A program made the position numbers and the translations under genes. The notes beneath the pieces were generated by a model. That model ran no database searches and was not told where the DNA came from. It saw only the letters and a program-made list of their open reading frames with translations. A stretch of 64,000 bases of DNA from Methylophilaceae bacterium (GTDB taxonomy: Bacteria > Pseudomonadota > Gammaproteobacteria > Burkholderiales > Methylophilaceae), in the NCBI GenBank assembly GCA_018398995.1, contig CP073759.1, positions 1,380,311 through 1,444,310 on the forward strand, written 5' to 3'. Shown piece by piece: positions 1 through 64,000 of this stretch (positions within the stretch are counted from its first letter, which is position 1; the number at the start of each line of letters is the position of its first letter).

Positions 1-1176
1 TAAGACTTCTTTTTTACCTTTTTCGACCAAGATAACAGCCATTCTGCGGTTGATGCCTTCACGCGTTGTTAACTTCATCGACCCAGCACCTTTAGAGTCT
101 AAACTAACAGCGATCTCAGCACCTGCACCTTGTTGACTTGGTTTAGGGCTAGCAGATACTAAATTCTCTCCAGAAAATACCATGCTTTTAGAAACCAGTA
201 GTGGCTCCTGGATTCTGGAATAAAGGAGCTCGCTACCTGCTGGTATGATGCCTTTAAGTGCATCCTCTATTTTTTTAGGATCAAAATCTCTCGCATCACT
301 ACGCGTGCCGTGCGCAGTAACCATGCGTACTTCAAGTGCTGCGGTGCGACCTAATATTTCTTTTGCTTTTGCCGTATCTTGCACACCAGGTAATTGGACT
401 ACAATGCGGTCAAAACCTTGCTGTTGCACAATTGGCTCTGCTACGCCGAGTTCGTTAATACGGTTATGTAAAGTGAGTAAGTTTTGTTTTAGCGCAAATT
501 CTTGAATTTGTTTTTTTGCTTGCTCACTTGGGATTGCTTTTAGTTTTAGATCTGCGCCACTACCGCTGGTGCTATAAGTCATATCTGGATAGGTAGTCGC
601 TAGTAATCTACGGGCCTTTTCTCTTTCTGCTTCGTTTTCAAAGCTTACTTCTACTTCGAGATTTTCACGCGATACGCCAGTATAGTTTACCTTTTCAGTA
701 CGCAGTGCCGAACGAAAATCGCCAACCGTACTTTCTACAGACTTTGTTAATGCTGCTTGCATATCAACTTGCAATAAAAAATGTACCCCGCCACGCAAAT
801 CCAAACCCAGATACATTGGTTTTGCACCTAGCGCTAGCAGCCAATCGGGTGTTTGGGATAATAAATTTAATGCAATCGTATAGTCTTTACCTAAGTTTTC
901 AATCAGCCTATCTTTGGCTTTTAGTTGTTCCTCAGGGTTGTTGAATCGTACTTTAACGCCAGAAGCATCGAGATAAATGCCATCAAAAGGAATGCCTGCT
1001 AGTTCTAGTGCTGCCTCAACTTTACCTAGCAGTGCTTGATCTGCCTTAAGCGTGGCTCTTGCAGGACTGATTTGTACCGCTGGCGATTCACCAAATAAAT
1101 TAGGAATCGTATATACCAACCCAATGATGATAGATGCAGCGATTAAAATATATTTCCACGTAGGATAGCGGTTCAT
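1..1176 (-). CDS. secD: Protein translocase subunit SecD (3' end outside window)
   Basis: SecD works with SecF and YajC at the SecYEG channel and uses the proton motive force to assist late export across the inner membrane. The visible part begins MNRYPTWKYILI, a single N-terminal membrane anchor, followed by the periplasmic P1 region (LGLDLRGGVHFLLQVD is the typical SecD signature) and the P1-head region up to the window edge. The C-terminal membrane bundle and secF lie beyond position 1. The start at 1176 is the ATG just before the conserved anchor, 50 bases downstream of yajC, the usual yajC-secD order. Identification is by sequence signature and context. Confidence 0.95.
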   Translation of the reverse strand, partial: MNRYPTWKYILIAASIIIGLVYTIPNLFGESPAVQISPARATLKADQALLGKVEAALELAGIPFDGIYLDASGVKVRFNNPEEQLKAKDRLIENLGKDYTIALNLLSQTPDWLLALGAKPMYLGLDLRGGVHFLLQVDMQAALTKSVESTVGDFRSALRTEKVNYTGVSRENLEVEVSFENEAEREKARRLLATTYPDMTYSTSGSGADLKLKAIPSEQAKKQIQEFALKQNLLTLHNRINELGVAEPIVQQQGFDRIVVQLPGVQDTAKAKEILGRTAALEVRMVTAHGTRSDARDFDPKKIEDALKGIIPAGSELLYSRIQEPLLVSKSMVFSGENLVSASPKPSQQGAGAEIAVSLDSKGAGSMKLTTREGINRRMAVILVEKGKKEVL

Positions 1177-1226
1177 GTTGAGGCTCGCTTCATGCTTTTA
1201 AAATGAAAAATAGTGTATGTTAATAT

Positions 1227-1544
1227 TTATACGGATTTTAATGTGCCAGGTGGCAATAATGTTTGCACAGCATGTCTTTGCACATTAATAATCGTGTTGG
1301 TCGCGATTTCAATCGCAATAAAGTGATCACTGACTTTAGTCACTTTGCCAATAACGCCACCAGTTGTTGCTACTTCATCACCTACTTTTAATGCGCTAAT
1401 CATGGCTTTATGCTGTTTGGCTTGTTTCATTTGTGGGCGAATCAACATAAAGTAAAATAAAACAAAAATAATTAACATTGGTGCCAGGCTAAATAAGTCG
1501 CTACTTGGAGCAGCTGCTGCTGCATACGCGTTAGAAATGAACAT
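1227..1544 (-). CDS. yajC: Sec translocon accessory subunit YajC
   Basis: A small single-pass inner-membrane protein of the SecDF-YajC holocomplex. The 105-aa product has one hydrophobic segment at about residues 17-36 (SLAPMLIIFVLFYFMLIRPQ; the FYFMLIRPQ motif is diagnostic) followed by a basic cytoplasmic domain with the typical GDEVATTGGVIGKV stretch. Length is normal for the family. It lies immediately upstream of secD on the same strand. Unusually, tgt, which commonly precedes yajC, is separated from it here by an iron-storage cluster. Confidence 0.96.
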   Translation of the reverse strand: MFISNAYAAAAAPSSDLFSLAPMLIIFVLFYFMLIRPQMKQAKQHKAMISALKVGDEVATTGGVIGKVTKVSDHFIAIEIATNTIINVQRHAVQTLLPPGTLKSV

Positions 1545-1696
1545 GTTAGATTCCTAAAAAATGAAATGGGTAACTAAAATTAAGGCAGGATTTTAACACA
1601 GACTTATCAGGCTGGGCATGCTGTGTGAAGGGTTTGCTTATGAAGCAGTTAAATCAACAAGATATTGTGAAATTTTCCCAATATTAAAAAGGGTAT

Positions 1697-1930
1697 TTAT
1701 GCGGCTTGCTCTTGTTTGATGATAGGGAATACGTTATTGATTGGCATTGCATGATAGTGGGTATGTAGTGACTGTTTTTTAGACAAGCAATCCTTAGCGC
1801 AGCTGACACACGCGCCACATTGGGTCCCAATGCCCAGCTGGCGGTTGAGTGCTTTAACTGTGGTTGCGCCAGCATCAATCGCTATGCTAACTTCATGTTC
1901 AGTCACCGCGTTACATATACAAACGTACAA
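1697..1930 (-). CDS. bfd: Bacterioferritin-associated ferredoxin, probable TTG start
   Basis: Bfd is a small [2Fe-2S] protein that reduces bacterioferritin to release stored iron. The product has the family pattern C-x-C (YVCICNAVTE) followed about 32 residues later by C-x-x-C (QCGACVSC). I place the start at a TTG at 1928-1930 because it gives the family-typical beginning MYVCICNAV and has GGAG seven bases upstream. An ATG-initiated frame extends to 2011 but would run through the Fur-box-like operator and add 27 residues unlike any Bfd. The C-terminal tail is somewhat longer than usual. The gene lies downstream of two bacterioferritin genes on the same strand but is separated from them by a terminator, so it is probably transcribed on its own under Fur control. 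Confidence 0.85.
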   Translation of the reverse strand: MYVCICNAVTEHEVSIAIDAGATTVKALNRQLGIGTQCGACVSCAKDCLSKKQSLHTHYHAMPINNVFPIIKQEQAA

Positions 1931-1953
1931 TTGACAACTCCATAAACAGGAAC

Positions 1954-1972
1954 GATATTGAGAATTATTATC
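1954..1972. promoter_or_regulatory. Candidate Fur box upstream of bfd
   Basis: On the minus strand this 19-mer reads GATAATAATTCTCAATATC and matches the classical Fur consensus (GATAATGATAATCATTATC) at 15 of 19 positions by my count. It ends 24 bases before the proposed TTG start of bfd, where repression by Fe-Fur would be expected. bfd is a known Fur-repressed gene in other proteobacteria; binding here is inferred. Confidence 0.7.
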
Positions 1973-2029
1973 GTTTATAAGTTTGTTGTCAAGACAATTT
2001 TGCAATAGCATTGTTATTTGCTAACAAAG

Positions 2030-2051
2030 AAAAAAGCCGCTGGCGCGGCTT
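2030..2051 (-). terminator. Rho-independent terminator of the bfr pair
   Basis: Read on the minus strand, a perfect 7-bp stem AAGCCGC / GCGGCTT with a 4-base loop (GCCA) is followed by a T run. It lies 36 bases after the stop of the second bacterioferritin gene and separates it from bfd. Confidence 0.85.
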
Positions 2052-2086
2052 GATTCATTCATACTACATGCGAAACCTAAAGCCAA

Positions 2087-2566
2087 TCAATCATCAGATT
2101 CAATTTGTGATTGTAGGTAGTTAGGTAAGGTGACATCATTAATCAGTGTCTGTTGAGTTTCTAGCCAGTCTATTGCCTCTTCCGATGCCGCTAGCAATTC
2201 TTCGAATAATTCACGAGTAACGAAATCTTGCATTTCCTCGCACAAGGCAATTGCCTCAACTAAAGCTGGGCGATGAATATCTCGCTCTAAAGTTAAGTCG
2301 CCAACTAGACATTCGACCACATTCTCACCAATAAGCAATTTCCCTAATAGTTGTAAATTAGGTAAGCCCTCCAAAAACAAAATGCGCTCAATGACTTTAT
2401 CTGCTTCTTTCATGGTGCGAATTGATTGCTTGTATTGGTAATCGTTAAGCTTTTCTAATCCCCAGCTACGAAACATACGCGCATGCAAAAAATACTGATT
2501 AATTGCAGTGAGCTCGTTTTTTAAAACTGTGTTTAAAGTAGCAAGTATTTTTTTATCAACTTTCAT
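2087..2566 (-). CDS. Bacterioferritin, haem-binding subunit type
   Basis: A 159-aa four-helix ferritin-like subunit that helps form the 24-mer iron-storage shell. Aligned by eye to E. coli Bfr it keeps the haem-ligating Met52 ([10 protein letters not shown], then [11 protein letters not shown]) and Glu18 and Glu94. It has lost several ferroxidase ligands: Glu51 is Thr, His54 is Glu, Glu127 is Ser and His130 is Ala. It should therefore bind haem but not oxidise iron by itself. Its ATG directly follows the stop codon of the upstream bacterioferritin gene, so the two are co-translated and probably form mixed shells, as known for two-subunit bacterioferritins in Neisseria and Pseudomonas. Confidence 0.93.
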
Positions 2567-3052
2567 TTAGACTCCTTGTTTGGCTTGCATTTGACTTTGC
2601 TGATAGTTTTCTAAACCAACTAGTTTGATCAATTTAAGTTGTTTTTCTAGCCAATATGCATGATCCATTTCCGTATCATCCAATTGCGACACTAACATCT
2701 CGCGTGTTACAAAATCTTCTGCTTTTTCACAGGCTTCAATCGCTTTTTTTAGATGCTTTACTACGCTATATTCCAACGCTAAATCGTTTTCAAGCATTTC
2801 TTGAACGGTTTTACCAATATTCAACGGCTCGCGCTTCGCGATATTGGGCGTGCCTTCTAGAAACAAAATACGTTGAATAATCAATTTTGCATGCAGGTGT
2901 TCATGTTCTGATTCATGTAACATGTGTGCGGCTAGCTGTGGTAAACCCAGATCAGAAACCATTTCGCCATGGATTAAATATTGATCGCTCGCTGACAACT
3001 CGCCAGTAAGCAGGTGATTTAAAACATCAATTATTTTTTTATCGCCCTTCAT
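2567..3052 (-). CDS. bfr: Bacterioferritin, ferroxidase subunit type
   Basis: A 161-aa bacterioferritin-family subunit. By alignment to E. coli Bfr all ferroxidase ligands are present (Glu18, Glu51, His54, Glu94, Glu127, His130), but the haem ligand Met52 is His (ESEHEHLHAK). This is the mirror image of the partner encoded next to it. The start at 3052 (MKGDKKIIDVLN) is chosen because AAAGGAGAG lies five bases upstream and this is the family's canonical N-terminus; an in-frame ATG at 3109 would add 19 unrelated residues. It is first in a two-gene operon with zero intergenic bases. Confidence 0.93.
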   Translation of the reverse strand: MKGDKKIIDVLNHLLTGELSASDQYLIHGEMVSDLGLPQLAAHMLHESEHEHLHAKLIIQRILFLEGTPNIAKREPLNIGKTVQEMLENDLALEYSVVKHLKKAIEACEKAEDFVTREMLVSQLDDTEMDHAYWLEKQLKLIKLVGLENYQQSQMQAKQGV

Positions 3053-3179
3053 TAAAACTCTCCTTTTCCAATAACTGACTATGCTACGTAAACTTGATAA
3101 AAAAGGCAATCAAAATTTATCGTTAGTTATTGATTTTAAATGGAATTTTAATGATAACGCCAATAGCAATCATTCCTAG

Positions 3180-4298
<1,119 letters not shown>

Positions 4299-4381
4299 TT
4301 AAAACAGATTGATTTGGCAAGATATTAACACAAGCTTAATCATGCTAAGCAGATAATGCTAAGGTGTTTTTTAAGAGGGGG

Positions 4382-5896
4382 TTAATTGAGCGATTTGATT
4401 GGCTCTGGCTCGATATGATCAGCTGCTAACACTCTATTGCGACCAGCATGTTTGGCAGCATACAGCGCTGCATCTGCACGCGGGATGATTTCTTCTGGTG
4501 TTTCTCCCGCTATACGTTGCGCCACACCAGCACTAAAGGTAATTACCACCCGTTCATCGCTATGCATAAAAAATGCTTTAGTGAGCTTGCGCTGCACGCG
4601 TTCAATCACTTTTACTGCATCATCTTGTATCGTATTTGGTAGGATGATAATAAATTCTTCACCGCCGTATCTAGCAAGCACATCAGTCGTTCGTTTAACA
4701 TCTTTAATGACGTTGGCAAAGTAGGTGAGGGCTTCATCACCAGTGCTATGGCCGAGTGAATCATTCAGTTTTTTGAAGTGGTCAATATCAATCATCGCAA
4801 TACAAAGAGCAGTGTTATGGCGATCGGCACGACTAAACTCACGCTCCAATGCTTGCTCCATGCCACGGCGATTAAGTGTACCAGTTAAATAATCTTCATT
4901 AGCCACTTCATTAATATACGCAAGCACTGAGGTGAGTTCTTGGATTTTTAGTTCTGCTTGCGTGACTTTTGCTTTGCTGTCATTGAATTCTTCTCGTGTC
5001 CGCTGTACCGTCAAACCGATCATGCGGGTGTCTTCAAGAACATTGTTTAGTACATTATTTAATTCATCAATACTACTGACATCACTTAATTTATTTTGAT
5101 GGCTTTCAATTTTGTGATGATACTCATCAGTCGATTCAGTCATATCGACCAGTCTTGAAATGAATGTTTCAGCCATTTTCTTGATTAAATCCTGCGCATC
5201 GTTGATGGCTGGTTTTAAGTTGGATTGTTTGTGTATTAACGCTTTTAAACTGGCGACCGCATTATCTAAGCTTTTGATATCGATAGGCTTGCTTAATACA
5301 TCGCTAACAATTGCCAATTGTGATTGAAGCCATGTGTCCTCAATCGTGAGACCTGACATGCTTGTTGCCAAGAGTTTGAGTAAATCAATGAGTGTTTGAT
5401 AAATACTCTGTTGATTTTCTCGCTCAGTTTCTATTGTGAATAAAATATTTTTTAATGACGCCAGACTTTTATTTGATAATGGTTGTGTATCCTCGCTCCG
5501 TAATTCTCTCAGCAACGCTTGCGCATTTTGATGCGCGCTAGGAACCTCACTAACTAGCGGTATTAATACTAGGTTGACTGTCCTCATTAGCATGTCCCTT
5601 AGTTGAGTGGCAGTGTTGTTTTCTGCCGACGTCGTCAGATTGGTGGCTGGCGATGTCATTTGACCAGGGTATGTAGGATGGGTGGTATCCCTTATTTGAA
5701 CGTCTATCGTGGTGGTTTCATTACCCCAGGAGCTGATTAAGGCTTGGATTTTTTCAGATAATACAGCAGGGTCTTTTGCAAAGCTTGTTAATACACGGTT
5801 AAGCCCCTCTTTTTTACGGGTTAATGTTGTGCCTTTATGGCTGACTTCCAATTGTCGCAGCAGTGCGCGAATCAATAGCGCCCAATTAGTCTGCAT
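4382..5896 (-). CDS. GGDEF diguanylate cyclase (main part of a frameshifted gene)
   Basis: Makes the second messenger c-di-GMP from two GTP. The 504-aa frame has a long helical, probably coiled-coil N-terminal region and a C-terminal GGDEF domain with the active-site motif GGEEF near residue 410 and a canonical RxxD inhibitory site (RTTD) five residues before it, so the cyclase should be active and product-inhibited. No transmembrane segment is evident. The coding sense continues upstream of this ATG without a stop as far as an A8 run at 5983-5990 and then joins, by a one-base shift, the fragment at 5977-6201. The true protein is therefore probably about 606 residues and the ATG at 5896 an internal methionine. 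Confidence 0.85.
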   Translation of the reverse strand: MQTNWALLIRALLRQLEVSHKGTTLTRKKEGLNRVLTSFAKDPAVLSEKIQALISSWGNETTTIDVQIRDTTHPTYPGQMTSPATNLTTSAENNTATQLRDMLMRTVNLVLIPLVSEVPSAHQNAQALLRELRSEDTQPLSNKSLASLKNILFTIETERENQQSIYQTLIDLLKLLATSMSGLTIEDTWLQSQLAIVSDVLSKPIDIKSLDNAVASLKALIHKQSNLKPAINDAQDLIKKMAETFISRLVDMTESTDEYHHKIESHQNKLSDVSSIDELNNVLNNVLEDTRMIGLTVQRTREEFNDSKAKVTQAELKIQELTSVLAYINEVANEDYLTGTLNRRGMEQALEREFSRADRHNTALCIAMIDIDHFKKLNDSLGHSTGDEALTYFANVIKDVKRTTDVLARYGGEEFIIILPNTIQDDAVKVIERVQRKLTKAFFMHSDERVVITFSAGVAQRIAGETPEEIIPRADAALYAAKHAGRNRVLAADHIEPEPIKSLN

Positions 5897-5976
5897 GGTT
5901 GGATTAGGGCTGCTTTGGCCAAGCAGTAGTTGTAATTCGCTTTCAAAAACACCCCAGTCTTGATTTTCAATAGCGC

Positions 5977-6201
5977 CTAATATTTTTTTTCTTGTGCAAT
6001 AAAAGTGGCAGTTTTTTTGTTTGTATTTGCCAAAACCAGCATTAATGCTTGGCTGACAATTGCAGTCGTGTCGGTTGTTTTGCCAATGATTTTATTGTAG
6101 GTAGCCTCATAGTTTTTGGGTGTTGGGGGCAAGCTTTCCTTGGCTAGCTGAACAAGTGTGCGTCTAGCAATTTCAGTGGGACTATATTGTTGTTCCATCA
6201 A
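5977..6201 (-). pseudogene. Frameshifted 5' end of the GGDEF gene
   Basis: This 74-codon frame begins MMEQQYSPTEIARRTLVQLA and contains LPPTPKNYEATYNKI, the N-terminal pattern of a betaproteobacterial diguanylate cyclase group. It ends two codons after an A8 run (5983-5990). With nine A residues the frame reads EKKILGAIENQDW and continues directly into the GGDEF frame. Either a one-base deletion has broken the gene, transcriptional slippage restores it, or it is a sequencing error. Three readings remain open; the fragment has no independent function I can see. Confidence 0.75.
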
Positions 6202-6356
6202 TTCGTTATTCCATCATTCATATGACGAACCAATAGCATACGGAAACCCCAGCTATTTTTATTGAACGATTAAAGGCGAATAACACTTTCTATTTGTATC
6301 ATTAGATAATGAAGGGATGAAAGTGCTGTAAATACAACTTAATAATTGGTCTGCTT

Positions 6357-6366
6357 TTGTTATACT
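6357..6366 (+). promoter_or_regulatory. Extended -10 promoter for pssA
   Basis: TTGTTATACT contains a TGn extended -10 element followed by TATACT (5 of 6 match to TATAAT), about 30 bases before the pssA ATG. No good -35 hexamer is visible at the usual spacing, which is tolerated by extended -10 promoters. Confidence 0.45.
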
Positions 6367-6396
6367 AAAGCTAATACGTTCTGGTAACTGGATAAT

Positions 6397-7194
6397 ATGG
6401 CAAAACAACCAACAAACTTAACAAGACGAGAAGAAGATCATATAGACAATCCAAGCTTGCGAGTGAGAGGTATTTATCTACTGCCCAATTTGTTTACTTC
6501 TGCCGCTTTATTTTCTGGTTTTTTCGCCATTGTTAGTGCAATGAATGCTAACTATGAACAAGCGGCAATAGCCATTTTTGTTGCAATGGTATTAGATGGG
6601 TTGGATGGCCGCGTTGCACGTTTAACTAACACGCAAAGTGCATTTGGTGCCGAATATGATAGCCTATCGGATATGGTCTCTTTTGGCGTGGCGCCTGCGC
6701 TCATTATGTATGTATGGGCGCTGAAACCATTAGGTAAAATAGGCTGGATTGCTGCCTTTATTTACTGCGCCTGCGCAGCATTAAGACTAGCAAGGTTCAA
6801 TACAAAATTAGACGATCCGTTTCAAGATAAGCGTTTTTTTCAAGGCTTGCCTAGTCCAGCCGCAGCAGCATTGTTAGCAGGGTTTGTATGGGTGTCTTAT
6901 GAATATGGTATTTCTGGTAAAGAAATATTTTTTGGCGCGATTAAAATTAAGTGGCTGGCTTGGGGTTTGACCGTTTTTGCTGCGGGTTCTATGGTGAGTG
7001 ACTTGGCTTTTTACAGTGGCAAAGACATTAACTTGAAAAAAAGTGTACCATTTGTTGCCGTTTTAGCCATTATGTTGGCTTTTGTATTGGTTTCATACAG
7101 TCCGCCTGAAGTATTATTTACGGTTGTTTTTGTTTATGCATTGTCAGGCTATTATTTGTGGTTCAAATCGCTGAAAACCAAAGCACTCAAATAG
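6397..7194 (+). CDS. pssA: CDP-diacylglycerol-serine O-phosphatidyltransferase
   Basis: Transfers phosphatidyl from CDP-diacylglycerol to serine, the committed step to phosphatidylethanolamine. The 265-aa protein is of the membrane-embedded (type II) class: the CDP-alcohol phosphotransferase motif D-G-x2-D-G-x-x-A-R...G-x3-D-x3-D is visible as DGLDGRVARL followed by GAEYDSLSD at about residues 68-93. Several hydrophobic helices follow and the C-terminus is basic (KSLKTKALK). It directly precedes the leucine leader and leuA, an arrangement seen in other beta- and gammaproteobacteria. Confidence 0.93.
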   Translation: MAKQPTNLTRREEDHIDNPSLRVRGIYLLPNLFTSAALFSGFFAIVSAMNANYEQAAIAIFVAMVLDGLDGRVARLTNTQSAFGAEYDSLSDMVSFGVAPALIMYVWALKPLGKIGWIAAFIYCACAALRLARFNTKLDDPFQDKRFFQGLPSPAAAALLAGFVWVSYEYGISGKEIFFGAIKIKWLAWGLTVFAAGSMVSDLAFYSGKDINLKKSVPFVAVLAIMLAFVLVSYSPPEVLFTVVFVYALSGYYLWFKSLKTKALK

Positions 7195-7206
7195 TCGTTT
7201 AACTTG

Positions 7207-7234
7207 TTGAAAAAATTGAAAAAGTGATTATAAT
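7207..7234 (+). promoter_or_regulatory. Promoter of the leuA leader
   Basis: TTGAAA (7207-7212), a 16-base spacer and a perfect TATAAT (7229-7234). Transcription would begin around 7241, i.e. at or next to the ATG of the leader peptide, so the leader would be translated leaderless if this is the promoter used. Confidence 0.6.
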
Positions 7235-7240
7235 AAAATC

Positions 7241-7333
7241 ATGATAGTTGATTTCACAGTTCGATTCTTTACTTCATTATTAGGTTTGTTATGCGCAAAC
7301 CTAGCACTACTGCTGCGCGTCAGCGCACATTAA
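7241..7333 (+). CDS. leuL: Leucine-rich leader peptide of leuA
   Basis: A 30-codon frame (ATG to TAA) containing eight leucine codons, including CTA-GCA-CTA-CTG-CTG near its end (LANLALLL-type run: ...LCANLALLLRVSAH). It lies 93 bases upstream of leuA. Leucine-rich leader peptides in this position control leu genes by sensing charged tRNA-Leu through ribosome stalling. I see GC-rich complementary segments after the leucine codons (GCTGCGCGTCAGCGC) but no clear U-run terminator before leuA, so the exact mechanism is open. No Shine-Dalgarno is apparent and the predicted transcription start coincides with the ATG. Confidence 0.75.
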   Translation: MIVDFTVRFFTSLLGLLCANLALLLRVSAH

Positions 7334-7426
7334 TTTTACCTCCCCGATAGCCTCAACTTGCTCGCGCATATCACATGCCACGAGTAAAACCATTTATAAT
7401 CTAGTGCATTGATTTAGGAATACAAC

Positions 7427-8980
7427 ATGAAACAAGACCAAGTTATTATCTTTGATACCACCTTGCGTGATGGCGAGCAAAGTCCTGGCGCAGCCATGAC
7501 TAAAGAAGAAAAAATTCGGATTGCGCGCCAATTAGAAAAATTAGGTGTGAATGTGATTGAGGCAGGTTTTGCTGCAGCAAGTCCAGGCGACTTCGACTCT
7601 ATCCATGCCATTGCCGGTTTAATCACCAAATCTACCGTTTGTTCACTTGCACGCGCGAGTGAGAATGATGTGCGCCGTGCAGGGGAAGCGATCACACCAG
7701 CCATGCAACATGCAGAAAAAAATGGGCGTATCCATACGTTTATTGCTACCAGCAAAATTCACATGGAAAACAAATTGCGGATGACGGAAGATCAAGTAGT
7801 CGAACGTGCAGTGCAAGCGGTGAAATGGGCGTTGGAATATACGCATGATGTTGAGTTCTCTGCAGAAGATGCTGTGCGCTCAGAGGAAGATTTTTTAGTC
7901 CGAGTTTTTGATGCGGTGATTGCGGCTGGTGCTACCACGATTAACGTGCCTGATACGGTTGGTTATAGTATTCCAGAACCATGGGGCGAGCGTATGGCAA
8001 GCTTAATCAAAAGGGTTAAAAATGCAGATAAAGTGGTGTGGAGTACGCATTGTCATAATGACTTAGGCATGGCTGTCGCCAACTCGTTATCAGCTGTTGC
8101 CAATGGTGCGCGTCAAGTGGAATGTACCATCAACGGTTTAGGCGAGCGTGCGGGTAATGCGAGTTTAGAGGAAGTGGTAATGGCAATCAAAACCCGCCGT
8201 GATTACTTTAATGTAGATACGCGTATTGATACGACGCAAATTGTGCCAGCTTCAAAATTAGTGTCTACTATCACGGGTTATCCAGTACAGCCAAATAAAG
8301 CAATTGTGGGTGCCAATGCCTTTGCACATGAAAGCGGTATTCATCAGGATGGTGTATTAAAACATCGTGAAACCTATGAAATTATGCGCGCTGAAGATGT
8401 GGGCTGGAATACCAATAAGTTAACTTTGGGTAAATTGTCTGGACGCAATGCATTTAGAACGCGCCTAAAAGAGCTAGGTGTTGAGTTAAGTAGCGAAGAT
8501 GCCTTGAATGCTGCGTTTGCACGTTTTAAAGCATTGGCTGATAAAAAGTCTGAAATCTTTGATGAAGATTTACATGCTTTGGTTAGCGATGAGTTTGATA
8601 GCGAAACCAGTGAGCATTTCAAATTGGTTTATTTACATGTCGCTTCGCAAACAGGTGAAACGCCTCATGCGGAGATTGCTTTATCAGCAGATGGCATTGA
8701 AAAACGTGATGAAGCCGATGGTGGCGGTCCGGTGGATGCGACCTTTAAAGCAATTGAAAAAATGATTAATAGTGGCGCGGAGTTGCAACTCTATTCAGTG
8801 AACAATATTACCAGTGGAACAGATGCACAAGGTGAAGTGACTGTGCGTCTATCAAAAGGTGGCCGAATTGTGAATGGGCAAGGTGCAGATACCGATATTG
8901 TGATTGCATCGGCTAAGGCTTATTTGAATGGCTTGAATAAGTTATACACCAAGTCCGAAAAGCTCAATCCGCAAGTTTAA
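7427..8980 (+). CDS. leuA: 2-isopropylmalate synthase
   Basis: Condenses acetyl-CoA with 2-oxoisovalerate, the first committed step of leucine synthesis. The 517-aa product has the HMGL-like TIM barrel with [12 protein letters not shown] at the N-terminus, the metal-binding [13 protein letters not shown] motif near residue 205 and [16 protein letters not shown]. The C-terminal about 125 residues form the LeuA regulatory domain that binds leucine for feedback inhibition ([11 protein letters not shown] and [14 protein letters not shown] are visible). Length is normal. Expression is probably also controlled by the leader peptide just upstream. Confidence 0.97.
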
Positions 8981-9032
8981 CGCTGTGTAAAATCGGGCTA
9001 ATTTGGTGTTGGACGTTATTGCCGTATTAATC

Positions 9033-9061
9033 GCGCTGTCAGCGTCAGTGCGCTTTTTTTT
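9033..9061 (+). terminator. Probable terminator of leuA
   Basis: A GC-rich region with self-complementary blocks (CGCT-GTC-AGCG, and GCGC repeated at both ends) ends in an eight-T run at 9054-9061. It lies about 50 bases after the leuA stop. The stem is imperfect. Confidence 0.6.
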
Positions 9062-9126
9062 GCTCAATTGAATAAAAAATATAAAGAATAATGACTCATT
9101 GTGCTTGTATACTTTTGAGCCTCTAA

Positions 9127-10008
9127 ATGCCGACTAAAAACCAAACAATCCTGATTGTCGCAGCCCTGTTTTGCACCCACTTCATTTGGGGCTCCACTTA
9201 TTTAGCGATACGTTTTGGTCTTGAAAGTTTCCCCCCTTTTTTAATGGCAGGTGGGCGTGTTTTAGTGGCTGGCGTGATTCTGTACACCGTCTTACGTTTT
9301 TTAGGCAGTAAAAATCCAACATGGACAGAGTGGAAAGGTGCAGCGATTGTCGGATTATTACTCCCTGCGTTGGGTAATGGAACGGTTTGCTATGTGCAGC
9401 AAACCGTCAGCTCTAGCGTGGCGGCGTTAGCCATAGCAACGACACCAATTTGGATGGCGATTTTTGCTGGCGCCTGGGGGCATCATATTACACGTCAGGA
9501 ATGGCTGGGTATTTTTCTTGGTGTTTTTGGCATTGGCTTGCTCAATATCGGGGGAAGTTTGCATGGCGATTATATCAGTGCTTTATTATTGATTTTTGCG
9601 GCCGCCAGTTGGTCGCTAGGCTCAATCTGGAGTAAACACATGGTAATGCCAACAGGCTTGATGAGCGCAGCTTGCCAGATGATTTCAGGTGGTTTATTTC
9701 TTATGATAGCAAGCACTTACTTCAATGAGTCATGGCCTAGTGAAGTATCAGTGAAATCTTGGGGTGCAATGCTATATTTGATTGTACTTTCTTCACTGAT
9801 TGCCTATAGTGCATTCCAATATTTATTGAAAACGGTGCGCCCAATGGTCGCTAGTAGTAATACGTTTGTGAATCCGATTGTGGCATTCGCGGTTGGTATT
9901 TGGTTTGCCAATGAACAGATTAAGCAGAATGAGTATATTGCCTTGGCGGTTATTTTAATCGGCGTGGCTTTGATTTTAACGTCAAAGAATATAGACGAGA
10001 TTAAATAG
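9127..10008 (+). CDS. EamA/DMT-family transporter (YedA-like)
   Basis: A 293-aa inner-membrane protein with about ten hydrophobic helices arranged as two EamA repeats, the drug/metabolite transporter plan. The opening FIWGSTYLAIRFGLESFPPF and the second-half segment SSNTFVNPIVAFAVGIWFANE are typical of the family. Substrates of such carriers are varied (amino acids, metabolites) and cannot be told here. The next gene begins 24 bases after its stop, so the two may be co-transcribed. Confidence 0.88.
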   Translation: MPTKNQTILIVAALFCTHFIWGSTYLAIRFGLESFPPFLMAGGRVLVAGVILYTVLRFLGSKNPTWTEWKGAAIVGLLLPALGNGTVCYVQQTVSSSVAALAIATTPIWMAIFAGAWGHHITRQEWLGIFLGVFGIGLLNIGGSLHGDYISALLLIFAAASWSLGSIWSKHMVMPTGLMSAACQMISGGLFLMIASTYFNESWPSEVSVKSWGAMLYLIVLSSLIAYSAFQYLLKTVRPMVASSNTFVNPIVAFAVGIWFANEQIKQNEYIALAVILIGVALILTSKNIDEIK

Positions 10009-10032
10009 TAGATAGAAAGTATAAAAACGAAT

Positions 10033-10701
10033 ATGACACAACATTTAGCTTTATTTGATTTAGATAATACTTTGCTGGCTGGTGACAGTGATTATAACTG
10101 GAGTTTGTTCCTGATTAATAAAGGCTTGTTGGATGCGAAAACGCATCACGATAGAAATGAGCAGTTTTATCAAGATTATAAAAATGGTTGTTTAGATATT
10201 TTTGCGTTCTTAAAATTTCAATTGCAACCATTATCGCAACATCCCAAGACATTCTTAGATGAATTGCATATTCAATATATGCAAACAGTGATTCGTCCAA
10301 TGATGACGGAAAAAGCCCAAGCTTTGGTCAATCAACATAAGGCGAATGGTGATTTATGTATGGTGATTACAGCAACCAATAGTTTTGTGACCCGGCCCAT
10401 TGCCACTGCTTTTGGCATTGAGTATTTAATTGGTACAGATCCTGAAATGGTCAATGGACAGTTTACGGGTAATGTCAGTGGCGAGCCAAGTTTCCAGCAA
10501 GGGAAAGTGACCCGATTACATGCATGGCTTGCAGAGCGTGGGCAAACATTAGCAGATTTTGCTGTAAGCTATTTTTATAGTGATTCACACAATGATTTAC
10601 CATTGATGAAACTAGTGACGAACCCAGTGGCTGTTGATGCTGATCCGCAACTAACCGAATATGCAAAAAATCATGATTGGCCGTTAATGAGCTTGCGTTA
10701 G
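10033..10701 (+). CDS. HAD-superfamily phosphatase (SerB-like, HAD-IB)
   Basis: A 222-aa cytoplasmic hydrolase with the HAD catalytic motif DLDNTLL at residues 9-15 (nucleophile and acid-base aspartates), motif II threonine in VITATNSFV, and motif IV YSDSHNDLPLM coordinating Mg2+. The arrangement with a helical cap after motif I matches the HAD-IB group that includes phosphoserine phosphatase and related small-molecule phosphatases. The substrate is not predictable. It is convergent with the next gene, 26 bases away. Confidence 0.88.
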   Translation: MTQHLALFDLDNTLLAGDSDYNWSLFLINKGLLDAKTHHDRNEQFYQDYKNGCLDIFAFLKFQLQPLSQHPKTFLDELHIQYMQTVIRPMMTEKAQALVNQHKANGDLCMVITATNSFVTRPIATAFGIEYLIGTDPEMVNGQFTGNVSGEPSFQQGKVTRLHAWLAERGQTLADFAVSYFYSDSHNDLPLMKLVTNPVAVDADPQLTEYAKNHDWPLMSLR

Positions 10702-10727
10702 TAAGGTTGTTTGTAATATTGCTGATT

Positions 10728-11558
10728 TTAATATTGACGGTGCAGGAGTAATTCTAAAACCACTCTTGAGCCGATATAAGATAACACCAGCAATCCAAAG
10801 CCAACCAGTGTCCAGCGGATAGCTTTTAAGCCACGCCAACCATGGCGATAACGGCCATATAAAAGCCCTGCATAAATAAACCACGATGCAATAGAAAAGA
10901 TAACCTTATGGCTAAACGCTAATGGTTTGCCAAAAATCTGTTCTGAGAAAATCATACCGCTGCCAACGGTTAATGTGAGTAAGATAAAGCCTAATGTAAT
11001 GACTTTAAACAATAAACTTTCCATCACCATCAGTGGTGGGAAGCTTGGCAATTGGATGAAAGTGGCCTTGTTGTGTAAGCTGCGCTCAGCAATCGCCATA
11101 ATTAAGGCATGCATGGCAGCAAAGGTAAACAAACTATAGGCCAATATGGCAATAGCGACATGCGCCATAAACCAAGAAGCTTCGTTGTAAGGCGCAATAT
11201 AATCATGAATGGATAGTGCTGAAAGTAGAACAAACAAAGCGGCAGGTGGCAAAACAAAGCACTGTAAAATATCAATCTTATGCTTCAAGTTGGCCAACCA
11301 ATAAATAAGTGCGGTCAGCCACAGAATGGCAGAAATTGCGTAAAATAGTCCAAAATTGAAATTACCCACGGCAAATATATCGGTATACAACAATCCCGCA
11401 TGAAGCACTAAACCTAATGCAATCATGGCTGAATGTAATTTTAGCGATTGTGCTTGTTCATTAGAAGCGTTGCTTAACTTGGCAATTCGCCAAAAATCAA
11501 AGGCGACCGCAAGATAAATAAACGCAACAACTAAATAAGGGATTAAATGTAACATCAT
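10728..11558 (-). CDS. CcsA/YpjD-type inner-membrane cytochrome c assembly protein
   Basis: A 276-aa protein made almost entirely of hydrophobic helices (about eight) with the central segment SWFMAHVAIAILAYSLFTFAA and C-terminal HKVIFSIASWFIYAGLLYGRYRHGWRG, which match the cytochrome C assembly (CcsA/CcmC-like) family in its YpjD form. In many proteobacteria ypjD is divergent from ffh exactly as here (starts 103 bases apart). Its biochemical role in this group is not settled; haem handling is the family expectation. Confidence 0.88.
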   Translation of the reverse strand: MMLHLIPYLVVAFIYLAVAFDFWRIAKLSNASNEQAQSLKLHSAMIALGLVLHAGLLYTDIFAVGNFNFGLFYAISAILWLTALIYWLANLKHKIDILQCFVLPPAALFVLLSALSIHDYIAPYNEASWFMAHVAIAILAYSLFTFAAMHALIMAIAERSLHNKATFIQLPSFPPLMVMESLLFKVITLGFILLTLTVGSGMIFSEQIFGKPLAFSHKVIFSIASWFIYAGLLYGRYRHGWRGLKAIRWTLVGFGLLVLSYIGSRVVLELLLHRQY

Positions 11559-11661
11559 GCAATTATGTCAAAACTCGCGTCAATCGCATAGCATGATGTA
11601 AAATTAGCCCAAATTAATTCAATGGTTCATATTCAAACGAGCCGATTAGGACAGTGAACAA

Positions 11662-13026
11662 ATGTTAGACAATTTAACAGGACGCTTGCAGGGCGTTATT
11701 AAAAATCTACGTGGGCAAGCACGGTTAACAGAAGACAATATAGCCGATGCGATGCGTGAGGTGCGCATGGCTTTACTAGAGGCAGATGTGGCGTTGCCAG
11801 TGGTTAAAGACTTTATTGCAAAAGTAAAAGAACGCGCTAATGGCCGAGCGGTGTTACAAAGTTTAAGCCCAGGACAGGCGGTTATTGAAGTTGTTAACGA
11901 AGAACTAACGGCGTTGATGGGTAAGGCAAATGTCGCACTTAATCTGGCCGCTGTTCCGCCGGTAGTGATTTTAATGGCGGGGTTGCAAGGCTCAGGTAAA
12001 ACAACCACTTGCGCCAAGTTAGCTAAATTGCTTAAAGCGGATAAGAAAAAAGTGTTGCTTGCTAGTGCAGATGTTTACCGTCCAGCCGCAATTACCCAAT
12101 TGCAAACGCTGGCGAATCAATTAGAGGTTGATTGTTTTGACAGTCATATTGAGCAAAAACCTGCCGAAATTGCCGAGAAAACAATAGCGTATGCCAAAGT
12201 CAATTACTATGATGTGGTGATTTTCGATACTGCGGGTCGATTGGGTATTGATGAAGCCATGATGGCTGAAATTAAAGCCTTACACGCACAACTGAAACCA
12301 GCAGAAACCTTATTTGTAGTTGATGCCATGCAAGGTCAAGATGCTGTGAATACCGCCAAAGCTTTTGGTGAAGCATTGCCACTTACTGGGGTAGTCCTCA
12401 CTAAACTAGATGGTGATGCGCGTGGCGGCGCAGCGCTATCTGTACGCCACGTGACTGGTCAGCCAATTAAATTTATAGGTGTTAGTGAGAAGGTTGATGG
12501 TTTAGAGCCATTTCACCCCGATCGCATGGCAGGCCGCATTTTAGGCATGGGCGATGTGCTGGGTTTGATTGAACAAGCGCATAAAAATGTCGATATGGAT
12601 GAAGCGAAAAAAGTCGCTGATAAAATCAAATCAGGTAGTAAATTTGATTTAGAGGACTTTAAAGCGCAGATGGTACAAATGCGTAAAATGGGCGGTATGA
12701 GTGCGCTGATGGATAAAATGCCATCACAAGTAGCTGAAATGGCGTCAAAAGTCAGCAGCGATGAGGCAGAGAAATCTTTACGCCGCATAGAAGGCATTAT
12801 TAATAGTATGACGCCTTTAGAGCGGCGTAAACCTGAGTTGATTAAAGCCACGCGTAAAAAGCGCATTGCTGCCGGTAGTGGTGTACAAGTGCAGGAAGTG
12901 AATCGTCTGCTTAAACAGTTTGAAGAGACGCAGAAAATGATGAAAATGTTTAGTAAAGGCGGTATTGCTAAGCTGATGCGCGGCATGGGCGGCCTAATGG
13001 GTGGAAAACTGCCAGGGATGCGATAA
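11662..13026 (+). CDS. ffh: Signal recognition particle GTPase Ffh
   Basis: Binds 4.5S RNA and signal sequences of nascent membrane proteins and delivers ribosomes to FtsY. The 454-aa product contains an N domain, the G domain with P-loop GLQGSGKTTTCAKLA near residue 107, DTAGRLGIDEAMM, and TKLDGDARGGAALS, then the methionine-rich M domain that ends in a Met/Gly stretch (MRGMGGLMGGKLPGMR). Full length. rpsP or trmD do not follow; the next gene is tRNA-Lys. Confidence 0.97.
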   Translation: MLDNLTGRLQGVIKNLRGQARLTEDNIADAMREVRMALLEADVALPVVKDFIAKVKERANGRAVLQSLSPGQAVIEVVNEELTALMGKANVALNLAAVPPVVILMAGLQGSGKTTTCAKLAKLLKADKKKVLLASADVYRPAAITQLQTLANQLEVDCFDSHIEQKPAEIAEKTIAYAKVNYYDVVIFDTAGRLGIDEAMMAEIKALHAQLKPAETLFVVDAMQGQDAVNTAKAFGEALPLTGVVLTKLDGDARGGAALSVRHVTGQPIKFIGVSEKVDGLEPFHPDRMAGRILGMGDVLGLIEQAHKNVDMDEAKKVADKIKSGSKFDLEDFKAQMVQMRKMGGMSALMDKMPSQVAEMASKVSSDEAEKSLRRIEGIINSMTPLERRKPELIKATRKKRIAAGSGVQVQEVNRLLKQFEETQKMMKMFSKGGIAKLMRGMGGLMGGKLPGMR

Positions 13027-13093
13027 TTGCTCTCAATAGACCAATATGAATAATATTTTTTTCAGAAAATCAAAGATTAATGGCTAAACGATC

Positions 13094-13122
13094 TTGACCT
13101 GATGGCGTGTTTGCATCATAAT
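13094..13122 (+). promoter_or_regulatory. Promoter of tRNA-Lys
   Basis: TTGACC (13094-13099), a 17-base spacer and CATAAT (13117-13122), followed by CGCGG, a GC-rich discriminator typical of stable-RNA promoters under stringent control. It lies 47 bases before the tRNA. An inverted repeat TTTTGGG-N6-CCCAAAA follows at about 13136-13155. Confidence 0.65.
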
Positions 13123-13169
13123 CGCGGTCTTGCATTTTTGGGCAACAACCCAAAATCGTTAGTAAAAAT

Positions 13170-13245
13170 GGGGAGTTAGCTCAGCTGGTAGAGCAGCGGA
13201 CTTTTAATCCGTTTGTCACGCGTTCGATCCGCGTACTCCCTACCA
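13170..13245 (+). tRNA. tRNA-Lys (anticodon TTT)
   Basis: A complete 76-nt cloverleaf: acceptor GGGGAGT pairing with ACTCCCT (one G-U at the first pair), TA at positions 8-9, D arm GCTC...GAGC, anticodon stem GCGGA/TCCGT with loop CTTTTAA (TTT anticodon), T arm CGCG-TTCGATC-CGCG and an encoded CCA. Its 3' half and downstream terminator recur in decayed form at 17.5 kb, suggesting use as an integration site. Confidence 0.97.
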
Positions 13246-13261
13246 AATTTAGTATTAAAAC

Positions 13262-13294
13262 AATAGGTTACAAGAAATTGTAACCTATTTTTTT
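13262..13294 (+). terminator. Terminator of tRNA-Lys
   Basis: A perfect 12-bp stem AATAGGTTACAA / TTGTAACCTATT with a 4-base loop followed by T residues to 13294. A degraded copy of this hairpin occurs at about 17580-17620. Confidence 0.9.
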
Positions 13295-13518
13295 GTCCGT
13301 AATTTCAATACACAACAACTGCACACCGTCTTGTCGGGATTCACAGCTTTCAACTTGCGCGTCAAATATTCGACTTTCAATATTTAGATTGGTCTATGAT
13401 CATTCTACTGAATTGGTATTAAAAATACTCAATCATCGCACAACCAAAGATATGTCTCGTTATAGCGTAGAGCATAGCTATTGCTATCCAGGCAGTTTTG
13501 ATCTTGGCAATAAAAGCG

Positions 13519-15066
13519 TTATCTAGCATTGTCACTATTCATCATTCTGTTTAAGAAGGGACTTAACATAAACAGAATTACACCAGCCGATATGCTGATG
13601 GTGGCAAGAAAAGGATACAAAGAGAAGTCCGTATTTCTTAGAATGGATTCAAGTGTGCCAGACATGTAGCCCGCAACAGCACTAGAAAGAAGCCAAACTC
13701 CCATTAACAATGCACTTAATTTGGCGGGTGCCACTCTTGATACCATAGCTAAGCCTATCGGTGAGAGCATTAATTCCCCAAGTGTGTGTATTGCATAAAC
13801 CATCAAAAGCCACTCAGGTCCTACGCGCCCCAACGTATCCGATAGGTTTTGAGCATGAGACATGACCACAAATCCAAGGCCAAGAACAATCATTCCAAGG
13901 GATTGTTTACCGACATCACTTAATGCGTATTTACTGTTATCTAACGTGGTCCATATGATTGAAAACAGAGGTGCCAACAAAATAATCAAAGCAGGGTTTA
14001 TGGCTTGAAATGATGATGCTGGAATTAAAAAACCAAATAATTCCCGATCTGTATTTTTATCTGCAAATAGGGTCATGGTGCCGCCAGCTTGCTCAAACCC
14101 TGTCCAAAAGATAATCACAAAAAGCATGACAATTAAGATAGCAATCACTCTAGACCAATCTGATTTGCTCATTGTGTCGTTTGATTCAGGATTATTCGAA
14201 GAGAGTGTTGGAGGAGAATTTGATTTTGAATTAAGCAAATAAACTAAGACGCCGCCAAGTAACGATAACTCAAGGATCACCTTTTGGGTTTTAGAGAGTA
14301 AATCCAACCATGGACTAAAAAACGCGAAGCCGTAAATGACTGCGCAAACAAAAGCGACTGAAGCACCCACCCATGCCAAAATTAATTTGGTATCAGAAAA
14401 ATCAACTGGATTTTGATGCGCCTTTAATCCTGCGCGGCCAAGCTTATCCTGTCCCATCAGAAGTTGAATAGCGCCAACTGTCATGCCTACACCTGCGCAT
14501 GCAAAACCATAATGCCAACCGACTTTCTCACCCAAGGTGCCAGCAACTAAAGGAGCCAAAAAGGCGCCCAAATTAATGCCCATATAAAAGATAGAATAAC
14601 CAGCAGATCTTTTACCCTCTTCCCCAGGACCGTAAAGATCACCGACCAGTGATGATGAATTTGGCTTAAAAAATCCATTACCCACAATCAGCAAACCTAA
14701 GGCCACATATAGCAATGACTCAAAAGCCATACAAAAATGTCCGAGCACCATTAAAAAAGCGCCAATTAACATGGCTCTTCTTTTGCCTAAATACTTATCA
14801 GCAATTGCCCCGCCGTAAATTGGGGTAAGGTAAACAAGGCCTGTATAAATCCCATATAATGCAAGCGCATTATCTCTTGTATAAGAAAGTGAGTTAATCA
14901 GATATAAAACAAGAAGTGAGCGCATGCCGTAGTAACTAAAGCGCTCCCACATTTCTGCAAAAAATATGACTTTTAGCCCTGATGGTTGACGAGAATTATT
15001 CTTAAACTTATTCGTTAATTGATCCGATAGACTGCCTATATTGTTTACTGAGTTATGATCAAACAT
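13519..15066 (-). CDS. POT/PTR-family proton-dependent oligopeptide transporter
   Basis: A 515-aa MFS-type inner-membrane carrier with about 14 hydrophobic helices. The N-terminal EMWERFSYYG matches the ExxERFxYYG proton-coupling motif of POT transporters, and GNGFFKPNSSSLVGDLY is the second family signature (peptide-transport PTR2 site). It imports di- and tripeptides with protons. The N-terminal about 30 residues ahead of the motif are hydrophilic. It lies between tRNA-Lys and a decayed copy of the tRNA end, in a probably acquired segment; no neighbouring peptide-related gene suggests a narrower role. Confidence 0.93.
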   Translation of the reverse strand: MFDHNSVNNIGSLSDQLTNKFKNNSRQPSGLKVIFFAEMWERFSYYGMRSLLVLYLINSLSYTRDNALALYGIYTGLVYLTPIYGGAIADKYLGKRRAMLIGAFLMVLGHFCMAFESLLYVALGLLIVGNGFFKPNSSSLVGDLYGPGEEGKRSAGYSIFYMGINLGAFLAPLVAGTLGEKVGWHYGFACAGVGMTVGAIQLLMGQDKLGRAGLKAHQNPVDFSDTKLILAWVGASVAFVCAVIYGFAFFSPWLDLLSKTQKVILELSLLGGVLVYLLNSKSNSPPTLSSNNPESNDTMSKSDWSRVIAILIVMLFVIIFWTGFEQAGGTMTLFADKNTDRELFGFLIPASSFQAINPALIILLAPLFSIIWTTLDNSKYALSDVGKQSLGMIVLGLGFVVMSHAQNLSDTLGRVGPEWLLMVYAIHTLGELMLSPIGLAMVSRVAPAKLSALLMGVWLLSSAVAGYMSGTLESILRNTDFSLYPFLATISISAGVILFMLSPFLNRMMNSDNAR

Positions 15067-15493
15067 GATTGCTAGCCTATATTTTCATAGGCAAACTTTA
15101 AATCATTTGCTTTAAAATTGATAGATTGTCCAATCCCCAATCAAGAAACTCAACTCGTTTCTGTGAAGCTATTGCCCGAAACAACATTCATTTTAGATGG
15201 AGCTACTTTTTACAAAAGACCGCGCAGTAGCCGCTAACAGGTCAGATTTAAAACCAACTATCCTTGGGTGTATTTCACCACTGGAACTGAGAGTTTAGGC
15301 GTGTTAGCACCAGCGGTATATCGCGCAAAAATGGAAAACTTTAATTTAGAGCTGTCTCATTAATGGGGAAGTAGACATCACATTCTTTGGTTTACTATGC
15401 CATTCATGGCTCAGCAAATTATTGATGTGCAAACATTGAAGATATTAACTTCTATATGGCATTCTCGTACCAAACGCCATGCAATATCGGTGA
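15067..15493. other. Gene-free stretch with unrecognised coding debris
   Basis: No intact gene is visible. On the plus strand one frame stays open in pieces around 15180-15360 (translating to ...YPWVYFTTGTESLGVLAPAVY... with a stop inside), which looks like the remnant of a lost gene, but I do not recognise a family. Confidence 0.4.
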
Positions 15494-15916
15494 TCAGAAA
15501 CTTAAAGGAACGCCAACTTCGCCCACATAAAACACGATGAGTTTTGCAGTTGTTGTTCCTTGATTGATACCAAAGTGCCACTTGTCAACCAGCTCGACAA
15601 TGGTATCTCCAGCTTTAAGAATCAATTGTTTGCCATCTTCAGCATTAACGGTTAGCTCCCCTTCAAGCATCATGCCCGCATTAATGACTGGATGTTTATG
15701 CATTGGCAATTTTGTCCCTGGTGCTATTTCATATTGCAAAATAGTGATTTCCGGATTGTTTAGTGGGTAAGGCGGTAGCAGGCTACCGTCCCACTGTTTA
15801 GTGGCTTTAAGTATCTGAGTCACTTTGATTCCAGTTTCTACTGGATGTGCATCGGCTGATTGCGCTAATGTCGGTATTAAGAAGCTAATCCATAGCATTG
15901 ACAATAGATGCTTCAT
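15494..15916 (-). CDS. Secreted single-domain cupin protein
   Basis: A 140-aa protein with a Sec signal peptide (MKHLLSMLWISFLIPTLAQSADA) and one cupin beta-barrel: motif 1 is recognisable as PMHKHPVINAGMMLEGELTV and motif 2 as DTIVELVDKWHFGINQG, with His residues placed for a metal. The start at 15916 has GGAG six bases upstream; an in-frame ATG four codons earlier lacks one. Function is unknown; small periplasmic cupins bind metals or small ligands. It is a lone gene facing away from the toxin-antitoxin pair. Confidence 0.85.
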   Translation of the reverse strand: MKHLLSMLWISFLIPTLAQSADAHPVETGIKVTQILKATKQWDGSLLPPYPLNNPEITILQYEIAPGTKLPMHKHPVINAGMMLEGELTVNAEDGKQLILKAGDTIVELVDKWHFGINQGTTTAKLIVFYVGEVGVPLSF

Positions 15917-16357
15917 TTTCAACTCCAATTCATAAGTAAATATTAAGGCCGCAGTTTATCTATTTTTTAAGAAAATAAACACAGTTAAAAAAGTTTGAGG
16001 CAATGTCAGTCAATTGTTTGTGCACTGAACCTCCTCTACTCTATTAGACCTCTTTTAAGCCTTGATTTGAAGCCTTGATTTGAAGCACTCCCTATTTGTT
16101 ATTGTAAATAACGCTTGATTTAACGCACTAGCGCAGCTAAAAAAGCTGCATACGTAGCAGCTTTGACTTGATCGACTGTTTAACCCCGCCTAGTTTTGTT
16201 TGCTGCAGGTGTTGGTTTAATGTCACTTGACGTGATTTCCGACAAATCTAAATGGTTGGGAATCACGATTGTTCATCAAGACACTGTCAAAACAATTGAC
16301 GCCTAGTTTGGGAATCGAACTTTGCTCATATTATTACTGCGTAAAAACTGATGACAG

Positions 16358-16435
16358 TCCTACCCGCACACCTTTCAACGCCCCGAAAACAGGCGCTTAA
16401 ACTAACTGAAGTCTTACGATTAAAATCAGGCGCTG
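16358..16435. repeat. 78-bp direct repeat, copy 1
   Basis: Nearly identical to 17331-17408 (five differences by eye, no gaps). The pair brackets the toxin-antitoxin operon. Both contain CGCCCCGAAAACAGGCGCTT. Its origin is unknown. Confidence 0.85.
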
Positions 16436-16480
16436 GTAAAAGCGTGAGAGCTCCATTCTCTCTCCTGCACTAATTAAATT

Positions 16481-16509
16481 AAAAGCTTAACAATTGATAA
16501 GCTTTTTTT
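16481..16509. terminator. Terminator-like hairpin
   Basis: Stem AAAAGCTTA / TAAGCTTTT with an 8-base loop, followed by T residues; A residues on the other side would let it act in both directions. No intact gene directly precedes it. Confidence 0.5.
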
Positions 16510-16672
16510 ACGTCTATTTTTGCGGGCATTTTTCGCGACAAACCTTGCTCAGTTAAACATTATTATCTTAATGTCACGGTGGGGCTTTTTTAGATGTTTT
16601 AAGTCGACGTTAGGTTGGGCATCAAACTTCTCTGATATTGATTGACAATGTCTTTAATGCCTATTAGAGTTA

Positions 16673-16690
16673 GTGTTACTTTAGTAACAC
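16673..16690. promoter_or_regulatory. Palindromic operator of the toxin-antitoxin operon
   Basis: GTGTTACT-TT-AGTAACAC is a perfect 8-bp inverted repeat with a 2-base spacer, 15 bases before the antitoxin ATG and just downstream of a TTGACA -35 element (16642-16647). Ribbon-helix-helix antitoxins autorepress by binding such sites. Confidence 0.75.
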
Positions 16691-16705
16691 CTTAAGGACT
16701 TTGTC

Positions 16706-16984
16706 ATGAGTACTACTTCACTAAAATTATCGGATGAAATAAAAGCGAAAGCTGCTAACGCTGCCAAGGAGCTCGGTATTTCGGCGCACGCTTTTATGGT
16801 TGAAGCAATTAGACAGGCATCAATAAACACAGAATACCGTAGTGAGTTTATTGCTGAAGCTAGAGCTTCAAGAGAAGCGACGCTTAAAAATAAGGAAATT
16901 TACCAATCTAAAGATGTGTTTGATCATTTGCGATCACGTATTGCTGGTAAACAAGTAACATCACTAAAAGCTAACTCTTGGTAA
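16706..16984 (+). CDS. Antitoxin, ribbon-helix-helix (CopG/ParD-like)
   Basis: A 92-aa protein starting STTSLKLSDEIKAKAANAAKELGISAHAFMVEAIRQA, an RHH DNA-binding N-terminus (beta strand TSLKLS, then two helices), with a charged, flexible C-terminal half that would wrap the toxin. It is the first gene of a two-gene operon and overlaps the toxin gene by seven bases. A palindromic operator lies just upstream, consistent with autoregulation. Confidence 0.85.
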   Translation: MSTTSLKLSDEIKAKAANAAKELGISAHAFMVEAIRQASINTEYRSEFIAEARASREATLKNKEIYQSKDVFDHLRSRIAGKQVTSLKANSW

Positions 16985-17280
16985 AAATCGTTTATTCTCA
17001 ACATGCTGTTAACGATCTTATTCGATTAACAGACTTTCTTATTGCGGCAGACATTAAGGGCGCTTCAGAGACTGTAGATCTTATCGAGGAAGCTGTCAGT
17101 ATTCTCGATCGTCATCCGCTTATTGGTCGAATTGTTGACGAGGAAATCAGGGAGCTTGTGATCTCAAGGGGTGCAACTGGATACGTCGCACTCTATAGTG
17201 TTGAAGATCATAAGAATGTTATTTTGATTTTGGCTATTAGGCATCAACGAGAAGCAGGCTATACCTTCAACCAACCTTGA
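16978..17280 (+). CDS. Toxin of the RelE/ParE superfamily
   Basis: A 100-aa protein with the ParE/RelE plan: KIVYSQHAVNDLIRLTDFL, then ILDRHPLIGRIVDEEIRELVISRGATGYVALYSVEDHKNVILILAIRHQREAGY; the RELVI...GYVALY and ILAIRHQREAGY strands are family hallmarks. It begins at a TTG that overlaps the antitoxin stop, so translation is coupled. ParE types inhibit gyrase while RelE types cleave mRNA; the sequence by eye fits ParE better, but this is not certain. The pair sits between two copies of a 78-bp repeat. Confidence 0.87.
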   Translation: MVKIVYSQHAVNDLIRLTDFLIAADIKGASETVDLIEEAVSILDRHPLIGRIVDEEIRELVISRGATGYVALYSVEDHKNVILILAIRHQREAGYTFNQP

Positions 17281-17330
17281 TGTAGTCAATGAGCGTCAAA
17301 AGAATGGCCGCCTGATTTTGTTGTTTACAA

Positions 17331-17408
17331 TCCTATCCGCACACCTTTTAACGCCCCGAAAACAGGCGCTTAAACCAACTGAAATCTTACGATTAAAATC
17401 AGGCGCTG
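17331..17408. repeat. 78-bp direct repeat, copy 2
   Basis: Partner of 16358-16435 (see there). A short open frame that runs through it (about 17318-17506) has no independent support as a gene. Confidence 0.85.
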
Positions 17409-17503
17409 ACGCTCTCAAAATCCAGCGCAAGGATAGGTGGCAATTTAGAGCACTTTTTAGCACGGTTCAATCAATACCAAAATTTGAATCAAGTAGTGCA
17501 CGC

Positions 17504-17650
17504 TAGAGCAGCGCCTCGACACGTTTAATCCGTTTTTCGCGTGTTCTATCTGCGTACTCCCTAACCAATTTATTATTAAAACAATAGCTTACAAGCAGTT
17601 GTCACCTATTTTTTGTCAAAAAAATACTTCATACCCACTGCACACCGTTG
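17504..17650 (+). other. Decayed copy of the tRNA-Lys 3' half, terminator and downstream sequence
   Basis: Follows positions about 13190-13331 with many substitutions and small indels: TAGAGCAGCG, TTTAATCCGTTT, TGCGTACTCCCTA-CCAA, the hairpin AATAGCTTACAA...TTGTCACCTATTTTTT and the distal CTGCACACCGT. The anticodon region is damaged, so it is not a functional tRNA. Together with intact tRNA-Lys it brackets about 4.2 kb of accessory genes, as an old attachment-site duplication or segmental duplication would. Confidence 0.8.
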
Positions 17651-18267
17651 CTAAAGATGTCATCAAATATAAAAGTGATAGTGAAAATGAAGAACTTATT
17701 TATTTAGGTCAACAAGACTTGGCTAAGGTACTGAACAGGCTTTCTGAAAGGTGTTTATGTCCACTTCCCGCCAACTGAGAGACAACTGATCTGCCCCTAC
17801 AACACTAGCAGATAAACTTAATTACTACTTTTACTATTTTTTTATTTTTGAGTATATTATTTTTAATATTAACGTGAGTTCTAGCAGTTTTAATGCTCAA
17901 AAATCTAGCCGACCTTTTGAAGTATTTAAGAATAGTGAAAATAGTATATTTTTGTTGTTAGGGACGAATAAGTAGTTTTCTAACTAACAATCATCAATGC
18001 TTATTTTTATTAAACAAAGCAGTTACGTGAGAGGGTAGCCTATTTTTTATTATTTAGATATTTTAGATATCTGTCCTGCTATTAGCTTGTTTAAATTATC
18101 GTCAATAAATTAGGGTTCATAAACCACCTCATAATCAAAAAATAACACAGTGGCTCTAGTAGTTTTCTGCGCATGTGTATTGTTATTGTCAGTGTGTAGA
18201 GGGGATGGTTAGATGGGTTCGCAGATGTATAATACTAAAATAAATTTTACCGATTCATTCAATAATT
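17651..18267. other. AT-rich gene-free stretch
   Basis: No gene, RNA or repeat recognised. A short fragment around 17655-17750 has coding character (DVIKYKSDSENEELIYLGQQDLAKV...) but is broken at both ends. The remainder is AT-rich spacer before the lipoprotein gene. Confidence 0.4.
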
Positions 18268-18282
18268 ATGAAAGGGCGATTG

Positions 18283-18615
18283 ATGCCAATATCTTTTAAA
18301 GGGTTAGTAGTAATGTCATTGGTTTCTGCAGTGTTGCTATCTGGTTGTGCTAGTACGCTAATTGAAAAAAAAGTAGGTTCGGAGGGGGTGGCGGTTGTAG
18401 ATGCTAATAAAGTTTTGGGCTGTGAATCAAAAGGTAGAATGACTGCCAGCGTGTTGGCTAAGGTTTGGTTTATTAACCGTGGTAAAGAAAGTGTTGAGCA
18501 GAATCTTTTACAAATGGCGCGCAATTCTGCAGTAGAAGCCAATGCAGATACCATTGTGAAGGGAGGGTCAAAAGTGTTTGGTGAACGGACTTACTTTTTT
18601 TATAAGTGCCGATAG
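18283..18615 (+). CDS. Small lipoprotein (DUF4156/YjeI-like)
   Basis: A 110-aa lipoprotein: signal peptide MPISFKGLVVMSLVSAVLLSG with lipobox LSGC, so the mature protein starts at the Cys and is lipidated by Lgt/LspA. The mature part has two further Cys (LGCESKG and the C-terminal YKCR) likely to form a disulfide, and the motif ARNSAVEANADTIV typical of small enterobacterial-like lipoproteins of the DUF4156 kind. I choose the ATG at 18283 (AAAGGG nearby); an ATG five codons earlier is possible. Function unknown. Confidence 0.8.
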   Translation: MPISFKGLVVMSLVSAVLLSGCASTLIEKKVGSEGVAVVDANKVLGCESKGRMTASVLAKVWFINRGKESVEQNLLQMARNSAVEANADTIVKGGSKVFGERTYFFYKCR

Positions 18616-18882
18616 AGCTGAGTATTTGATTAATGTAACAGCAAGATACAGCTGGCTTAGCTTTTTGATTCCTCCCGCTTGCACTTTTTGGTCATCTGTA
18701 ATAGCTTACTAAATCAGGACACAACTTAAGAGGCGATATTGATAATAAAGCGCCTCGACTTTAGTGGGTATTTGCCCACCATTGAAACGGTGTGGTCTAA
18801 CCGTATTTTAATACTGGTACGGCCTGAGAACAGTAGACACTTTTTATGTTACAAATTACTCTAGACATAAAAAGGAAGAATC

Positions 18883-19179
18883 ATGGCAAAAGGCATTCGT
18901 TACACAGACGAATTTAAACAAGAAGCAGTCAATCAAATTATCAAACACAGCTATGACATAGCTGAAGTTTCCAATAGGCTGGGCGTCAGCACCAAGAGCC
19001 TCTATAAATGGAAGCAAGCTTTTTCCAAGCCACCCAAAGCCCGCGAATCGGAACCAGATCTGCAGGTGGAAGTAGCTCGATTGAAACGTGAGCTCAAGCG
19101 AGTTCAACAAGAAAGGGATATATTAAAGGAGGCCGCAGTTTTCTTTGCAAACGAGTCAAAGAACGCTATGTGTTCATAA
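18883..19179 (+). CDS. IS3-family transposase OrfA (element decayed)
   Basis: A 98-aa helix-turn-helix plus leucine-zipper protein: GIRYTDEFKQEAVNQIIKH, then LGVSTKSLYKWKQAFSKPP and a zipper VARLKRELKRVQQERDILKEAAVFFANESKN. This is OrfA of an IS3/IS150-like element and recognises the inverted repeats. The frame itself is intact, but the downstream orfB is broken, so the element cannot move on its own. The same 5' segment occurs inverted at 42499-42690. Confidence 0.85.
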   Translation: MAKGIRYTDEFKQEAVNQIIKHSYDIAEVSNRLGVSTKSLYKWKQAFSKPPKARESEPDLQVEVARLKRELKRVQQERDILKEAAVFFANESKNAMCS

Positions 19180-19444
19180 AAGCTCTTAGCAATGCCTATC
19201 TTGTTAGGTTGCTGTGTTCTGCATTAGACATTCATCCTAGTGGTTACTATGCCTGGTTAAAATCCCCTTTAAGTTTACGAACAAAAGAAGACTAGCATTT
19301 ATTGCGTTACATCAAACAGTTTTGGCTTGAGAGCGGTGGTCACTATGGCTATCGCAATATCCATCTGGATTTACAACAAGCAAAGATTACCTGCGGCCGA
19401 ATCCCACCAGCAATCTATGCGCAAAAACTTAGGCAATTTAAATG
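19170..19444 (+). pseudogene. IS3-family orfB remnant
   Basis: Reads RVFIKALSNAYLVRLLCSALDIHPSGYYAW, then an internal stop, then RYIKQFWLESGGHYGYRNIHLDLQQ, the N-terminal HTH_21 portion of IS3 OrfB. It then ends abruptly before any catalytic residue and passes into sequence of a different element. Confidence 0.75.
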
Positions 19445-19555
19445 ATTTTTAAACGGACTTTTTACAGAATAAACTGGTAGTGTTATTGGGGGCAGGTCAC
19501 AAGAAAGCTACTTAAGTGAGAAAAGTTAGCCGCATTGGCTGTAGCGTTTAAGATT

Positions 19556-20063
19556 AACCAAGTATGGCCAATGGATTTCATGCATGATCAGCTACAAGAT
19601 GGCAGGAGCTTTAGGTTATTTAATGTGATTGACGATTTTAATCGGGAATCATTGGGGATTGAAGTAGACTTGTCCCTCCCTTCTGAAAGAGTCATTCGCG
19701 CATTAAATTAAATTATTGAATGGCGAGGTAAGCCAAGCACGTTGCGCTGTGATAACGGCCCTGACTATATCAGCAATGTGATTCAAGTTTGGGCAGCAAG
19801 GCGTGGAATTGCCATGAGCTATATTCAAAGAGGCAGTCCACAGCAAAATGCTTATGTTGAGCGATTTAACCATACAGTGCGTTATGAATGGCTATCGCAA
19901 TATCACTGGCAAGATTTAGGTGAGGTAAGAATATGCCACACAATTGATTTGGCGCTATTATCACGAACGTACAAACATGGCCTTGGGCGGGATAAAACCA
20001 ATACAGCGGTTGGCTATAGCCGCTTAACTCTACTTTTATTTAATGATAAAAATGGGGGGGTAC
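19556..20063 (+). pseudogene. Second IS3-family orfB remnant (rve integrase core)
   Basis: Reads [32 protein letters not shown], then a stop, then [21 protein letters not shown] and [24 protein letters not shown], i.e. the DDE catalytic core of the same transposase group as the element at 34573-35501. The reading frame is interrupted and the C-terminus is degraded; it ends at GGGGGGTACC, a recognisable IS end. A 112-codon open piece (19742-20080) is its longest frame. Confidence 0.75.
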
Positions 20064-20080
20064 CGACCCAAATGCATTGA

Positions 20081-20430
20081 ATAAATTTCATTTCTTTCCA
20101 GTCCTCTTTGGCTCATTAAATCTTCTCGATGTTGCTAAGAAAATTACAAATTTACCCGAGAGGCATTGTTTGACTGGGTTTCATAAAGCTGTTCTCTAAA
20201 TATTTCAAGAATTACATAGAAAAAAGTACAGGTTTTGCCAATATTGAAGTGATCTTAATAGGAGGATCTGATCATTACAATTTTTTTTGAATAATTTAAG
20301 AATTAATTTTTAGTTTTATTACAAAATAGTATCTTTCAGATATTTTTTAAGATAATATAAAAAAAATATTTTTTTAACTAAATTTTTTCTTTTTAAATCA
20401 ATTAATCAAGAAAAAAGAGAGACCTAATAT
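20081..20430. other. AT-rich upstream region of the autotransporters
   Basis: Very AT-rich and gene-free; it presumably carries the promoter of the autotransporter pair, but I cannot single out a convincing -35/-10 pair. A purine-rich AAAAAAGAGAGACC about 20 bases before the ATG may serve as ribosome binding site. Confidence 0.4.
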
Positions 20431-23400
20431 ATGCTATCCAGAACATTTTCATTTAAATTTATTAAGATCGGGCATGTAGTAATTTCTGCTGCATTCTTTG
20501 CGCTTGCTGCTTTTTCATCATCATTATCTGCGGCTACGTACGAACTGGGAACAACGATAGCCGGTAGTGATTCAAGTGGCTCAACAATTTATAACTCAAA
20601 TGTTCAATCTTATAATTATGGGTCGTTGTTGGGTGCCCCAAGCACACTGATAATTAATATTTATGGTAACACCACCAATTTCACTGGCTCCATCCGCCAG
20701 TTTAACTACACCCCCAACACCTTCGCTGCGCTTGGGGTCAGTGGCGGGGAATTTACTGGTAGCGATAGTTTTGTATTGGGCTCTGGAGTTGTTGTTGATT
20801 CTGTTACGTTAGGCTCTGCAGCATCAGGGCAATATAGCGCTATATTTGATGGTATTGGTTATGAGTGGACTGGCAGTATTGGTAGTTCATCGACTGTTAC
20901 TTCCTATGCTGTTGAAACATCTGGATCTCTTGCTTTGAATGGGGGTAACTACATTAATGGTGATACGCGTGCTGATAGTGGTGTTAATGTTCTAGGTTCT
21001 GGTAATTTTATGAATGGTGATGTTGATGCCAACATAACTTTTAACAATGCGGGTTCACTCACGGTTGCTGGTGGCGGTGATGTTACGGGAAATATTAACT
21101 TTGGTGGCTATAATGGTCTTTTGACTTTAAGTGATGGAAGTGATGTTGCTGGTAGCATCGATACATCTTCAAGCAGGACTGGGTCAGTAGTTTTTGAAAA
21201 TAATAGTATTGTGACTGGTTCTATTGGCTCTACCTCAGCAATTGAAGAGGTCAGTGCTAATGGTACAGGTGTTGTGCAAATTAACGGCTTAACAAACGCA
21301 ACTGAGGTCAATCTTTATGCTGCAGGTACAGTCGCTTTTGGCGGAGGATTGGATACCCGTTTTTCTGACAGCGATAACGGCCTCGTGAATTTTAGAAACT
21401 ACAACGGTACTGTACAAATTGGTAATGACTCTTCTTTATATGGCGATGTTATCAACAGCGCAAACAATCTTGGTACCTTAACTTTTGTATCTGGCGCGCA
21501 ATCAATGAACGGGCAGATTGGTACCGATTCAAACAAAATTAATACTTTAAACATCGGCGGTGCTAATACAGGCTTAGGTTTTGATGTGTCTACCGATGTG
21601 TATTCAACTACAACCGTCAATGGTGATGTGTTTGCTACTAGCACTGTTTTAAATAACTCATCTGTTGCAAGTTCTGAATTGATTTTAGCAACTGGGAAAA
21701 ATATTACAGGTACTTCTGTCACAACAGCTGATGCTAATAAAGGTATTTTAACTTTGCAAGGTGGCGATCAGACTGTTACAGCTAGTGTTGGCGCTAGTGG
21801 TGCTTGGCTAAATACAGTAAATTCCGGCGCTGATTCTGCAAATTCAACCATTACAGGCGATGTTTACTCAGTTAATGTGACGAATACTGGTTCTGGCACA
21901 TCTAATTTCAACGGTAATGTGACTGCAACTAATATCAACGTTGATGCTGGTACGTCTTATTTCAATCAGTCAGTGAATGCAACTACCACAAGAATTGGAA
22001 CAGGTACAGGACATTTCAATACTGTAGGTGGTACAACCTCGAGCACTAATTTAAATTTTACTGGTAATGGTACGGCCAATCTTAATCAAGGAATGACATT
22101 TACCAACATTGATTATGCTGGAAATGATGCAACAGTCAATGTGGCAGCAGATAAAAACCTTGTAGGAACTGCTATTTCAACAACAACCGATGGGACTGGC
22201 TATCTGAATATGTTGGGTGGCACTCAAACTGTTGATGCAACGGTAGGCGCAGCCTCATTGGGTTTAAATAAAATCACAGCAGGTGCTGATGGGGCGACAA
22301 CTAACTTTACCAATACCGCTGCAGTATATGCCAATACATTGGAAGTGACTGGTAATGGTTTAGTCAATCTTTCTGGAGGTTTGGTTGGGAACTTGGACTA
22401 TGTTAATAACGTATCGTCTGAGAATGGCACAGTTACAATTGCAAGTGGTAAAAATTTAATTGGTAATGTAACTACGGGAGCTTCTGGCTACAGCCAAGGC
22501 GTATTGACAATGATTGGTGGCGAACAGCAAGTCAGTGGCACTATCGGTTCAGATGGCGCGCCTCTGACTACGGTCAATGCAGGTGCCACCGGTTCTACCA
22601 CAACGCTAAATGGTATGACGTATGCCGATACCCTTCAGTTTACCGGTAACGGTACAGTCGTACTAAACGGAACAAACAGTGCAAATCCTGTTGCGGGATT
22701 AAAAGGAACTGTAGATTTTGGAACTAATGCAATCACAGACACAGGAACTTTAGAAGTTGGTGATGGTGTAAATTTAACAACGGGTGCAACTGGAATTAAC
22801 TTCAAAGATGCTAATAATGCAACGCTAACGTTTAATGGTTCAAGCACTGTGACAGGCAATATTGGTAGCGCAGGAAATGATGATAATAACGTTTTCAAAA
22901 CTATTAACGCGGGTGTGACTGGCAAGTTTGTAACCTTCTTGGGTGATGTTTATGTGAGTGCATCAACATTCCACGTAACAGGAGATGGTGTGGTTAACCT
23001 AGGTGGCGATTTGTACGGTCCATTAACGTTTGACAGTCCTTCTGAAGGATCCGTAAATATTGCTAATAATAAATCTATTATTGTTTCAAGTGGCCCGCAA
23101 GTGACCTCTTACGGCACTTCTTCAGCAGGTAAAGGTACAGTCAATTTCGTGGGTGGGACAACGCTTTCTGGGGATGTTGGTACATCAAGTGCATATATTT
23201 TAGCGGCTAACTTTCACAACACAACGAGTGATACTACAAACAGTCCACTTTATGTGGGTTCAGTAACGCAAACACTTAATAAAAATATTTACGCCACCAC
23301 TACAACGATTGGTAATGATCTTGGATATGCAACTGTTGGTGATGTTACGGCGAATGTATTCTTGGGTAACGCATTAACACTGTCTGCAGGAACAACTGTA

Positions 23401-25041
23401 TCAACTTCCACTACCACCTTAAATACAGCTGGTTCTGTTGATGCATTAAGTGGCAGCGTTGTGTTTAATCATAGTAAAAATGCAGATGGAACTTTGACTA
23501 ATGTTGCAACTGTCACACAGTCAACTTTTGGAGAAAGTGTATTTACTACAAATGGCGGTACATTAAATTTTGCGGTGGCTAGTGAAGCTTACAATAATAG
23601 TTTTGGCGGGGGGCAGCTAAGCTCGGACGTCACGCAATCAAGTAAAGTTAGCGGTGGTACAGGGTCGACTTTAGCAATGAACGGTAATGAGAAAGTTAAC
23701 ATTAGCTTACTTGGCAGTTTGCGTAATAATGTTTCATATACATTAATTGATGTTGCAAGTGGAGATACTAATGCAAATCAAGCCGCAACGCTTATTGACA
23801 ACAGCTACGTAATTGACACTATACTGTCTCGTTCAAATGGTGATTTAGTTTTAACAACTAGTCGTGATGAGAATACCTATGTAAATAAATCCAATACACT
23901 TGGTCATTTCTCTAATAACGCTGCAACTACGCTTGCTGGCCTTGGTGCTTTAGGTACTGGTTATAGTAGTGATATGCAAGTCGTATTTAATCAGCTAGAT
24001 CTTGATCAGTGGGGTTATGGTAATAATCAAGCTAATTTAGCAAATGAGGTTAAGAGGTTGGCTCCTATTTCAAATGGATCCTTAACCAGGTCAGCTGTCG
24101 CTGCTAATACATTGGCGCTTGATGTTGCAAATTCGCGTATGGCTGGATTACGTGGAGATATAGTATTGGCTAATAGTTTGACTGGTATATCATCCGGGAA
24201 TGCACAGCCTGATTCAGCTTTTTGGATGAGGGCGCTTGGCTCAACTGCTAAGCAAGATCAACGTAAGAGCTATGATGGTTATAGAACTAATACTTATGGA
24301 GCTGCTTTTGGATTGGATCATAATGTCACAGATGACCTCATTCTTGGGTTTGGTCTTGCTGCTGTGACTGCAAGAGTTGATCAACATGATTTCCGTAGTG
24401 CTGATGATGCTCGAATCAACAACTATTCTGGCATGATTTATGGTAGTTACAATCTTAGTAATGAGGCTTATGTAGAGGGTGTCATAAACTATACTGAAAA
24501 TAAATACAGAGGCGATAGAGCAACTGCAGTTGGAAGAAATGCCCGCTATGACTTTGACGGGAATCAATATGGCGGTAGGTTGGGTGCAGGATATAAGATT
24601 AGTTTAGGTAATAATACGACATTTATTCCAATGGCCTCCATTGAGTACAGTCGATTAGAGCAAGATGCTTATACTGAAAAAGATGCAGGTGCTATTGGAT
24701 TAAATGTAGACAGTCAGTCCTATAGTCGTACTCGATATGGTCTTGGTGGTAGGTTAACAACTAAACTTGGCACTGAAATAATTTATCGCCCAGAAATTGA
24801 CTTAGGTTGGTATAGAGATACGGGAACACTTAATAAAGACGTAGTTGCATCATATATTGGCGGCGGGGAGAAATTTGTGACGCCTGGTACGGATTATATT
24901 GGTCGCAATTTTGTGAATCTAGGCCTTGGTTTAAATGTTGAAGCTAGTCAGTTAACAACAATTCAGGTGCGCTATGATTTGGATGCAAGTAATGGTTTTG
25001 AAAGTCATACTGGCTCAATCGCTGCTAGAATAAACTTTTAA
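20431..25041 (+). CDS. Autotransporter adhesin (type Va), first of tandem pair
   Basis: A 1536-aa outer-membrane autotransporter. Residues 1-36 are a long signal peptide ending SSSLSAATYELG. The passenger (about 37-1260) is rich in Gly, Asn, Thr and Ser with recurring short motifs such as LNFTGNGTANL, TVTIASGKNLIGNV and VTGNIGS, consistent with a right-handed beta-helix. The C-terminal about 270 residues (from FWMRALGSTAKQDQRKSYDGY) are the autotransporter beta-barrel and end in the aromatic SIAARINF needed for BAM-mediated insertion. No protease or lipase motif is visible, so an adhesive or aggregative role is inferred. From 20866 on it appears identical to the next gene. Confidence 0.93.
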   Translation: MLSRTFSFKFIKIGHVVISAAFFALAAFSSSLSAATYELGTTIAGSDSSGSTIYNSNVQSYNYGSLLGAPSTLIINIYGNTTNFTGSIRQFNYTPNTFAALGVSGGEFTGSDSFVLGSGVVVDSVTLGSAASGQYSAIFDGIGYEWTGSIGSSSTVTSYAVETSGSLALNGGNYINGDTRADSGVNVLGSGNFMNGDVDANITFNNAGSLTVAGGGDVTGNINFGGYNGLLTLSDGSDVAGSIDTSSSRTGSVVFENNSIVTGSIGSTSAIEEVSANGTGVVQINGLTNATEVNLYAAGTVAFGGGLDTRFSDSDNGLVNFRNYNGTVQIGNDSSLYGDVINSANNLGTLTFVSGAQSMNGQIGTDSNKINTLNIGGANTGLGFDVSTDVYSTTTVNGDVFATSTVLNNSSVASSELILATGKNITGTSVTTADANKGILTLQGGDQTVTASVGASGAWLNTVNSGADSANSTITGDVYSVNVTNTGSGTSNFNGNVTATNINVDAGTSYFNQSVNATTTRIGTGTGHFNTVGGTTSSTNLNFTGNGTANLNQGMTFTNIDYAGNDATVNVAADKNLVGTAISTTTDGTGYLNMLGGTQTVDATVGAASLGLNKITAGADGATTNFTNTAAVYANTLEVTGNGLVNLSGGLVGNLDYVNNVSSENGTVTIASGKNLIGNVTTGASGYSQGVLTMIGGEQQVSGTIGSDGAPLTTVNAGATGSTTTLNGMTYADTLQFTGNGTVVLNGTNSANPVAGLKGTVDFGTNAITDTGTLEVGDGVNLTTGATGINFKDANNATLTFNGSSTVTGNIGSAGNDDNNVFKTINAGVTGKFVTFLGDVYVSASTFHVTGDGVVNLGGDLYGPLTFDSPSEGSVNIANNKSIIVSSGPQVTSYGTSSAGKGTVNFVGGTTLSGDVGTSSAYILAANFHNTTSDTTNSPLYVGSVTQTLNKNIYATTTTIGNDLGYATVGDVTANVFLGNALTLSAGTTVSTSTTTLNTAGSVDALSGSVVFNHSKNADGTLTNVATVTQSTFGESVFTTNGGTLNFAVASEAYNNSFGGGQLSSDVTQSSKVSGGTGSTLAMNGNEKVNISLLGSLRNNVSYTLIDVASGDTNANQAATLIDNSYVIDTILSRSNGDLVLTTSRDENTYVNKSNTLGHFSNNAATTLAGLGALGTGYSSDMQVVFNQLDLDQWGYGNNQANLANEVKRLAPISNGSLTRSAVAANTLALDVANSRMAGLRGDIVLANSLTGISSGNAQPDSAFWMRALGSTAKQDQRKSYDGYRTNTYGAAFGLDHNVTDDLILGFGLAAVTARVDQHDFRSADDARINNYSGMIYGSYNLSNEAYVEGVINYTENKYRGDRATAVGRNARYDFDGNQYGGRLGAGYKISLGNNTTFIPMASIEYSRLEQDAYTEKDAGAIGLNVDSQSYSRTRYGLGGRLTTKLGTEIIYRPEIDLGWYRDTGTLNKDVVASYIGGGEKFVTPGTDYIGRNFVNLGLGLNVEASQLTTIQVRYDLDASNGFESHTGSIAARINF

Positions 25042-25048
25042 TTTTTTA
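20866..25048. repeat. 4.18-kb duplicated segment, copy 1
   Basis: Matches 25846-30028 at a constant offset of 4980 bases with no difference in the lines compared. It covers most of the passenger, the whole barrel and the stop codon. Confidence 0.9.
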
Positions 25049-25074
25049 ATTTTTTAATTTTATAAGAATGAATA

Positions 25075-28000
25075 ATGATGGAAAAAAAATCTCTTACATT
25101 TAAATTTATTAAGATCGGGCATGTAGTAATTTCTGCTGCATTCTTTGCGTTTGCTGCTTTTTCATCATCATTATCTGCGGCTACGTACGAACTGGGAACA
25201 ACTATAGCCGGTAGTGATTCAATTGGCTCAACAATTTATAACTCAAATGTTCAATCTTATAATTATGGGTCGTTGCTTGGTACGCCGCAAACCACTATTC
25301 AAAATAGTGTATATCAGGATACAACCTACTTAACTGGTTCAATACGTCAATCCAATTTTACCGTCAACAATTTTGCTGCTCTTGGAGTTAGTGGTGGGGA
25401 ATTTACTGGAAGCGATAGTTTTGTATTGGGCTCTGGAGTTGTTGTTAATTCGATAACCACTGGCACACCTGCTTCCGGCCAGTATAGTCCGACGCTCTAT
25501 TATTATTCTGAGTTAATGAATCGTTACGTTAGAGACATGGTGCTGACTGCAGGTCTCGATGTTGATTGGTCAAGTAATGAATATCTTAACGGAACTTCTG
25601 GTGGTCCTGCTTCTTTTACAACTACAACTCCTCTGGGTACTGTTTCTACTTACGGTTCTGGTAGTCCATTTACATGCGATCCATTTGGTGCTTATACGTG
25701 TTATTCTGCAAGAACTTCTTCTCTTTACACAGGTTTAACTCCTAATTCTGGTGAAACTGTTGGTGGGACGGTAGTTTTAGGTGCAGGTTATGAAATTCGT
25801 ACAATAGGTAAGGCTTCTTACACAGTCACCAATACTTTTACAGATTGGACTGGCAGTATTGGTAGTTCATCGACTGTTACTTCCTATGCTGTTGAAACAT
25901 CTGGATCTCTTGCTTTGAATGGGGGTAACTACATTAATGGTGATACGCGTGCTGATAGTGGTGTTAATGTTCTAGGTTCTGGTAATTTTATGAATGGTGA
26001 TGTTGATGCCAACATAACTTTTAACAATGCGGGTTCACTCACGGTTGCTGGTGGCGGTGATGTTACGGGAAATATTAACTTTGGTGGCTATAATGGTCTT
26101 TTGACTTTAAGTGATGGAAGTGATGTTGCTGGTAGCATCGATACATCTTCAAGCAGGACTGGGTCAGTAGTTTTTGAAAATAATAGTATTGTGACTGGTT
26201 CTATTGGCTCTACCTCAGCAATTGAAGAGGTCAGTGCTAATGGTACAGGTGTTGTGCAAATTAACGGCTTAACAAACGCAACTGAGGTCAATCTTTATGC
26301 TGCAGGTACAGTCGCTTTTGGCGGAGGATTGGATACCCGTTTTTCTGACAGCGATAACGGCCTCGTGAATTTTAGAAACTACAACGGTACTGTACAAATT
26401 GGTAATGACTCTTCTTTATATGGCGATGTTATCAACAGCGCAAACAATCTTGGTACCTTAACTTTTGTATCTGGCGCGCAATCAATGAACGGGCAGATTG
26501 GTACCGATTCAAACAAAATTAATACTTTAAACATCGGCGGTGCTAATACAGGCTTAGGTTTTGATGTGTCTACCGATGTGTATTCAACTACAACCGTCAA
26601 TGGTGATGTGTTTGCTACTAGCACTGTTTTAAATAACTCATCTGTTGCAAGTTCTGAATTGATTTTAGCAACTGGGAAAAATATTACAGGTACTTCTGTC
26701 ACAACAGCTGATGCTAATAAAGGTATTTTAACTTTGCAAGGTGGCGATCAGACTGTTACAGCTAGTGTTGGCGCTAGTGGTGCTTGGCTAAATACAGTAA
26801 ATTCCGGCGCTGATTCTGCAAATTCAACCATTACAGGCGATGTTTACTCAGTTAATGTGACGAATACTGGTTCTGGCACATCTAATTTCAACGGTAATGT
26901 GACTGCAACTAATATCAACGTTGATGCTGGTACGTCTTATTTCAATCAGTCAGTGAATGCAACTACCACAAGAATTGGAACAGGTACAGGACATTTCAAT
27001 ACTGTAGGTGGTACAACCTCGAGCACTAATTTAAATTTTACTGGTAATGGTACGGCCAATCTTAATCAAGGAATGACATTTACCAACATTGATTATGCTG
27101 GAAATGATGCAACAGTCAATGTGGCAGCAGATAAAAACCTTGTAGGAACTGCTATTTCAACAACAACCGATGGGACTGGCTATCTGAATATGTTGGGTGG
27201 CACTCAAACTGTTGATGCAACGGTAGGCGCAGCCTCATTGGGTTTAAATAAAATCACAGCAGGTGCTGATGGGGCGACAACTAACTTTACCAATACCGCT
27301 GCAGTATATGCCAATACATTGGAAGTGACTGGTAATGGTTTAGTCAATCTTTCTGGAGGTTTGGTTGGGAACTTGGACTATGTTAATAACGTATCGTCTG
27401 AGAATGGCACAGTTACAATTGCAAGTGGTAAAAATTTAATTGGTAATGTAACTACGGGAGCTTCTGGCTACAGCCAAGGCGTATTGACAATGATTGGTGG
27501 CGAACAGCAAGTCAGTGGCACTATCGGTTCAGATGGCGCGCCTCTGACTACGGTCAATGCAGGTGCCACCGGTTCTACCACAACGCTAAATGGTATGACG
27601 TATGCCGATACCCTTCAGTTTACCGGTAACGGTACAGTCGTACTAAACGGAACAAACAGTGCAAATCCTGTTGCGGGATTAAAAGGAACTGTAGATTTTG
27701 GAACTAATGCAATCACAGACACAGGAACTTTAGAAGTTGGTGATGGTGTAAATTTAACAACGGGTGCAACTGGAATTAACTTCAAAGATGCTAATAATGC
27801 AACGCTAACGTTTAATGGTTCAAGCACTGTGACAGGCAATATTGGTAGCGCAGGAAATGATGATAATAACGTTTTCAAAACTATTAACGCGGGTGTGACT
27901 GGCAAGTTTGTAACCTTCTTGGGTGATGTTTATGTGAGTGCATCAACATTCCACGTAACAGGAGATGGTGTGGTTAACCTAGGTGGCGATTTGTACGGTC

Positions 28001-30021
28001 CATTAACGTTTGACAGTCCTTCTGAAGGATCCGTAAATATTGCTAATAATAAATCTATTATTGTTTCAAGTGGCCCGCAAGTGACCTCTTACGGCACTTC
28101 TTCAGCAGGTAAAGGTACAGTCAATTTCGTGGGTGGGACAACGCTTTCTGGGGATGTTGGTACATCAAGTGCATATATTTTAGCGGCTAACTTTCACAAC
28201 ACAACGAGTGATACTACAAACAGTCCACTTTATGTGGGTTCAGTAACGCAAACACTTAATAAAAATATTTACGCCACCACTACAACGATTGGTAATGATC
28301 TTGGATATGCAACTGTTGGTGATGTTACGGCGAATGTATTCTTGGGTAACGCATTAACACTGTCTGCAGGAACAACTGTATCAACTTCCACTACCACCTT
28401 AAATACAGCTGGTTCTGTTGATGCATTAAGTGGCAGCGTTGTGTTTAATCATAGTAAAAATGCAGATGGAACTTTGACTAATGTTGCAACTGTCACACAG
28501 TCAACTTTTGGAGAAAGTGTATTTACTACAAATGGCGGTACATTAAATTTTGCGGTGGCTAGTGAAGCTTACAATAATAGTTTTGGCGGGGGGCAGCTAA
28601 GCTCGGACGTCACGCAATCAAGTAAAGTTAGCGGTGGTACAGGGTCGACTTTAGCAATGAACGGTAATGAGAAAGTTAACATTAGCTTACTTGGCAGTTT
28701 GCGTAATAATGTTTCATATACATTAATTGATGTTGCAAGTGGAGATACTAATGCAAATCAAGCCGCAACGCTTATTGACAACAGCTACGTAATTGACACT
28801 ATACTGTCTCGTTCAAATGGTGATTTAGTTTTAACAACTAGTCGTGATGAGAATACCTATGTAAATAAATCCAATACACTTGGTCATTTCTCTAATAACG
28901 CTGCAACTACGCTTGCTGGCCTTGGTGCTTTAGGTACTGGTTATAGTAGTGATATGCAAGTCGTATTTAATCAGCTAGATCTTGATCAGTGGGGTTATGG
29001 TAATAATCAAGCTAATTTAGCAAATGAGGTTAAGAGGTTGGCTCCTATTTCAAATGGATCCTTAACCAGGTCAGCTGTCGCTGCTAATACATTGGCGCTT
29101 GATGTTGCAAATTCGCGTATGGCTGGATTACGTGGAGATATAGTATTGGCTAATAGTTTGACTGGTATATCATCCGGGAATGCACAGCCTGATTCAGCTT
29201 TTTGGATGAGGGCGCTTGGCTCAACTGCTAAGCAAGATCAACGTAAGAGCTATGATGGTTATAGAACTAATACTTATGGAGCTGCTTTTGGATTGGATCA
29301 TAATGTCACAGATGACCTCATTCTTGGGTTTGGTCTTGCTGCTGTGACTGCAAGAGTTGATCAACATGATTTCCGTAGTGCTGATGATGCTCGAATCAAC
29401 AACTATTCTGGCATGATTTATGGTAGTTACAATCTTAGTAATGAGGCTTATGTAGAGGGTGTCATAAACTATACTGAAAATAAATACAGAGGCGATAGAG
29501 CAACTGCAGTTGGAAGAAATGCCCGCTATGACTTTGACGGGAATCAATATGGCGGTAGGTTGGGTGCAGGATATAAGATTAGTTTAGGTAATAATACGAC
29601 ATTTATTCCAATGGCCTCCATTGAGTACAGTCGATTAGAGCAAGATGCTTATACTGAAAAAGATGCAGGTGCTATTGGATTAAATGTAGACAGTCAGTCC
29701 TATAGTCGTACTCGATATGGTCTTGGTGGTAGGTTAACAACTAAACTTGGCACTGAAATAATTTATCGCCCAGAAATTGACTTAGGTTGGTATAGAGATA
29801 CGGGAACACTTAATAAAGACGTAGTTGCATCATATATTGGCGGCGGGGAGAAATTTGTGACGCCTGGTACGGATTATATTGGTCGCAATTTTGTGAATCT
29901 AGGCCTTGGTTTAAATGTTGAAGCTAGTCAGTTAACAACAATTCAGGTGCGCTATGATTTGGATGCAAGTAATGGTTTTGAAAGTCATACTGGCTCAATC
30001 GCTGCTAGAATAAACTTTTAA
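25075..30021 (+). CDS. Autotransporter adhesin (type Va), second of tandem pair
   Basis: A 1648-aa paralogue of the preceding gene, starting 33 bases after its stop and probably in the same transcript. Signal peptide and first about 70 residues are almost the same as in the first gene. The N-terminal passenger then carries a unique region of roughly 110 extra residues (about 140-255, containing LMNRYVRDMVLTAGLD and two Cys in FTCDPFGAYTCYSA). From WTGSIGSSSTVTSYAV the two proteins are identical to the end, including the barrel (about 1375-1648). The pair would therefore differ only at the tip of the passenger. The ATG at 25075 and the next codon ATG are both possible starts. Confidence 0.93.
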   Translation: MMEKKSLTFKFIKIGHVVISAAFFAFAAFSSSLSAATYELGTTIAGSDSIGSTIYNSNVQSYNYGSLLGTPQTTIQNSVYQDTTYLTGSIRQSNFTVNNFAALGVSGGEFTGSDSFVLGSGVVVNSITTGTPASGQYSPTLYYYSELMNRYVRDMVLTAGLDVDWSSNEYLNGTSGGPASFTTTTPLGTVSTYGSGSPFTCDPFGAYTCYSARTSSLYTGLTPNSGETVGGTVVLGAGYEIRTIGKASYTVTNTFTDWTGSIGSSSTVTSYAVETSGSLALNGGNYINGDTRADSGVNVLGSGNFMNGDVDANITFNNAGSLTVAGGGDVTGNINFGGYNGLLTLSDGSDVAGSIDTSSSRTGSVVFENNSIVTGSIGSTSAIEEVSANGTGVVQINGLTNATEVNLYAAGTVAFGGGLDTRFSDSDNGLVNFRNYNGTVQIGNDSSLYGDVINSANNLGTLTFVSGAQSMNGQIGTDSNKINTLNIGGANTGLGFDVSTDVYSTTTVNGDVFATSTVLNNSSVASSELILATGKNITGTSVTTADANKGILTLQGGDQTVTASVGASGAWLNTVNSGADSANSTITGDVYSVNVTNTGSGTSNFNGNVTATNINVDAGTSYFNQSVNATTTRIGTGTGHFNTVGGTTSSTNLNFTGNGTANLNQGMTFTNIDYAGNDATVNVAADKNLVGTAISTTTDGTGYLNMLGGTQTVDATVGAASLGLNKITAGADGATTNFTNTAAVYANTLEVTGNGLVNLSGGLVGNLDYVNNVSSENGTVTIASGKNLIGNVTTGASGYSQGVLTMIGGEQQVSGTIGSDGAPLTTVNAGATGSTTTLNGMTYADTLQFTGNGTVVLNGTNSANPVAGLKGTVDFGTNAITDTGTLEVGDGVNLTTGATGINFKDANNATLTFNGSSTVTGNIGSAGNDDNNVFKTINAGVTGKFVTFLGDVYVSASTFHVTGDGVVNLGGDLYGPLTFDSPSEGSVNIANNKSIIVSSGPQVTSYGTSSAGKGTVNFVGGTTLSGDVGTSSAYILAANFHNTTSDTTNSPLYVGSVTQTLNKNIYATTTTIGNDLGYATVGDVTANVFLGNALTLSAGTTVSTSTTTLNTAGSVDALSGSVVFNHSKNADGTLTNVATVTQSTFGESVFTTNGGTLNFAVASEAYNNSFGGGQLSSDVTQSSKVSGGTGSTLAMNGNEKVNISLLGSLRNNVSYTLIDVASGDTNANQAATLIDNSYVIDTILSRSNGDLVLTTSRDENTYVNKSNTLGHFSNNAATTLAGLGALGTGYSSDMQVVFNQLDLDQWGYGNNQANLANEVKRLAPISNGSLTRSAVAANTLALDVANSRMAGLRGDIVLANSLTGISSGNAQPDSAFWMRALGSTAKQDQRKSYDGYRTNTYGAAFGLDHNVTDDLILGFGLAAVTARVDQHDFRSADDARINNYSGMIYGSYNLSNEAYVEGVINYTENKYRGDRATAVGRNARYDFDGNQYGGRLGAGYKISLGNNTTFIPMASIEYSRLEQDAYTEKDAGAIGLNVDSQSYSRTRYGLGGRLTTKLGTEIIYRPEIDLGWYRDTGTLNKDVVASYIGGGEKFVTPGTDYIGRNFVNLGLGLNVEASQLTTIQVRYDLDASNGFESHTGSIAARINF

Positions 30022-30028
30022 TTTTTTA
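25846..30028. repeat. 4.18-kb duplicated segment, copy 2
   Basis: Partner of 20866-25048; identity stops just after the stop codon (ATTTTTTA, then the copies differ). Confidence 0.9.
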
Positions 30029-30137
30029 CGAGATTTTTTATTTATAAATGCGGCTAATTTTAACGGGAAATTACAAAAAAGTATTTAATAGTAAAAGATC
30101 CTTATGTATATGAGGTGAGGTACGTCTCTATACTATT

Positions 30138-32003
30138 TTAGGTTTTGCAATATGGTTCTAGTAGCCCCACTATCATTTCCGCAGTATTTTCTCTTGAATG
30201 CTGAGTTAAAGGTATTTTTGTAAATAAGTTATTGTTAACCAAAGTAATCGCATTTATCGAATCGACTGGTAAACCAGTATAGAGGAGCTCATCATTTTGC
30301 ACAACTATTAGCAAATATTCTACATCTTTATTCATTAACAACATTCTGCAACGATCGAATAATCCCACACTAGGAAGTGCGAATATAATTTCATTTGAAA
30401 CGTCAAATGTTTGTAAATGAGTGGTCAAAAAACTCTCCTGACTTTCGGAAGCAAGCTCCTGTTGACGGAGACGTGCTCTATTCAAAGCTTGGTCATTTCC
30501 AATGAAAACCTCAATCGGTATGCGCCCTCCACCGCTAACAAGACTTTGTACCAGTGCCTCAACACCTTTACGTTGATAATCATATCGTTGGTCTAAAAAA
30601 GGTGCAAAGTTTACTTCATTGATTATTGCTCCATTTTCGTACCAAGGCTTACTGATATCTTCTGTAATTAGATCAACTCCTGCAATATTCAAGCTCATAA
30701 GTTGTGCAGCCTGGAAGGCTATTCTAATGTTTTCAGGATGTATTTGCTCAGTTAAAAGATTGGGAGACCCGCCCCATTCAGTGGACTCAATAGGGCGTAA
30801 AAAAACTAATAGTTCAGATTCAGGAATGGAGTGGTAATTTAACCCTTGATCTTTTAATGTTTTCTCTGTTAGTTCATCCAGTAAACAGGGCTTTTTTCGA
30901 AGGTGCTTAGCCTTACGACTTTCCTTTGCTGTTTCAAGCATACACAGTTCTTTTACCGTATGCTTTCCATCACCTTTAACAGATTTTGGAAGCCGAGCAA
31001 CAGTATACAGATGTAAATTACCTGCTAAGAGAATGCGATGACAGACGCCAGAAACCTGACGTTCTACCAAGATATTTTTTGAGAATTTTGAAGCATGATT
31101 GAATGCATGACTAAGAAATTTAGAATTATTAATGCTTGTAGTTACACCTTCACCACGGTCTCTATCAGCAGGTTTTATTACTACTGGATAGCCAATCAGA
31201 TTGGCTGCTTCTAGTGCCTGATTAAATGTGGCGACTGAATAGTGGAATGGAGCTGGTAATCCCGCTAATCTTAAAACCTCTGAACAAGCTACCTTATTTT
31301 GGCTCAACTTTGAACCAATTGCTGAATCAAGCTCCGTCGTACTTCGATGAGACATGCACCTTCTAGAACCCCACCCCAGCTGGTAAACGCCTTTTCCTAT
31401 ATGCATAAAAGGAATATCTAGGTTAAATGCAGTTTTTAAGATTGGTATTGTTGACTCTCCTCCAGGCACTTGTTGTTTGGCTGTAATTATGAATTTTTCA
31501 TGCAATTCTTCAAATTGAGCTGATATATCTGTTTCAGTCAAAGTAGTATTAGAGAAGTATTTAATTAAGCGACATGCAATTTCTAAGGATTTGTAGATAA
31601 TAGAAAGTGAATGATTTTCGACAAAGGGAAAACGACATGCTATTAAATAGGAATGTTTGTTTTTATCGATAGTCTTTATTTCGTTAATAAGACCTGCGGA
31701 AATCGAAGGAATTTTTAATGCCTGCAGCAGACTTCTCGAGAGTAACATTGCTAACCAAAAAAAATCTTGAGCCGTATACTCATCATTACTTAATTTGCGT
31801 ACAATTAATGTATTGATGGGTGAATAGTCCATATTAAAACGCTCTTGAAACTCCTCCCTGAGTTCTGTCAAATTTAAGGAATCCGGTAAAATAAATTCAA
31901 CATTTATTGGTATGGACAGTTGCTTCAATCCAAGGTAATATGATGGAAATATTTGGTATTTATTATTAAAGTTTGTTGCTTTTATGTTTTCTGATTTTTT
32001 CAT
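30138..32003 (-). CDS. Cyanophycin-synthetase-like ATP-grasp protein
   Basis: A 621-aa protein. Residues about 200-490 align with the ATP-grasp part of cyanophycin synthetase: QLGWGSRRCMSHRSTTELDS, NKVACSEVLRLAGLPAP, YPVVIKPADRDRGEGV (272-287) and AGVDLITEDI...GAIINEVNFAPF (441-469, the Mg-binding E-x-N). Where cyanophycin synthetase continues with GRIPIVAVTGTNGKTT, this protein has GGRIPIEVFIGNDQALNRAR (491-510): the Mur-ligase P-loop is lost and only about 130 diverged residues follow. It probably forms an amide or peptide bond through an acyl-phosphate but cannot be a normal cyanophycin polymerase. It is divergent from a 32-codon peptide gene (start codons 18 bases apart) and an HExxH enzyme, suggesting peptide tailoring. 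No ribosome binding site precedes the ATG at 32003, so a start further inside is possible. Confidence 0.82.
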   Translation of the reverse strand: MKKSENIKATNFNNKYQIFPSYYLGLKQLSIPINVEFILPDSLNLTELREEFQERFNMDYSPINTLIVRKLSNDEYTAQDFFWLAMLLSRSLLQALKIPSISAGLINEIKTIDKNKHSYLIACRFPFVENHSLSIIYKSLEIACRLIKYFSNTTLTETDISAQFEELHEKFIITAKQQVPGGESTIPILKTAFNLDIPFMHIGKGVYQLGWGSRRCMSHRSTTELDSAIGSKLSQNKVACSEVLRLAGLPAPFHYSVATFNQALEAANLIGYPVVIKPADRDRGEGVTTSINNSKFLSHAFNHASKFSKNILVERQVSGVCHRILLAGNLHLYTVARLPKSVKGDGKHTVKELCMLETAKESRKAKHLRKKPCLLDELTEKTLKDQGLNYHSIPESELLVFLRPIESTEWGGSPNLLTEQIHPENIRIAFQAAQLMSLNIAGVDLITEDISKPWYENGAIINEVNFAPFLDQRYDYQRKGVEALVQSLVSGGGRIPIEVFIGNDQALNRARLRQQELASESQESFLTTHLQTFDVSNEIIFALPSVGLFDRCRMLLMNKDVEYLLIVVQNDELLYTGLPVDSINAITLVNNNLFTKIPLTQHSRENTAEMIVGLLEPYCKT

Positions 32004-32021
32004 AAATTTTAGGAGTTTTTC

Positions 32022-32120
32022 ATGTCTATAGTAAAAATGTTAGCCCCATATGGTTCACTTAAATACCTTATGTTATCCACAAAAGTTGGCGCTAAACCAA
32101 CAGTAAAAGTTGCTAAGTAA
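32022..32120 (+). CDS. Candidate precursor peptide (32 aa)
   Basis: ATG at 32022 has AGGAG six bases upstream, one of the strongest ribosome binding sites in the accessory region, and the frame runs 32 codons to TAA (32118-32120). The product starts MSIVKMLAPYGSLKYLML and ends in a Lys/Val-rich tail GAKPTVKVAK. It has no Cys and one Pro in each half, is basic and is not an obvious signal peptide. Position between a divergent ATP-grasp enzyme and a downstream alphaKG-HExxH-type peptide hydroxylase makes a ribosomally made, modified peptide the best explanation. This is inference; no family is recognised. Confidence 0.6.
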   Translation: MSIVKMLAPYGSLKYLMLSTKVGAKPTVKVAK

Positions 32121-32172
32121 TTATCTTAAGTAATATAACTGAAATCAATTATGAAAGAAACCTTCAAATGTT

Positions 32173-33192
32173 ATGGTTGATTTCAGTGTGCCTTCTGGAA
32201 AAACTGCAAGCTTAATTAACAATGAAGTGAGGACTTCTTTGGCTGATAGTCTAAGTTGGCTAGCAAAGCAAAATAAAATCACTTCACTATTACATCTTCC
32301 TTATGATAGCTGGAATGCCAGGCCCGTGGATTTTGGTTGGTATTACGATTTGCTATTATCTGTTCATAGCAATCAGCCCTTTAATACAGGCACTTATCCA
32401 TATATATTAAAACGTTTAAATGATAATTTTAGTCCTTACGCATCACAGTTTATGTTTTTTGACAAGAAAAACAACAGATTAAAAATTACTACCCTTAGGA
32501 CGCCTTGGTTTAATTCTGAAGAGATCGATTGTATCATTAGATGGCTTGATATGGAGCCAGAAAATCAAATGAACTTAATAGCTCTTGACGATAGAGAGCT
32601 GGCTCAGGCGTCCGAAAATCTCCACAGAGCACTGAATGTTATAGAAACTTTATTACCTGATTTTATGGAGGAAATGATTGCAATTACATCTGAAATAATT
32701 TTCGCAAAGCCATCTGGGAATGAAAAATTAACCTTTGGTGGTGCTTCGTCATTCTTACTATGGGGCGCGCTCGCTTTGAATTCTGAGGCGCATCCATATT
32801 GGTGGCTCTATATTCCGCGGCTTATACACGAGTACTCACATAACTTACTTTTTGGAATTGCAAGAAATGAACCGCTAGTATTAAATGACCCAAGTGAGCG
32901 GTACTATTCACCATTGAGACAAGAATTAAGGCCGATTGATGGTATTTATCACGCTGCGTTCGTTTCGGCACGAGAGGCATTAGCGATGAGAAAAATTATT
33001 AGTAATTCCTGTGAGAAAAAAAAGGAATCAGGTTTTGATTGGTTAGATTTATATTTTAAAGACACTTTAGCAGATTCAACTTTATCCTTCAATGACTCCC
33101 TCACGGTGATAAGAAAACATGGAAGATTGAGTCGACTTGGTAGTGCTATATTAAGGGACATTGAAATTGCAATGAATAAATCAAGTATCTAA
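32173..33192 (+). CDS. HExxH peptide-modification protein (alphaKG-HExxH peptide beta-hydroxylase type)
   Basis: A 339-aa cytoplasmic protein. Residues 218-223 read IHEYSH, an HExxH metal motif, followed by ERYYSPLRQELRPIDGIYHAAF (242-263). The spacing HExxH - (Y)(S/A)P(L/W)R - RP(I/L)xGxxH is the hallmark I recall for the mod_HExxH family, now regarded as alpha-ketoglutarate-dependent peptide hydroxylases of RiPP pathways rather than proteases. No signal peptide or membrane segment is visible. It lies 52 bases after the candidate peptide gene on the same strand. Its ATG has no clear Shine-Dalgarno, so translation may depend on the upstream peptide or a 9-codon frame (32151-32180) that overlaps the start. 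Family assignment is good; substrate is inferred from context. Confidence 0.8.
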   Translation: MVDFSVPSGKTASLINNEVRTSLADSLSWLAKQNKITSLLHLPYDSWNARPVDFGWYYDLLLSVHSNQPFNTGTYPYILKRLNDNFSPYASQFMFFDKKNNRLKITTLRTPWFNSEEIDCIIRWLDMEPENQMNLIALDDRELAQASENLHRALNVIETLLPDFMEEMIAITSEIIFAKPSGNEKLTFGGASSFLLWGALALNSEAHPYWWLYIPRLIHEYSHNLLFGIARNEPLVLNDPSERYYSPLRQELRPIDGIYHAAFVSAREALAMRKIISNSCEKKKESGFDWLDLYFKDTLADSTLSFNDSLTVIRKHGRLSRLGSAILRDIEIAMNKSSI

Positions 33193-33414
33193 GGTTTGTC
33201 TGAACTTGGCAACTAGTTTGGGACTAAAGTGGTTGAGAGTTTGTTGTTTTATTTAAACTCCATAATGATCCAGGTGAATAATGTAATCTACTATTACGTG
33301 ACATAAATCATGTGTGTTGCCACATTAAGTCTTGTCAGACACTAATGATTTTTGCATTTGTTCAATTCAGTGATGGGTAATCCCCCCATTTTTAGTAGCC
33401 GCTAAAAGTAGAGC

Positions 33415-34242
33415 TTAGGCAACACGTTGTAATTTCTGCATTGGAGTCATGCCACCGATGCCCATGTTTGGCCTTTCATGATTGTATGTCCAAAGCCAAT
33501 GTGTAGCAAACGCCTGCACTTCTTTAATCGTATCAAACAACATATGTGCCAACCAATCATAACGGACTGTACGATTGTAACGTTCTATATAGGCATTTTG
33601 CTGTGGGCTACCTGGCTGAATATAATCAATCCTAATCCCTCGCCTTGCCGCCCATTCTGTTAGCGTTGCACTGATATACTCAGGGCCATTATCACAACGG
33701 ATGATATTTGGTCTGCCACGCCATTCAATAATCTGATCTAGCGAGCGCACCACACGCGCTGAGGGTAATGAAAAATCAACTTCAATGTTAAGCCCCTCGC
33801 GGTTGAAATCATCAATTACGTTAAATAGCCGAATACTACGCCCATCCGATAGCTGATCATGCATAAAATCCATTGACCACACCTCATTGATGCGCCCAGG
33901 TACAGTCAGTGCCAAGGGCATCTCTCTAACTAGCCGCTTACGCGGCTTAATACGCAGATTAAGCTCTAAAAGACGATAGATGCGATATACACGCTTATGA
34001 TTCCAGCCAAAGCCTTTCACATTGCGCAAGTATAGAAAACATAAACCAAAGCCCCAGTTACGCTGGTGCTGCGTCAATCGTAGTAACCAATCTGCAATGT
34101 CATCATTCTCTGTGGATAGCTTAGCGCTATAGCGGTAGCAGCCTTCACTTAGGGCAAAGGTATTGCAGGCCAATCGAATACTCAGGCTTTTATGCTCAAC
34201 CACCCAGCGTGCCATCTCTCGACGCTGAGATGGCTTCACCAC
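33415..34242 (-). CDS. IS3-family transposase OrfB, copy A
   Basis: 275-aa catalytic half of the transposase: HTH_21 region ([19 protein letters not shown]), then the rve integrase core with the first Asp in [11 protein letters not shown], the second in [12 protein letters not shown] and Glu in [15 protein letters not shown]. It overlaps orfA by seven bases in a -1 frame, with an A7-G run at the junction that fits programmed -1 frameshifting to make OrfAB. Confidence 0.9.
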
Positions 34243-34501
34243 TTTTTTTGCATCACCTCTTTGAGTACGTCTGCTTGAAGCTGAACTTCGGCATACATTT
34301 TTTTAAGGCGTCGATTCTCATCTTCGAGCTCTTTCATGCGAGACACCATGGACGCATCCATGCCACCGTATTTAGCACGCCATTTATAAAATGTGGCGGA
34401 GCTCATTCCATGCTCACGGCACAAATCAGGTACTGGCGAACCGGATTATGCCTGTTTCAATATGTTGATGATCTGACTCTCGGTAAATCTTGATAGCTTC
34501 A
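34236..34501 (-). pseudogene. IS3-family orfA with internal stop, copy A
   Basis: Starts MKLSRFTESQIINILKQA, then a TAA where the related element at 35.4 kb has Glu, then continues [29 protein letters not shown] and a leucine zipper to VMQKKW. The open part begins at MCREHGMSS (34424). All three copies share this stop. Copy A keeps the A7 run after RRLK that preserves the rest of the frame. Confidence 0.8.
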
Positions 34502-34541
34502 TGTAAAAATTCCTTTAAATCTAATTAAGAAAATTCTACTT

Positions 34542-35177
34542 CTAAATGCTACTTTTATGCGGGGGGATTACCCCATGTCTTGCAGCCCAAGCTTGAATAA
34601 CACCACTGATGTTCTCTGGACTGTTATCACAGCGCAGCGTTCTTGGCTTACCTCGCCACTCAATGATCTGATTTAATGCGCGAATAACTCTTTCTGACGG
34701 TAGGGATAGGTCAATTTCAATACCCAGTGACTCCCGATTGAAATCATCAATCACATTAAACAATCTAAAGTTTCTGCCATCTTGCAACTGATCGTGCATA
34801 AAGTCCATCGACCACACTTGATTTATGCTAATCGGCACCATCAATGCGTCTGGCTTGTCACGCTTGAGCCGCTTTCTTGGCTTAATCCTTAAATTGAGCT
34901 CCAGTGCCTTATAAATACGATAGACACGTTTGTGATTCCAACAATAGCCTTTGACGTTACGTAAATATAAAAAACATAAACCAAAGCCCCAGTTGCGATT
35001 ATTATCCGTGAGCTTTATTAGCCAATCCGAAATCGATTGGTTTTCAGCATCGAGTAATGGCTGATAGCGGTAACAGTTTGTGCTGATACAGAAAATGGTA
35101 CAAGCCAAGCGTATCGATACTGATTTCTCAATCACCGCCTTCATCGCCATCTCACGTCGCAGAGATGGCTTCACCAC
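34542..35177 (-). pseudogene. Truncated IS3-family orfB (element B')
   Basis: The rve core is present to the second Asp region ([23 protein letters not shown]) and then runs into the end of IS copy A, so the catalytic Glu is missing and the last residues are encoded by foreign IS sequence. Not functional. Confidence 0.88.
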
Positions 35178-35501
35178 TTTTTTGTGATGGCTTCTTGCAG
35201 TATCTCTGACTTTAACCTCTCCTCTGCATACATCTTTTTAAGGCGCGCATTCTCAAGCTCAAGCTCTTTCATGCGTGACATCATGGAAACTTCCATGCCG
35301 CCATATTTTGCACGCCATTTGTAAAAAGTAGCTGAGCTAATACCAACTTCTCGACAAAGCTCAGGAACCGGTAGACCGCTTTCTACACGTTTTAATGCAT
35401 CAATAATCTGACTGTCTGTGAATTTCGAGTGCTTCATTTTGTAGATCTCCTATTACTAGAAATTCTACTTTTATTCGTTACTTTTTGCTGGGGGGATTAC
35501 C
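34573..35501 (-). mobile_element. Truncated IS3-family element B'
   Basis: A related but distinct element whose outer end GGGGGATTACC is at 35501. It contains intact orfA and the first two thirds of orfB, then is cut at 34573 by copy A; its other end is absent from the region. The remnant at 19.6-20.1 kb belongs to the same group. Confidence 0.85.
35171..35437 (-). CDS. IS3-family transposase OrfA (element B')
   Basis: An 88-aa Orf[46 protein letters not shown] helix-turn-helix region followed by a leucine-zipper helix [26 protein letters not shown]. It ends at an A6-G slippery heptamer (ACA-AAA-AAG) that overlaps the start of orfB, the standard -1 frameshift arrangement. Unlike copies A, B and C it has no internal stop. 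Confidence 0.88.
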
Positions 35502-35561
35502 GGGGCAGGTCAAATTACATCGAATTGTTTTATAATCCAAACGTCGGCATACTCACAATGG

Positions 35562-35631
35562 CAGAAAATCGCCTAGTGAAACCGATTAACTTTATTTTGA
35601 GAATCTAGAAAGTGTTTAGAAAACTCAGGCC
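35562..35631. repeat. 70-bp diverged direct repeat, copy 1
   Basis: CAGAAAATCGCCTA-TGAAACC and following bases match 36955-37023 with about ten differences. The pair brackets cysC and vapBC; this copy overlaps the cysC stop codon. Confidence 0.75.
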
Positions 35632-36209
35632 GTACCAACCCTCGTCTCAATTAACTTAATTAAATCCTTAACTTTACTACTCTCTTTAAATATAAAGTCT
35701 GGATTAGTAGGCGGTTCATAAGGACTATTAATGCCTGTCATGTTTGGAATCATCCCAGTTCGGGCTCTTTTGTATAAACCTTTTGGATCACGCTGTTCGC
35801 ATATCTCCAAAGGAGTATCTAAGAATACCTCGATAAAGTGGTCTTTGCCGATTAAATCTCCTGCCATCTTTCGTTCGGCTCGAAATGGGCTAATAAATGC
35901 TGCAATAACAATCAAACCAGCATCCACCATAAGTCTAGATATTTCTGCAGCACGTCGAATATTTTCTTTTCTATCCCCTTCGCTAAATCCTAAATCTTTA
36001 TTTATACCTAATCTTAAATTATCACCATCTAGAAGATAGGTATGCTTGCCTAATTGATGTAATTTATTTTCCAGGGCATTTGCAAGAAAAGACTTCCCTG
36101 CTCCAGATAAGCCTGTAAGCCATATAACAGTCCCTTTTTGAGACTTGAGTTTTTCACGATCTTCCTGTGAAATTTTAATTTTTTGGAAATGAATATTTTT
36201 TGATACCAT
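35625..36209 (-). CDS. cysC: Adenylylsulfate kinase (APS kinase)
   Basis: Phosphorylates adenylylsulfate to PAPS, the universal sulfate donor. The 194-aa protein has the P-loop GLSGAGKS at residues 33-40, YLLDGDNLRLGINKDLGFS and DRKENIRRAAEISRLM (APS-binding and CysC signature) and the lid region PKGLYKRARTGMIPNMTGINSPYE. Full length. No ATP sulfurylase (cysD/N) is nearby; a sulfotransferase lies 840 bases away on the other strand, suggesting that this copy supplies PAPS for sulfation rather than for assimilation. Confidence 0.93.
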   Translation of the reverse strand: MVSKNIHFQKIKISQEDREKLKSQKGTVIWLTGLSGAGKSFLANALENKLHQLGKHTYLLDGDNLRLGINKDLGFSEGDRKENIRRAAEISRLMVDAGLIVIAAFISPFRAERKMAGDLIGKDHFIEVFLDTPLEICEQRDPKGLYKRARTGMIPNMTGINSPYEPPTNPDFIFKESSKVKDLIKLIETRVGTA

Positions 36210-36460
36210 AAGGTTGATTTCAAATTTATTTTATATATGTGTTATATTAAATGAAAATAGATAATTTAAACTTTGTTTGTTATATTGCATTCAAATTTGA
36301 CTCAGGTAATCTTAATACAAGCTAGGTTTGATAAAGGTTTAAACTTAATGATGTGGATCATGACGTTATGCAGTTTTTTATAAAGAATTTACTCAAATTT
36401 ACTGCATTTTTACAGTATTTTTTTAAAAATGTGCTACAGCTAGAGCTGTATAGAAGTTAA

Positions 36461-36715
36461 GTGTTGGAGGGGATTATAGCAACATTTACCATTCTAATTA
36501 ATAATCGCACGCAGGCGGTGAGATTGCCTGTGGAATTAAGTTTGCCAGAGGTAGTTAAAAAGGTTCAAGTAAGAGTTCTTGGTCGAGATCGTATTCTTTC
36601 GCCGCTTACAGAAACTTGGACTAGTTTTTTTGCAGCTGATATTGATCTGGTGGCAACGGCAGACTTTATGGTAATACGTGCCACGCAAGAGCAATCGGCG
36701 AGAGAGACACTCTAG
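36461..36715 (+). CDS. vapB: VapB-type antitoxin, start codon apparently lost
   Basis: An AbrB-like antitoxin: the sequence IATFTILINNRTQAVRLPVELSLPEVVKKVQVRVLGRDRILSPL is close to VapB. The family normally starts M-A-T-x-T; here that codon (36476-36478) is ATA, preceded at proper distance by GGAGGGG. A GTG at 36461 keeps the frame open but includes the ribosome binding site in the coding sequence, so efficient expression is doubtful. It is followed directly by the vapC start. Confidence 0.75.
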   Translation: MLEGIIATFTILINNRTQAVRLPVELSLPEVVKKVQVRVLGRDRILSPLTETWTSFFAADIDLVATADFMVIRATQEQSARETL

Positions 36716-37063
36716 GTGATTAAGTATTTGCTTGATACCAATATGGTGATTGACGTCATTAAGCGTCGTCCGGTAGAGGTCATGGAAGTCTTCAACCAGA
36801 GTGCTAGTCGTAAGGCTATCTCGGTAATTACTTTGTCTGAGTTGTTACATGGGACAAAAAAAAGTAGCCAACACGAAAAGAACTTGAGAGTCGTTTTGGG
36901 CATTTGCAGTCCTTTGGATGTGTTGGACTTTACAGCCAAAGCTACCTACCACTTCAGAAAATCGCCTAATGAAACCGATAAACTTTATTTTGAGAGTCTA
37001 TTAAGTTTTAGAAAACTAAGGGCTTGTCAGGGTATGCTTGCTGAAGGATGCAAAAAGAAATGA
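36716..37063 (+). pseudogene. vapC: VapC-type PIN toxin, C-terminus replaced
   Basis: GTG start immediately after the antitoxin stop. Residues 1-79 are a good VapC: YLLDTNMVIDVIKRRP with the first catalytic Asp, ITLSELLHGTKKS with the Glu, VLDFTAKATYHF. From residue 80 the sequence is encoded by the 70-bp repeat and following DNA (RKSPNETDKLYF...), so the second half of the PIN domain, including the later acidic residues, is missing. The RNase should be inactive. Confidence 0.8.
36955..37023. repeat. 70-bp diverged direct repeat, copy 2
   Basis: Partner of 35562-35631. It begins exactly where VapC stops resembling its family. Confidence 0.75.
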
Positions 37064-37695
37064 AACCTCTTTTCCTTGCGTCATACCCTAGATCTGGGAA
37101 CACATACTTAAGGACTATTTTAAATCAATGTTTCGACTTAAAATCTGCGTCTGTCTATCCAAATGATCTAGCCGATAATGCAGCTTTAGAAAAATTGGTT
37201 GGTCACGTTGAGCTCATAGAGAATGGAAAGATTACCACTAAGCCCTTTCTAAATAAGCCTTTTTTAATCAAAACTCATGAACTTAATCATACTGACGCTA
37301 AATCGATCTATGTGGTACGGGACGCATATTCAGTTATGTTAAGCCTGCACAAATTTTTTAATTATGAGATATCGTTAGAGGATGTTATAAAAGGGAAACA
37401 TCGCTGGGGAATTTGGGCAGATCATGTAGAAAATTGGACGCGTGATACTTCAGAGCAAAAGCTTATTCTAAAGTACGAAGATTTAAGAGATAATTTAGAT
37501 GAATCTTTAATTAAATTATCGAATTTTCTTGGTGTGGAAGTTTTAAACAATAAAATGATGCCCAGAGATAAAATAAGCGATGGGAAGTTCGTAAATAAAG
37601 AAGGAAAACCTTGGCAAGAGAAAATGGAAAAACACCATGTTGAGCTCTGTACTCGCATCAATCTAATTCAGCTTACGAAACTTGGTTATATTTGA
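37048..37695 (+). CDS. PAPS-dependent sulfotransferase
   Basis: A 215-aa soluble sulfotransferase. The 5'-phosphosulfate-binding loop is YPRSGNTYLR (13-22), KTHE (75-78) holds the likely catalytic His, and RDAYSVMLS (91-99) is the 3'-phosphate-binding motif; LKYEDLRDNLDESLIKLSNFLGV is the conserved helix. The C-terminus KFVNKEGKPWQEKM is like the GKxGDW region of bacterial sulfotransferases. The likely start is the second Met (37060, MKPLFLASYPRSGN). It transfers sulfate from PAPS to a hydroxyl or amine of an unknown acceptor (glycan, lipid or peptide); the APS kinase nearby would provide the donor. Confidence 0.87.
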   Translation: MQKEMKPLFLASYPRSGNTYLRTILNQCFDLKSASVYPNDLADNAALEKLVGHVELIENGKITTKPFLNKPFLIKTHELNHTDAKSIYVVRDAYSVMLSLHKFFNYEISLEDVIKGKHRWGIWADHVENWTRDTSEQKLILKYEDLRDNLDESLIKLSNFLGVEVLNNKMMPRDKISDGKFVNKEGKPWQEKMEKHHVELCTRINLIQLTKLGYI

Positions 37696-37827
37696 TTACT
37701 CTTAAATTTTATACTGCGCAATTAATGAGTGGGTAAACTATTGAATTGCAATAGTCGCAAAAGCTTATAAAAAAACGTGCAGAGTGGATGATGGGTTAGT
37801 CAATAGTTACGCATGCAATATTGGAGG

Positions 37828-39021
37828 GGTAATCCCCCCGCATAAAAGTAGCATTTAGAAGTAGAATTTTCTTAATTAGATTTAAAGGAATTTTTACATG
37901 AAGCTATCAAGATTTACCGAGAGTCAGATCATCAACATATTGAAACAGGCATAATCCGGTTCGCCAGTACCTGATTTGTGCCGTGAGCATGGAATGAGCT
38001 CCGCCACATTTTATAAATGGCGTGCTAAATACGGTGGCATGGATGCGTCCATGGTGTCTCGCATGAAAGAGCTCGAAGATGAGAATCGACGCCTTAAAAA
38101 ATGTATGCCGAAGTTCAGCTTCAAGCAGACGTACTCAAAGAGGTGATGCAAAAAGTGGTGAAGCCATCTCAGCGTCGAGAGATGGCACGCTGGGTGGTTG
38201 AGCATAAAAGCCTGAGTATTCGATTGGCCTGCAATACCTTTGCCCTAAGTGAAGGCTGCTACCGCTATAGCGCTAAGCTATCCACAGAGAATGATGACAT
38301 TGCAGATTGGTTACTACGATTGACGCAGCACCAGCGTAACTGGGGCTTTGGTTTATGTTTTCTATACTTGCGCAATGTGAAAGGCTTTGGCTGGAATCAT
38401 AAGCGTGTATATCGCATCTATCGTCTTTTAGAGCTTAATCTGCGTATTAAGCCGCGTAAGCGGCTAGTTAGAGAGATGCCCTTGGCACTGACTGTACCTG
38501 GGCGCATCAATGAGGTGTGGTCAATGGATTTTATGCATGATCAGCTATCGGATGGGCGTAGTATTCGGCTATTTAACGTAATTGATGATTTCAACCGCGA
38601 GGGGCTTAACATTGAAGTTGATTTTTCATTACCCTCAGCGCGTGTGGTGCGCTCGCTAGATCAGATTATTGAATGGCGTGGCAGACCAAATATCATCCGT
38701 TGTGATAATGGCCCTGAGTATATCAGTGCAACGCTAACAGAATGGGCGGCAAGGCGAGGGATTAGGATTGATTATATTCAGCCAGGTAGCCCACAGCAAA
38801 ATGCCTATATAGAACGTTACAATCGTACAGTCCGTTATGATTGGTTGGCACATATGTTGTTTGATACGATTAAAGAAGTGCAGGCGTTTGCTACACATTG
38901 GCTTTGGACATACAATCATGAAAGGCCAAACATGGGCATCGGTGGCATGACTCCAATGCAGAAATTACAACGTGTTGCCTAAGCTCTACTTTTAGCGGCT
39001 ACTAAAAATGGGGGGATTACC
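37828..39021 (+). mobile_element. IS3-family element, copy B (1194 bp)
   Basis: Same element as copies A and C in the opposite orientation, with ends GGTAATCCCCCC (37828) and GGGGGGATTACC (39021). Compared with copy A it is one base shorter in the A run inside orfA and two bases shorter in the A run at the orfA/orfB junction. Confidence 0.9.
38101..38982 (+). CDS. IS3-family transposase, fused OrfA-tail/OrfB, copy B
   Basis: A 293-aa frame. Because the junction run has only five A residues here, the last part of orfA ([18 protein letters not shown]) is joined in frame to orfB ([14 protein letters not shown]...) without frameshifting. The rve catalytic core is identical to the other copies. 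The upstream part of orfA carries the common TAA and an extra one-base deletion, so only this partial fusion can be made. Confidence 0.85.
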
Positions 39022-39298
39022 CATATAAGAGATTTTTTATGTTTATGAAGAAAGTGAAAGAAGCTATTACATACTGTTCTCAGTTATATCAATGATATTG
39101 ATATATATATTAAAAAAATGGTATTATATTATGAGTAAAAGTATATATATAACTATTGTATACATTAATTCTATAATGCTTTCTATGTAATATTGTTAAA
39201 GTGTAAGGGCTATTTATTGTTGAACTACTTTAATATTGAAGTTAATCATTAACAAATAAAGTTTTGTACTTTTTGCGCATATATAATTAATTAAATAG

Positions 39299-39679
39299 GT
39301 GGCTATGGAAAACATCAAAGACAGTTTGTTATTAGGTGATGGAGTTAACATCACTGGCAATATTTCAGTGCAGGGAGTTGTGCATGTGCATGGCAACGTT
39401 AATGGTGAAATTATAGCAAATGAAATTTATATTGGCGAAACAGGCAAGGTGCATGGTGAGATTAAAGTCAACATTGCCGATATAAAGGGAGAGGTGACCA
39501 ATTCCATTGAAGTAAGAGATACATTAATTGTCAGGTCTACTGGTAAAATTTCTGGCACTACATCATATCAGTCTTTAGAGATTGAGCTTGGTGGTATTAT
39601 TGACGGCAATATTGTAAAAAGTAAAGCTCCTTTAACCCCAGCAACTCATCAACTTGATAACATTGAACCTGTTATATAA
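39299..39679 (+). CDS. Bactofilin (first)
   Basis: A 126-aa bactofilin, a nucleotide-independent polymer-forming cytoskeletal protein. The domain shows the repeated beta-helix turns GDGVNITGNISVQGVVHVHGNVNGEI, IYIGETGKVHGEIKV, DIKGEVTNSIEV and LIVRSTGKISGTTSYQ. The ATG at 39305 (MENIKDSLLLGDG) is a more likely start than the GTG two codons earlier. It heads a three-gene operon with an M23 peptidase and a second bactofilin; such pairs control local peptidoglycan hydrolysis and cell shape or stalk formation in other bacteria. Confidence 0.9.
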   Translation: MAMENIKDSLLLGDGVNITGNISVQGVVHVHGNVNGEIIANEIYIGETGKVHGEIKVNIADIKGEVTNSIEVRDTLIVRSTGKISGTTSYQSLEIELGGIIDGNIVKSKAPLTPATHQLDNIEPVI

Positions 39680-39681
39680 TT

Positions 39682-40743
39682 GTGCGGTCTCTTGCTTCTA
39701 TTCTTCTTCCTGTAATGTTGCAGCCCTTATCTTTTATAAAGCGAGTATGGAATTATGAATTCCAAGATTTCAGATTAATTCTTGAGCAATCTGATGAGTT
39801 GCATTATTTTCTTGTGTGGGCCAAAGCTCAACTCTTTATTACGCGAGCGATACTAATAACTGTACTAACTTTAATGTGTATATTATTAGGGCTTAGTTTT
39901 CATAGTTGCGTTACTGTTTGGCGCTACAATGCACTTGAGTTATCAAAGGCTGAGACGGAAAAAAAGCGTCAACAAGCATTATCTGCAATAGCTTCTTTGT
40001 CAGATTCTGGTGCCTTACTAGACGAAGGTATTACTGAGACTGAGTTACTGGGCGTAACGAATCGCTATCGTGAACGTTTACAAAAACTAGAGCTATTAGT
40101 TAACTACTCTACACAAGAACTAAAGCTTGCTTCGCGTGCGTTGGAAGAAGGCCTCAAAGTTTCTGGCATTACACCAAGCATGATCAAGAAGCTAAAAAAA
40201 GACAACGCTAATACCAACACAAAGCTAGCTGTCAACATAGAATCTATCAAATCGGCAGGTGTTAATACAGAAGTATTAGTCAATTATAAAAAAAACTTAG
40301 ATGAATTGCAGAAATTGAAGAATGTATTATTAATTTTTCCTAGTCGTAAGCCAGCCAATAATGCAATTTCTACTTCCCAATACGGTGTTAGAGTTCATCC
40401 TATTACGAATAGAAAAATAAAACATGAAGGCATTGATTTTATGCCTACTATAGATTTTAACGCTAAAGCAGTCATCAACGGCGTGGTTGAGAAGGTGCAA
40501 CATTCATCTATTGGGTATGGCAATATGGTGGTTATTTTACATCCAAATAATGTCAGAACACTCTATGCTCACCTCGATAGTATTTTTGTTGAGCATGGAC
40601 AAAAAGTGCAAGCGGGTCAATCAATAGGCAAGATAGGCAATACCGGATTTTCAACTGGCAGGCACCTGCACTACGAAGTATCCGTTGATGGCGTAAAAGT
40701 AAACCCTTCAATTATTACAGCGATGGCAAAAAATGTTCAATAA
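39682..40743 (+). CDS. M23-family murein endopeptidase, membrane-anchored
   Basis: A 353-aa protein: one transmembrane helix near residues 53-75 (AILITVLTLMCILLGLSFHSC), a periplasmic coiled coil (about 90-225) and a C-terminal LytM/M23 domain with all zinc and catalytic elements (H..D in KHEGIDF near 247, LYAHL, and HLHYE near 327). It starts at a GTG two bases after the first bactofilin stop and overlaps the second bactofilin gene by 11 bases. The topology and context match the bactofilin-recruited LmdC/Csd1-type hydrolases. Confidence 0.92.
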   Translation: MRSLASILLPVMLQPLSFIKRVWNYEFQDFRLILEQSDELHYFLVWAKAQLFITRAILITVLTLMCILLGLSFHSCVTVWRYNALELSKAETEKKRQQALSAIASLSDSGALLDEGITETELLGVTNRYRERLQKLELLVNYSTQELKLASRALEEGLKVSGITPSMIKKLKKDNANTNTKLAVNIESIKSAGVNTEVLVNYKKNLDELQKLKNVLLIFPSRKPANNAISTSQYGVRVHPITNRKIKHEGIDFMPTIDFNAKAVINGVVEKVQHSSIGYGNMVVILHPNNVRTLYAHLDSIFVEHGQKVQAGQSIGKIGNTGFSTGRHLHYEVSVDGVKVNPSIITAMAKNVQ

Positions 40744-41188
40744 ACGCAAAACAGCTAAAACCGACTCCTCAAACAATTTTGATGAGCACTTGAATGAATT
40801 AACAGCGGAAAGTAACGATGTATCGACTAGCATTTTGCCAAGTAAAATTATGAACATTGCACAAAAACCAACCATCATCAGTGAAGGTGCATTATTTGAA
40901 GGACAACTAGTATTTGATGGCACGCTGCATATCGATGGTAAATTCAAGGGCACCATTAAAGTGGATAAAATAACGGTTGGCAAAAACGGCGTACTGGATG
41001 GCACGTTTCAAGCCAATACTGTGGTTGTGTTTGGTGAAATTAAAGGGGAGGTCTTATGCGAAGATTTGACCCTAAATTCTGGTTCCAATGTTGATGGCGT
41101 CATTCAATATGCAAGTATCAAAATACAGCAGGGCTCCTCTATAGGTGGTGAGGTTATTCATAAAAAAAATAGCACGAAATTCCCCTAA
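40733..41188 (+). CDS. Bactofilin (second)
   Basis: A 151-aa bactofilin with a disordered charged N-terminus (about 1-45) and a beta-helix domain (ISEGALFEGQLVFDGTLHIDGKFKGTIKV, ITVGKNGVLDGTFQANTVVVFGEIKGEVLCEDLTL, SNVDGVIQY). Translation is coupled to the peptidase gene through an 11-base overlap. Two different bactofilins in one operon suggest a mixed scaffold. Confidence 0.92.
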   Translation: MFNKRKTAKTDSSNNFDEHLNELTAESNDVSTSILPSKIMNIAQKPTIISEGALFEGQLVFDGTLHIDGKFKGTIKVDKITVGKNGVLDGTFQANTVVVFGEIKGEVLCEDLTLNSGSNVDGVIQYASIKIQQGSSIGGEVIHKKNSTKFP

Positions 41189-41303
41189 GTTTCAACTAAT
41201 AGTTAGGTTAGATTACCTTTCATTGAGCTACACTTTAGAATAGCCGTATTGTTTATTATTAAGAACGAAACTAATTAGCAGCTAGTTTTTTAGCATTTCC
41301 CAT

Positions 41304-42498
41304 GGTAATCCCCCCATTTTTAGTAGCCGCTAAAAGTAGAGCTTAGGCAACACGTTGTAATTTCTGCATTGGAGTCATGCCACCGATGCCCATGTTTGGC
41401 CTTTCATGATTGTATGTCCAAAGCCAATGTGTAGCAAACGCCTGCACTTCTTTAATCGTATCAAACAACATATGTGCCAACCAATCATAACGGACTGTAC
41501 GATTGTAACGTTCTATATAGGCATTTTGCTGTGGGCTACCTGGCTGAATATAATCAATCCTAATCCCTCGCCTTGCCGCCCATTCTGTTAGCGTTGCACT
41601 GATATACTCAGGGCCATTATCACAACGGATGATATTTGGTCTGCCACGCCATTCAATAATCTGATCTAGCGAGCGCACCACACGCGCTGAGGGTAATGAA
41701 AAATCAACTTCAATGTTAAGCCCCTCGCGGTTGAAATCATCAATTACGTTAAATAGCCGAATACTACGCCCATCCGATAGCTGATCATGCATAAAATCCA
41801 TTGACCACACCTCATTGATGCGCCCAGGTACAGTCAGTGCCAAGGGCATCTCTCTAACTAGCCGCTTACGCGGCTTAATACGCAGATTAAGCTCTAAAAG
41901 ACGATAGATGCGATATACACGCTTATGATTCCAGCCAAAGCCTTTCACATTGCGCAAGTATAGAAAACATAAACCAAAGCCCCAGTTACGCTGGTGCTGC
42001 GTCAATCGTAGTAACCAATCTGCAATGTCATCATTCTCTGTGGATAGCTTAGCGCTATAGCGGTAGCAGCCTTCACTTAGGGCAAAGGTATTGCAGGCCA
42101 ATCGAATACTCAGGCTTTTATGCTCAACCACCCAGCGTGCCATCTCTCGACGCTGAGATGGCTTCACCACTTTTTTGCATCACCTCTTTGAGTACGTCTG
42201 CTTGAAGCTGAACTTCGGCATACATTTTTTAAGGCGTCGATTCTCATCTTCGAGCTCTTTCATGCGAGACACCATGGACGCATCCATGCCACCGTATTTA
42301 GCACGCCATTTATAAAATGTGGCGGAGCTCATTCCATGCTCACGGCACAAATCAGGTACTGGCGAACCGGATTATGCCTGTTTCAATATGTTGATGATCT
42401 GACTCTCGGTAAATCTTGATAGCTTCATGTAAAAATTCCTTTAAATCTAATTAAGAAAATTCTACTTCTAAATGCTACTTTTATGCGGGGGGATTACC
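41304..42498 (-). mobile_element. IS3-family element, copy C (1195 bp)
   Basis: Third copy, same orientation as copy A. Its junction A run is six and its internal orfA run six. Its right end abuts a cut IS150-like remnant (42499 on), while the rest of that remnant is missing on the left side. No target duplication is visible. Confidence 0.9.
41343..42170 (-). CDS. IS3-family transposase OrfB, copy C
   Basis: 275-aa catalytic protein, identical in the regions compared to copy A ([27 protein letters not shown]). The associated orfA (about 42175-42429) has the common TAA codon and a one-base loss in its RRLKK run, so this copy could transpose only with help. Confidence 0.88.
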
Positions 42499-42690
42499 TT
42501 CCATTTATAGAGGCTCTTGGTGCTGACGCCCAGCCTATTGGAAACTTCAGCTATGTCATAGCTGTGTTTGATAATTTGATTGACTGCTTCTTGTTTAAAT
42601 TCGTCTGTGTAACGAATGCCTTTTGCCATGATTCTTCCTTTTTATGTCTAGAGTAATTTGTAACATAAAAAGTGTATAATATTTTCAGGC
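42499..42690 (-). mobile_element. IS3/IS150-like remnant, 5' end
   Basis: Reverse complement of about 18825-19016: orfA start at 42629 (MAKGIRYTDEFKQEAV...YKWK) plus its upstream DNA. It is truncated at 42499 by IS copy C. Confidence 0.85.
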
Positions 42691-42731
42691 CTTACCACGT
42701 GTCCAGACTTATAACGTGGCTTACGATAGCC

Positions 42732-42986
42732 TCAAATAGATTTGAGCTTAGCATTACGTATGATTTTAGCCACGCGATTCTCGCTGCATATAATGCCAGC
42801 CTCTCGTAAATCGTAGTGAATACGTGGACTGCCATAAATGCCATAGCTGTCTTCGTAGGATCGCTTGATTTCAACAAGTAGTGCAGCGTCTTCAATTGCT
42901 CGGTTGGATAGTGGCTTTAATTTCCAGTCGTAAGAACCACTACGATGCACTTTTAGTACACGACACATACTCATTAAGCGAAACAC
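42732..42986 (-). pseudogene. IS3-family orfB fragment
   Basis: Reads MFRLMSMCRVLKVHRSGSYDW, AALLVEIKRSYEDSYGIYGSPRIHYDLREAG: the HTH_21 segment of an IS3/IS150-group OrfB. It stops at 42732 before the catalytic core. Confidence 0.8.
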
Positions 42987-42995
42987 TTGGCGATG

Positions 42996-43298
42996 CTGGT
43001 CAATAAATGCGTACTTTAATCGGACAGCTTGGCAAAGTACGCCACGGCCTTTTTAGGATGTCACGCTCTTCAGTGGTGCGCTTGAGCTCTGCTTTCATCC
43101 TTTGCAACTCTTGTTTGAGTGCAACAATATCTTTTGAGTTTGGTAAATCACCTAGTTGGCTTTGCTTAAGCCAAGCGTATAGGCTTTATATCTGAAACAC
43201 CTAAGCGCTTTGATACTTCAACGACACCATGACCACGCTCAGTGATTTGTTTTATTGCTTCAGCCTTAAATTCAGCTGTATATCTTGTACCTCTCATT
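42996..43298 (-). pseudogene. IS3-family orfA remnant, frameshifted
   Basis: Begins MRGTRYTAEFKAEAIKQITERGHGVVEVSKRLGVSD at 43298, then one extra base breaks the frame; in the other frame it continues LYAWLKQSQLGDLPNSKD and LKRTTEERDILKKA. With the preceding fragment it is the left part of one dead element. Confidence 0.8.
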
Positions 43299-43413
43299 TA
43301 CTACTCTCCAGTTCAGTTTCGACATTATTGAATGTCTACTGAATTCTGGGAAGTCCATCATTTAGTTAGACCATTACATGAAGTGGGTCATTTAGTTAGT
43401 ATTGCTTTGCTCT

Positions 43414-44616
43414 TTATTTTTCACCTAGTGATTCGCTAATTGTTTTAACGATTGGTTTTGTCAAGTATTGCAGCACTGTTTTTCTACCAGTTTTAACTTC
43501 CACCATACCTGTCATACCAGGTAATATTTCGAGTTTCACGTCAGGTTTAGCACTAAATATAGGTTTTGCTATAAGCACATGAATGCGATAGAAGGGCTCT
43601 TCATTTTCGTGTAATCTTTCACTTAATGTATCTGCGCTGATGAACACAAGCTCCCCCATCATGCCACCATACACTGTAAAGTCATAAGTATCTATTTTTA
43701 CAGTTGCTTCTTGGCCAAGTTCTAAGAAAGCTATGTCTGCAGGGGAAACTTTCGCCTCTATGACTAATTCATCGTCAACTGGCACAATATGCATTACCTC
43801 GTCTCCAGGCCTAATCACGCCTCCTAGGGTCGTGATTTGTACATTTTTAACAATACCTTTTACTGGGGCAAGTATTTCAGTTTGTAGTAGTTGATCTTTT
43901 TTTTGTGCAAGCGCTTGTCTTGCACCGTTTAGATCCTCTTCCGCCTTACTTAACTCTGACTGAGAGTCTTGAAAATACTTGTTCCGTTTATTATTTATTT
44001 GCGCGTCTAAATCGGCAATTTGTCGCTGCAGTCTAAGCACCTCAGTACGGCTCACATCTCCAGACGTCACCAGAGGTAAATTCATATCTAGCTCTTGAAC
44101 AACATAGACACGCATTTTCTCTAACGATGCAAGTTCTTGATTTAAAGCATCACGGCGTTTTTTAAGTAATAAAAGCTGATTCATTTTATAGCCGGGATAA
44201 TTATCGACTTCGCGCTCAAAAATAGGATTTCCACCAAATACTTCCGCTCTCAGTCTGGCTGCAGTTGCCGAAAGCGCAACTGTTTTAGCGCGAATTTCCA
44301 TAAAAGCCGCTTCAGCTCGTGTACGATTAGTTCTAAATAAGACATCACCAGCTTCAACTTTGCTGCCTTCCTTTACTAATAGTTCCTCAAGTACACCACC
44401 ATCTTGAGATTGGATAATCTGTGTTCGTGAGCTGGCAATAATTTTGCCCGGGGCTCGAGTAATCTGGTCAATTTCAGCAAGGTATGCCCAAAGTAAAAAA
44501 GTGCCTACTGTGATAAAAGTCAACCATAAAACCCATCTTGAGCCACGATTTTCCTCAAATGAAAGCGCTTGTTTTGATGTTTTTTCATTTTTAGTCAGAA
44601 ACCAGAATAAATTCAT
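43414..44616 (-). CDS. Type I secretion membrane-fusion protein (HlyD/LapC family)
   Basis: A 400-aa periplasmic adaptor that bridges the inner-membrane ABC exporter and the outer-membrane channel. One transmembrane helix near residues 30-50 (VLWLTFITVGTFLLWAYLAEI), a lipoyl-like segment (GKIIASSRTQIIQSQDGGVLEEL), a long coiled coil (about 110-250) and a C-terminal beta-barrel (VLQTEILAPVKGIVKNV, GMTGMVEVKTGRKTVLQYL). It overlaps the exporter gene by four bases (ATGA). The cargo is very likely the giant adhesin encoded divergently. Confidence 0.92.
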   Translation of the reverse strand: MNLFWFLTKNEKTSKQALSFEENRGSRWVLWLTFITVGTFLLWAYLAEIDQITRAPGKIIASSRTQIIQSQDGGVLEELLVKEGSKVEAGDVLFRTNRTRAEAAFMEIRAKTVALSATAARLRAEVFGGNPIFEREVDNYPGYKMNQLLLLKKRRDALNQELASLEKMRVYVVQELDMNLPLVTSGDVSRTEVLRLQRQIADLDAQINNKRNKYFQDSQSELSKAEEDLNGARQALAQKKDQLLQTEILAPVKGIVKNVQITTLGGVIRPGDEVMHIVPVDDELVIEAKVSPADIAFLELGQEATVKIDTYDFTVYGGMMGELVFISADTLSERLHENEEPFYRIHVLIAKPIFSAKPDVKLEILPGMTGMVEVKTGRKTVLQYLTKPIVKTISESLGEK

Positions 44617-46886
44617 GATACTTTCTTTTTCTTTATATCCAAAGTTGTATTAGGCTGAGTTAGATCGACAGGCGCACTTTCAGTTTGGATTGTAGCTTTA
44701 TTTTGCTCCTGAGTATTTTTGTCTTTGACGTTTTTAAACATTGATAGAACTTTCTCTTTTGGACCGTCTATTGCAATCTTTCCATTGTCGATAACAATCA
44801 CTCTGTCAACTTTGGGCAATAGAGAAAACTTATGTGTGACGACAATGATAAGGTGGTCTTTGGGAATTTTTTCAAACAAGTGCTTCATTACCTTGGACTC
44901 GAGTTGCATGTCCATCGAAGCAGTTGGCTCATCTAATAAAATTACTTTTGGCTTCGCAATCAGCAGTCGCGTCAGTCCTACCAATTGGCGTTGGCCACCA
45001 GAAAGGCCGCGTCCTCCCTCGCTAATCTCTAGCTCCAACCCCTTGGGGTGTTGTCTGATTGGGTTATCTAGTCCTGTTAACGATGCAGCCTCAAGAATTT
45101 TAGAATCACTTGGTGTAGGCATGCCGATGGTCAGATTTTCTCTTAAGGTGCCGTTGAAGAGTCTTACATCCTGCGGCAAATACCCAATATGCTCACGCAC
45201 AAATTCTGGTGCAAGCTGATATATGTCTATGTCATCTAAAAAAACAGTTCCTTTTTGTGGTTTATAAAGGCCTGACAACATTTTAATTAGTGTGGACTTT
45301 CCAGAACCCACGGCACCTATGATTGCAACACGTTCTCCAGGCTGAAATACAAGGTTTTCTATTTCAATAGACAGCATATCTTCTTGATAAGAGAAAGACA
45401 CATCTTGCAATTGCAGTTTGCCTTTACAGGACTCAGGGATGACCAAGCGCTGATCATGACTTCTATCGCTCGGCATAGACATAATGTCATCTAATGACTT
45501 CAGTGCAATTATTGCATTTTTCCATTGCATAATCATGTTTGGTAATTGGGTAATAGGATTAAATACTCTACCAGAAATAATAGAGCAGGCAATTAATGCC
45601 CCCATACTGAGATCGCCGTTACCAATTAGTAAAGCTCCCACTGCAATAATGCAAATATAATTAAACTGCTGTATGGATTGTGCCATATTAGCTGCACGAG
45701 TTGAGATGAATTTCAAAGCCAGCTCGTTTTTTGCCATTGTGTTGGTTAAGGATTGATACTTATCTAACATCTTCCATTCACCACCAGAAGCCTTAATTGA
45801 CTCAATACCATCAATTGAATCAATCAGCAGACCATTTTTCTTATTAGATTCAGTCATATTTTCTTGAGTAAGTTGTTCTATTTCTTTTTGCGAGTAAAAG
45901 CCAGAGATTAAAGAAAGGCACAACGATATAATCGGCACTACAGCAATAGGGCCAGCTAAAAAAGCGATAACGCCGATAAATAAAACGGCAAAAGGCACAT
46001 CAGCCAAAATATAAAGCGTGCTTGATGCCATAAAGTTTCTAACAGACTCAAAGTGACGAATTTGAGAGGCAAATGTGCCTACAGTCTTTGGCCTCGCATC
46101 CATGCGAATATCCATCGCCTTACCAAAAAACACCGATGATAATTCCAAATCAATGGCTTTGGAAGTGCGATCAAGCATTCGTGCACGAACTTGCTTAATT
46201 GTAAATTCAATTAATACGCCAATCACCACGCCAATGGTTAATACCCAAAGAGTCGAGTAGCCTTTTGTTGGAACAACACGATCATACACTTGCATGGTAT
46301 ACATTGCTGAAAACAAACCCACGCTGCTAATCATAAAGGTGGCAAAAATTGCCTCACCAAAAATACGGCGATGCTTACGCAGCGTATAACTAAACCAATC
46401 GCGTGCAGTAACAGGAAATACAATTTGATCATCGGCATCTAATTGTTCAGTTTTAAAACGCAATAGATTGCCATTTAATATGCCATCTGGCTCTAACTCT
46501 CGCGCACTTCCAGCCACATCCTCGCATGCTAATTTACCATTACTCAAACGTCCTTTAATCAGCAGCGACTCATCCTGCGCTTGGCTAACCCAAAGAATAG
46601 GAAAGTCCTTGCGACTCAATGCATCAAACGTCAATTCACTTACTAAACCATGTTTAAAGCGTGACAACCACATCGCTTGCGCTTGCTCTGCTAGCGATAA
46701 ATCTTTTAACGCAACACCATCTTGTGTTTTATCCATCATAGAAAAGCGGTGCGTTGGTGTGGAAATACCTTGGTGAGTAGAAATTTTTGACAATAAAACT
46801 GCCAAATTTTCAATCATTTCCTCAAAAGCGTAGTCAGTATGACTAAGTTCAGGTTCCAGAGGTGTAGTTTGGTCAATATTGTTCAT
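44613..46886 (-). CDS. Type I secretion ABC exporter (LapB-like)
   Basis: A 757-aa fused permease-ATPase. The N-terminal about 140 residues form a C39-like domain without an evident catalytic Cys, as in adhesin exporters; six transmembrane helices follow (about 175-440); the ATPase has Walker A GAVGSGKST near 526, signature LSGGQRQ near 628 and Walker B VILLDEPTA near 647. The degenerate peptidase domain matches exporters of large RTX-like adhesins (LapB/LssB type). It is second in the operon, 15 bases after the outer-membrane component gene. Confidence 0.93.
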   Translation of the reverse strand: MNNIDQTTPLEPELSHTDYAFEEMIENLAVLLSKISTHQGISTPTHRFSMMDKTQDGVALKDLSLAEQAQAMWLSRFKHGLVSELTFDALSRKDFPILWVSQAQDESLLIKGRLSNGKLACEDVAGSARELEPDGILNGNLLRFKTEQLDADDQIVFPVTARDWFSYTLRKHRRIFGEAIFATFMISSVGLFSAMYTMQVYDRVVPTKGYSTLWVLTIGVVIGVLIEFTIKQVRARMLDRTSKAIDLELSSVFFGKAMDIRMDARPKTVGTFASQIRHFESVRNFMASSTLYILADVPFAVLFIGVIAFLAGPIAVVPIISLCLSLISGFYSQKEIEQLTQENMTESNKKNGLLIDSIDGIESIKASGGEWKMLDKYQSLTNTMAKNELALKFISTRAANMAQSIQQFNYICIIAVGALLIGNGDLSMGALIACSIISGRVFNPITQLPNMIMQWKNAIIALKSLDDIMSMPSDRSHDQRLVIPESCKGKLQLQDVSFSYQEDMLSIEIENLVFQPGERVAIIGAVGSGKSTLIKMLSGLYKPQKGTVFLDDIDIYQLAPEFVREHIGYLPQDVRLFNGTLRENLTIGMPTPSDSKILEAASLTGLDNPIRQHPKGLELEISEGGRGLSGGQRQLVGLTRLLIAKPKVILLDEPTASMDMQLESKVMKHLFEKIPKDHLIIVVTHKFSLLPKVDRVIVIDNGKIAIDGPKEKVLSMFKNVKDKNTQEQNKATIQTESAPVDLTQPNTTLDIKKKKVS

Positions 46887-46901
46887 TCTACTTTTGCCTT
46901 C

Positions 46902-48398
46902 TTATTTTACGTTGAGTAGTTTTCTAGTGAGTGTAGGCTTAAATACTTCAAGCCATGGCTTTTTTTCAATATTTTTTTTAGTTTTTGAACTGAAGGTCGC
47001 ATTGTTTACGCTAGGAATGGTAGATTGATTCATAATAATATTGAAGTCGAATTTCTTTTGCTCTTGCTCAATCGGTACATCACGGCTAAAAAATTTGGAC
47101 ATATCTAGCTGCTTAGCCTGTAGTTGACCAGTTAAAATCAATAGGTGTATGGACATTAATTCTAATGGATATTCCACATCGGTGTAAGCATAATATGCCA
47201 CTGCCTTTTCTCGTTGGGCATTGAGCACTTCTAACCAATTTTTCTTACCCACTTGAAACTGGCGTAAGTAGGATTCTATGACTTCATCCGCCCCCATCAC
47301 CGATGCACGGACCTGTTTTGCTTGAGATAGTAGTGCATTTCTTTCAGACCAGACAGACTGCACCTCCTTTGCAACCCTTCGATCAAATGATTCAATCACA
47401 TTTAAAGCGGCATCTTTTGTTGCTTTTGCAGCGTTAATGTTAGAAAGGCTAGAAAGGCCAGCGCCAGGCGCAAGACGCAATCCCAAATATAATTGGTTGT
47501 TGTCTGGCGTAAAAAAGACTGTGCCCATGCGACGCTGATAACCAAGAACAACATTTGGCATAGCTTGCGAGCGGTTCAATTTAATTTCTTCTTCTGCAAT
47601 TGTCGCTTCAAATACAAGTCGAGCGCGCTCTGGAGAAAATGCTATGGCAGTCTCTAGAATTTCCGTAATAGTACCTATTTCTGTATTAAATCTACTGGGT
47701 CTTTCAATCTCTTCAACACGAAAGCCAGTTAGTTGTTCTAGCGTAATACGTGAAACCGCTACTTGATTTTCTAGCTGAATTCGTTCTGCGGTTGTTTGAC
47801 GTAAACGTGTTTCTGCTTGTATGAGATCTGCTTTAGGGCTAATTTCAGACTCCACACGTCTAGACATACTTTCAACCAAGCGAAGATGTTCTATCTCGTT
47901 TTGTAATGCTATTTTGAGCTTCGCTTCAAATCGTAAAACATCGAAATAAGCTGTGGCGGTTTCTAATAAAATTTTTTGCTCGGTATCGCCTAGAGACGCA
48001 CGAGCTGCTTCTAAAGTAGCTTCTGCTAAACCAATCTGACCGGTAATTCTTCCTCCTGTCCACAAAGGTTGCTCAATTCGGATAGTAGTATTGCTACCGC
48101 CAGTTTCCAGTGTATTAATATCTGTACTAAATGATGGAAATCGACCCCATTCAGCGCTATCAAGCAAATAGCCAGCCGATACTAAGGCATTTCTTTTGTT
48201 AACAATTTGGGGGTTATTACTAACAGCTTGAAGCAAAACTCCCTGAAGGGTCGCAAGCTCTGCATGACTTAATAAGCTATTGCAACATAACAGAAATGCG
48301 AAGAATATTCTTTTTTGTTTTAGGCAGTAATCCAAAATGTTCATATAGTTAGGTGTTAAATTGATGGTTAGTGTAAAAATAAATGGCAAATAAATCAT
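46902..48398 (-). CDS. TolC-family outer-membrane channel of the type I system
   Basis: A 498-aa outer-membrane efflux protein with the two internally repeated helical-barrel halves of the TolC family (TATAYFDVLRFEAKLKIALQN, VEYPLELMSIHLLILTGQL). The N-terminus MNILDYCLKQKRIFFAFLLCCNSLLSHAEL looks like a signal peptide, so the ATG at 48344 may be the true start rather than 48398; neither has a good ribosome binding site. The C-terminal about 70 residues are a polar extension beyond the usual barrel. First gene of the secretion operon. Confidence 0.9.
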   Translation of the reverse strand: MIYLPFIFTLTINLTPNYMNILDYCLKQKRIFFAFLLCCNSLLSHAELATLQGVLLQAVSNNPQIVNKRNALVSAGYLLDSAEWGRFPSFSTDINTLETGGSNTTIRIEQPLWTGGRITGQIGLAEATLEAARASLGDTEQKILLETATAYFDVLRFEAKLKIALQNEIEHLRLVESMSRRVESEISPKADLIQAETRLRQTTAERIQLENQVAVSRITLEQLTGFRVEEIERPSRFNTEIGTITEILETAIAFSPERARLVFEATIAEEEIKLNRSQAMPNVVLGYQRRMGTVFFTPDNNQLYLGLRLAPGAGLSSLSNINAAKATKDAALNVIESFDRRVAKEVQSVWSERNALLSQAKQVRASVMGADEVIESYLRQFQVGKKNWLEVLNAQREKAVAYYAYTDVEYPLELMSIHLLILTGQLQAKQLDMSKFFSRDVPIEQEQKKFDFNIIMNQSTIPSVNNATFSSKTKKNIEKKPWLEVFKPTLTRKLLNVK

Positions 48399-48655
48399 CT
48401 AGACCCAACTTTTTATGATTAATAAAATTCTGTTATATTAATAAAATAGAATGTATTTTATAATTGCTCTAGGTTTTGCTGTCAGTATAATGATCTAGAT
48501 AAATGGTTAAGTAAAGCCCATAGACGCATTAAAGCTACAATCCATTTTACTGCTATATGATACAATATTTTAATATCAGTCTAACATAACAAAAATTAGA
48601 GAAAAATTAATTACATAATATAATAATTGACCCTGCACCAATAACCGAGCCAAAC

Positions 48656-49483
48656 TTAAATAGAAATTTCGGCCTTAATAGCAATGGCATTTTGGGTTGA
48701 TTTCAAGTATTTTTGGGCGTATTCAGAAGGTGTCATCCAATCCAATGATGAGTGGGGTCGACTCTCGTTATACTCCCTGCGCCATGCTTCAATTTTGAAT
48801 TTTGCATCATCTAACGATAAAAACCAATGGCTATTTAAACACTCTTGCCTCAGGGGGCCATTAAATGATTCGATAAACGCATTGTCAGTTGGCTTGCCTG
48901 GTCTTGAGAAGTCCATTGTCACTTGGTTCTCATAAGCCCATTTATCTAAAGCTTTGGAAATAAACTCCGAGCCGTTATCAGTTTTTATAAACTTTGGACG
49001 TCCTCGCTTGAATGCCACATGCTGCATCACTTGAACCACATCTTCTCCTGTTAAACGCTGTCCTACATGAATCGCAAGACACTCATGGCTATATTGATCT
49101 ACCACTGTTAATGCCCGTAGCTTACGTCCGTCAAACAGATTATCTGCTACAAAGTCCATACTCCACACTTCATTCGGGTGTTGAGCAACATATTTTGGAA
49201 GTCGCTCCTGACACGATTTATGTCTGCGCGGACGTTTTAGCCTTAGTGATAGCCGCATTTCTTGATACAAACGATATACCCGTTTGTGATTGTCTTTCCA
49301 GCCCTCACGCTTGAGCATGACATGGACGCGTCTATATCCATAATGCCTACGTGTTTCCGTGATTTCTTTGATACGCATTTGTAAGGCACTGCTATCGCGT
49401 GCAATCGACTGATAGTGCCAACTGCTGCGTGATAAACCTATTAGGCTACAAATTTTACGCTGACTGGCACCAAATCGTGCCAT
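48656..49483 (-). CDS. IS3-family transposase OrfB (element D)
   Basis: A 275-aa protein with HTH_21 ([18 protein letters not shown]) and rve core: Asp in [15 protein letters not shown], Asp in [20 protein letters not shown], Glu in [17 protein letters not shown], the IS407-type signature, and the C-terminal [16 protein letters not shown]. All DDE residues are present. Confidence 0.92.
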
Positions 49484-49518
49484 TAAATCAGCGATTAATC
49501 CTAGCTTACGGTCGGGCG

Positions 49519-49785
49519 TTAAAGCTTTTTTGATAAGACATCCTGTAGCATCGCTTTATCTAATGATAGGTCAGCTACTAAACGCTTCAGCTTACTATTC
49601 TCTTCCTCCAGTTGTTTGAGTCGCCTGAGTTCAGATGGGCCTAATCCACCATACTTCTGTTTCCAATTGTAAAAAGTCGCTTCGCTGATGCCCATCTTGC
49701 GGCTTACTTCTTCAACAGATACACCCAATTCATTTTGTTTAAGTGCAAATGCAATTTGCTCCTTGGTAAATCTCGACTTCTTCAT
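49519..49785 (-). CDS. IS3-family transposase OrfA (element D)
   Basis: An 88-aa Orf[47 protein letters not shown] followed by a zipper [20 protein letters not shown]. It ends at a TCA-AAA-AAG slippery site (A6-G, 49525-49531), so the active transposase should be made by -1 frameshifting into orfB. Confidence 0.92.
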
Positions 49786-49857
49786 GCCGCGTCTCCTTTA
49801 ATATGGCATTAATATAATCGAAAATTCTACTTTTAAACGGCCCGAAATATTGGTGTA

Positions 49858-50393
49858 GGTTCACATTTAGGCTTTGGTTAAAATATATTAGTATTTTAGA
49901 TAGTTGGCTTCGTCACTGCCTTAAAAGTATGGGTGTTGAAAAGTAAGAATTGAAGAGCACAGAACAGCAACGCATGCGCTAATTAGAAAAGCTGGTTTCT
50001 AATTCGACTTCATTCAACGAGGTGCCAAAAAAGCCGCATGTTTACTTCATTAACAACCAAGGCTGATAAAGTAGACATTCATGGAACAACTCATCACGCA
50101 ATACCGGGTTGAATCGCTGTGCGAAGCATTGATTTTCAGCTCTAGCGGCTATCGAGATTGGCTTTATCGTCCAGTAAATGCATATAAATAGACTACGATT
50201 TTGTATCCGCTTAGAGTATTTTGCGCCTGACATCTTCACACGCCGGCTCATTCCATTAAAATGAGAATGATGTAATGACCTAACAATCTGTTGCGAAAGA
50301 ATTGACAGATGGAACTAACTATTAAATGATTTACACAAAAAATTTTATTCAATATATAATGTTATACAAATATTTATTTTTTAGGTTCGCACA
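49858..50393. other. Upstream region of the adhesin gene
   Basis: No intact gene. A minus-strand stretch around 50042-50251 has faint transposase-like character but is not supportable as a gene. A possible promoter is TTGACA at 50302-50307 with AATGAT at 50325-50330 (17-base spacer), about 65 bases before the adhesin ATG. Confidence 0.45.
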
Positions 50394-51635
50394 ATGTTTG
50401 ATTATATTAAATTACTTGCAACAAAACTTCTCGACATTTCTTCTAGCTCGAATGATGTTACATCAAACATATCAACCCAAAACTATGAGGTTGGTGATTT
50501 AACTCCAGCTAAAAATCCAAAGAAAATAACAGCTAAAGAACCTATTAAATATAATCAGCATCCAAAAGGGTCGGAAGATGGTCTAATAGATCAAATTTTT
50601 GATTCAGAGATTATATTGTTAGCAGAAGCAGAAAATGCAATGACAGCGGATACAGCTAGTGACAATGTTAAAGAAGAAGAAAATGAGGATGATGAAAATG
50701 AGGGTGTTGAGTCCGACTCATCTACGTCTTATGGTTTATTAGGCTTGGGTGCTCTTGGGGTTGTTGGTATAGGCGCTGCTGCTGGCGGCGGAGGCGGAGG
50801 CGGAGGCGGCTCTAGTCCATCACCTTCCGATACGATTGCACCGACAGTGACCTCGATTACGGTTGCTGACTCGAGCCTGATAATTGGTGAAACGACGACT
50901 GTGACGGTAGTTTTTTCGGAGGCGATTGCTCCTGAATCGCTGGTATTGCAAGATTTTTCTGCTGAGAATGGTGTGCTAAGCGATCTGTCGGTAGCGGAAG
51001 ATCGTTTGTCTGCGACCTTAACGCTAACACCGGATGCTACTATTGAAGATACTGCGAATGTTGTTAGTCTGACGGGTGCAAACTTTACTGATGCTGCGGG
51101 CAATTTGGGCACAGGTACGGGTACCTCAAATAGCTATGCTGTGGACACTGTATCACCTACGATGAATTCGGCTGTGGTGTCTTCGAACGGTTTGAGTATA
51201 GTCATTACATACAGCGAGTTAGTTGGTGGTACACTGGAGCCCGCTGACTATGCTGTGACAATCGATGGTCAAGCTTACTCTGGGACCATTGATGCTGCAG
51301 TTATTGGAACTGATTCTGACGCTAATAAGGTTACGCTAACATTGTCTTCTCCGATTCAATCTGGTAGCGTAGTGACTAACCTGATTTATACAGCTAATGC
51401 AGGTGCGGTTAACTCGGTTACTGATGTTGTCGGTAATCCAGCTGCATCTCAAACGTTGTCTTCAGTTTCTAATGGATCTAGTGCCGATACGATTGCACCG
51501 ACAGTGACCTCGATTACGGTTGCTGACTCGAGCCTGATAATTGGTGAAACGACGACTGTGACGGTAGTTTTTCGGAGGCGATTGCTCCTGAATCGCTGGT
51601 ATTGCAAGATTTTTCTGCTGAGAATGGTGTGCTAA
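50394..51635 (+). CDS. Giant type I-secreted adhesin, N-terminal segment
   Basis: Start of a large repetitive surface adhesin. Residues 1-115 are an acidic N-terminal region without a signal peptide, as in T1SS cargo; GLLGLGALGVVGIGAAAGGGGGGGGG (114-139) is a glycine-rich linker that contains AAAG (128-131), a tetrapeptide compatible with LapG-type retention-module cleavage. Then follow Ig-like domains in a 219-aa repeat (SDTIAPTVTSITVADSSLI... and SPTMNSAVVSSNGLSIVITYSE...). In the second repeat a T6 run is reduced to T5 (about 51562-51566), which shifts the frame; the native protein continues in the next frames. Confidence 0.85.
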   Translation: MFDYIKLLATKLLDISSSSNDVTSNISTQNYEVGDLTPAKNPKKITAKEPIKYNQHPKGSEDGLIDQIFDSEIILLAEAENAMTADTASDNVKEEENEDDENEGVESDSSTSYGLLGLGALGVVGIGAAAGGGGGGGGGSSPSPSDTIAPTVTSITVADSSLIIGETTTVTVVFSEAIAPESLVLQDFSAENGVLSDLSVAEDRLSATLTLTPDATIEDTANVVSLTGANFTDAAGNLGTGTGTSNSYAVDTVSPTMNSAVVSSNGLSIVITYSELVGGTLEPADYAVTIDGQAYSGTIDAAVIGTDSDANKVTLTLSSPIQSGSVVTNLIYTANAGAVNSVTDVVGNPAASQTLSSVSNGSSADTIAPTVTSITVADSSLIIGETTTVTVVFRRRLLLNRWYCKIFLLRMVC

Positions 51636-52948
51636 GCGATCTGTCGGTAGCGGAAGATCGTTTGTCTGCGACCTTAACGCTAACACCGGATGCTACTATT
51701 GAAGATACTGCGAATGTTGTTAGTCTGACGGGTGCAAACTTTACTGATGCTGCGGGCAATTTGGGCACAGGTACGGGTACCTCAAATAGCTATGCTGTGG
51801 ACACTGTATCACCTACGATGAATTCGGCTGTGGTGTCTTCGAACGGTTTGAGTATAGTCATTACATACAGCGAGTTAGTTGGTGGTACACTGGAGCCCGC
51901 TGACTATGCTGTGACAATCGATGGTCAAGCTTACTCTGGGACCATTGATGCTGCAGTTATTGGAACTGATTCTGACGCTAATAAGGTTACGCTAACATTG
52001 TCTTCTCCGATTCAATCTGGTAGCGTAGTGACTAACCTGATTTATACAGCTAATGCAGGTGCGGTTAACTCGGTTACTGATGTTGTCGGTAATCCAGCTG
52101 CATCTCAAACGTTGTCTTCAGTTTCTAATGGATCTAGTGCCGATACGATTGCACCGACAGTGACCTCGATTACGGTTGCTGACTCGAGCCTGATAATTGG
52201 TGAAACGACGACTGTGACGGTAGTTTTTTCGGAGGCGATTGCTCCTGAATCGCTGGTATTGCAAGATTTTTCTGCTGAGAATGGTGTGCTAAGCGATCTG
52301 TCGGTAGCGGAAGATCGTTTGTCTGCGACCTTAACGCTAACACCGGATGCTACTATTGAAGATACTGCGAATGTTGTTAGTCTGACGGGTGCAAACTTTA
52401 CTGATGCTGCGGGCAATTTGGGCACAGGTACGGGTACCTCAAATAGCTATGCTGTGGACACTGTATCACCTACGATGAATTCGGCTGTGGTGTCTTCGAA
52501 CGGTTTGAGTATAGTCATTACATACAGCGAGTTAGTTGGTGGTACACTGGAGCCCGCTGACTATGCTGTGACAATCGATGGTCAAGCTTACTCTGGGACC
52601 ATTGATGCTGCAGTTATTGGAACTGATTCTGACGCTAATAAGGTTACGCTAACATTGTCTTCTCCGATTCAATCTGGTAGCGTAGTGACTAACCTGATTT
52701 ATACAGCTAATGCAGGTGCGGTTAACTCGGTTACTGATGTTGTCGGTAATCCAGCTGCATCTCAAACGTTGTCTTCAGTTTCTAATGGATCTAGTGCCGA
52801 TACGATTGCACCGACAGTGACCTCGATTACGGTTGCTGACTCGAGCCTGATAATTGGTGAAACGACGACTGTGACGGTAGTTTTTCGGAGGCGATTGCTC
52901 CTGAATCGCTGGTATTGCAAGATTTTTCTGCTGAGAATGGTGTGCTAA
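51602..52948 (+). CDS. Giant adhesin, repeat segment in second frame
   Basis: Continuation of the adhesin after the first -1 shift: rest of repeat 2, all of repeat 3 (which keeps T6 and so stays in frame) and the first part of repeat 4, where another T5 run breaks the frame. The TTG at 51602 is only the first start-like codon in this frame; there is no ribosome binding site and no reason to think translation begins here. Confidence 0.6.
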   Translation: MQDFSAENGVLSDLSVAEDRLSATLTLTPDATIEDTANVVSLTGANFTDAAGNLGTGTGTSNSYAVDTVSPTMNSAVVSSNGLSIVITYSELVGGTLEPADYAVTIDGQAYSGTIDAAVIGTDSDANKVTLTLSSPIQSGSVVTNLIYTANAGAVNSVTDVVGNPAASQTLSSVSNGSSADTIAPTVTSITVADSSLIIGETTTVTVVFSEAIAPESLVLQDFSAENGVLSDLSVAEDRLSATLTLTPDATIEDTANVVSLTGANFTDAAGNLGTGTGTSNSYAVDTVSPTMNSAVVSSNGLSIVITYSELVGGTLEPADYAVTIDGQAYSGTIDAAVIGTDSDANKVTLTLSSPIQSGSVVTNLIYTANAGAVNSVTDVVGNPAASQTLSSVSNGSSADTIAPTVTSITVADSSLIIGETTTVTVVFRRRLLLNRWYCKIFLLRMVC

Positions 52949-53604
52949 GCGATCTGTCGGTAGCGGAAGATCGTTTGTCTGCGACCTTAACGCTAACACC
53001 GGATGCTACTATTGAAGATACTGCGAATGTTGTTAGTCTGACGGGTGCAAACTTTACTGATGCTGCGGGCAATTTGGGCACAGGTACGGGTACCTCAAAT
53101 AGCTATGCTGTGGACACTGTATCACCTACGATGAATTCGGCTGTGGTGTCTTCGAACGGTTTGAGTATAGTCATTACATACAGCGAGTTAGTTGGTGGTA
53201 CACTGGAGCCCGCTGACTATGCTGTGACAATCGATGGTCAAGCTTACTCTGGGACCATTGATGCTGCAGTTATTGGAACTGATTCTGACGCTAATAAGGT
53301 TACGCTAACATTGTCTTCTCCGATTCAATCTGGTAGCGTAGTGACTAACCTGATTTATACAGCTAATGCAGGTGCGGTTAACTCGGTTACTGATGTTGTC
53401 GGTAATCCAGCTGCATCTCAAACGTTGTCTTCAGTTTCTAATGGATCTAGTGCCGATACGATTGCACCGACAGTGACCTCGATTACGGTTGCTGACTCGA
53501 GCCTGATAATTGGTGAAACGACGACTGTGACGGTAGTTTTTCGGAGGCGATTGCTCCTGAATCGCTGGTATTGCAAGATTTTTCTGCTGAGAATGGTGTG
53601 CTAA
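52915..53604 (+). CDS. Giant adhesin, repeat segment in third frame
   Basis: Rest of repeat 4 and first part of repeat 5 of the 219-aa unit, between two T5 contractions. Same sequence as the neighbouring repeats; not an independent gene. Confidence 0.55.
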   Translation: MQDFSAENGVLSDLSVAEDRLSATLTLTPDATIEDTANVVSLTGANFTDAAGNLGTGTGTSNSYAVDTVSPTMNSAVVSSNGLSIVITYSELVGGTLEPADYAVTIDGQAYSGTIDAAVIGTDSDANKVTLTLSSPIQSGSVVTNLIYTANAGAVNSVTDVVGNPAASQTLSSVSNGSSADTIAPTVTSITVADSSLIIGETTTVTVVFRRRLLLNRWYCKIFLLRMVC

Positions 53605-54260
53605 GCGATCTGTCGGTAGCGGAAGATCGTTTGTCTGCGACCTTAACGCTAACACCGGATGCTACTATTGAAGATACTGCGAATGTTGTTAGTCTGACGG
53701 GTGCAAACTTTACTGATGCTGCGGGCAATTTGGGCACAGGTACGGGTACCTCAAATAGCTATGCTGTGGACACTGTATCACCTACGATGAATTCGGCTGT
53801 GGTGTCTTCGAACGGTTTGAGTATAGTCATTACATACAGCGAGTTAGTTGGTGGTACACTGGAGCCCGCTGACTATGCTGTGACAATCGATGGTCAAGCT
53901 TACTCTGGGACCATTGATGCTGCAGTTATTGGAACTGATTCTGACGCTAATAAGGTTACGCTAACATTGTCTTCTCCGATTCAATCTGGTAGCGTAGTGA
54001 CTAACCTGATTTATACAGCTAATGCAGGTGCGGTTAACTCGGTTACTGATGTTGTCGGTAATCCAGCTGCATCTCAAACGTTGTCTTCAGTTTCTAATGG
54101 ATCTAGTGCCGATACGATTGCACCGACAGTGACCTCGATTACGGTTGCTGACTCGAGCCTGATAATTGGTGAAACGACGACTGTGACGGTAGTTTTTCGG
54201 AGGCGATTGCTCCTGAATCGCTGGTATTGCAAGATTTTTCTGCTGAGAATGGTGTGCTAA
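53571..54260 (+). CDS. Giant adhesin, repeat segment in first frame again
   Basis: Rest of repeat 5 and first part of repeat 6, again ended by a T5 run. Reading through all four contractions needs four single-base insertions. Confidence 0.55.
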   Translation: MQDFSAENGVLSDLSVAEDRLSATLTLTPDATIEDTANVVSLTGANFTDAAGNLGTGTGTSNSYAVDTVSPTMNSAVVSSNGLSIVITYSELVGGTLEPADYAVTIDGQAYSGTIDAAVIGTDSDANKVTLTLSSPIQSGSVVTNLIYTANAGAVNSVTDVVGNPAASQTLSSVSNGSSADTIAPTVTSITVADSSLIIGETTTVTVVFRRRLLLNRWYCKIFLLRMVC

Positions 54261-57200
54261 GCGATCTGTCGGTAGCGGAAGATCGTTTGTCTGCGACCTT
54301 AACGCTAACACCGGATGCTACTATTGAAGATACTGCGAATGTTGTTAGTCTGACGGGTGCAAACTTTACTGATGCTGCGGGCAATTTGGGCACAGGTACG
54401 GGTACCTCAAATAGCTATGCTGTGGACACTGTATCACCGACTGTTGCAATTACGGTTGTGGATCTCAGTAATCAAATTTCTCCAATTATAACTGGTACAG
54501 CCGAGGCTGATTCAGTTGTTACCTTAACAATTTCCGGAGCTACCTATTCCGCCATTACCTCTAACTTTGGTGTCTGGTCTGTAAATACGTCGGAGATACC
54601 ACCAACTTCTGGCTCTTTAAACGTAATATTTGGTGGGAACAATACCTTAACAGCAATCTCAACTGATGCGGCCGGAAATCAAAGCAATCCCTTTAGTCAA
54701 TCTTTCCATTTGGCGGCAGCGGAAACTACTTCTGTTGCTCAAGGATTGAACTTCATCATAAATGCTGATGATGCTGATAATGCAATTTTTGATGGTCCAG
54801 GATCATTAGAGATGCTAGGCAGTCCTAATTCTCAGGTGTTAAATATTTTTAATAACGGGGGGTCTATAATCGAAACAGGTTTCGGGGCGGATCAGATTAA
54901 TCTCGGAGAAGATAGCGGAGAAGATAGAATTGTAATTGGAACTGAAAACGTAGATATTAACTTTTTAGTAGACAATGTAGTGCTTGGTGAAGATTCTCAG
55001 ATTGCTGCAAGAGCCTATACGCAATTGAACCAAAACATTTTAGCTGGTGGAGAAGATGAAGATGTTACGATCGCAATAACTAGGATTAATTCATCTCTTG
55101 GTATTGACGACACGCAGGTGATGGCGTTTTTGGGTTCGACACCTGCGACGCTTGCGGGAGCGACTGATCAGCAGGCATTGCTTGCAACCTCGGTGGCAAA
55201 CGTTACGCTGGGTGCGACGAATCAAGATGCGGTGCAGGCAACTTCAGTAGCTAATGTTACGGCTGGGGCTACTAATCAAGATGCGGTGCAGGCAACCTCA
55301 GTGGCCAATGTTACCTTGGGTGCGACTAACCAGGATGCAGTGCAGGCAACTTCGGTAGCCAATGTGACGGCCGGTGCGTCAGATAACCAAGAGGCGTCAC
55401 GTGCTTCTTCAGTGGCCAACGTTACTTTGGGAGCTACTAACCAAGATGCAGTGCAGGCAACTTCGGTCGCTAATGTTACGGCTGGGGCTACTAACCAAGA
55501 TGCGGTTCAGGCAACTTCGGTCGCTAATGTTACGGCTGGGGCTACTAACCAAGATGCGGTTCAGGCAACTTCGGTCGCCAATGTCACAGCTGGAGCTACT
55601 AATCAGGATGCGGTGCAGGCAACTTCGGTAGCGAATGTTGCTGCGGGTTCGGATGGCACTCAAACAGCAACTTATGTTCTTGATACTGCAGCAGGCGTTA
55701 GTGATCAGCAGAGGAGTTTTGTGTCGATCTCGGGTGTTGTTGAGGCCGGGGACGTATTTAGTATTACGATTGATGCAGTAACTTTCTCTTATACGGCGAT
55801 TGCTGGCGATGGGTTAAACAACATTCGTGACGCATTAATTGACAGAATAAACAATGACAGTCCAGGAGTGGTGCCGGTAACTGCATCATCTCCAGGTGGT
55901 TTAGGGCAGATCGAGCTGCTTGCAGATGCGGATAATACGCCTTTTACTGGCAGTGCTGTGGCAACGAATAGTGCGGCGGTAGAGCAGGTTGATACGGTGA
56001 CGATTAGTAACATTGAGGAGGGTGATTCATTTACGATCACCGTCAACGGCACAGCCTTTACGTATACGGCTACTGCAGGTGATGCGAATGAGGATGCGGT
56101 TCGCGATGGATTGATCGGACTGATTAATGCCAACACGTCGTTGCCTGTAACGGCGACGGCGGCAACGGGCGGTGCTGGTGTTGTGACGCTGACGGCAGAC
56201 TCTCCGGGCACAGCCTTTACGGCAACGGCAACGGATAGTAACCGTGCGGCGTTAGAGCAGGTTGATACGGTGACGATTAGTAACATTGAGGAGGGTGATT
56301 CATTTACGATCACCGTCAACGGCACAGCCTTTACGTATACGGCTACGGCAGGTGATGCGAATGAGGATGCGGTTCGCGATGGATTGATCGGACTGATTAA
56401 TGCCAACACGTCGTTGCCTGTAACGGCGACGGCGGCAACGGGCGGTGCTGGTGTTGTGACGCTGACGGCAGACTCTCCGGGCACAGCCTTTACGGCAACG
56501 GCAACGGATAGTAACCGTGCGGCGTTAGAGCAGGTTGATACGGTGACGATTAGTAACATTGAGGAGGGTGATTCATTTACGATCACCGTCAACGGCACAG
56601 CCTTTACGTATACGGCTACTGCAGGTGATGCGAATGAGGATGCGGTTCGCGATGGATTGATCGGACTGATTAATGCCAACACGTCGTTGCCTGTAACGGC
56701 GACGGCGGCAACGGGCGGTGCTGGTGTTGTGACGCTGACGGCAGACTCTCCGGGCACAGCCTTTACGGCAACGGCAACGGATAGTAACCGTGCGGCGTTA
56801 GAGCAGGTTGATACGGTGACGATTAGTAACATTGAGGAGGGTGATTCATTTACGATCACCGTCAACGGCACAGCCTTTACGTATACGGCTACGGCAGGTG
56901 ATGCGAATGAGGATGCGGTTCGCGATGGATTGATCGGACTGATTAATGCCAACACGTCGTTGCCTGTAACGGCGACGGCGGCAACGGGCGGTGCTGGTGT
57001 TGTGACGCTGACGGCAGACTCTCCGGGCACAGCCTTTACGGCAACGGCAACGGATAGTAACCGTGCGGCGTTAGAGCAGGTTGATACGGTGACGATTAGT
57101 AACATTGAGGAGGGTGATTCATTTACGATCACCGTCAACGGCACAGCCTTTACGTATACGGCTACTGCAGGTGATGCGAATGAGGATGCGGTTCGCGATG

Positions 57201-60200
57201 GATTGATCGGACTGATTAATGCCAACACGTCGTTGCCTGTAACGGCGACGGCGGCAACGGGCGGTGCTGGTGTTGTGACGCTGACGGCAGACTCTCCGGG
57301 CACAGCCTTTACGGCAACGGCAACGGATAGTAACCGTGCGGCGTTAGAGCAGGTTGATACGGTGACGATTAGTAACATTGAGGAGGGTGATTCATTTACG
57401 ATCACCGTCAACGGCACAGCCTTTACGTATACGGCTACTGCAGGTGATGCGAATGAGGATGCGGTTCGCGATGGATTGATCGGACTGATTAATGCCAACA
57501 CGTCGTTGCCTGTAACGGCGACGGCGGCAACGGGCGGTGCTGGTGTTGTGACGCTGACGGCAGACTCTCCGGGCACAGCCTTTACGGCAACGGCAACGGA
57601 TAGTAACCGTGCGGCGTTAGAGCAGGTTGATACGGTGACGATTAGTAACATTGAGGAGGGTGATTCATTTACGATCACCGTCAACGGCACAGCCTTTACG
57701 TATACGGCTACTGCAGGTGATGCGAATGAGGATGCGGTTCGCGATGGATTGATCGGACTGATTAATGCCAACACGTCGTTGCCTGTAACGGCGACGGCGG
57801 CAACGGGCGGTGCTGGTGTTGTGACGCTGACGGCAGACTCTCCGGGCACAGCCTTTACGGCAACGGCAACGGATAGTAACCGTGCGGCGTTAGAGCAGGT
57901 TGATACGGTGACGATTAGTAACATTGAGGAGGGTGATTCATTTACGATCACCGTCAACGGCACAGCCTTTACGTATACGGCTACTGCAGGTGATGCGAAT
58001 GAGGATGCGGTTCGCGATGGATTGATCGGACTGATTAATGCCAACACGTCGTTGCCTGTAACGGCGACGGCGGCAACGGGCGGTGCTGGTGTTGTGACGC
58101 TGACGGCAGACTCTCCGGGCACAGCCTTTACGGCAACGGCAACGGATAGTAACCGTGCGGCGTTAGAGCAGGTTGATACGGTGACGATTAGTAACATTGA
58201 GGAGGGTGATTCATTTACGATCACCGTCAACGGCACAGCCTTTACGTATACGGCTACGGCAGGTGATGCGAATGAGGATGCGGTTCGCGATGGATTGATC
58301 GGACTGATTAATGCCAACACGTCGTTGCCTGTAACGGCGACGGCGGCAACGGGCGGTGCTGGTGTTGTGACGCTGACGGCAGACTCTCCGGGCACAGCCT
58401 TTACGGCAACGGCAACGGATAGTAACCGTGCGGCGTTAGAGCAGGTTGATACGGTGACGATTAGTAACATTGAGGAGGGTGATTCATTTACGATCACCGT
58501 CAACGGCACAGCCTTTACGTATACGGCTACGGCAGGTGATGCGAATGAGGATGCGGTTCGCGATGGATTGATCGGACTGATTAATGCCAACACGTCGTTG
58601 CCTGTAACGGCGACGGCGGCAACGGGCGGTGCTGGTGTTGTGACGCTGACGGCAGACTCTCCGGGCACAGCCTTTACGGCAACGGCAACGGATAGTAACC
58701 GTGCGGGTACGGAACAGATTGATCTGATTTCAATTGCGGGAAATGTTGAGGCAGGAGACACATACACCGCAACGATCAATGGGGTGGCTTATACCTATAC
58801 AAGCTCTGCTGGCCAGACGCTAACCCAAGTACGTAACGGTTTGATTGATGTGATTAATGATCCCGTTACTGGTTCGAGCGATGTAACTGCTTCGGCATCA
58901 GGTGGGGTTGGAGGTATTACGCTAACTGCTAAACAAGTTGGTATTGTGATTACTTTATCGGTGCAGGCGCAGAATGCGCAAGATATAGCTCAATTCGACA
59001 CAATTACCCTGTCTGGTACCTATGAGATCGGTGATGCGATCCAGGTAACGGTCAATGGAAATACTGTGACTTACACCGTAGTGCTGCAGGATCTGAGCGC
59101 AAATGGTGATGGCACAGGCGGCCCTGTGGCGGGTAATAGTACAACCGCGCTAAATAATATCCGCGCCAACCTAATTACAGAGATCAACAACTCAGGCACG
59201 GTCGCACCGATAGTGACTGCCGCTGCGGGTGTGACAGATCGGACAGTTACCTTAACAGCCACCGCCCCAGGAACGGCGTTTACAGCTTCTGTTACATCGG
59301 TTAATCGTGCCGCTCTTGGTATTGACGACACGCAGGTGATGGCGTTTTTGGGTTCGACACCTGCGACGCTTGCGGGAGCGACTGATCAGCAGGCATTGCT
59401 TGCAACCTCGGTGGCAAACGTTACGCTGGGTGCGACGAATCAAGATGCGGTGCAGGCAACTTCAGTAGCTAATGTTACGGCTGGGGCTACTAATCAAGAT
59501 GCGGTGCAGGCAACCTCAGTGGCCAATGTTACCTTGGGTGCGACTAACCAGGATGCAGTGCAGGCAACTTCGGTAGCCAATGTGACGGCCGGTGCGTCAG
59601 ATAACCAAGAGGCGTCACGTGCTTCTTCAGTGGCCAACGTTACTTTGGGAGCTACTAACCAAGATGCAGTGCAGGCAACTTCGGTCGCTAATGTTACGGC
59701 TGGGGCTACTAACCAAGATGCGGTTCAGGCAACTTCGGTCGCTAATGTTACGGCTGGGGCTACTAACCAAGATGCGGTTCAGGCAACTTCGGTCGCTAAT
59801 GTTACGGCTGGGGCTACTAACCAAGATGCGGTTCAGGCAACTTCGGTCGCCAATGTCACAGCTGGAGCTACTAATCAGGATGCGGTGCAGGCAACTTCGG
59901 TAGCGAATGTTGCTGCGGGTTCGGATGGCACTCAAACAGCAACTTATGTTCTTGATACTGCAGCAGGCGTTAGTGATCAGCAGAGGAGTTTTGTGTCGAT
60001 CTCGGGTGTTGTTGAGGCCGGGGACGTATTTAGTATTACGATTGATGCAGTAACTTTCTCTTATACGGCGATTGCTGGCGATGGGTTAAACAACATTCGT
60101 GACGCATTAATTGACAGAATAAACAATGACAGTCCAGGAGTGGTGCCGGTAACTGCATCATCTCCAGGTGGTTTAGGGCAGATCGAGCTGCTTGCAGATG

Positions 60201-63200
60201 CGGATAATACGCCTTTTACTGGCAGTGCTGTGGCAACGAATAGTGCGGCGGTAGAGCAGGTTGATACGGTGACGATTAGTAACATTGAGGAGGGTGATTC
60301 ATTTACGATCACCGTCAACGGCACAGCCTTTACGTATACGGCTACTGCAGGTGATGCGAATGAGGATGCGGTTCGCGATGGATTGATCGGACTGATTAAT
60401 GCCAACACGTCGTTGCCTGTAACGGCGACGGCGGCAACGGGCGGTGCTGGTGTTGTGACGCTGACGGCAGACTCTCCGGGCACAGCCTTTACGGCAACGG
60501 CAACGGATAGTAACCGTGCGGCGTTAGAGCAGGTTGATACGGTGACGATTAGTAACATTGAGGAGGGTGATTCATTTACGATCACCGTCAACGGCACAGC
60601 CTTTACGTATACGGCTACTGCAGGTGATGCGAATGAGGATGCGGTTCGCGATGGATTGATCGGACTGATTAATGCCAACACGTCGTTGCCTGTAACGGCG
60701 ACGGCGGCAACGGGCGGTGCTGGTGTTGTGACGCTGACGGCAGACTCTCCGGGCACAGCCTTTACGGCAACGGCAACGGATAGTAACCGTGCGGCGTTAG
60801 AGCAGGTTGATACGGTGACGATTAGTAACATTGAGGAGGGTGATTCATTTACGATCACCGTCAACGGCACAGCCTTTACGTATACGGCTACTGCAGGTGA
60901 TGCGAATGAGGATGCGGTTCGCGATGGATTGATCGGACTGATTAATGCCAACACGTCGTTGCCTGTAACGGCGACGGCGGCAACGGGCGGTGCTGGTGTT
61001 GTGACGCTGACGGCAGACTCTCCGGGCACAGCCTTTACGGCAACGGCAACGGATAGTAACCGTGCGGCGTTAGAGCAGGTTGATACGGTGACGATTAGTA
61101 ACATTGAGGAGGGTGATTCATTTACGATCACCGTCAACGGCACAGCCTTTACGTATACGGCTACTGCAGGTGATGCGAATGAGGATGCGGTTCGCGATGG
61201 ATTGATCGGACTGATTAATGCCAACACGTCGTTGCCTGTAACGGCGACGGCGGCAACGGGCGGTGCTGGTGTTGTGACGCTGACGGCAGACTCTCCGGGC
61301 ACAGCCTTTACGGCAACGGCAACGGATAGTAACCGTGCGGCGTTAGAGCAGGTTGATACGGTGACGATTAGTAACATTGAGGAGGGTGATTCATTTACGA
61401 TCACCGTCAACGGCACAGCCTTTACGTATACGGCTACTGCAGGTGATGCGAATGAGGATGCGGTTCGCGATGGATTGATCGGACTGATTAATGCCAACAC
61501 GTCGTTGCCTGTAACGGCGACGGCGGCAACGGGCGGTGCTGGTGTTGTGACGCTGACGGCAGACTCTCCGGGCACAGCCTTTACGGCAACGGCAACGGAT
61601 AGTAACCGTGCGGCGTTAGAGCAGGTTGATACGGTGACGATTAGTAACATTGAGGAGGGTGATTCATTTACGATCACCGTCAACGGCACAGCCTTTACGT
61701 ATACGGCTACGGCAGGTGATGCGAATGAGGATGCGGTTCGCGATGGATTGATCGGACTGATTAATGCCAACACGTCGTTGCCTGTAACGGCGACGGCGGC
61801 AACGGGCGGTGCTGGTGTTGTGACGCTGACGGCAGACTCTCCGGGCACAGCCTTTACGGCAACGGCAACGGATAGTAACCGTGCGGCGTTAGAGCAGGTT
61901 GATACGGTGACGATTAGTAACATTGAGGAGGGTGATTCATTTACGATCACCGTCAACGGCACAGCCTTTACGTATACGGCTACTGCAGGTGATGCGAATG
62001 AGGATGCGGTTCGCGATGGATTGATCGGACTGATTAATGCCAACACGTCGTTGCCTGTAACGGCGACGGCGGCAACGGGCGGTGCTGGTGTTGTGACGCT
62101 GACGGCAGACTCTCCGGGCACAGCCTTTACGGCAACGGCAACGGATAGTAACCGTGCGGCGTTAGAGCAGGTTGATACGGTGACGATTAGTAACATTGAG
62201 GAGGGTGATTCATTTACGATCACCGTCAACGGCACAGCCTTTACGTATACGGCTACGGCAGGTGATGCGAATGAGGATGCGGTTCGCGATGGATTGATCG
62301 GACTGATTAATGCCAACACGTCGTTGCCTGTAACGGCGACGGCGGCAACGGGCGGTGCTGGTGTTGTGACGCTGACGGCAGACTCTCCGGGCACAGCCTT
62401 TACGGCAACGGCAACGGATAGTAACCGTGCGGCGTTAGAGCAGGTTGATACGGTGACGATTAGTAACATTGAGGAGGGTGATTCATTTACGATCACCGTC
62501 AACGGCACAGCCTTTACGTATACGGCTACTGCAGGTGATGCGAATGAGGATGCGGTTCGCGATGGATTGATCGGACTGATTAATGCCAACACGTCGTTGC
62601 CTGTAACGGCGACGGCGGCAACGGGCGGTGCTGGTGTTGTGACGCTGACGGCAGACTCTCCGGGCACAGCCTTTACGGCAACGGCAACGGATAGTAACCG
62701 TGCGGCGTTAGAGCAGGTTGATACGGTGACGATTAGTAACATTGAGGAGGGTGATTCATTTACGATCACCGTCAACGGCACAGCCTTTACGTATACGGCT
62801 ACGGCAGGTGATGCGAATGAGGATGCGGTTCGCGATGGATTGATCGGACTGATTAATGCCAACACGTCGTTGCCTGTAACGGCGACGGCGGCAACGGGCG
62901 GTGCTGGTGTTGTGACGCTGACGGCAGACTCTCCGGGCACAGCCTTTACGGCAACGGCAACGGATAGTAACCGTGCGGGTACGGAACAGATTGATCTGAT
63001 TTCAATTGCGGGAAATGTTGAGGCAGGAGACACATACACCGCAACGATCAATGGGGTGGCTTATACCTATACAAGCTCTGCTGGCCAGACGCTAACCCAA
63101 GTACGTAACGGTTTGATTGATGTGATTAATGATCCCGTTACTGGTTCGAGCGATGTAACTGCTTCGGCATCAGGTGGGGTTGGAGGTATTACGCTAACTG

Positions 63201-64000
63201 CTAAACAAGTTGGTATTGTGATTACTTTATCGGTGCAGGCGCAGAATGCGCAAGATATAGCTCAATTCGACACAATTACCCTGTCTGGTACCTATGAGAT
63301 CGGTGATGCGATCCAGGTAACGGTCAATGGAAATACTGTGACTTACACCGTAGTGCTGCAGGATCTGAGCGCAAATGGTGATGGCACAGGCGGCCCTGTG
63401 GCGGGTAATAGTACAACCGCGCTAAATAATATCCGCGCCAACCTAATTACAGAGATCAACAACTCAGGCACGGTCGCACCGATAGTGACTGCCGCTGCGG
63501 GTGTGACAGATCGGACAGTTACCTTAACAGCCACCGCCCCAGGAACGGCGTTTTTGTCGGAAGTTAACACCGGGAACGTTGGATCAAGTCAACAGCAAGT
63601 TCAGGTAACAATTCTCGAGGTCCCAGATGACTCGATATCGGTTTCGATTAATGGTACTGAATTTATTTATGATGTGCTTCCTGGAGATACAGTTGAACAG
63701 ATTCGAGATGCTTTAGTAAATGCAATCACACTTGGTTCTGAGCCTGTGTCAGCATCGAATGGCGTTACTGCCGACGTATTCATCATAACGGCAGATAGTT
63801 CAGGAACAACTTTTTCTATAAGTGCCAATGACTCACCGGCGCTTCTTAATCAGTATGATGTTGTAACTAATTTTCAACCATTTTTCGATACCTTATCTAT
63901 TGATACTTCTTCAGTGATTAAGTTGAATGGCAATTATGGACAAGACTCTGTTGTGGATGACGTCACAACTGCCGCAAGTTCAATCGGGATGATTACGGTG
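54227..64000 (+). CDS. Giant adhesin, main repetitive segment (continues past window)
   Basis: From the last T5 site the frame is open for 3258 codons to the window end. Order: end of Ig-like repeat 6; another Ig-like domain (SPTVAITVVDLSNQISPIITGTAEADS); an acidic region with GSPNSQVLNIFNNGG; 18-aa VANVT repeats; a domain starting GSDGTQTATYVLDTAAGVSDQQ; ten 91-aa repeats (TVTISNIEEGDSFTITVNG...); a junction domain (GTEQIDLISIAGNVEAGDTYTATING); then the whole set again, and finally a diverged region (SEVNTGNVGSSQQQ...). No RTX nonapeptides or C-terminal secretion signal appear before the edge. Exported, in all likelihood, by the type I system encoded at 43.4-48.4 kb. Confidence 0.85.
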   Translation, partial: MQDFSAENGVLSDLSVAEDRLSATLTLTPDATIEDTANVVSLTGANFTDAAGNLGTGTGTSNSYAVDTVSPTVAITVVDLSNQISPIITGTAEADSVVTLTISGATYSAITSNFGVWSVNTSEIPPTSGSLNVIFGGNNTLTAISTDAAGNQSNPFSQSFHLAAAETTSVAQGLNFIINADDADNAIFDGPGSLEMLGSPNSQVLNIFNNGGSIIETGFGADQINLGEDSGEDRIVIGTENVDINFLVDNVVLGEDSQIAARAYTQLNQNILAGGEDEDVTIAITRINSSLGIDDTQVMAFLGSTPATLAGATDQQALLATSVANVTLGATNQDAVQATSVANVTAGATNQDAVQATSVANVTLGATNQDAVQATSVANVTAGASDNQEASRASSVANVTLGATNQDAVQATSVANVTAGATNQDAVQATSVANVTAGATNQDAVQATSVANVTAGATNQDAVQATSVANVAAGSDGTQTATYVLDTAAGVSDQQRSFVSISGVVEAGDVFSITIDAVTFSYTAIAGDGLNNIRDALIDRINNDSPGVVPVTASSPGGLGQIELLADADNTPFTGSAVATNSAAVEQVDTVTISNIEEGDSFTITVNGTAFTYTATAGDANEDAVRDGLIGLINANTSLPVTATAATGGAGVVTLTADSPGTAFTATATDSNRAALEQVDTVTISNIEEGDSFTITVNGTAFTYTATAGDANEDAVRDGLIGLINANTSLPVTATAATGGAGVVTLTADSPGTAFTATATDSNRAALEQVDTVTISNIEEGDSFTITVNGTAFTYTATAGDANEDAVRDGLIGLINANTSLPVTATAATGGAGVVTLTADSPGTAFTATATDSNRAALEQVDTVTISNIEEGDSFTITVNGTAFTYTATAGDANEDAVRDGLIGLINANTSLPVTATAATGGAGVVTLTADSPGTAFTATATDSNRAALEQVDTVTISNIEEGDSFTITVNGTAFTYTATAGDANEDAVRDGLIGLINANTSLPVTATAATGGAGVVTLTADSPGTAFTATATDSNRAALEQVDTVTISNIEEGDSFTITVNGTAFTYTATAGDANEDAVRDGLIGLINANTSLPVTATAATGGAGVVTLTADSPGTAFTATATDSNRAALEQVDTVTISNIEEGDSFTITVNGTAFTYTATAGDANEDAVRDGLIGLINANTSLPVTATAATGGAGVVTLTADSPGTAFTATATDSNRAALEQVDTVTISNIEEGDSFTITVNGTAFTYTATAGDANEDAVRDGLIGLINANTSLPVTATAATGGAGVVTLTADSPGTAFTATATDSNRAALEQVDTVTISNIEEGDSFTITVNGTAFTYTATAGDANEDAVRDGLIGLINANTSLPVTATAATGGAGVVTLTADSPGTAFTATATDSNRAALEQVDTVTISNIEEGDSFTITVNGTAFTYTATAGDANEDAVRDGLIGLINANTSLPVTATAATGGAGVVTLTADSPGTAFTATATDSNRAGTEQIDLISIAGNVEAGDTYTATINGVAYTYTSSAGQTLTQVRNGLIDVINDPVTGSSDVTASASGGVGGITLTAKQVGIVITLSVQAQNAQDIAQFDTITLSGTYEIGDAIQVTVNGNTVTYTVVLQDLSANGDGTGGPVAGNSTTALNNIRANLITEINNSGTVAPIVTAAAGVTDRTVTLTATAPGTAFTASVTSVNRAALGIDDTQVMAFLGSTPATLAGATDQQALLATSVANVTLGATNQDAVQATSVANVTAGATNQDAVQATSVANVTLGATNQDAVQATSVANVTAGASDNQEASRASSVANVTLGATNQDAVQATSVANVTAGATNQDAVQATSVANVTAGATNQDAVQATSVANVTAGATNQDAVQATSVANVTAGATNQDAVQATSVANVAAGSDGTQTATYVLDTAAGVSDQQRSFVSISGVVEAGDVFSITIDAVTFSYTAIAGDGLNNIRDALIDRINNDSPGVVPVTASSPGGLGQIELLADADNTPFTGSAVATNSAAVEQVDTVTISNIEEGDSFTITVNGTAFTYTATAGDANEDAVRDGLIGLINANTSLPVTATAATGGAGVVTLTADSPGTAFTATATDSNRAALEQVDTVTISNIEEGDSFTITVNGTAFTYTATAGDANEDAVRDGLIGLINANTSLPVTATAATGGAGVVTLTADSPGTAFTATATDSNRAALEQVDTVTISNIEEGDSFTITVNGTAFTYTATAGDANEDAVRDGLIGLINANTSLPVTATAATGGAGVVTLTADSPGTAFTATATDSNRAALEQVDTVTISNIEEGDSFTITVNGTAFTYTATAGDANEDAVRDGLIGLINANTSLPVTATAATGGAGVVTLTADSPGTAFTATATDSNRAALEQVDTVTISNIEEGDSFTITVNGTAFTYTATAGDANEDAVRDGLIGLINANTSLPVTATAATGGAGVVTLTADSPGTAFTATATDSNRAALEQVDTVTISNIEEGDSFTITVNGTAFTYTATAGDANEDAVRDGLIGLINANTSLPVTATAATGGAGVVTLTADSPGTAFTATATDSNRAALEQVDTVTISNIEEGDSFTITVNGTAFTYTATAGDANEDAVRDGLIGLINANTSLPVTATAATGGAGVVTLTADSPGTAFTATATDSNRAALEQVDTVTISNIEEGDSFTITVNGTAFTYTATAGDANEDAVRDGLIGLINANTSLPVTATAATGGAGVVTLTADSPGTAFTATATDSNRAALEQVDTVTISNIEEGDSFTITVNGTAFTYTATAGDANEDAVRDGLIGLINANTSLPVTATAATGGAGVVTLTADSPGTAFTATATDSNRAALEQVDTVTISNIEEGDSFTITVNGTAFTYTATAGDANEDAVRDGLIGLINANTSLPVTATAATGGAGVVTLTADSPGTAFTATATDSNRAGTEQIDLISIAGNVEAGDTYTATINGVAYTYTSSAGQTLTQVRNGLIDVINDPVTGSSDVTASASGGVGGITLTAKQVGIVITLSVQAQNAQDIAQFDTITLSGTYEIGDAIQVTVNGNTVTYTVVLQDLSANGDGTGGPVAGNSTTALNNIRANLITEINNSGTVAPIVTAAAGVTDRTVTLTATAPGTAFLSEVNTGNVGSSQQQVQVTILEVPDDSISVSINGTEFIYDVLPGDTVEQIRDALVNAITLGSEPVSASNGVTADVFIITADSSGTTFSISANDSPALLNQYDVVTNFQPFFDTLSIDTSSVIKLNGNYGQDSVVDDVTTAASSIGMITV
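55190..55624 (+). repeat. 18-aa (54-bp) VANVT repeats, array 1
   Basis: Eight units of the type SVANVT(L/A)GATNQDAVQAT, one of them variant and 19 residues long (SVANVTAGASDNQEASRAS). Confidence 0.9.
55988..58717 (+). repeat. Ten 91-aa (273-bp) repeats, array 1
   Basis: Exact 273-base period, ten units. The only variation I found is a synonymous Thr codon (ACT or ACG, in GCT-ACN-GCA-GGT); the order is T G T G T T T T G G. Confidence 0.92.
59408..59896 (+). repeat. 18-aa VANVT repeats, array 2
   Basis: Nine units, i.e. array 1 plus one additional unit of the type SVANVTAGATNQDAVQAT. Confidence 0.9.
60260..62989 (+). repeat. Ten 91-aa repeats, array 2
   Basis: Same unit as array 1; the synonymous Thr site runs T T T T T G T G T G, a different order from array 1. 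Confidence 0.92.

Follow-up and report, generated by a model that had tools for sequence, protein, structure and literature searches.

How do two adjacent genes come to encode outer membrane proteins that differ at their N-terminal tips and share a body that is the same to the last base? The question is raised by a pair of autotransporter genes in a window of 64,000 nucleotides (the whole stretch of DNA analysed, to which the positions below refer) from a genome of the Methylophilaceae, a family whose members use methanol, that is assembled as a single contig of 2,025,576 bases.

Organization of the gene pair and its products

The two genes lie head-to-tail on the plus strand, with gene 1 at positions 20431–25041 and gene 2 at 25075–30021, and in the list of open reading frames both are intact, encoding proteins of 1536 and 1648 amino acid residues respectively. 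An earlier note on this DNA placed the left limit of the feature at 20866; this is where the identical block described below begins, gene 1 itself starting at 20431. The spacer between the genes (25042–25074) is 33 bp long and no terminator-like site was found within it in a scan of positions 20081–30140, which suggests that both genes are carried on a single transcript. The sole terminator-like site in the scanned segment is a hairpin 3′ of gene 2 (30112–30128, plus strand); this constitutes weak evidence because the one site observed is below the mean of 6.7 in shuffled sequences. To the right, and convergent with the autotransporter pair, is a gene (30138–32003) encoding a 621-residue ATP-grasp protein with weak matches to ligase domains, which we presume to resemble a cyanophycin-synthetase-like ligase.

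The Pfam autotransporter beta-domain (PF03797) is matched by both proteins across all 255 of its positions with E values of about 1e-50, at residues 1264–1516 of the gene 1 product (24220–24978, E 9.7e-51) and at residues 1376–1628 of the gene 2 product (29200–29958, E 1.1e-50). Both proteins end in phenylalanine, the aromatic C-terminal residue that is a feature of the barrel, and both begin with a putative signal peptide, the hydrophobic stretch and plausible cleavage site of which were read by eye from the translations. The two genes probably encode type Va (classical, AT-1) autotransporters, and we infer surface display and a role in adhesion from the autotransporter family to which they would belong. 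The C-terminal part of the gene 1 product also matches the end of the NCBIfam model for rickettsial rOmpA (NF052635, E 3.6e-15), but it scores 54.1 bits compared to a cut-off of 2600 and its passenger has no match; gene 2 has no match to NF052635. In the structural models the body begins with beta strands, for part of which the pLDDT values are in the 70s, and the tips of both proteins gave models with pLDDT below 50 that are too poor to use. A fold search of the PDB with the gene 1 model alone returned nothing at E ≤ 0.001, and a sequence search of the PDB gave a single weak match (E 0.0014), between residues 1387–1558 of gene 2 and an esterase autotransporter.

Identical bodies, conserved leaders and mosaic tips

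The extent of similarity between the genes varies greatly along their length. First, from codon 146 of gene 1 through the passenger body, the beta-domain and the stop codon to 7 bases beyond it, the two copies (20866–25048 and 25846–30028, both on the plus strand) constitute a maximal exact repeat of 4183 bp with no mismatches. The constant offset of 4980 that the earlier note had reported holds across all 4183 bases, as does its observation that identity extends through silent sites to just past the stop codon. Had the body diverged to the same extent as the leader (see below), the probability of finding no changes in 4183 bases would be about 10^-50. The silent sites indicate recent copying or conversion of the body, and for this part of the genes the previous proposal of recent duplication or gene conversion stands, although it does not take account of the likely import of a tip segment discussed below.

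Secondly, a 5′ repeat of 193 nt that includes the signal peptide is conserved between the genes, at 20447–20639 in gene 1 and 25094–25286 in gene 2 (plus strand, 96% identical), and it is read in the same frame in both. The signal-peptide region had been described as diverged, but codons 8–36 differ at only 1 of 87 bases and the leader as a whole (codons 8–68) at 5 of 183; in the alignment the N-terminal differences are restricted to the first ~7 codons and to the tip behind the leader.

Thirdly, the tip itself is highly diverged. Across codons 69–145 there are 73 differences in 231 aligned bases, with a dS of 1.80 and a dN of 0.23 when the extra residues of gene 2 are excluded (dN/dS of about 0.13), and these values indicate that the difference between the tips is old and that both have been under purifying selection. 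That the N-terminal tip is the variable part was correctly recognized from the outset, given a dS of this magnitude immediately beside an identical body. The presence of about 110 extra residues and a cysteine pair in the second protein was likewise recognized; in the alignment gene 2 has 112 extra residues relative to gene 1, all of them ahead of the shared body, and Cys201 and Cys209 of gene 2 are the only cysteines in either protein, gene 1 having none. Both cysteines are within a tip segment that is largely private to gene 2 (codons 139–256, 25489–25842).

What had been overlooked is that the tip is a mosaic, in which diverged segments surround an identical island of 36 bases (20761–20796 in gene 1, 25411–25446 in gene 2), a length greater than that obtained by shuffling (permutation over codons, p 0.0001). 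To the right of the island, codons 123–145 of gene 1 (20797–20865) differ from gene 2 at 28 of 69 bases and are diverged up to the junction with the body. To its left, codons 69–110 of gene 1 (20635–20760) are strongly diverged and form a patch of outlying composition, with a GC3 of 0.571, which had also escaped notice. In this patch 24 of 42 codons are GC-ending, compared to 379 of 1391 in the body (binomial p 4.4e-5), a count that exceeds those of all 1350 overlapping 42-codon windows of the body, and since the limits of the patch were chosen after the divergence pattern had been seen, this is a modest test of composition. The homologous segment of gene 2 is body-like (11 of 43 codons GC-ending) and differs from the gene 1 patch (Fisher p 0.004); the gene 2 insert is low in GC-ending codons (24 of 118), yet not significantly so (p 0.098). 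The codon usage of the gene 1 patch is thus foreign-looking, and import of the patch is likely; it is not put more strongly because the patch is short, its limits are post hoc, and a search of 187 family genomes, including that of the pair itself, revealed no donor. In this search, for which residues 1–300 of gene 2 served as the query, there were matches in two of the 187 genomes, one being the pair's own and the other a weak match (E 0.006) located outside of the leader and patch region.

The juxtaposition of 0 differences in 4183 bases of body, 5 in 183 of leader, and 73 in 231 of tip argues that the pair is a recombinational mosaic, because plain duplication followed by drift cannot produce such a pattern of identity and divergence. 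A recent plain copy that provides a greater dosage of the same function, with tips that differ only by drift, would account for the identity of the bodies but is scarcely credible, since drift that leaves the 4183 bases of the body untouched cannot yield both a tip dS of 1.8 and a difference of 112 residues; the low dN/dS ratio of the tips also favors constraint on both of them.

The explanation we favor, and consider moderately probable, is that there are two autotransporters with different tips on an identical stalk and barrel, in which the bodies have been homogenized by recombination and a diverged tip segment has been recombined in. The single transcript would encode a pair of type Va autotransporters that probably act as adhesins, and both passengers would be exported through one kind of barrel. 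The bodies would have been equalized by recent homologous recombination, either when the coding sequence was duplicated in tandem or by gene conversion of the whole body, and the tips would differ because a diverged segment recombined into at least one of the copies, the clearest candidate being codons 69–110 of gene 1.

A rival explanation is that the genes are old tandem paralogues undergoing concerted evolution: the bodies would be converted repeatedly, the tips would be held apart by selection, and nothing would have been imported. A tip that shows heavy silent divergence beside an identical body, together with a short identical tract, is the pattern of the Helicobacter homA/homB genes (PMC3960876), and agrees with this scenario. 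However, the codon usage of 20635–20760 deviates from that of the rest of the gene, and a segment of long residence would probably have lost this deviation; we therefore regard concerted evolution without import as somewhat unlikely.

Probable tip display, relatives and parallels in other bacteria

Autotransporter passengers emerge from the cell C-terminus first, and the variable N-terminal part would therefore be located farthest from the cell. On the explanation we favor, this distal tip would decide the binding to partners or surfaces, or the susceptibility to attack by phages or grazers. A further extension is that the locus acts as a recombinational tip selector in a free-living methylotroph. 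Individual cells of a population would then carry either tip, the two together or a larger number of tandem units, as a form of bet-hedging against phages or grazers, and strains would exchange tips with one another. Because the 193-base 5′ repeats share a frame, either tip could in principle be chosen by recombination: a crossover between the 5′ repeats would place tip 2 behind the start of gene 1, and one between the bodies would retain only tip 1. We view such a selector as speculative and improbable. Antigenic variation using silent cassettes was also considered and rejected, as queries with gene 1, gene 2 and the 300-residue tip match only the pair in its own genome, revealing no reservoir of further copies or spare tip cassettes, although tips without sequence similarity would escape such a search.

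The proteins have few relatives. Among the six genomes of the genus, the protein is present only in its own (0 of the 5 others), and a search of the family with gene 1, scoring at most two candidates per genome, gave matches in 33 of 187 genomes including its own; among the matches listed outside of its own genome, all start at residue 901 or later and are mostly to the beta-domain. With the body passenger as the query, only its own genome was matched among 399 of the order. A scan of genome contigs revealed no relative of gene 1, and a scan of viral contigs with gene 2 gave no match. A plasmid origin was rejected, there being no relatives in 72,556 plasmid records (tblastn with gene 2 residues 1–1242). 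As judged from sequence similarity, the passenger body is an orphan within the collections searched.

The closest parallels come from pathogens, and the pattern matches that of the babA/babB and homA/homB genes and resembles that of HMW1/HMW2. Exchange via gene conversion is described for Helicobacter pylori babA/babB, and homA/homB are reported to have a 3′ segment under concerted evolution and a divergent 5′ segment (PMC3960876). Like the pair described here, these are paralogues encoding outer membrane adhesins or adhesin-like proteins in which the 3′ part is homogenized and, for homA/homB, the 5′ part diverges, and the feature of one segment that is identical within a genome adjoining a divergent one is also present here. 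They differ in that the bab and hom genes encode Hop/Hom proteins at separate loci and are represented in many strains, whereas the present genes are tandem autotransporters in one Methylophilaceae genome. The HMW proteins of Haemophilus influenzae are two-partner secretion proteins. The differing binding regions of HMW1 and HMW2 adjoin a long identical stretch (PMC2424069), but this is at the 5′ end, whereas in the pair described here the identical part is the 4.2 kb at the 3′ end. In layout alone, the pair can be likened to omp6–omp10 of Anaplasma marginale, which are of another protein family and from a bacterium of another lifestyle; these are tandem outer membrane protein genes with short spacers (36–64 bp), and a single mRNA has been demonstrated for omp7 to omp10 (PMC4198910). 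A literature search in which we recognized no described tandem pair of autotransporters with identical bodies is not proof of absence.

The mechanism is thus a known one that is well described in pathogens, and the pair is a new example in an unusual host. Here nature has kept the stalk and barrel the same and varied the outer tip alone, which makes the function of the tip and the limits of conversion directly testable. If tips are traded among strains, then what is known of variable adhesin tips in pathogens would hold for environmental methylotrophs as well, in which the likely cause of tip exchange would be grazing or phage pressure.

Genomic setting and long repeats

The gene order up to a tRNA-Lys gene (13170–13245, plus strand) is common to Methylophilaceae loci. 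A neighboring SRP54 gene (11662–13026) has its best matches among named sequences in Methylophilaceae, with isolate ANT-32 the nearest, and the tRNA was the only RNA family found. The tRNA-Lys locus was compared in three of the five genus relatives (G003, G004 and G005, of G001–G005). A conserved gene of ~658 codons that follows tRNA-Lys is 61.6 kb away in the present genome, 0.8 kb away in G003 and 5.7 kb away in G004; the stretch examined in G005 did not show it, and there another conserved gene is located directly after the tRNA. From these distances, the pair lies within a lineage-specific stretch of ~62 kb with tRNA-Lys at its left edge, and tRNA-Lys marks a place where insertions vary from one member of the genus to another.

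The lineage-specific stretch also holds identical transposase copies, a giant Ig-like adhesin and a type I secretion set. A stretch with a transposase gene of the integrase-core (rve) type is present in three near-identical copies (33373–34247, 38150–39024 and 41304–42175), with both orientations represented. The type I secretion set (43414–48398; HlyD-like protein, ABC exporter and OEP) adjoins the giant adhesin region (50394–64285, plus strand), which has Big_12 and Big_5 domains in its first part and is built of 656/657-bp and 273-bp units. Its frame is broken where a T run differs by one base between units, which could reflect either sequencing error in the repeats or slippage. Two near-identical modules of ~4.2 kb (55095–63553, offset 4272) lie within the giant adhesin frame, and the 996-residue minus-strand open reading frames at 55789 and 60061 were discarded as candidates for a second gene duplication, being antisense to a plus-strand frame of 3371 codons (54173–64285).

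Exact direct repeats of at least 100 bases within 12 kb are absent from 14 of 15 control 20-kb stretches of the same genome, and are present in the two stretches to the right of the window, where they reach 942 bases in L135 and 194 bases in L136. Long tandem repeats thus cluster in and near the region of the pair, which fits local amplification and homogenization; a possible alternative is that the clustering reflects the handling of repeats by the assembler.

This raises the question of whether the pair is an artefact of assembly, there being in reality a single gene, or two genes whose bodies were made identical by consensus building across the repeat. The one-base difference in the T run recurs among the giant adhesin units, which suggests that the assembly was made from long reads and imperfectly polished in its repeats. 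Set against this are the assembly of the genome as a single contig, the intact reading frames of both genes, the scarcity of comparable direct repeats in the control stretches, and the position of tip 2, which comes directly after one body and leads into another, from which we infer that at least two tandem bodies are needed. An artefact is in our estimation very unlikely.

The one control stretch with repeats (L154) contains a gene for a 2634-residue protein with perfect 1296-bp tandem units in ~4.7 copies (L154:3667–11571, at about 1663667–1671571 of the genome contig, C1). The proposition that long tandem repeats are confined to surface proteins is too strong, given the repeats in L135 and L136. 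The exact direct repeats of L135 (L135:344–3257, at about 1444654–1447567 of C1; offset 1972) fall within or close to a long frame on the minus strand.

Follow-up and report, generated by a model that had tools for sequence, protein, structure and literature searches.

Organisation of the locus

Within the 64,000-nucleotide stretch of DNA analysed (the window), a short open reading frame (ORF) lies between a divergent ATP-grasp ligase gene and a downstream gene for an alphaKG-HExxH-type hydroxylase, the relevant features being as follows:

30138..32003, reverse strand: ATP-grasp ligase of cyanophycin-synthetase descent, 621 aa, comprising N and ATP-grasp domains and a decayed Mur-ligase part
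32004..32021, no strand: 18-base interval separating the two divergent start codons, read from the sequence
32011..32015, forward strand: Shine-Dalgarno sequence AGGAG of the short gene
32022..32120, forward strand: putative precursor peptide gene, 32 aa, MSIVKMLAPYGSLKYLMLSTKVGAKPTVKVAK, ATG to TAA, with homologues at related loci
32040..32090, forward strand: conserved 17-residue unit LAPYGSLKYLMLSTKVG, residues 7-23, from homologue comparison
32076..32117, forward strand: proposed core STKVGAKPTVKVAK, residues 19-32, the boundary inferred by comparison with the cores of related loci
32173..33192, forward strand: alphaKG-HExxH-type peptide beta-hydroxylase, 339 aa, assigned by TIGR04267 and by comparison of an AlphaFold model with ChlH (8s5f)
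32827..32841, forward strand: HEYSH metal motif, H219-H223
32950..32952, forward strand: H260, the invariant histidine of GIYHAxFV and likely third metal ligand, a role inferred by alignment

The ATG of the ATP-grasp gene occupies positions 32003-32001 on the reverse strand, and the hydroxylase gene, on the same strand as the short gene, starts 52 bases downstream of it. The AGGAG sequence sits 6 bases before the short-gene ATG, and the pairing of the 20 bases upstream of each start codon with the 3' end of 16S rRNA gave an energy of -6.8 kcal/mol for the short ORF as against -0.8 and -0.9 kcal/mol for the ATP-grasp and HExxH genes respectively. A preliminary description of this DNA, which had proposed a 32-codon gene at 32022-32120 with a better ribosome-binding site than either large neighbour and a divergent ATG only 18 bases away, was thus accurate on each count, the ORF being both present and conserved in relatives (vide infra). 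Its suggestion that the ATP-grasp start might instead lie further inside the gene fared less well: homologues start at similar distances from a conserved G-x-[RK]-Q motif, and no alternative ATG, GTG or TTG intervenes in the window between this motif and position 32003, which makes the 18-base gap probably genuine. It follows from this geometry that the promoters would lie inside each other's coding region; a promoter and terminator scan returned promoter-like matches no more often than chance would (7, with 6.8 expected).

A gene of 32 residues is one that annotation would skip, and since ORFs of 30-40 aa occur by the dozen in the same region, length is no evidence in its favour; the case for the short gene therefore hangs on conservation and context.

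The two flanking enzymes

The hydroxylase scored 69.5 bits against TIGR04267 (curated cut-off 40), and its AlphaFold model (mean pLDDT 89) matched the ChlB HExxH oxygenase domain (8s5f) with a TM value of ~0.7, the protein exhibiting both the HExxH motif and the ChlH fold that characterise the alphaKG-HExxH beta-hydroxylases. Residues H219, E220, H223 and H260 were invariant across 31 relatives, the GIYHAxFV motif that contains the last of these being aligned with GLLHAIFV of ChlH, from which H260 is the likely third metal ligand. Enzymes of this family are established as hydroxylating ribosomal peptides at the beta-carbons of His, Asp, Phe, Gln or Pro residues (PMC13060819; PMC12636437). The gene is the sole one of TIGR04267 type in its genome, and because a search of 100 genomes (its own plus relatives) returned only one other match, weak and from the same order, the locus was probably acquired; no close relative of it was found within the genus or family genomes searched.

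The N and ATP-grasp domains of the divergent ligase matched cyanophycin synthetase, the alignment with CphA1 covering about 300 residues and continuing into the Mur-ligase domain; the best matches of the ligase were of the CphA and GshAB types, and it did not register as a graspetide synthetase. The TIGR02068 score was 212.6 bits, as against an equivalog cut-off of 850. Within the Mur-ligase remnant the ATP site GTNGKT has gone, GRIPIEVFIGND replacing GRIPI..VTGTNGKT, and the catalytic His267 of CphA1 corresponds to Arg283, a position occupied by Arg in at least 90% of the aligned rows. Changing His267 to Ala abolishes G-domain activity in CphA1 (PMC9262961). Identity with CphA1 was rejected on the loss of the second ATP site, the loss of the catalytic histidine and the low score, and because of the first two the ligase is, as judged from its sequence, a relative of cyanophycin synthetase as opposed to a cyanophycin synthetase proper.

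Distribution of related loci and their ligase partners

A hydroxylase-profile scan of 84,980 species' genomes yielded 80 loci which, together with the window and four earlier loci, gave a total of 85, among which L013 and L034 represent the same place. Loci with the repeated arrangement were distributed across the Pseudomonadota, Verrucomicrobiota and Planctomycetota. An ATP-grasp partner lay beside the hydroxylase in 70 of the 85 loci, 22 of these partners being of the CphA type and 48 belonging to a distinct 320-aa type, while the other 15 loci had no ligase in the available stretch, some through contig ends; one of the 15 (L031) shares an assembly with L027, which does have a ligase. The 320-aa protein gave weak sequence matches only, none above the Pfam or NCBIfam cut-offs, and its structural model (pLDDT 93) was an ATP-grasp fold nearest to ArgX, RimK and D-Ala ligases. 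In most HExxH/K-x-G clusters it is this family (L012, L013 and 46 other loci) that stands in place of the CphA-like ligase. No conserved exporter or protease gene was found in the neighbourhood, and defence-system models returned no match.

A plasmid collection contained distant hydroxylases only, for which tblastn and inspection of the annotated neighbours detected no ATP-grasp partner. The corresponding loci, L018-L021, are distant HExxH genes from plasmids of Pantoea, Xenorhabdus and Photobacterium. Immediately upstream of the HExxH gene in the three examined (L018, L020 and L021) there is a short Lys-containing ORF, and an MFS transporter is annotated in the vicinity at L018 and L019.

A conserved family of short peptides

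A short ORF adjoins the hydroxylase gene at nearly every locus. Most of the encoded peptides have the leader LD.SKLLGF[KR][LI] followed by a Gly/Lys-rich core in which [GA]-x-K-[VI]-G recurs, this sister class having up to nine K-x-G copies, whereas the nearest hydroxylase relatives of the window encode LAPYG[SA][LM]KF..L[AS]TKVG instead. The unit of the latter subclass, LAPYG-x6-[LI]-x-[AST]-K-[VI]-G, is duplicated within single precursors, a repeated form to be expected of multi-core precursors: Nitrotoga (L022) has three peptides, one with two units, all encoded downstream of the hydroxylase gene; Sulfitobacter (L023) has a single peptide with two; L024, L025 and L026 each have one; and L027, L028, L029, L031 and L033 have looser forms in up to three copies, those of L027 being three in tandem. 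In the hydroxylase tree the window falls within an 11-row clade (support 100/100), all members of which carry a LAPYG-type peptide or a looser form; since this clade comprises exactly the LAPYG-type loci, the type of peptide tracks the enzyme clade. Pfam contains no match to the window peptide, and NCBIfam no model for the precursor family.

The specificity of the association was assessed by counting motif-bearing short ORFs. Of these, 78 lay beside the HExxH gene, in 68 of the 85 loci; among the 6290 short ORFs at other positions in these loci only two bore the motif, and the one in L079 is a true precursor. The K-x-G count is partly circular, K-x-[GKA] having been part of the sister-class search pattern. 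Against a background of 0.9 Mb of loci plus the window, hits to the pattern L.PYG...[AST]K[VI] were, bar one in an unrelated frame, confined to short ORFs of HExxH loci and all 16 residues long.

The comparison of synonymous with non-synonymous change proposed in the preliminary description, which had accepted that a frame either unconserved or interrupted by stops in homologous loci could not be a gene, came out in favour of the short ORF. Pairwise differences among ten LAPYG units, compared across genera, between distant relatives, and within precursors, no close strain with the locus having been found, were 0.36/0.17/0.62 for codon positions 1/2/3, and 0.09/0/0.60 in the conserved columns: third positions vary freely, and second positions of conserved columns are fixed. 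These sequence comparisons establish the short ORF as genuine coding sequence, conserved and co-segregating with the two enzymes. A short gene conserved at the amino-acid level beside tailoring enzymes, with a conserved recognition segment (LAPYG or LD.SKLLGF) joined to a variable or repeated core, here of one to nine K-x-G copies, has the recognised characteristics of a RiPP precursor.

Two variants are recorded here. The core of the Planctomicrobium precursor (L055, upstream of 4974) consists almost wholly of KLGAKIGGKVGAKIGGKVGRKVG repeats, and a precursor in L084 (upstream of 4689) repeats VSSTGVSVG[VI]KPA, with Ser/Val replacing the Lys of K-x-G, which provides a natural test for the identity of the modified residue.

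Recognition segment and core of the window peptide

The window peptide consists largely of LAPYGSLKYLMLSTKVG followed by AKPTVKVAK, with K21-V22-G23 as the K-x-G signature, and has neither Asp nor Glu at any position; the proposed core contains four lysines. The earlier division into a leader and a basic core remains the best reading insofar as it distinguishes a recognition part from a modified part. Its proposed cut after MSIVKMLAPYGSLKYLML, leaving the tail GAKPTVKVAK, was close, and is here moved upstream so that the core also takes in S19-T20-K21-V22-G23, because relatives repeat LAPYG...TKVG and the sister-subclass core is [GA]-x-K-[VI]-G-x-K-x-G. LAPYG is best read as either the recognition half of the peptide or a part of a repeated recognition-plus-core unit; since the whole LAPYG...TKVG unit is duplicated in L023, the two parts may move jointly as a single repeated module.

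Proposed function and alternative explanations

The foregoing comparisons make it highly probable that the product of the short gene is the substrate, or precursor, peptide in a RiPP-type system of three genes, and there is an equally strong expectation that the hydroxylase and the ligase would both act on that peptide. The LAPYG segment would be the part recognised by the enzymes, and the Lys/Gly stretch T-K-V-G-x-K-P after it the modified part, within which the alphaKG-HExxH enzyme would hydroxylate a beta-carbon of the K-x-G stretch, and the divergent ligase would activate a carboxylate with ATP and couple it to the epsilon-amine of a core lysine. Given that the window peptide and 25 of 83 cores contain no Asp or Glu and that the C-terminal residue is not conserved, lysine amines would be the shared reactive group, and acylation of the K-x-G lysine therefore the most likely reaction, albeit one advanced only tentatively. 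Ligases of the RimK, ArgX and LysX types attach amino acids either to proteins or to carrier proteins. Since both RimK-type and CphA-type enzymes use amino acids, the group added would probably be an amino acid. The broader proposal, that ATP-grasp ligases of two lineages aminoacylate K-x-G lysines while the alphaKG-HExxH enzyme hydroxylates the repeats, the whole constituting an undescribed RiPP class, is a shade more speculative; if true, it would yield branched, basic, isopeptide-bearing peptides.

The foremost alternative, considered unlikely yet deserving of serious attention, is CphA1-like phosphorylation of the C-terminal carboxylate followed by addition of an amino acid or lactam formation onto a lysine. 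The G domain of CphA1, with which the window enzyme aligns, does add Asp at the backbone C-terminus (PMC9262961), but the catalytic His267 is Arg283 in the window ligase, the C-terminal residues of the peptides are diverse (A 18, G 12, R 12, V 10 and K 7 of 83), and tandem internal cores would stay untouched unless cut first. The lack of C-terminal conservation and the frequency of internal core copies likewise disfavour C-terminal extension.

A much less probable proposition is that the HExxH protein cleaves the peptide as a zinc protease instead of hydroxylating it. The motif is zincin-like, and PflC, a member of the alphaKG-HExxH family, exhibits hydrolysis in the absence of its leader (PMC12636437); the above-threshold TIGR04267 score, the fold shared with the alphaKG oxygenase ChlH and an invariant SPxR...RP..G.xHAxFV region in common with ChlH all count against it.

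The juxtaposition of an ATP-grasp ligase and a short precursor also recalls the graspetides, in which such a ligase ties Asp/Glu side chains to Lys, Ser or Thr to make rings, and oxygenase-containing graspetide clusters are known (PMC13097080). A side-chain ring is excluded for the window peptide, which has neither acidic residue, as is also true of the L013 peptide and two L022 peptides, and the ligase is of CphA lineage. As a general account this is accorded very little weight, although the exclusion does not extend to all family members, 58 of the 83 cores containing Asp or Glu.

Scarcely more credible is a regulatory role for the short ORF as an upstream leader peptide controlling hydroxylase translation, and not a substrate: its brevity, strong ribosome site and same-strand position before the hydroxylase gene would suit such a role, but not the conservation of the amino-acid sequence while third positions are free, the duplication of units inside one ORF, or the downstream placement of the L022 peptides. 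That the frame is a chance ORF, as the abundance of similarly sized ORFs in the region might suggest, is refuted by conservation across related loci and has a negligible claim.

Relationship to known systems

The preferred reading, of a precursor peptide tailored by both enzymes, can be compared with several established systems. The alphaKG-HExxH RiPP hydroxylases (ChlH/ChlB, BipH, PflC/PosC and PesO) belong to the same enzyme family and fold as the window enzyme and similarly act on a short precursor encoded beside the enzyme, but their described partners are rSAM, MNIO, arginase or Asn-synthetase-like proteins, and both an ATP-grasp partner and K-x-G cores are absent from the descriptions compared. 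CphA1 and CphA2 have N and ATP-grasp (G) domain sequence in common with the window ligase, which retains a Mur-ligase remnant but, unlike them, has Arg283 in place of His267, lacks the GTNGKT P-loop and adjoins genes for a precursor and a hydroxylase. The 320-aa partner that holds the place of the ligase in most sister loci has a fold in common with RimK, ArgX and LysX, from which, at about 15% identity, it is a separate family. Graspetides of the microviridin type likewise combine an ATP-grasp ligase with a precursor peptide, sometimes with repeated cores, but require an acidic residue for the ring that the window peptide does not possess.

No description of a trio of HExxH enzyme, ATP-grasp ligase and RiPP precursor was identified in the open-access literature searched, and the enzyme pair and precursor family are apparently undescribed for RiPP-type systems. 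On the preferred reading, an overlooked 32-codon ORF would encode what a widespread enzyme pair modifies, and a precursor family is defined by its LAPYG or LD.SKLLGF leaders and K-x-G cores, while an enzyme lineage associated with a storage polymer has apparently been re-used for peptide tailoring. Because two types of ligase replace one another on a shared core motif, the chemistry is directly testable, and the three-gene system is small enough for a single co-expression in E. coli.

Other features of the window

Two neighbouring autotransporter-like genes (20431-25041 and 25075-30021; 1536 and 1648 aa) share a very long, apparently identical stretch reaching the C-terminus, the pair having the appearance of a recent tandem duplication in which the N-terminal portion has diverged. 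Downstream, three copies of the same IS3-type transposase gene lie within 9 kb of the cluster, in both orientations (33415-34242, reverse; 38101-38982, forward; 41343-42170, reverse), plus a diverged copy at 34542-35177. As read from the sequence, a VapB/VapC-like pair at 36461-37063, consisting of a short antitoxin-like ORF and a PIN-like ORF, sits between APS-kinase-like and sulfotransferase-like genes, and an M23-like peptidase gene lies between two bactofilin-like genes at 39299-41188.
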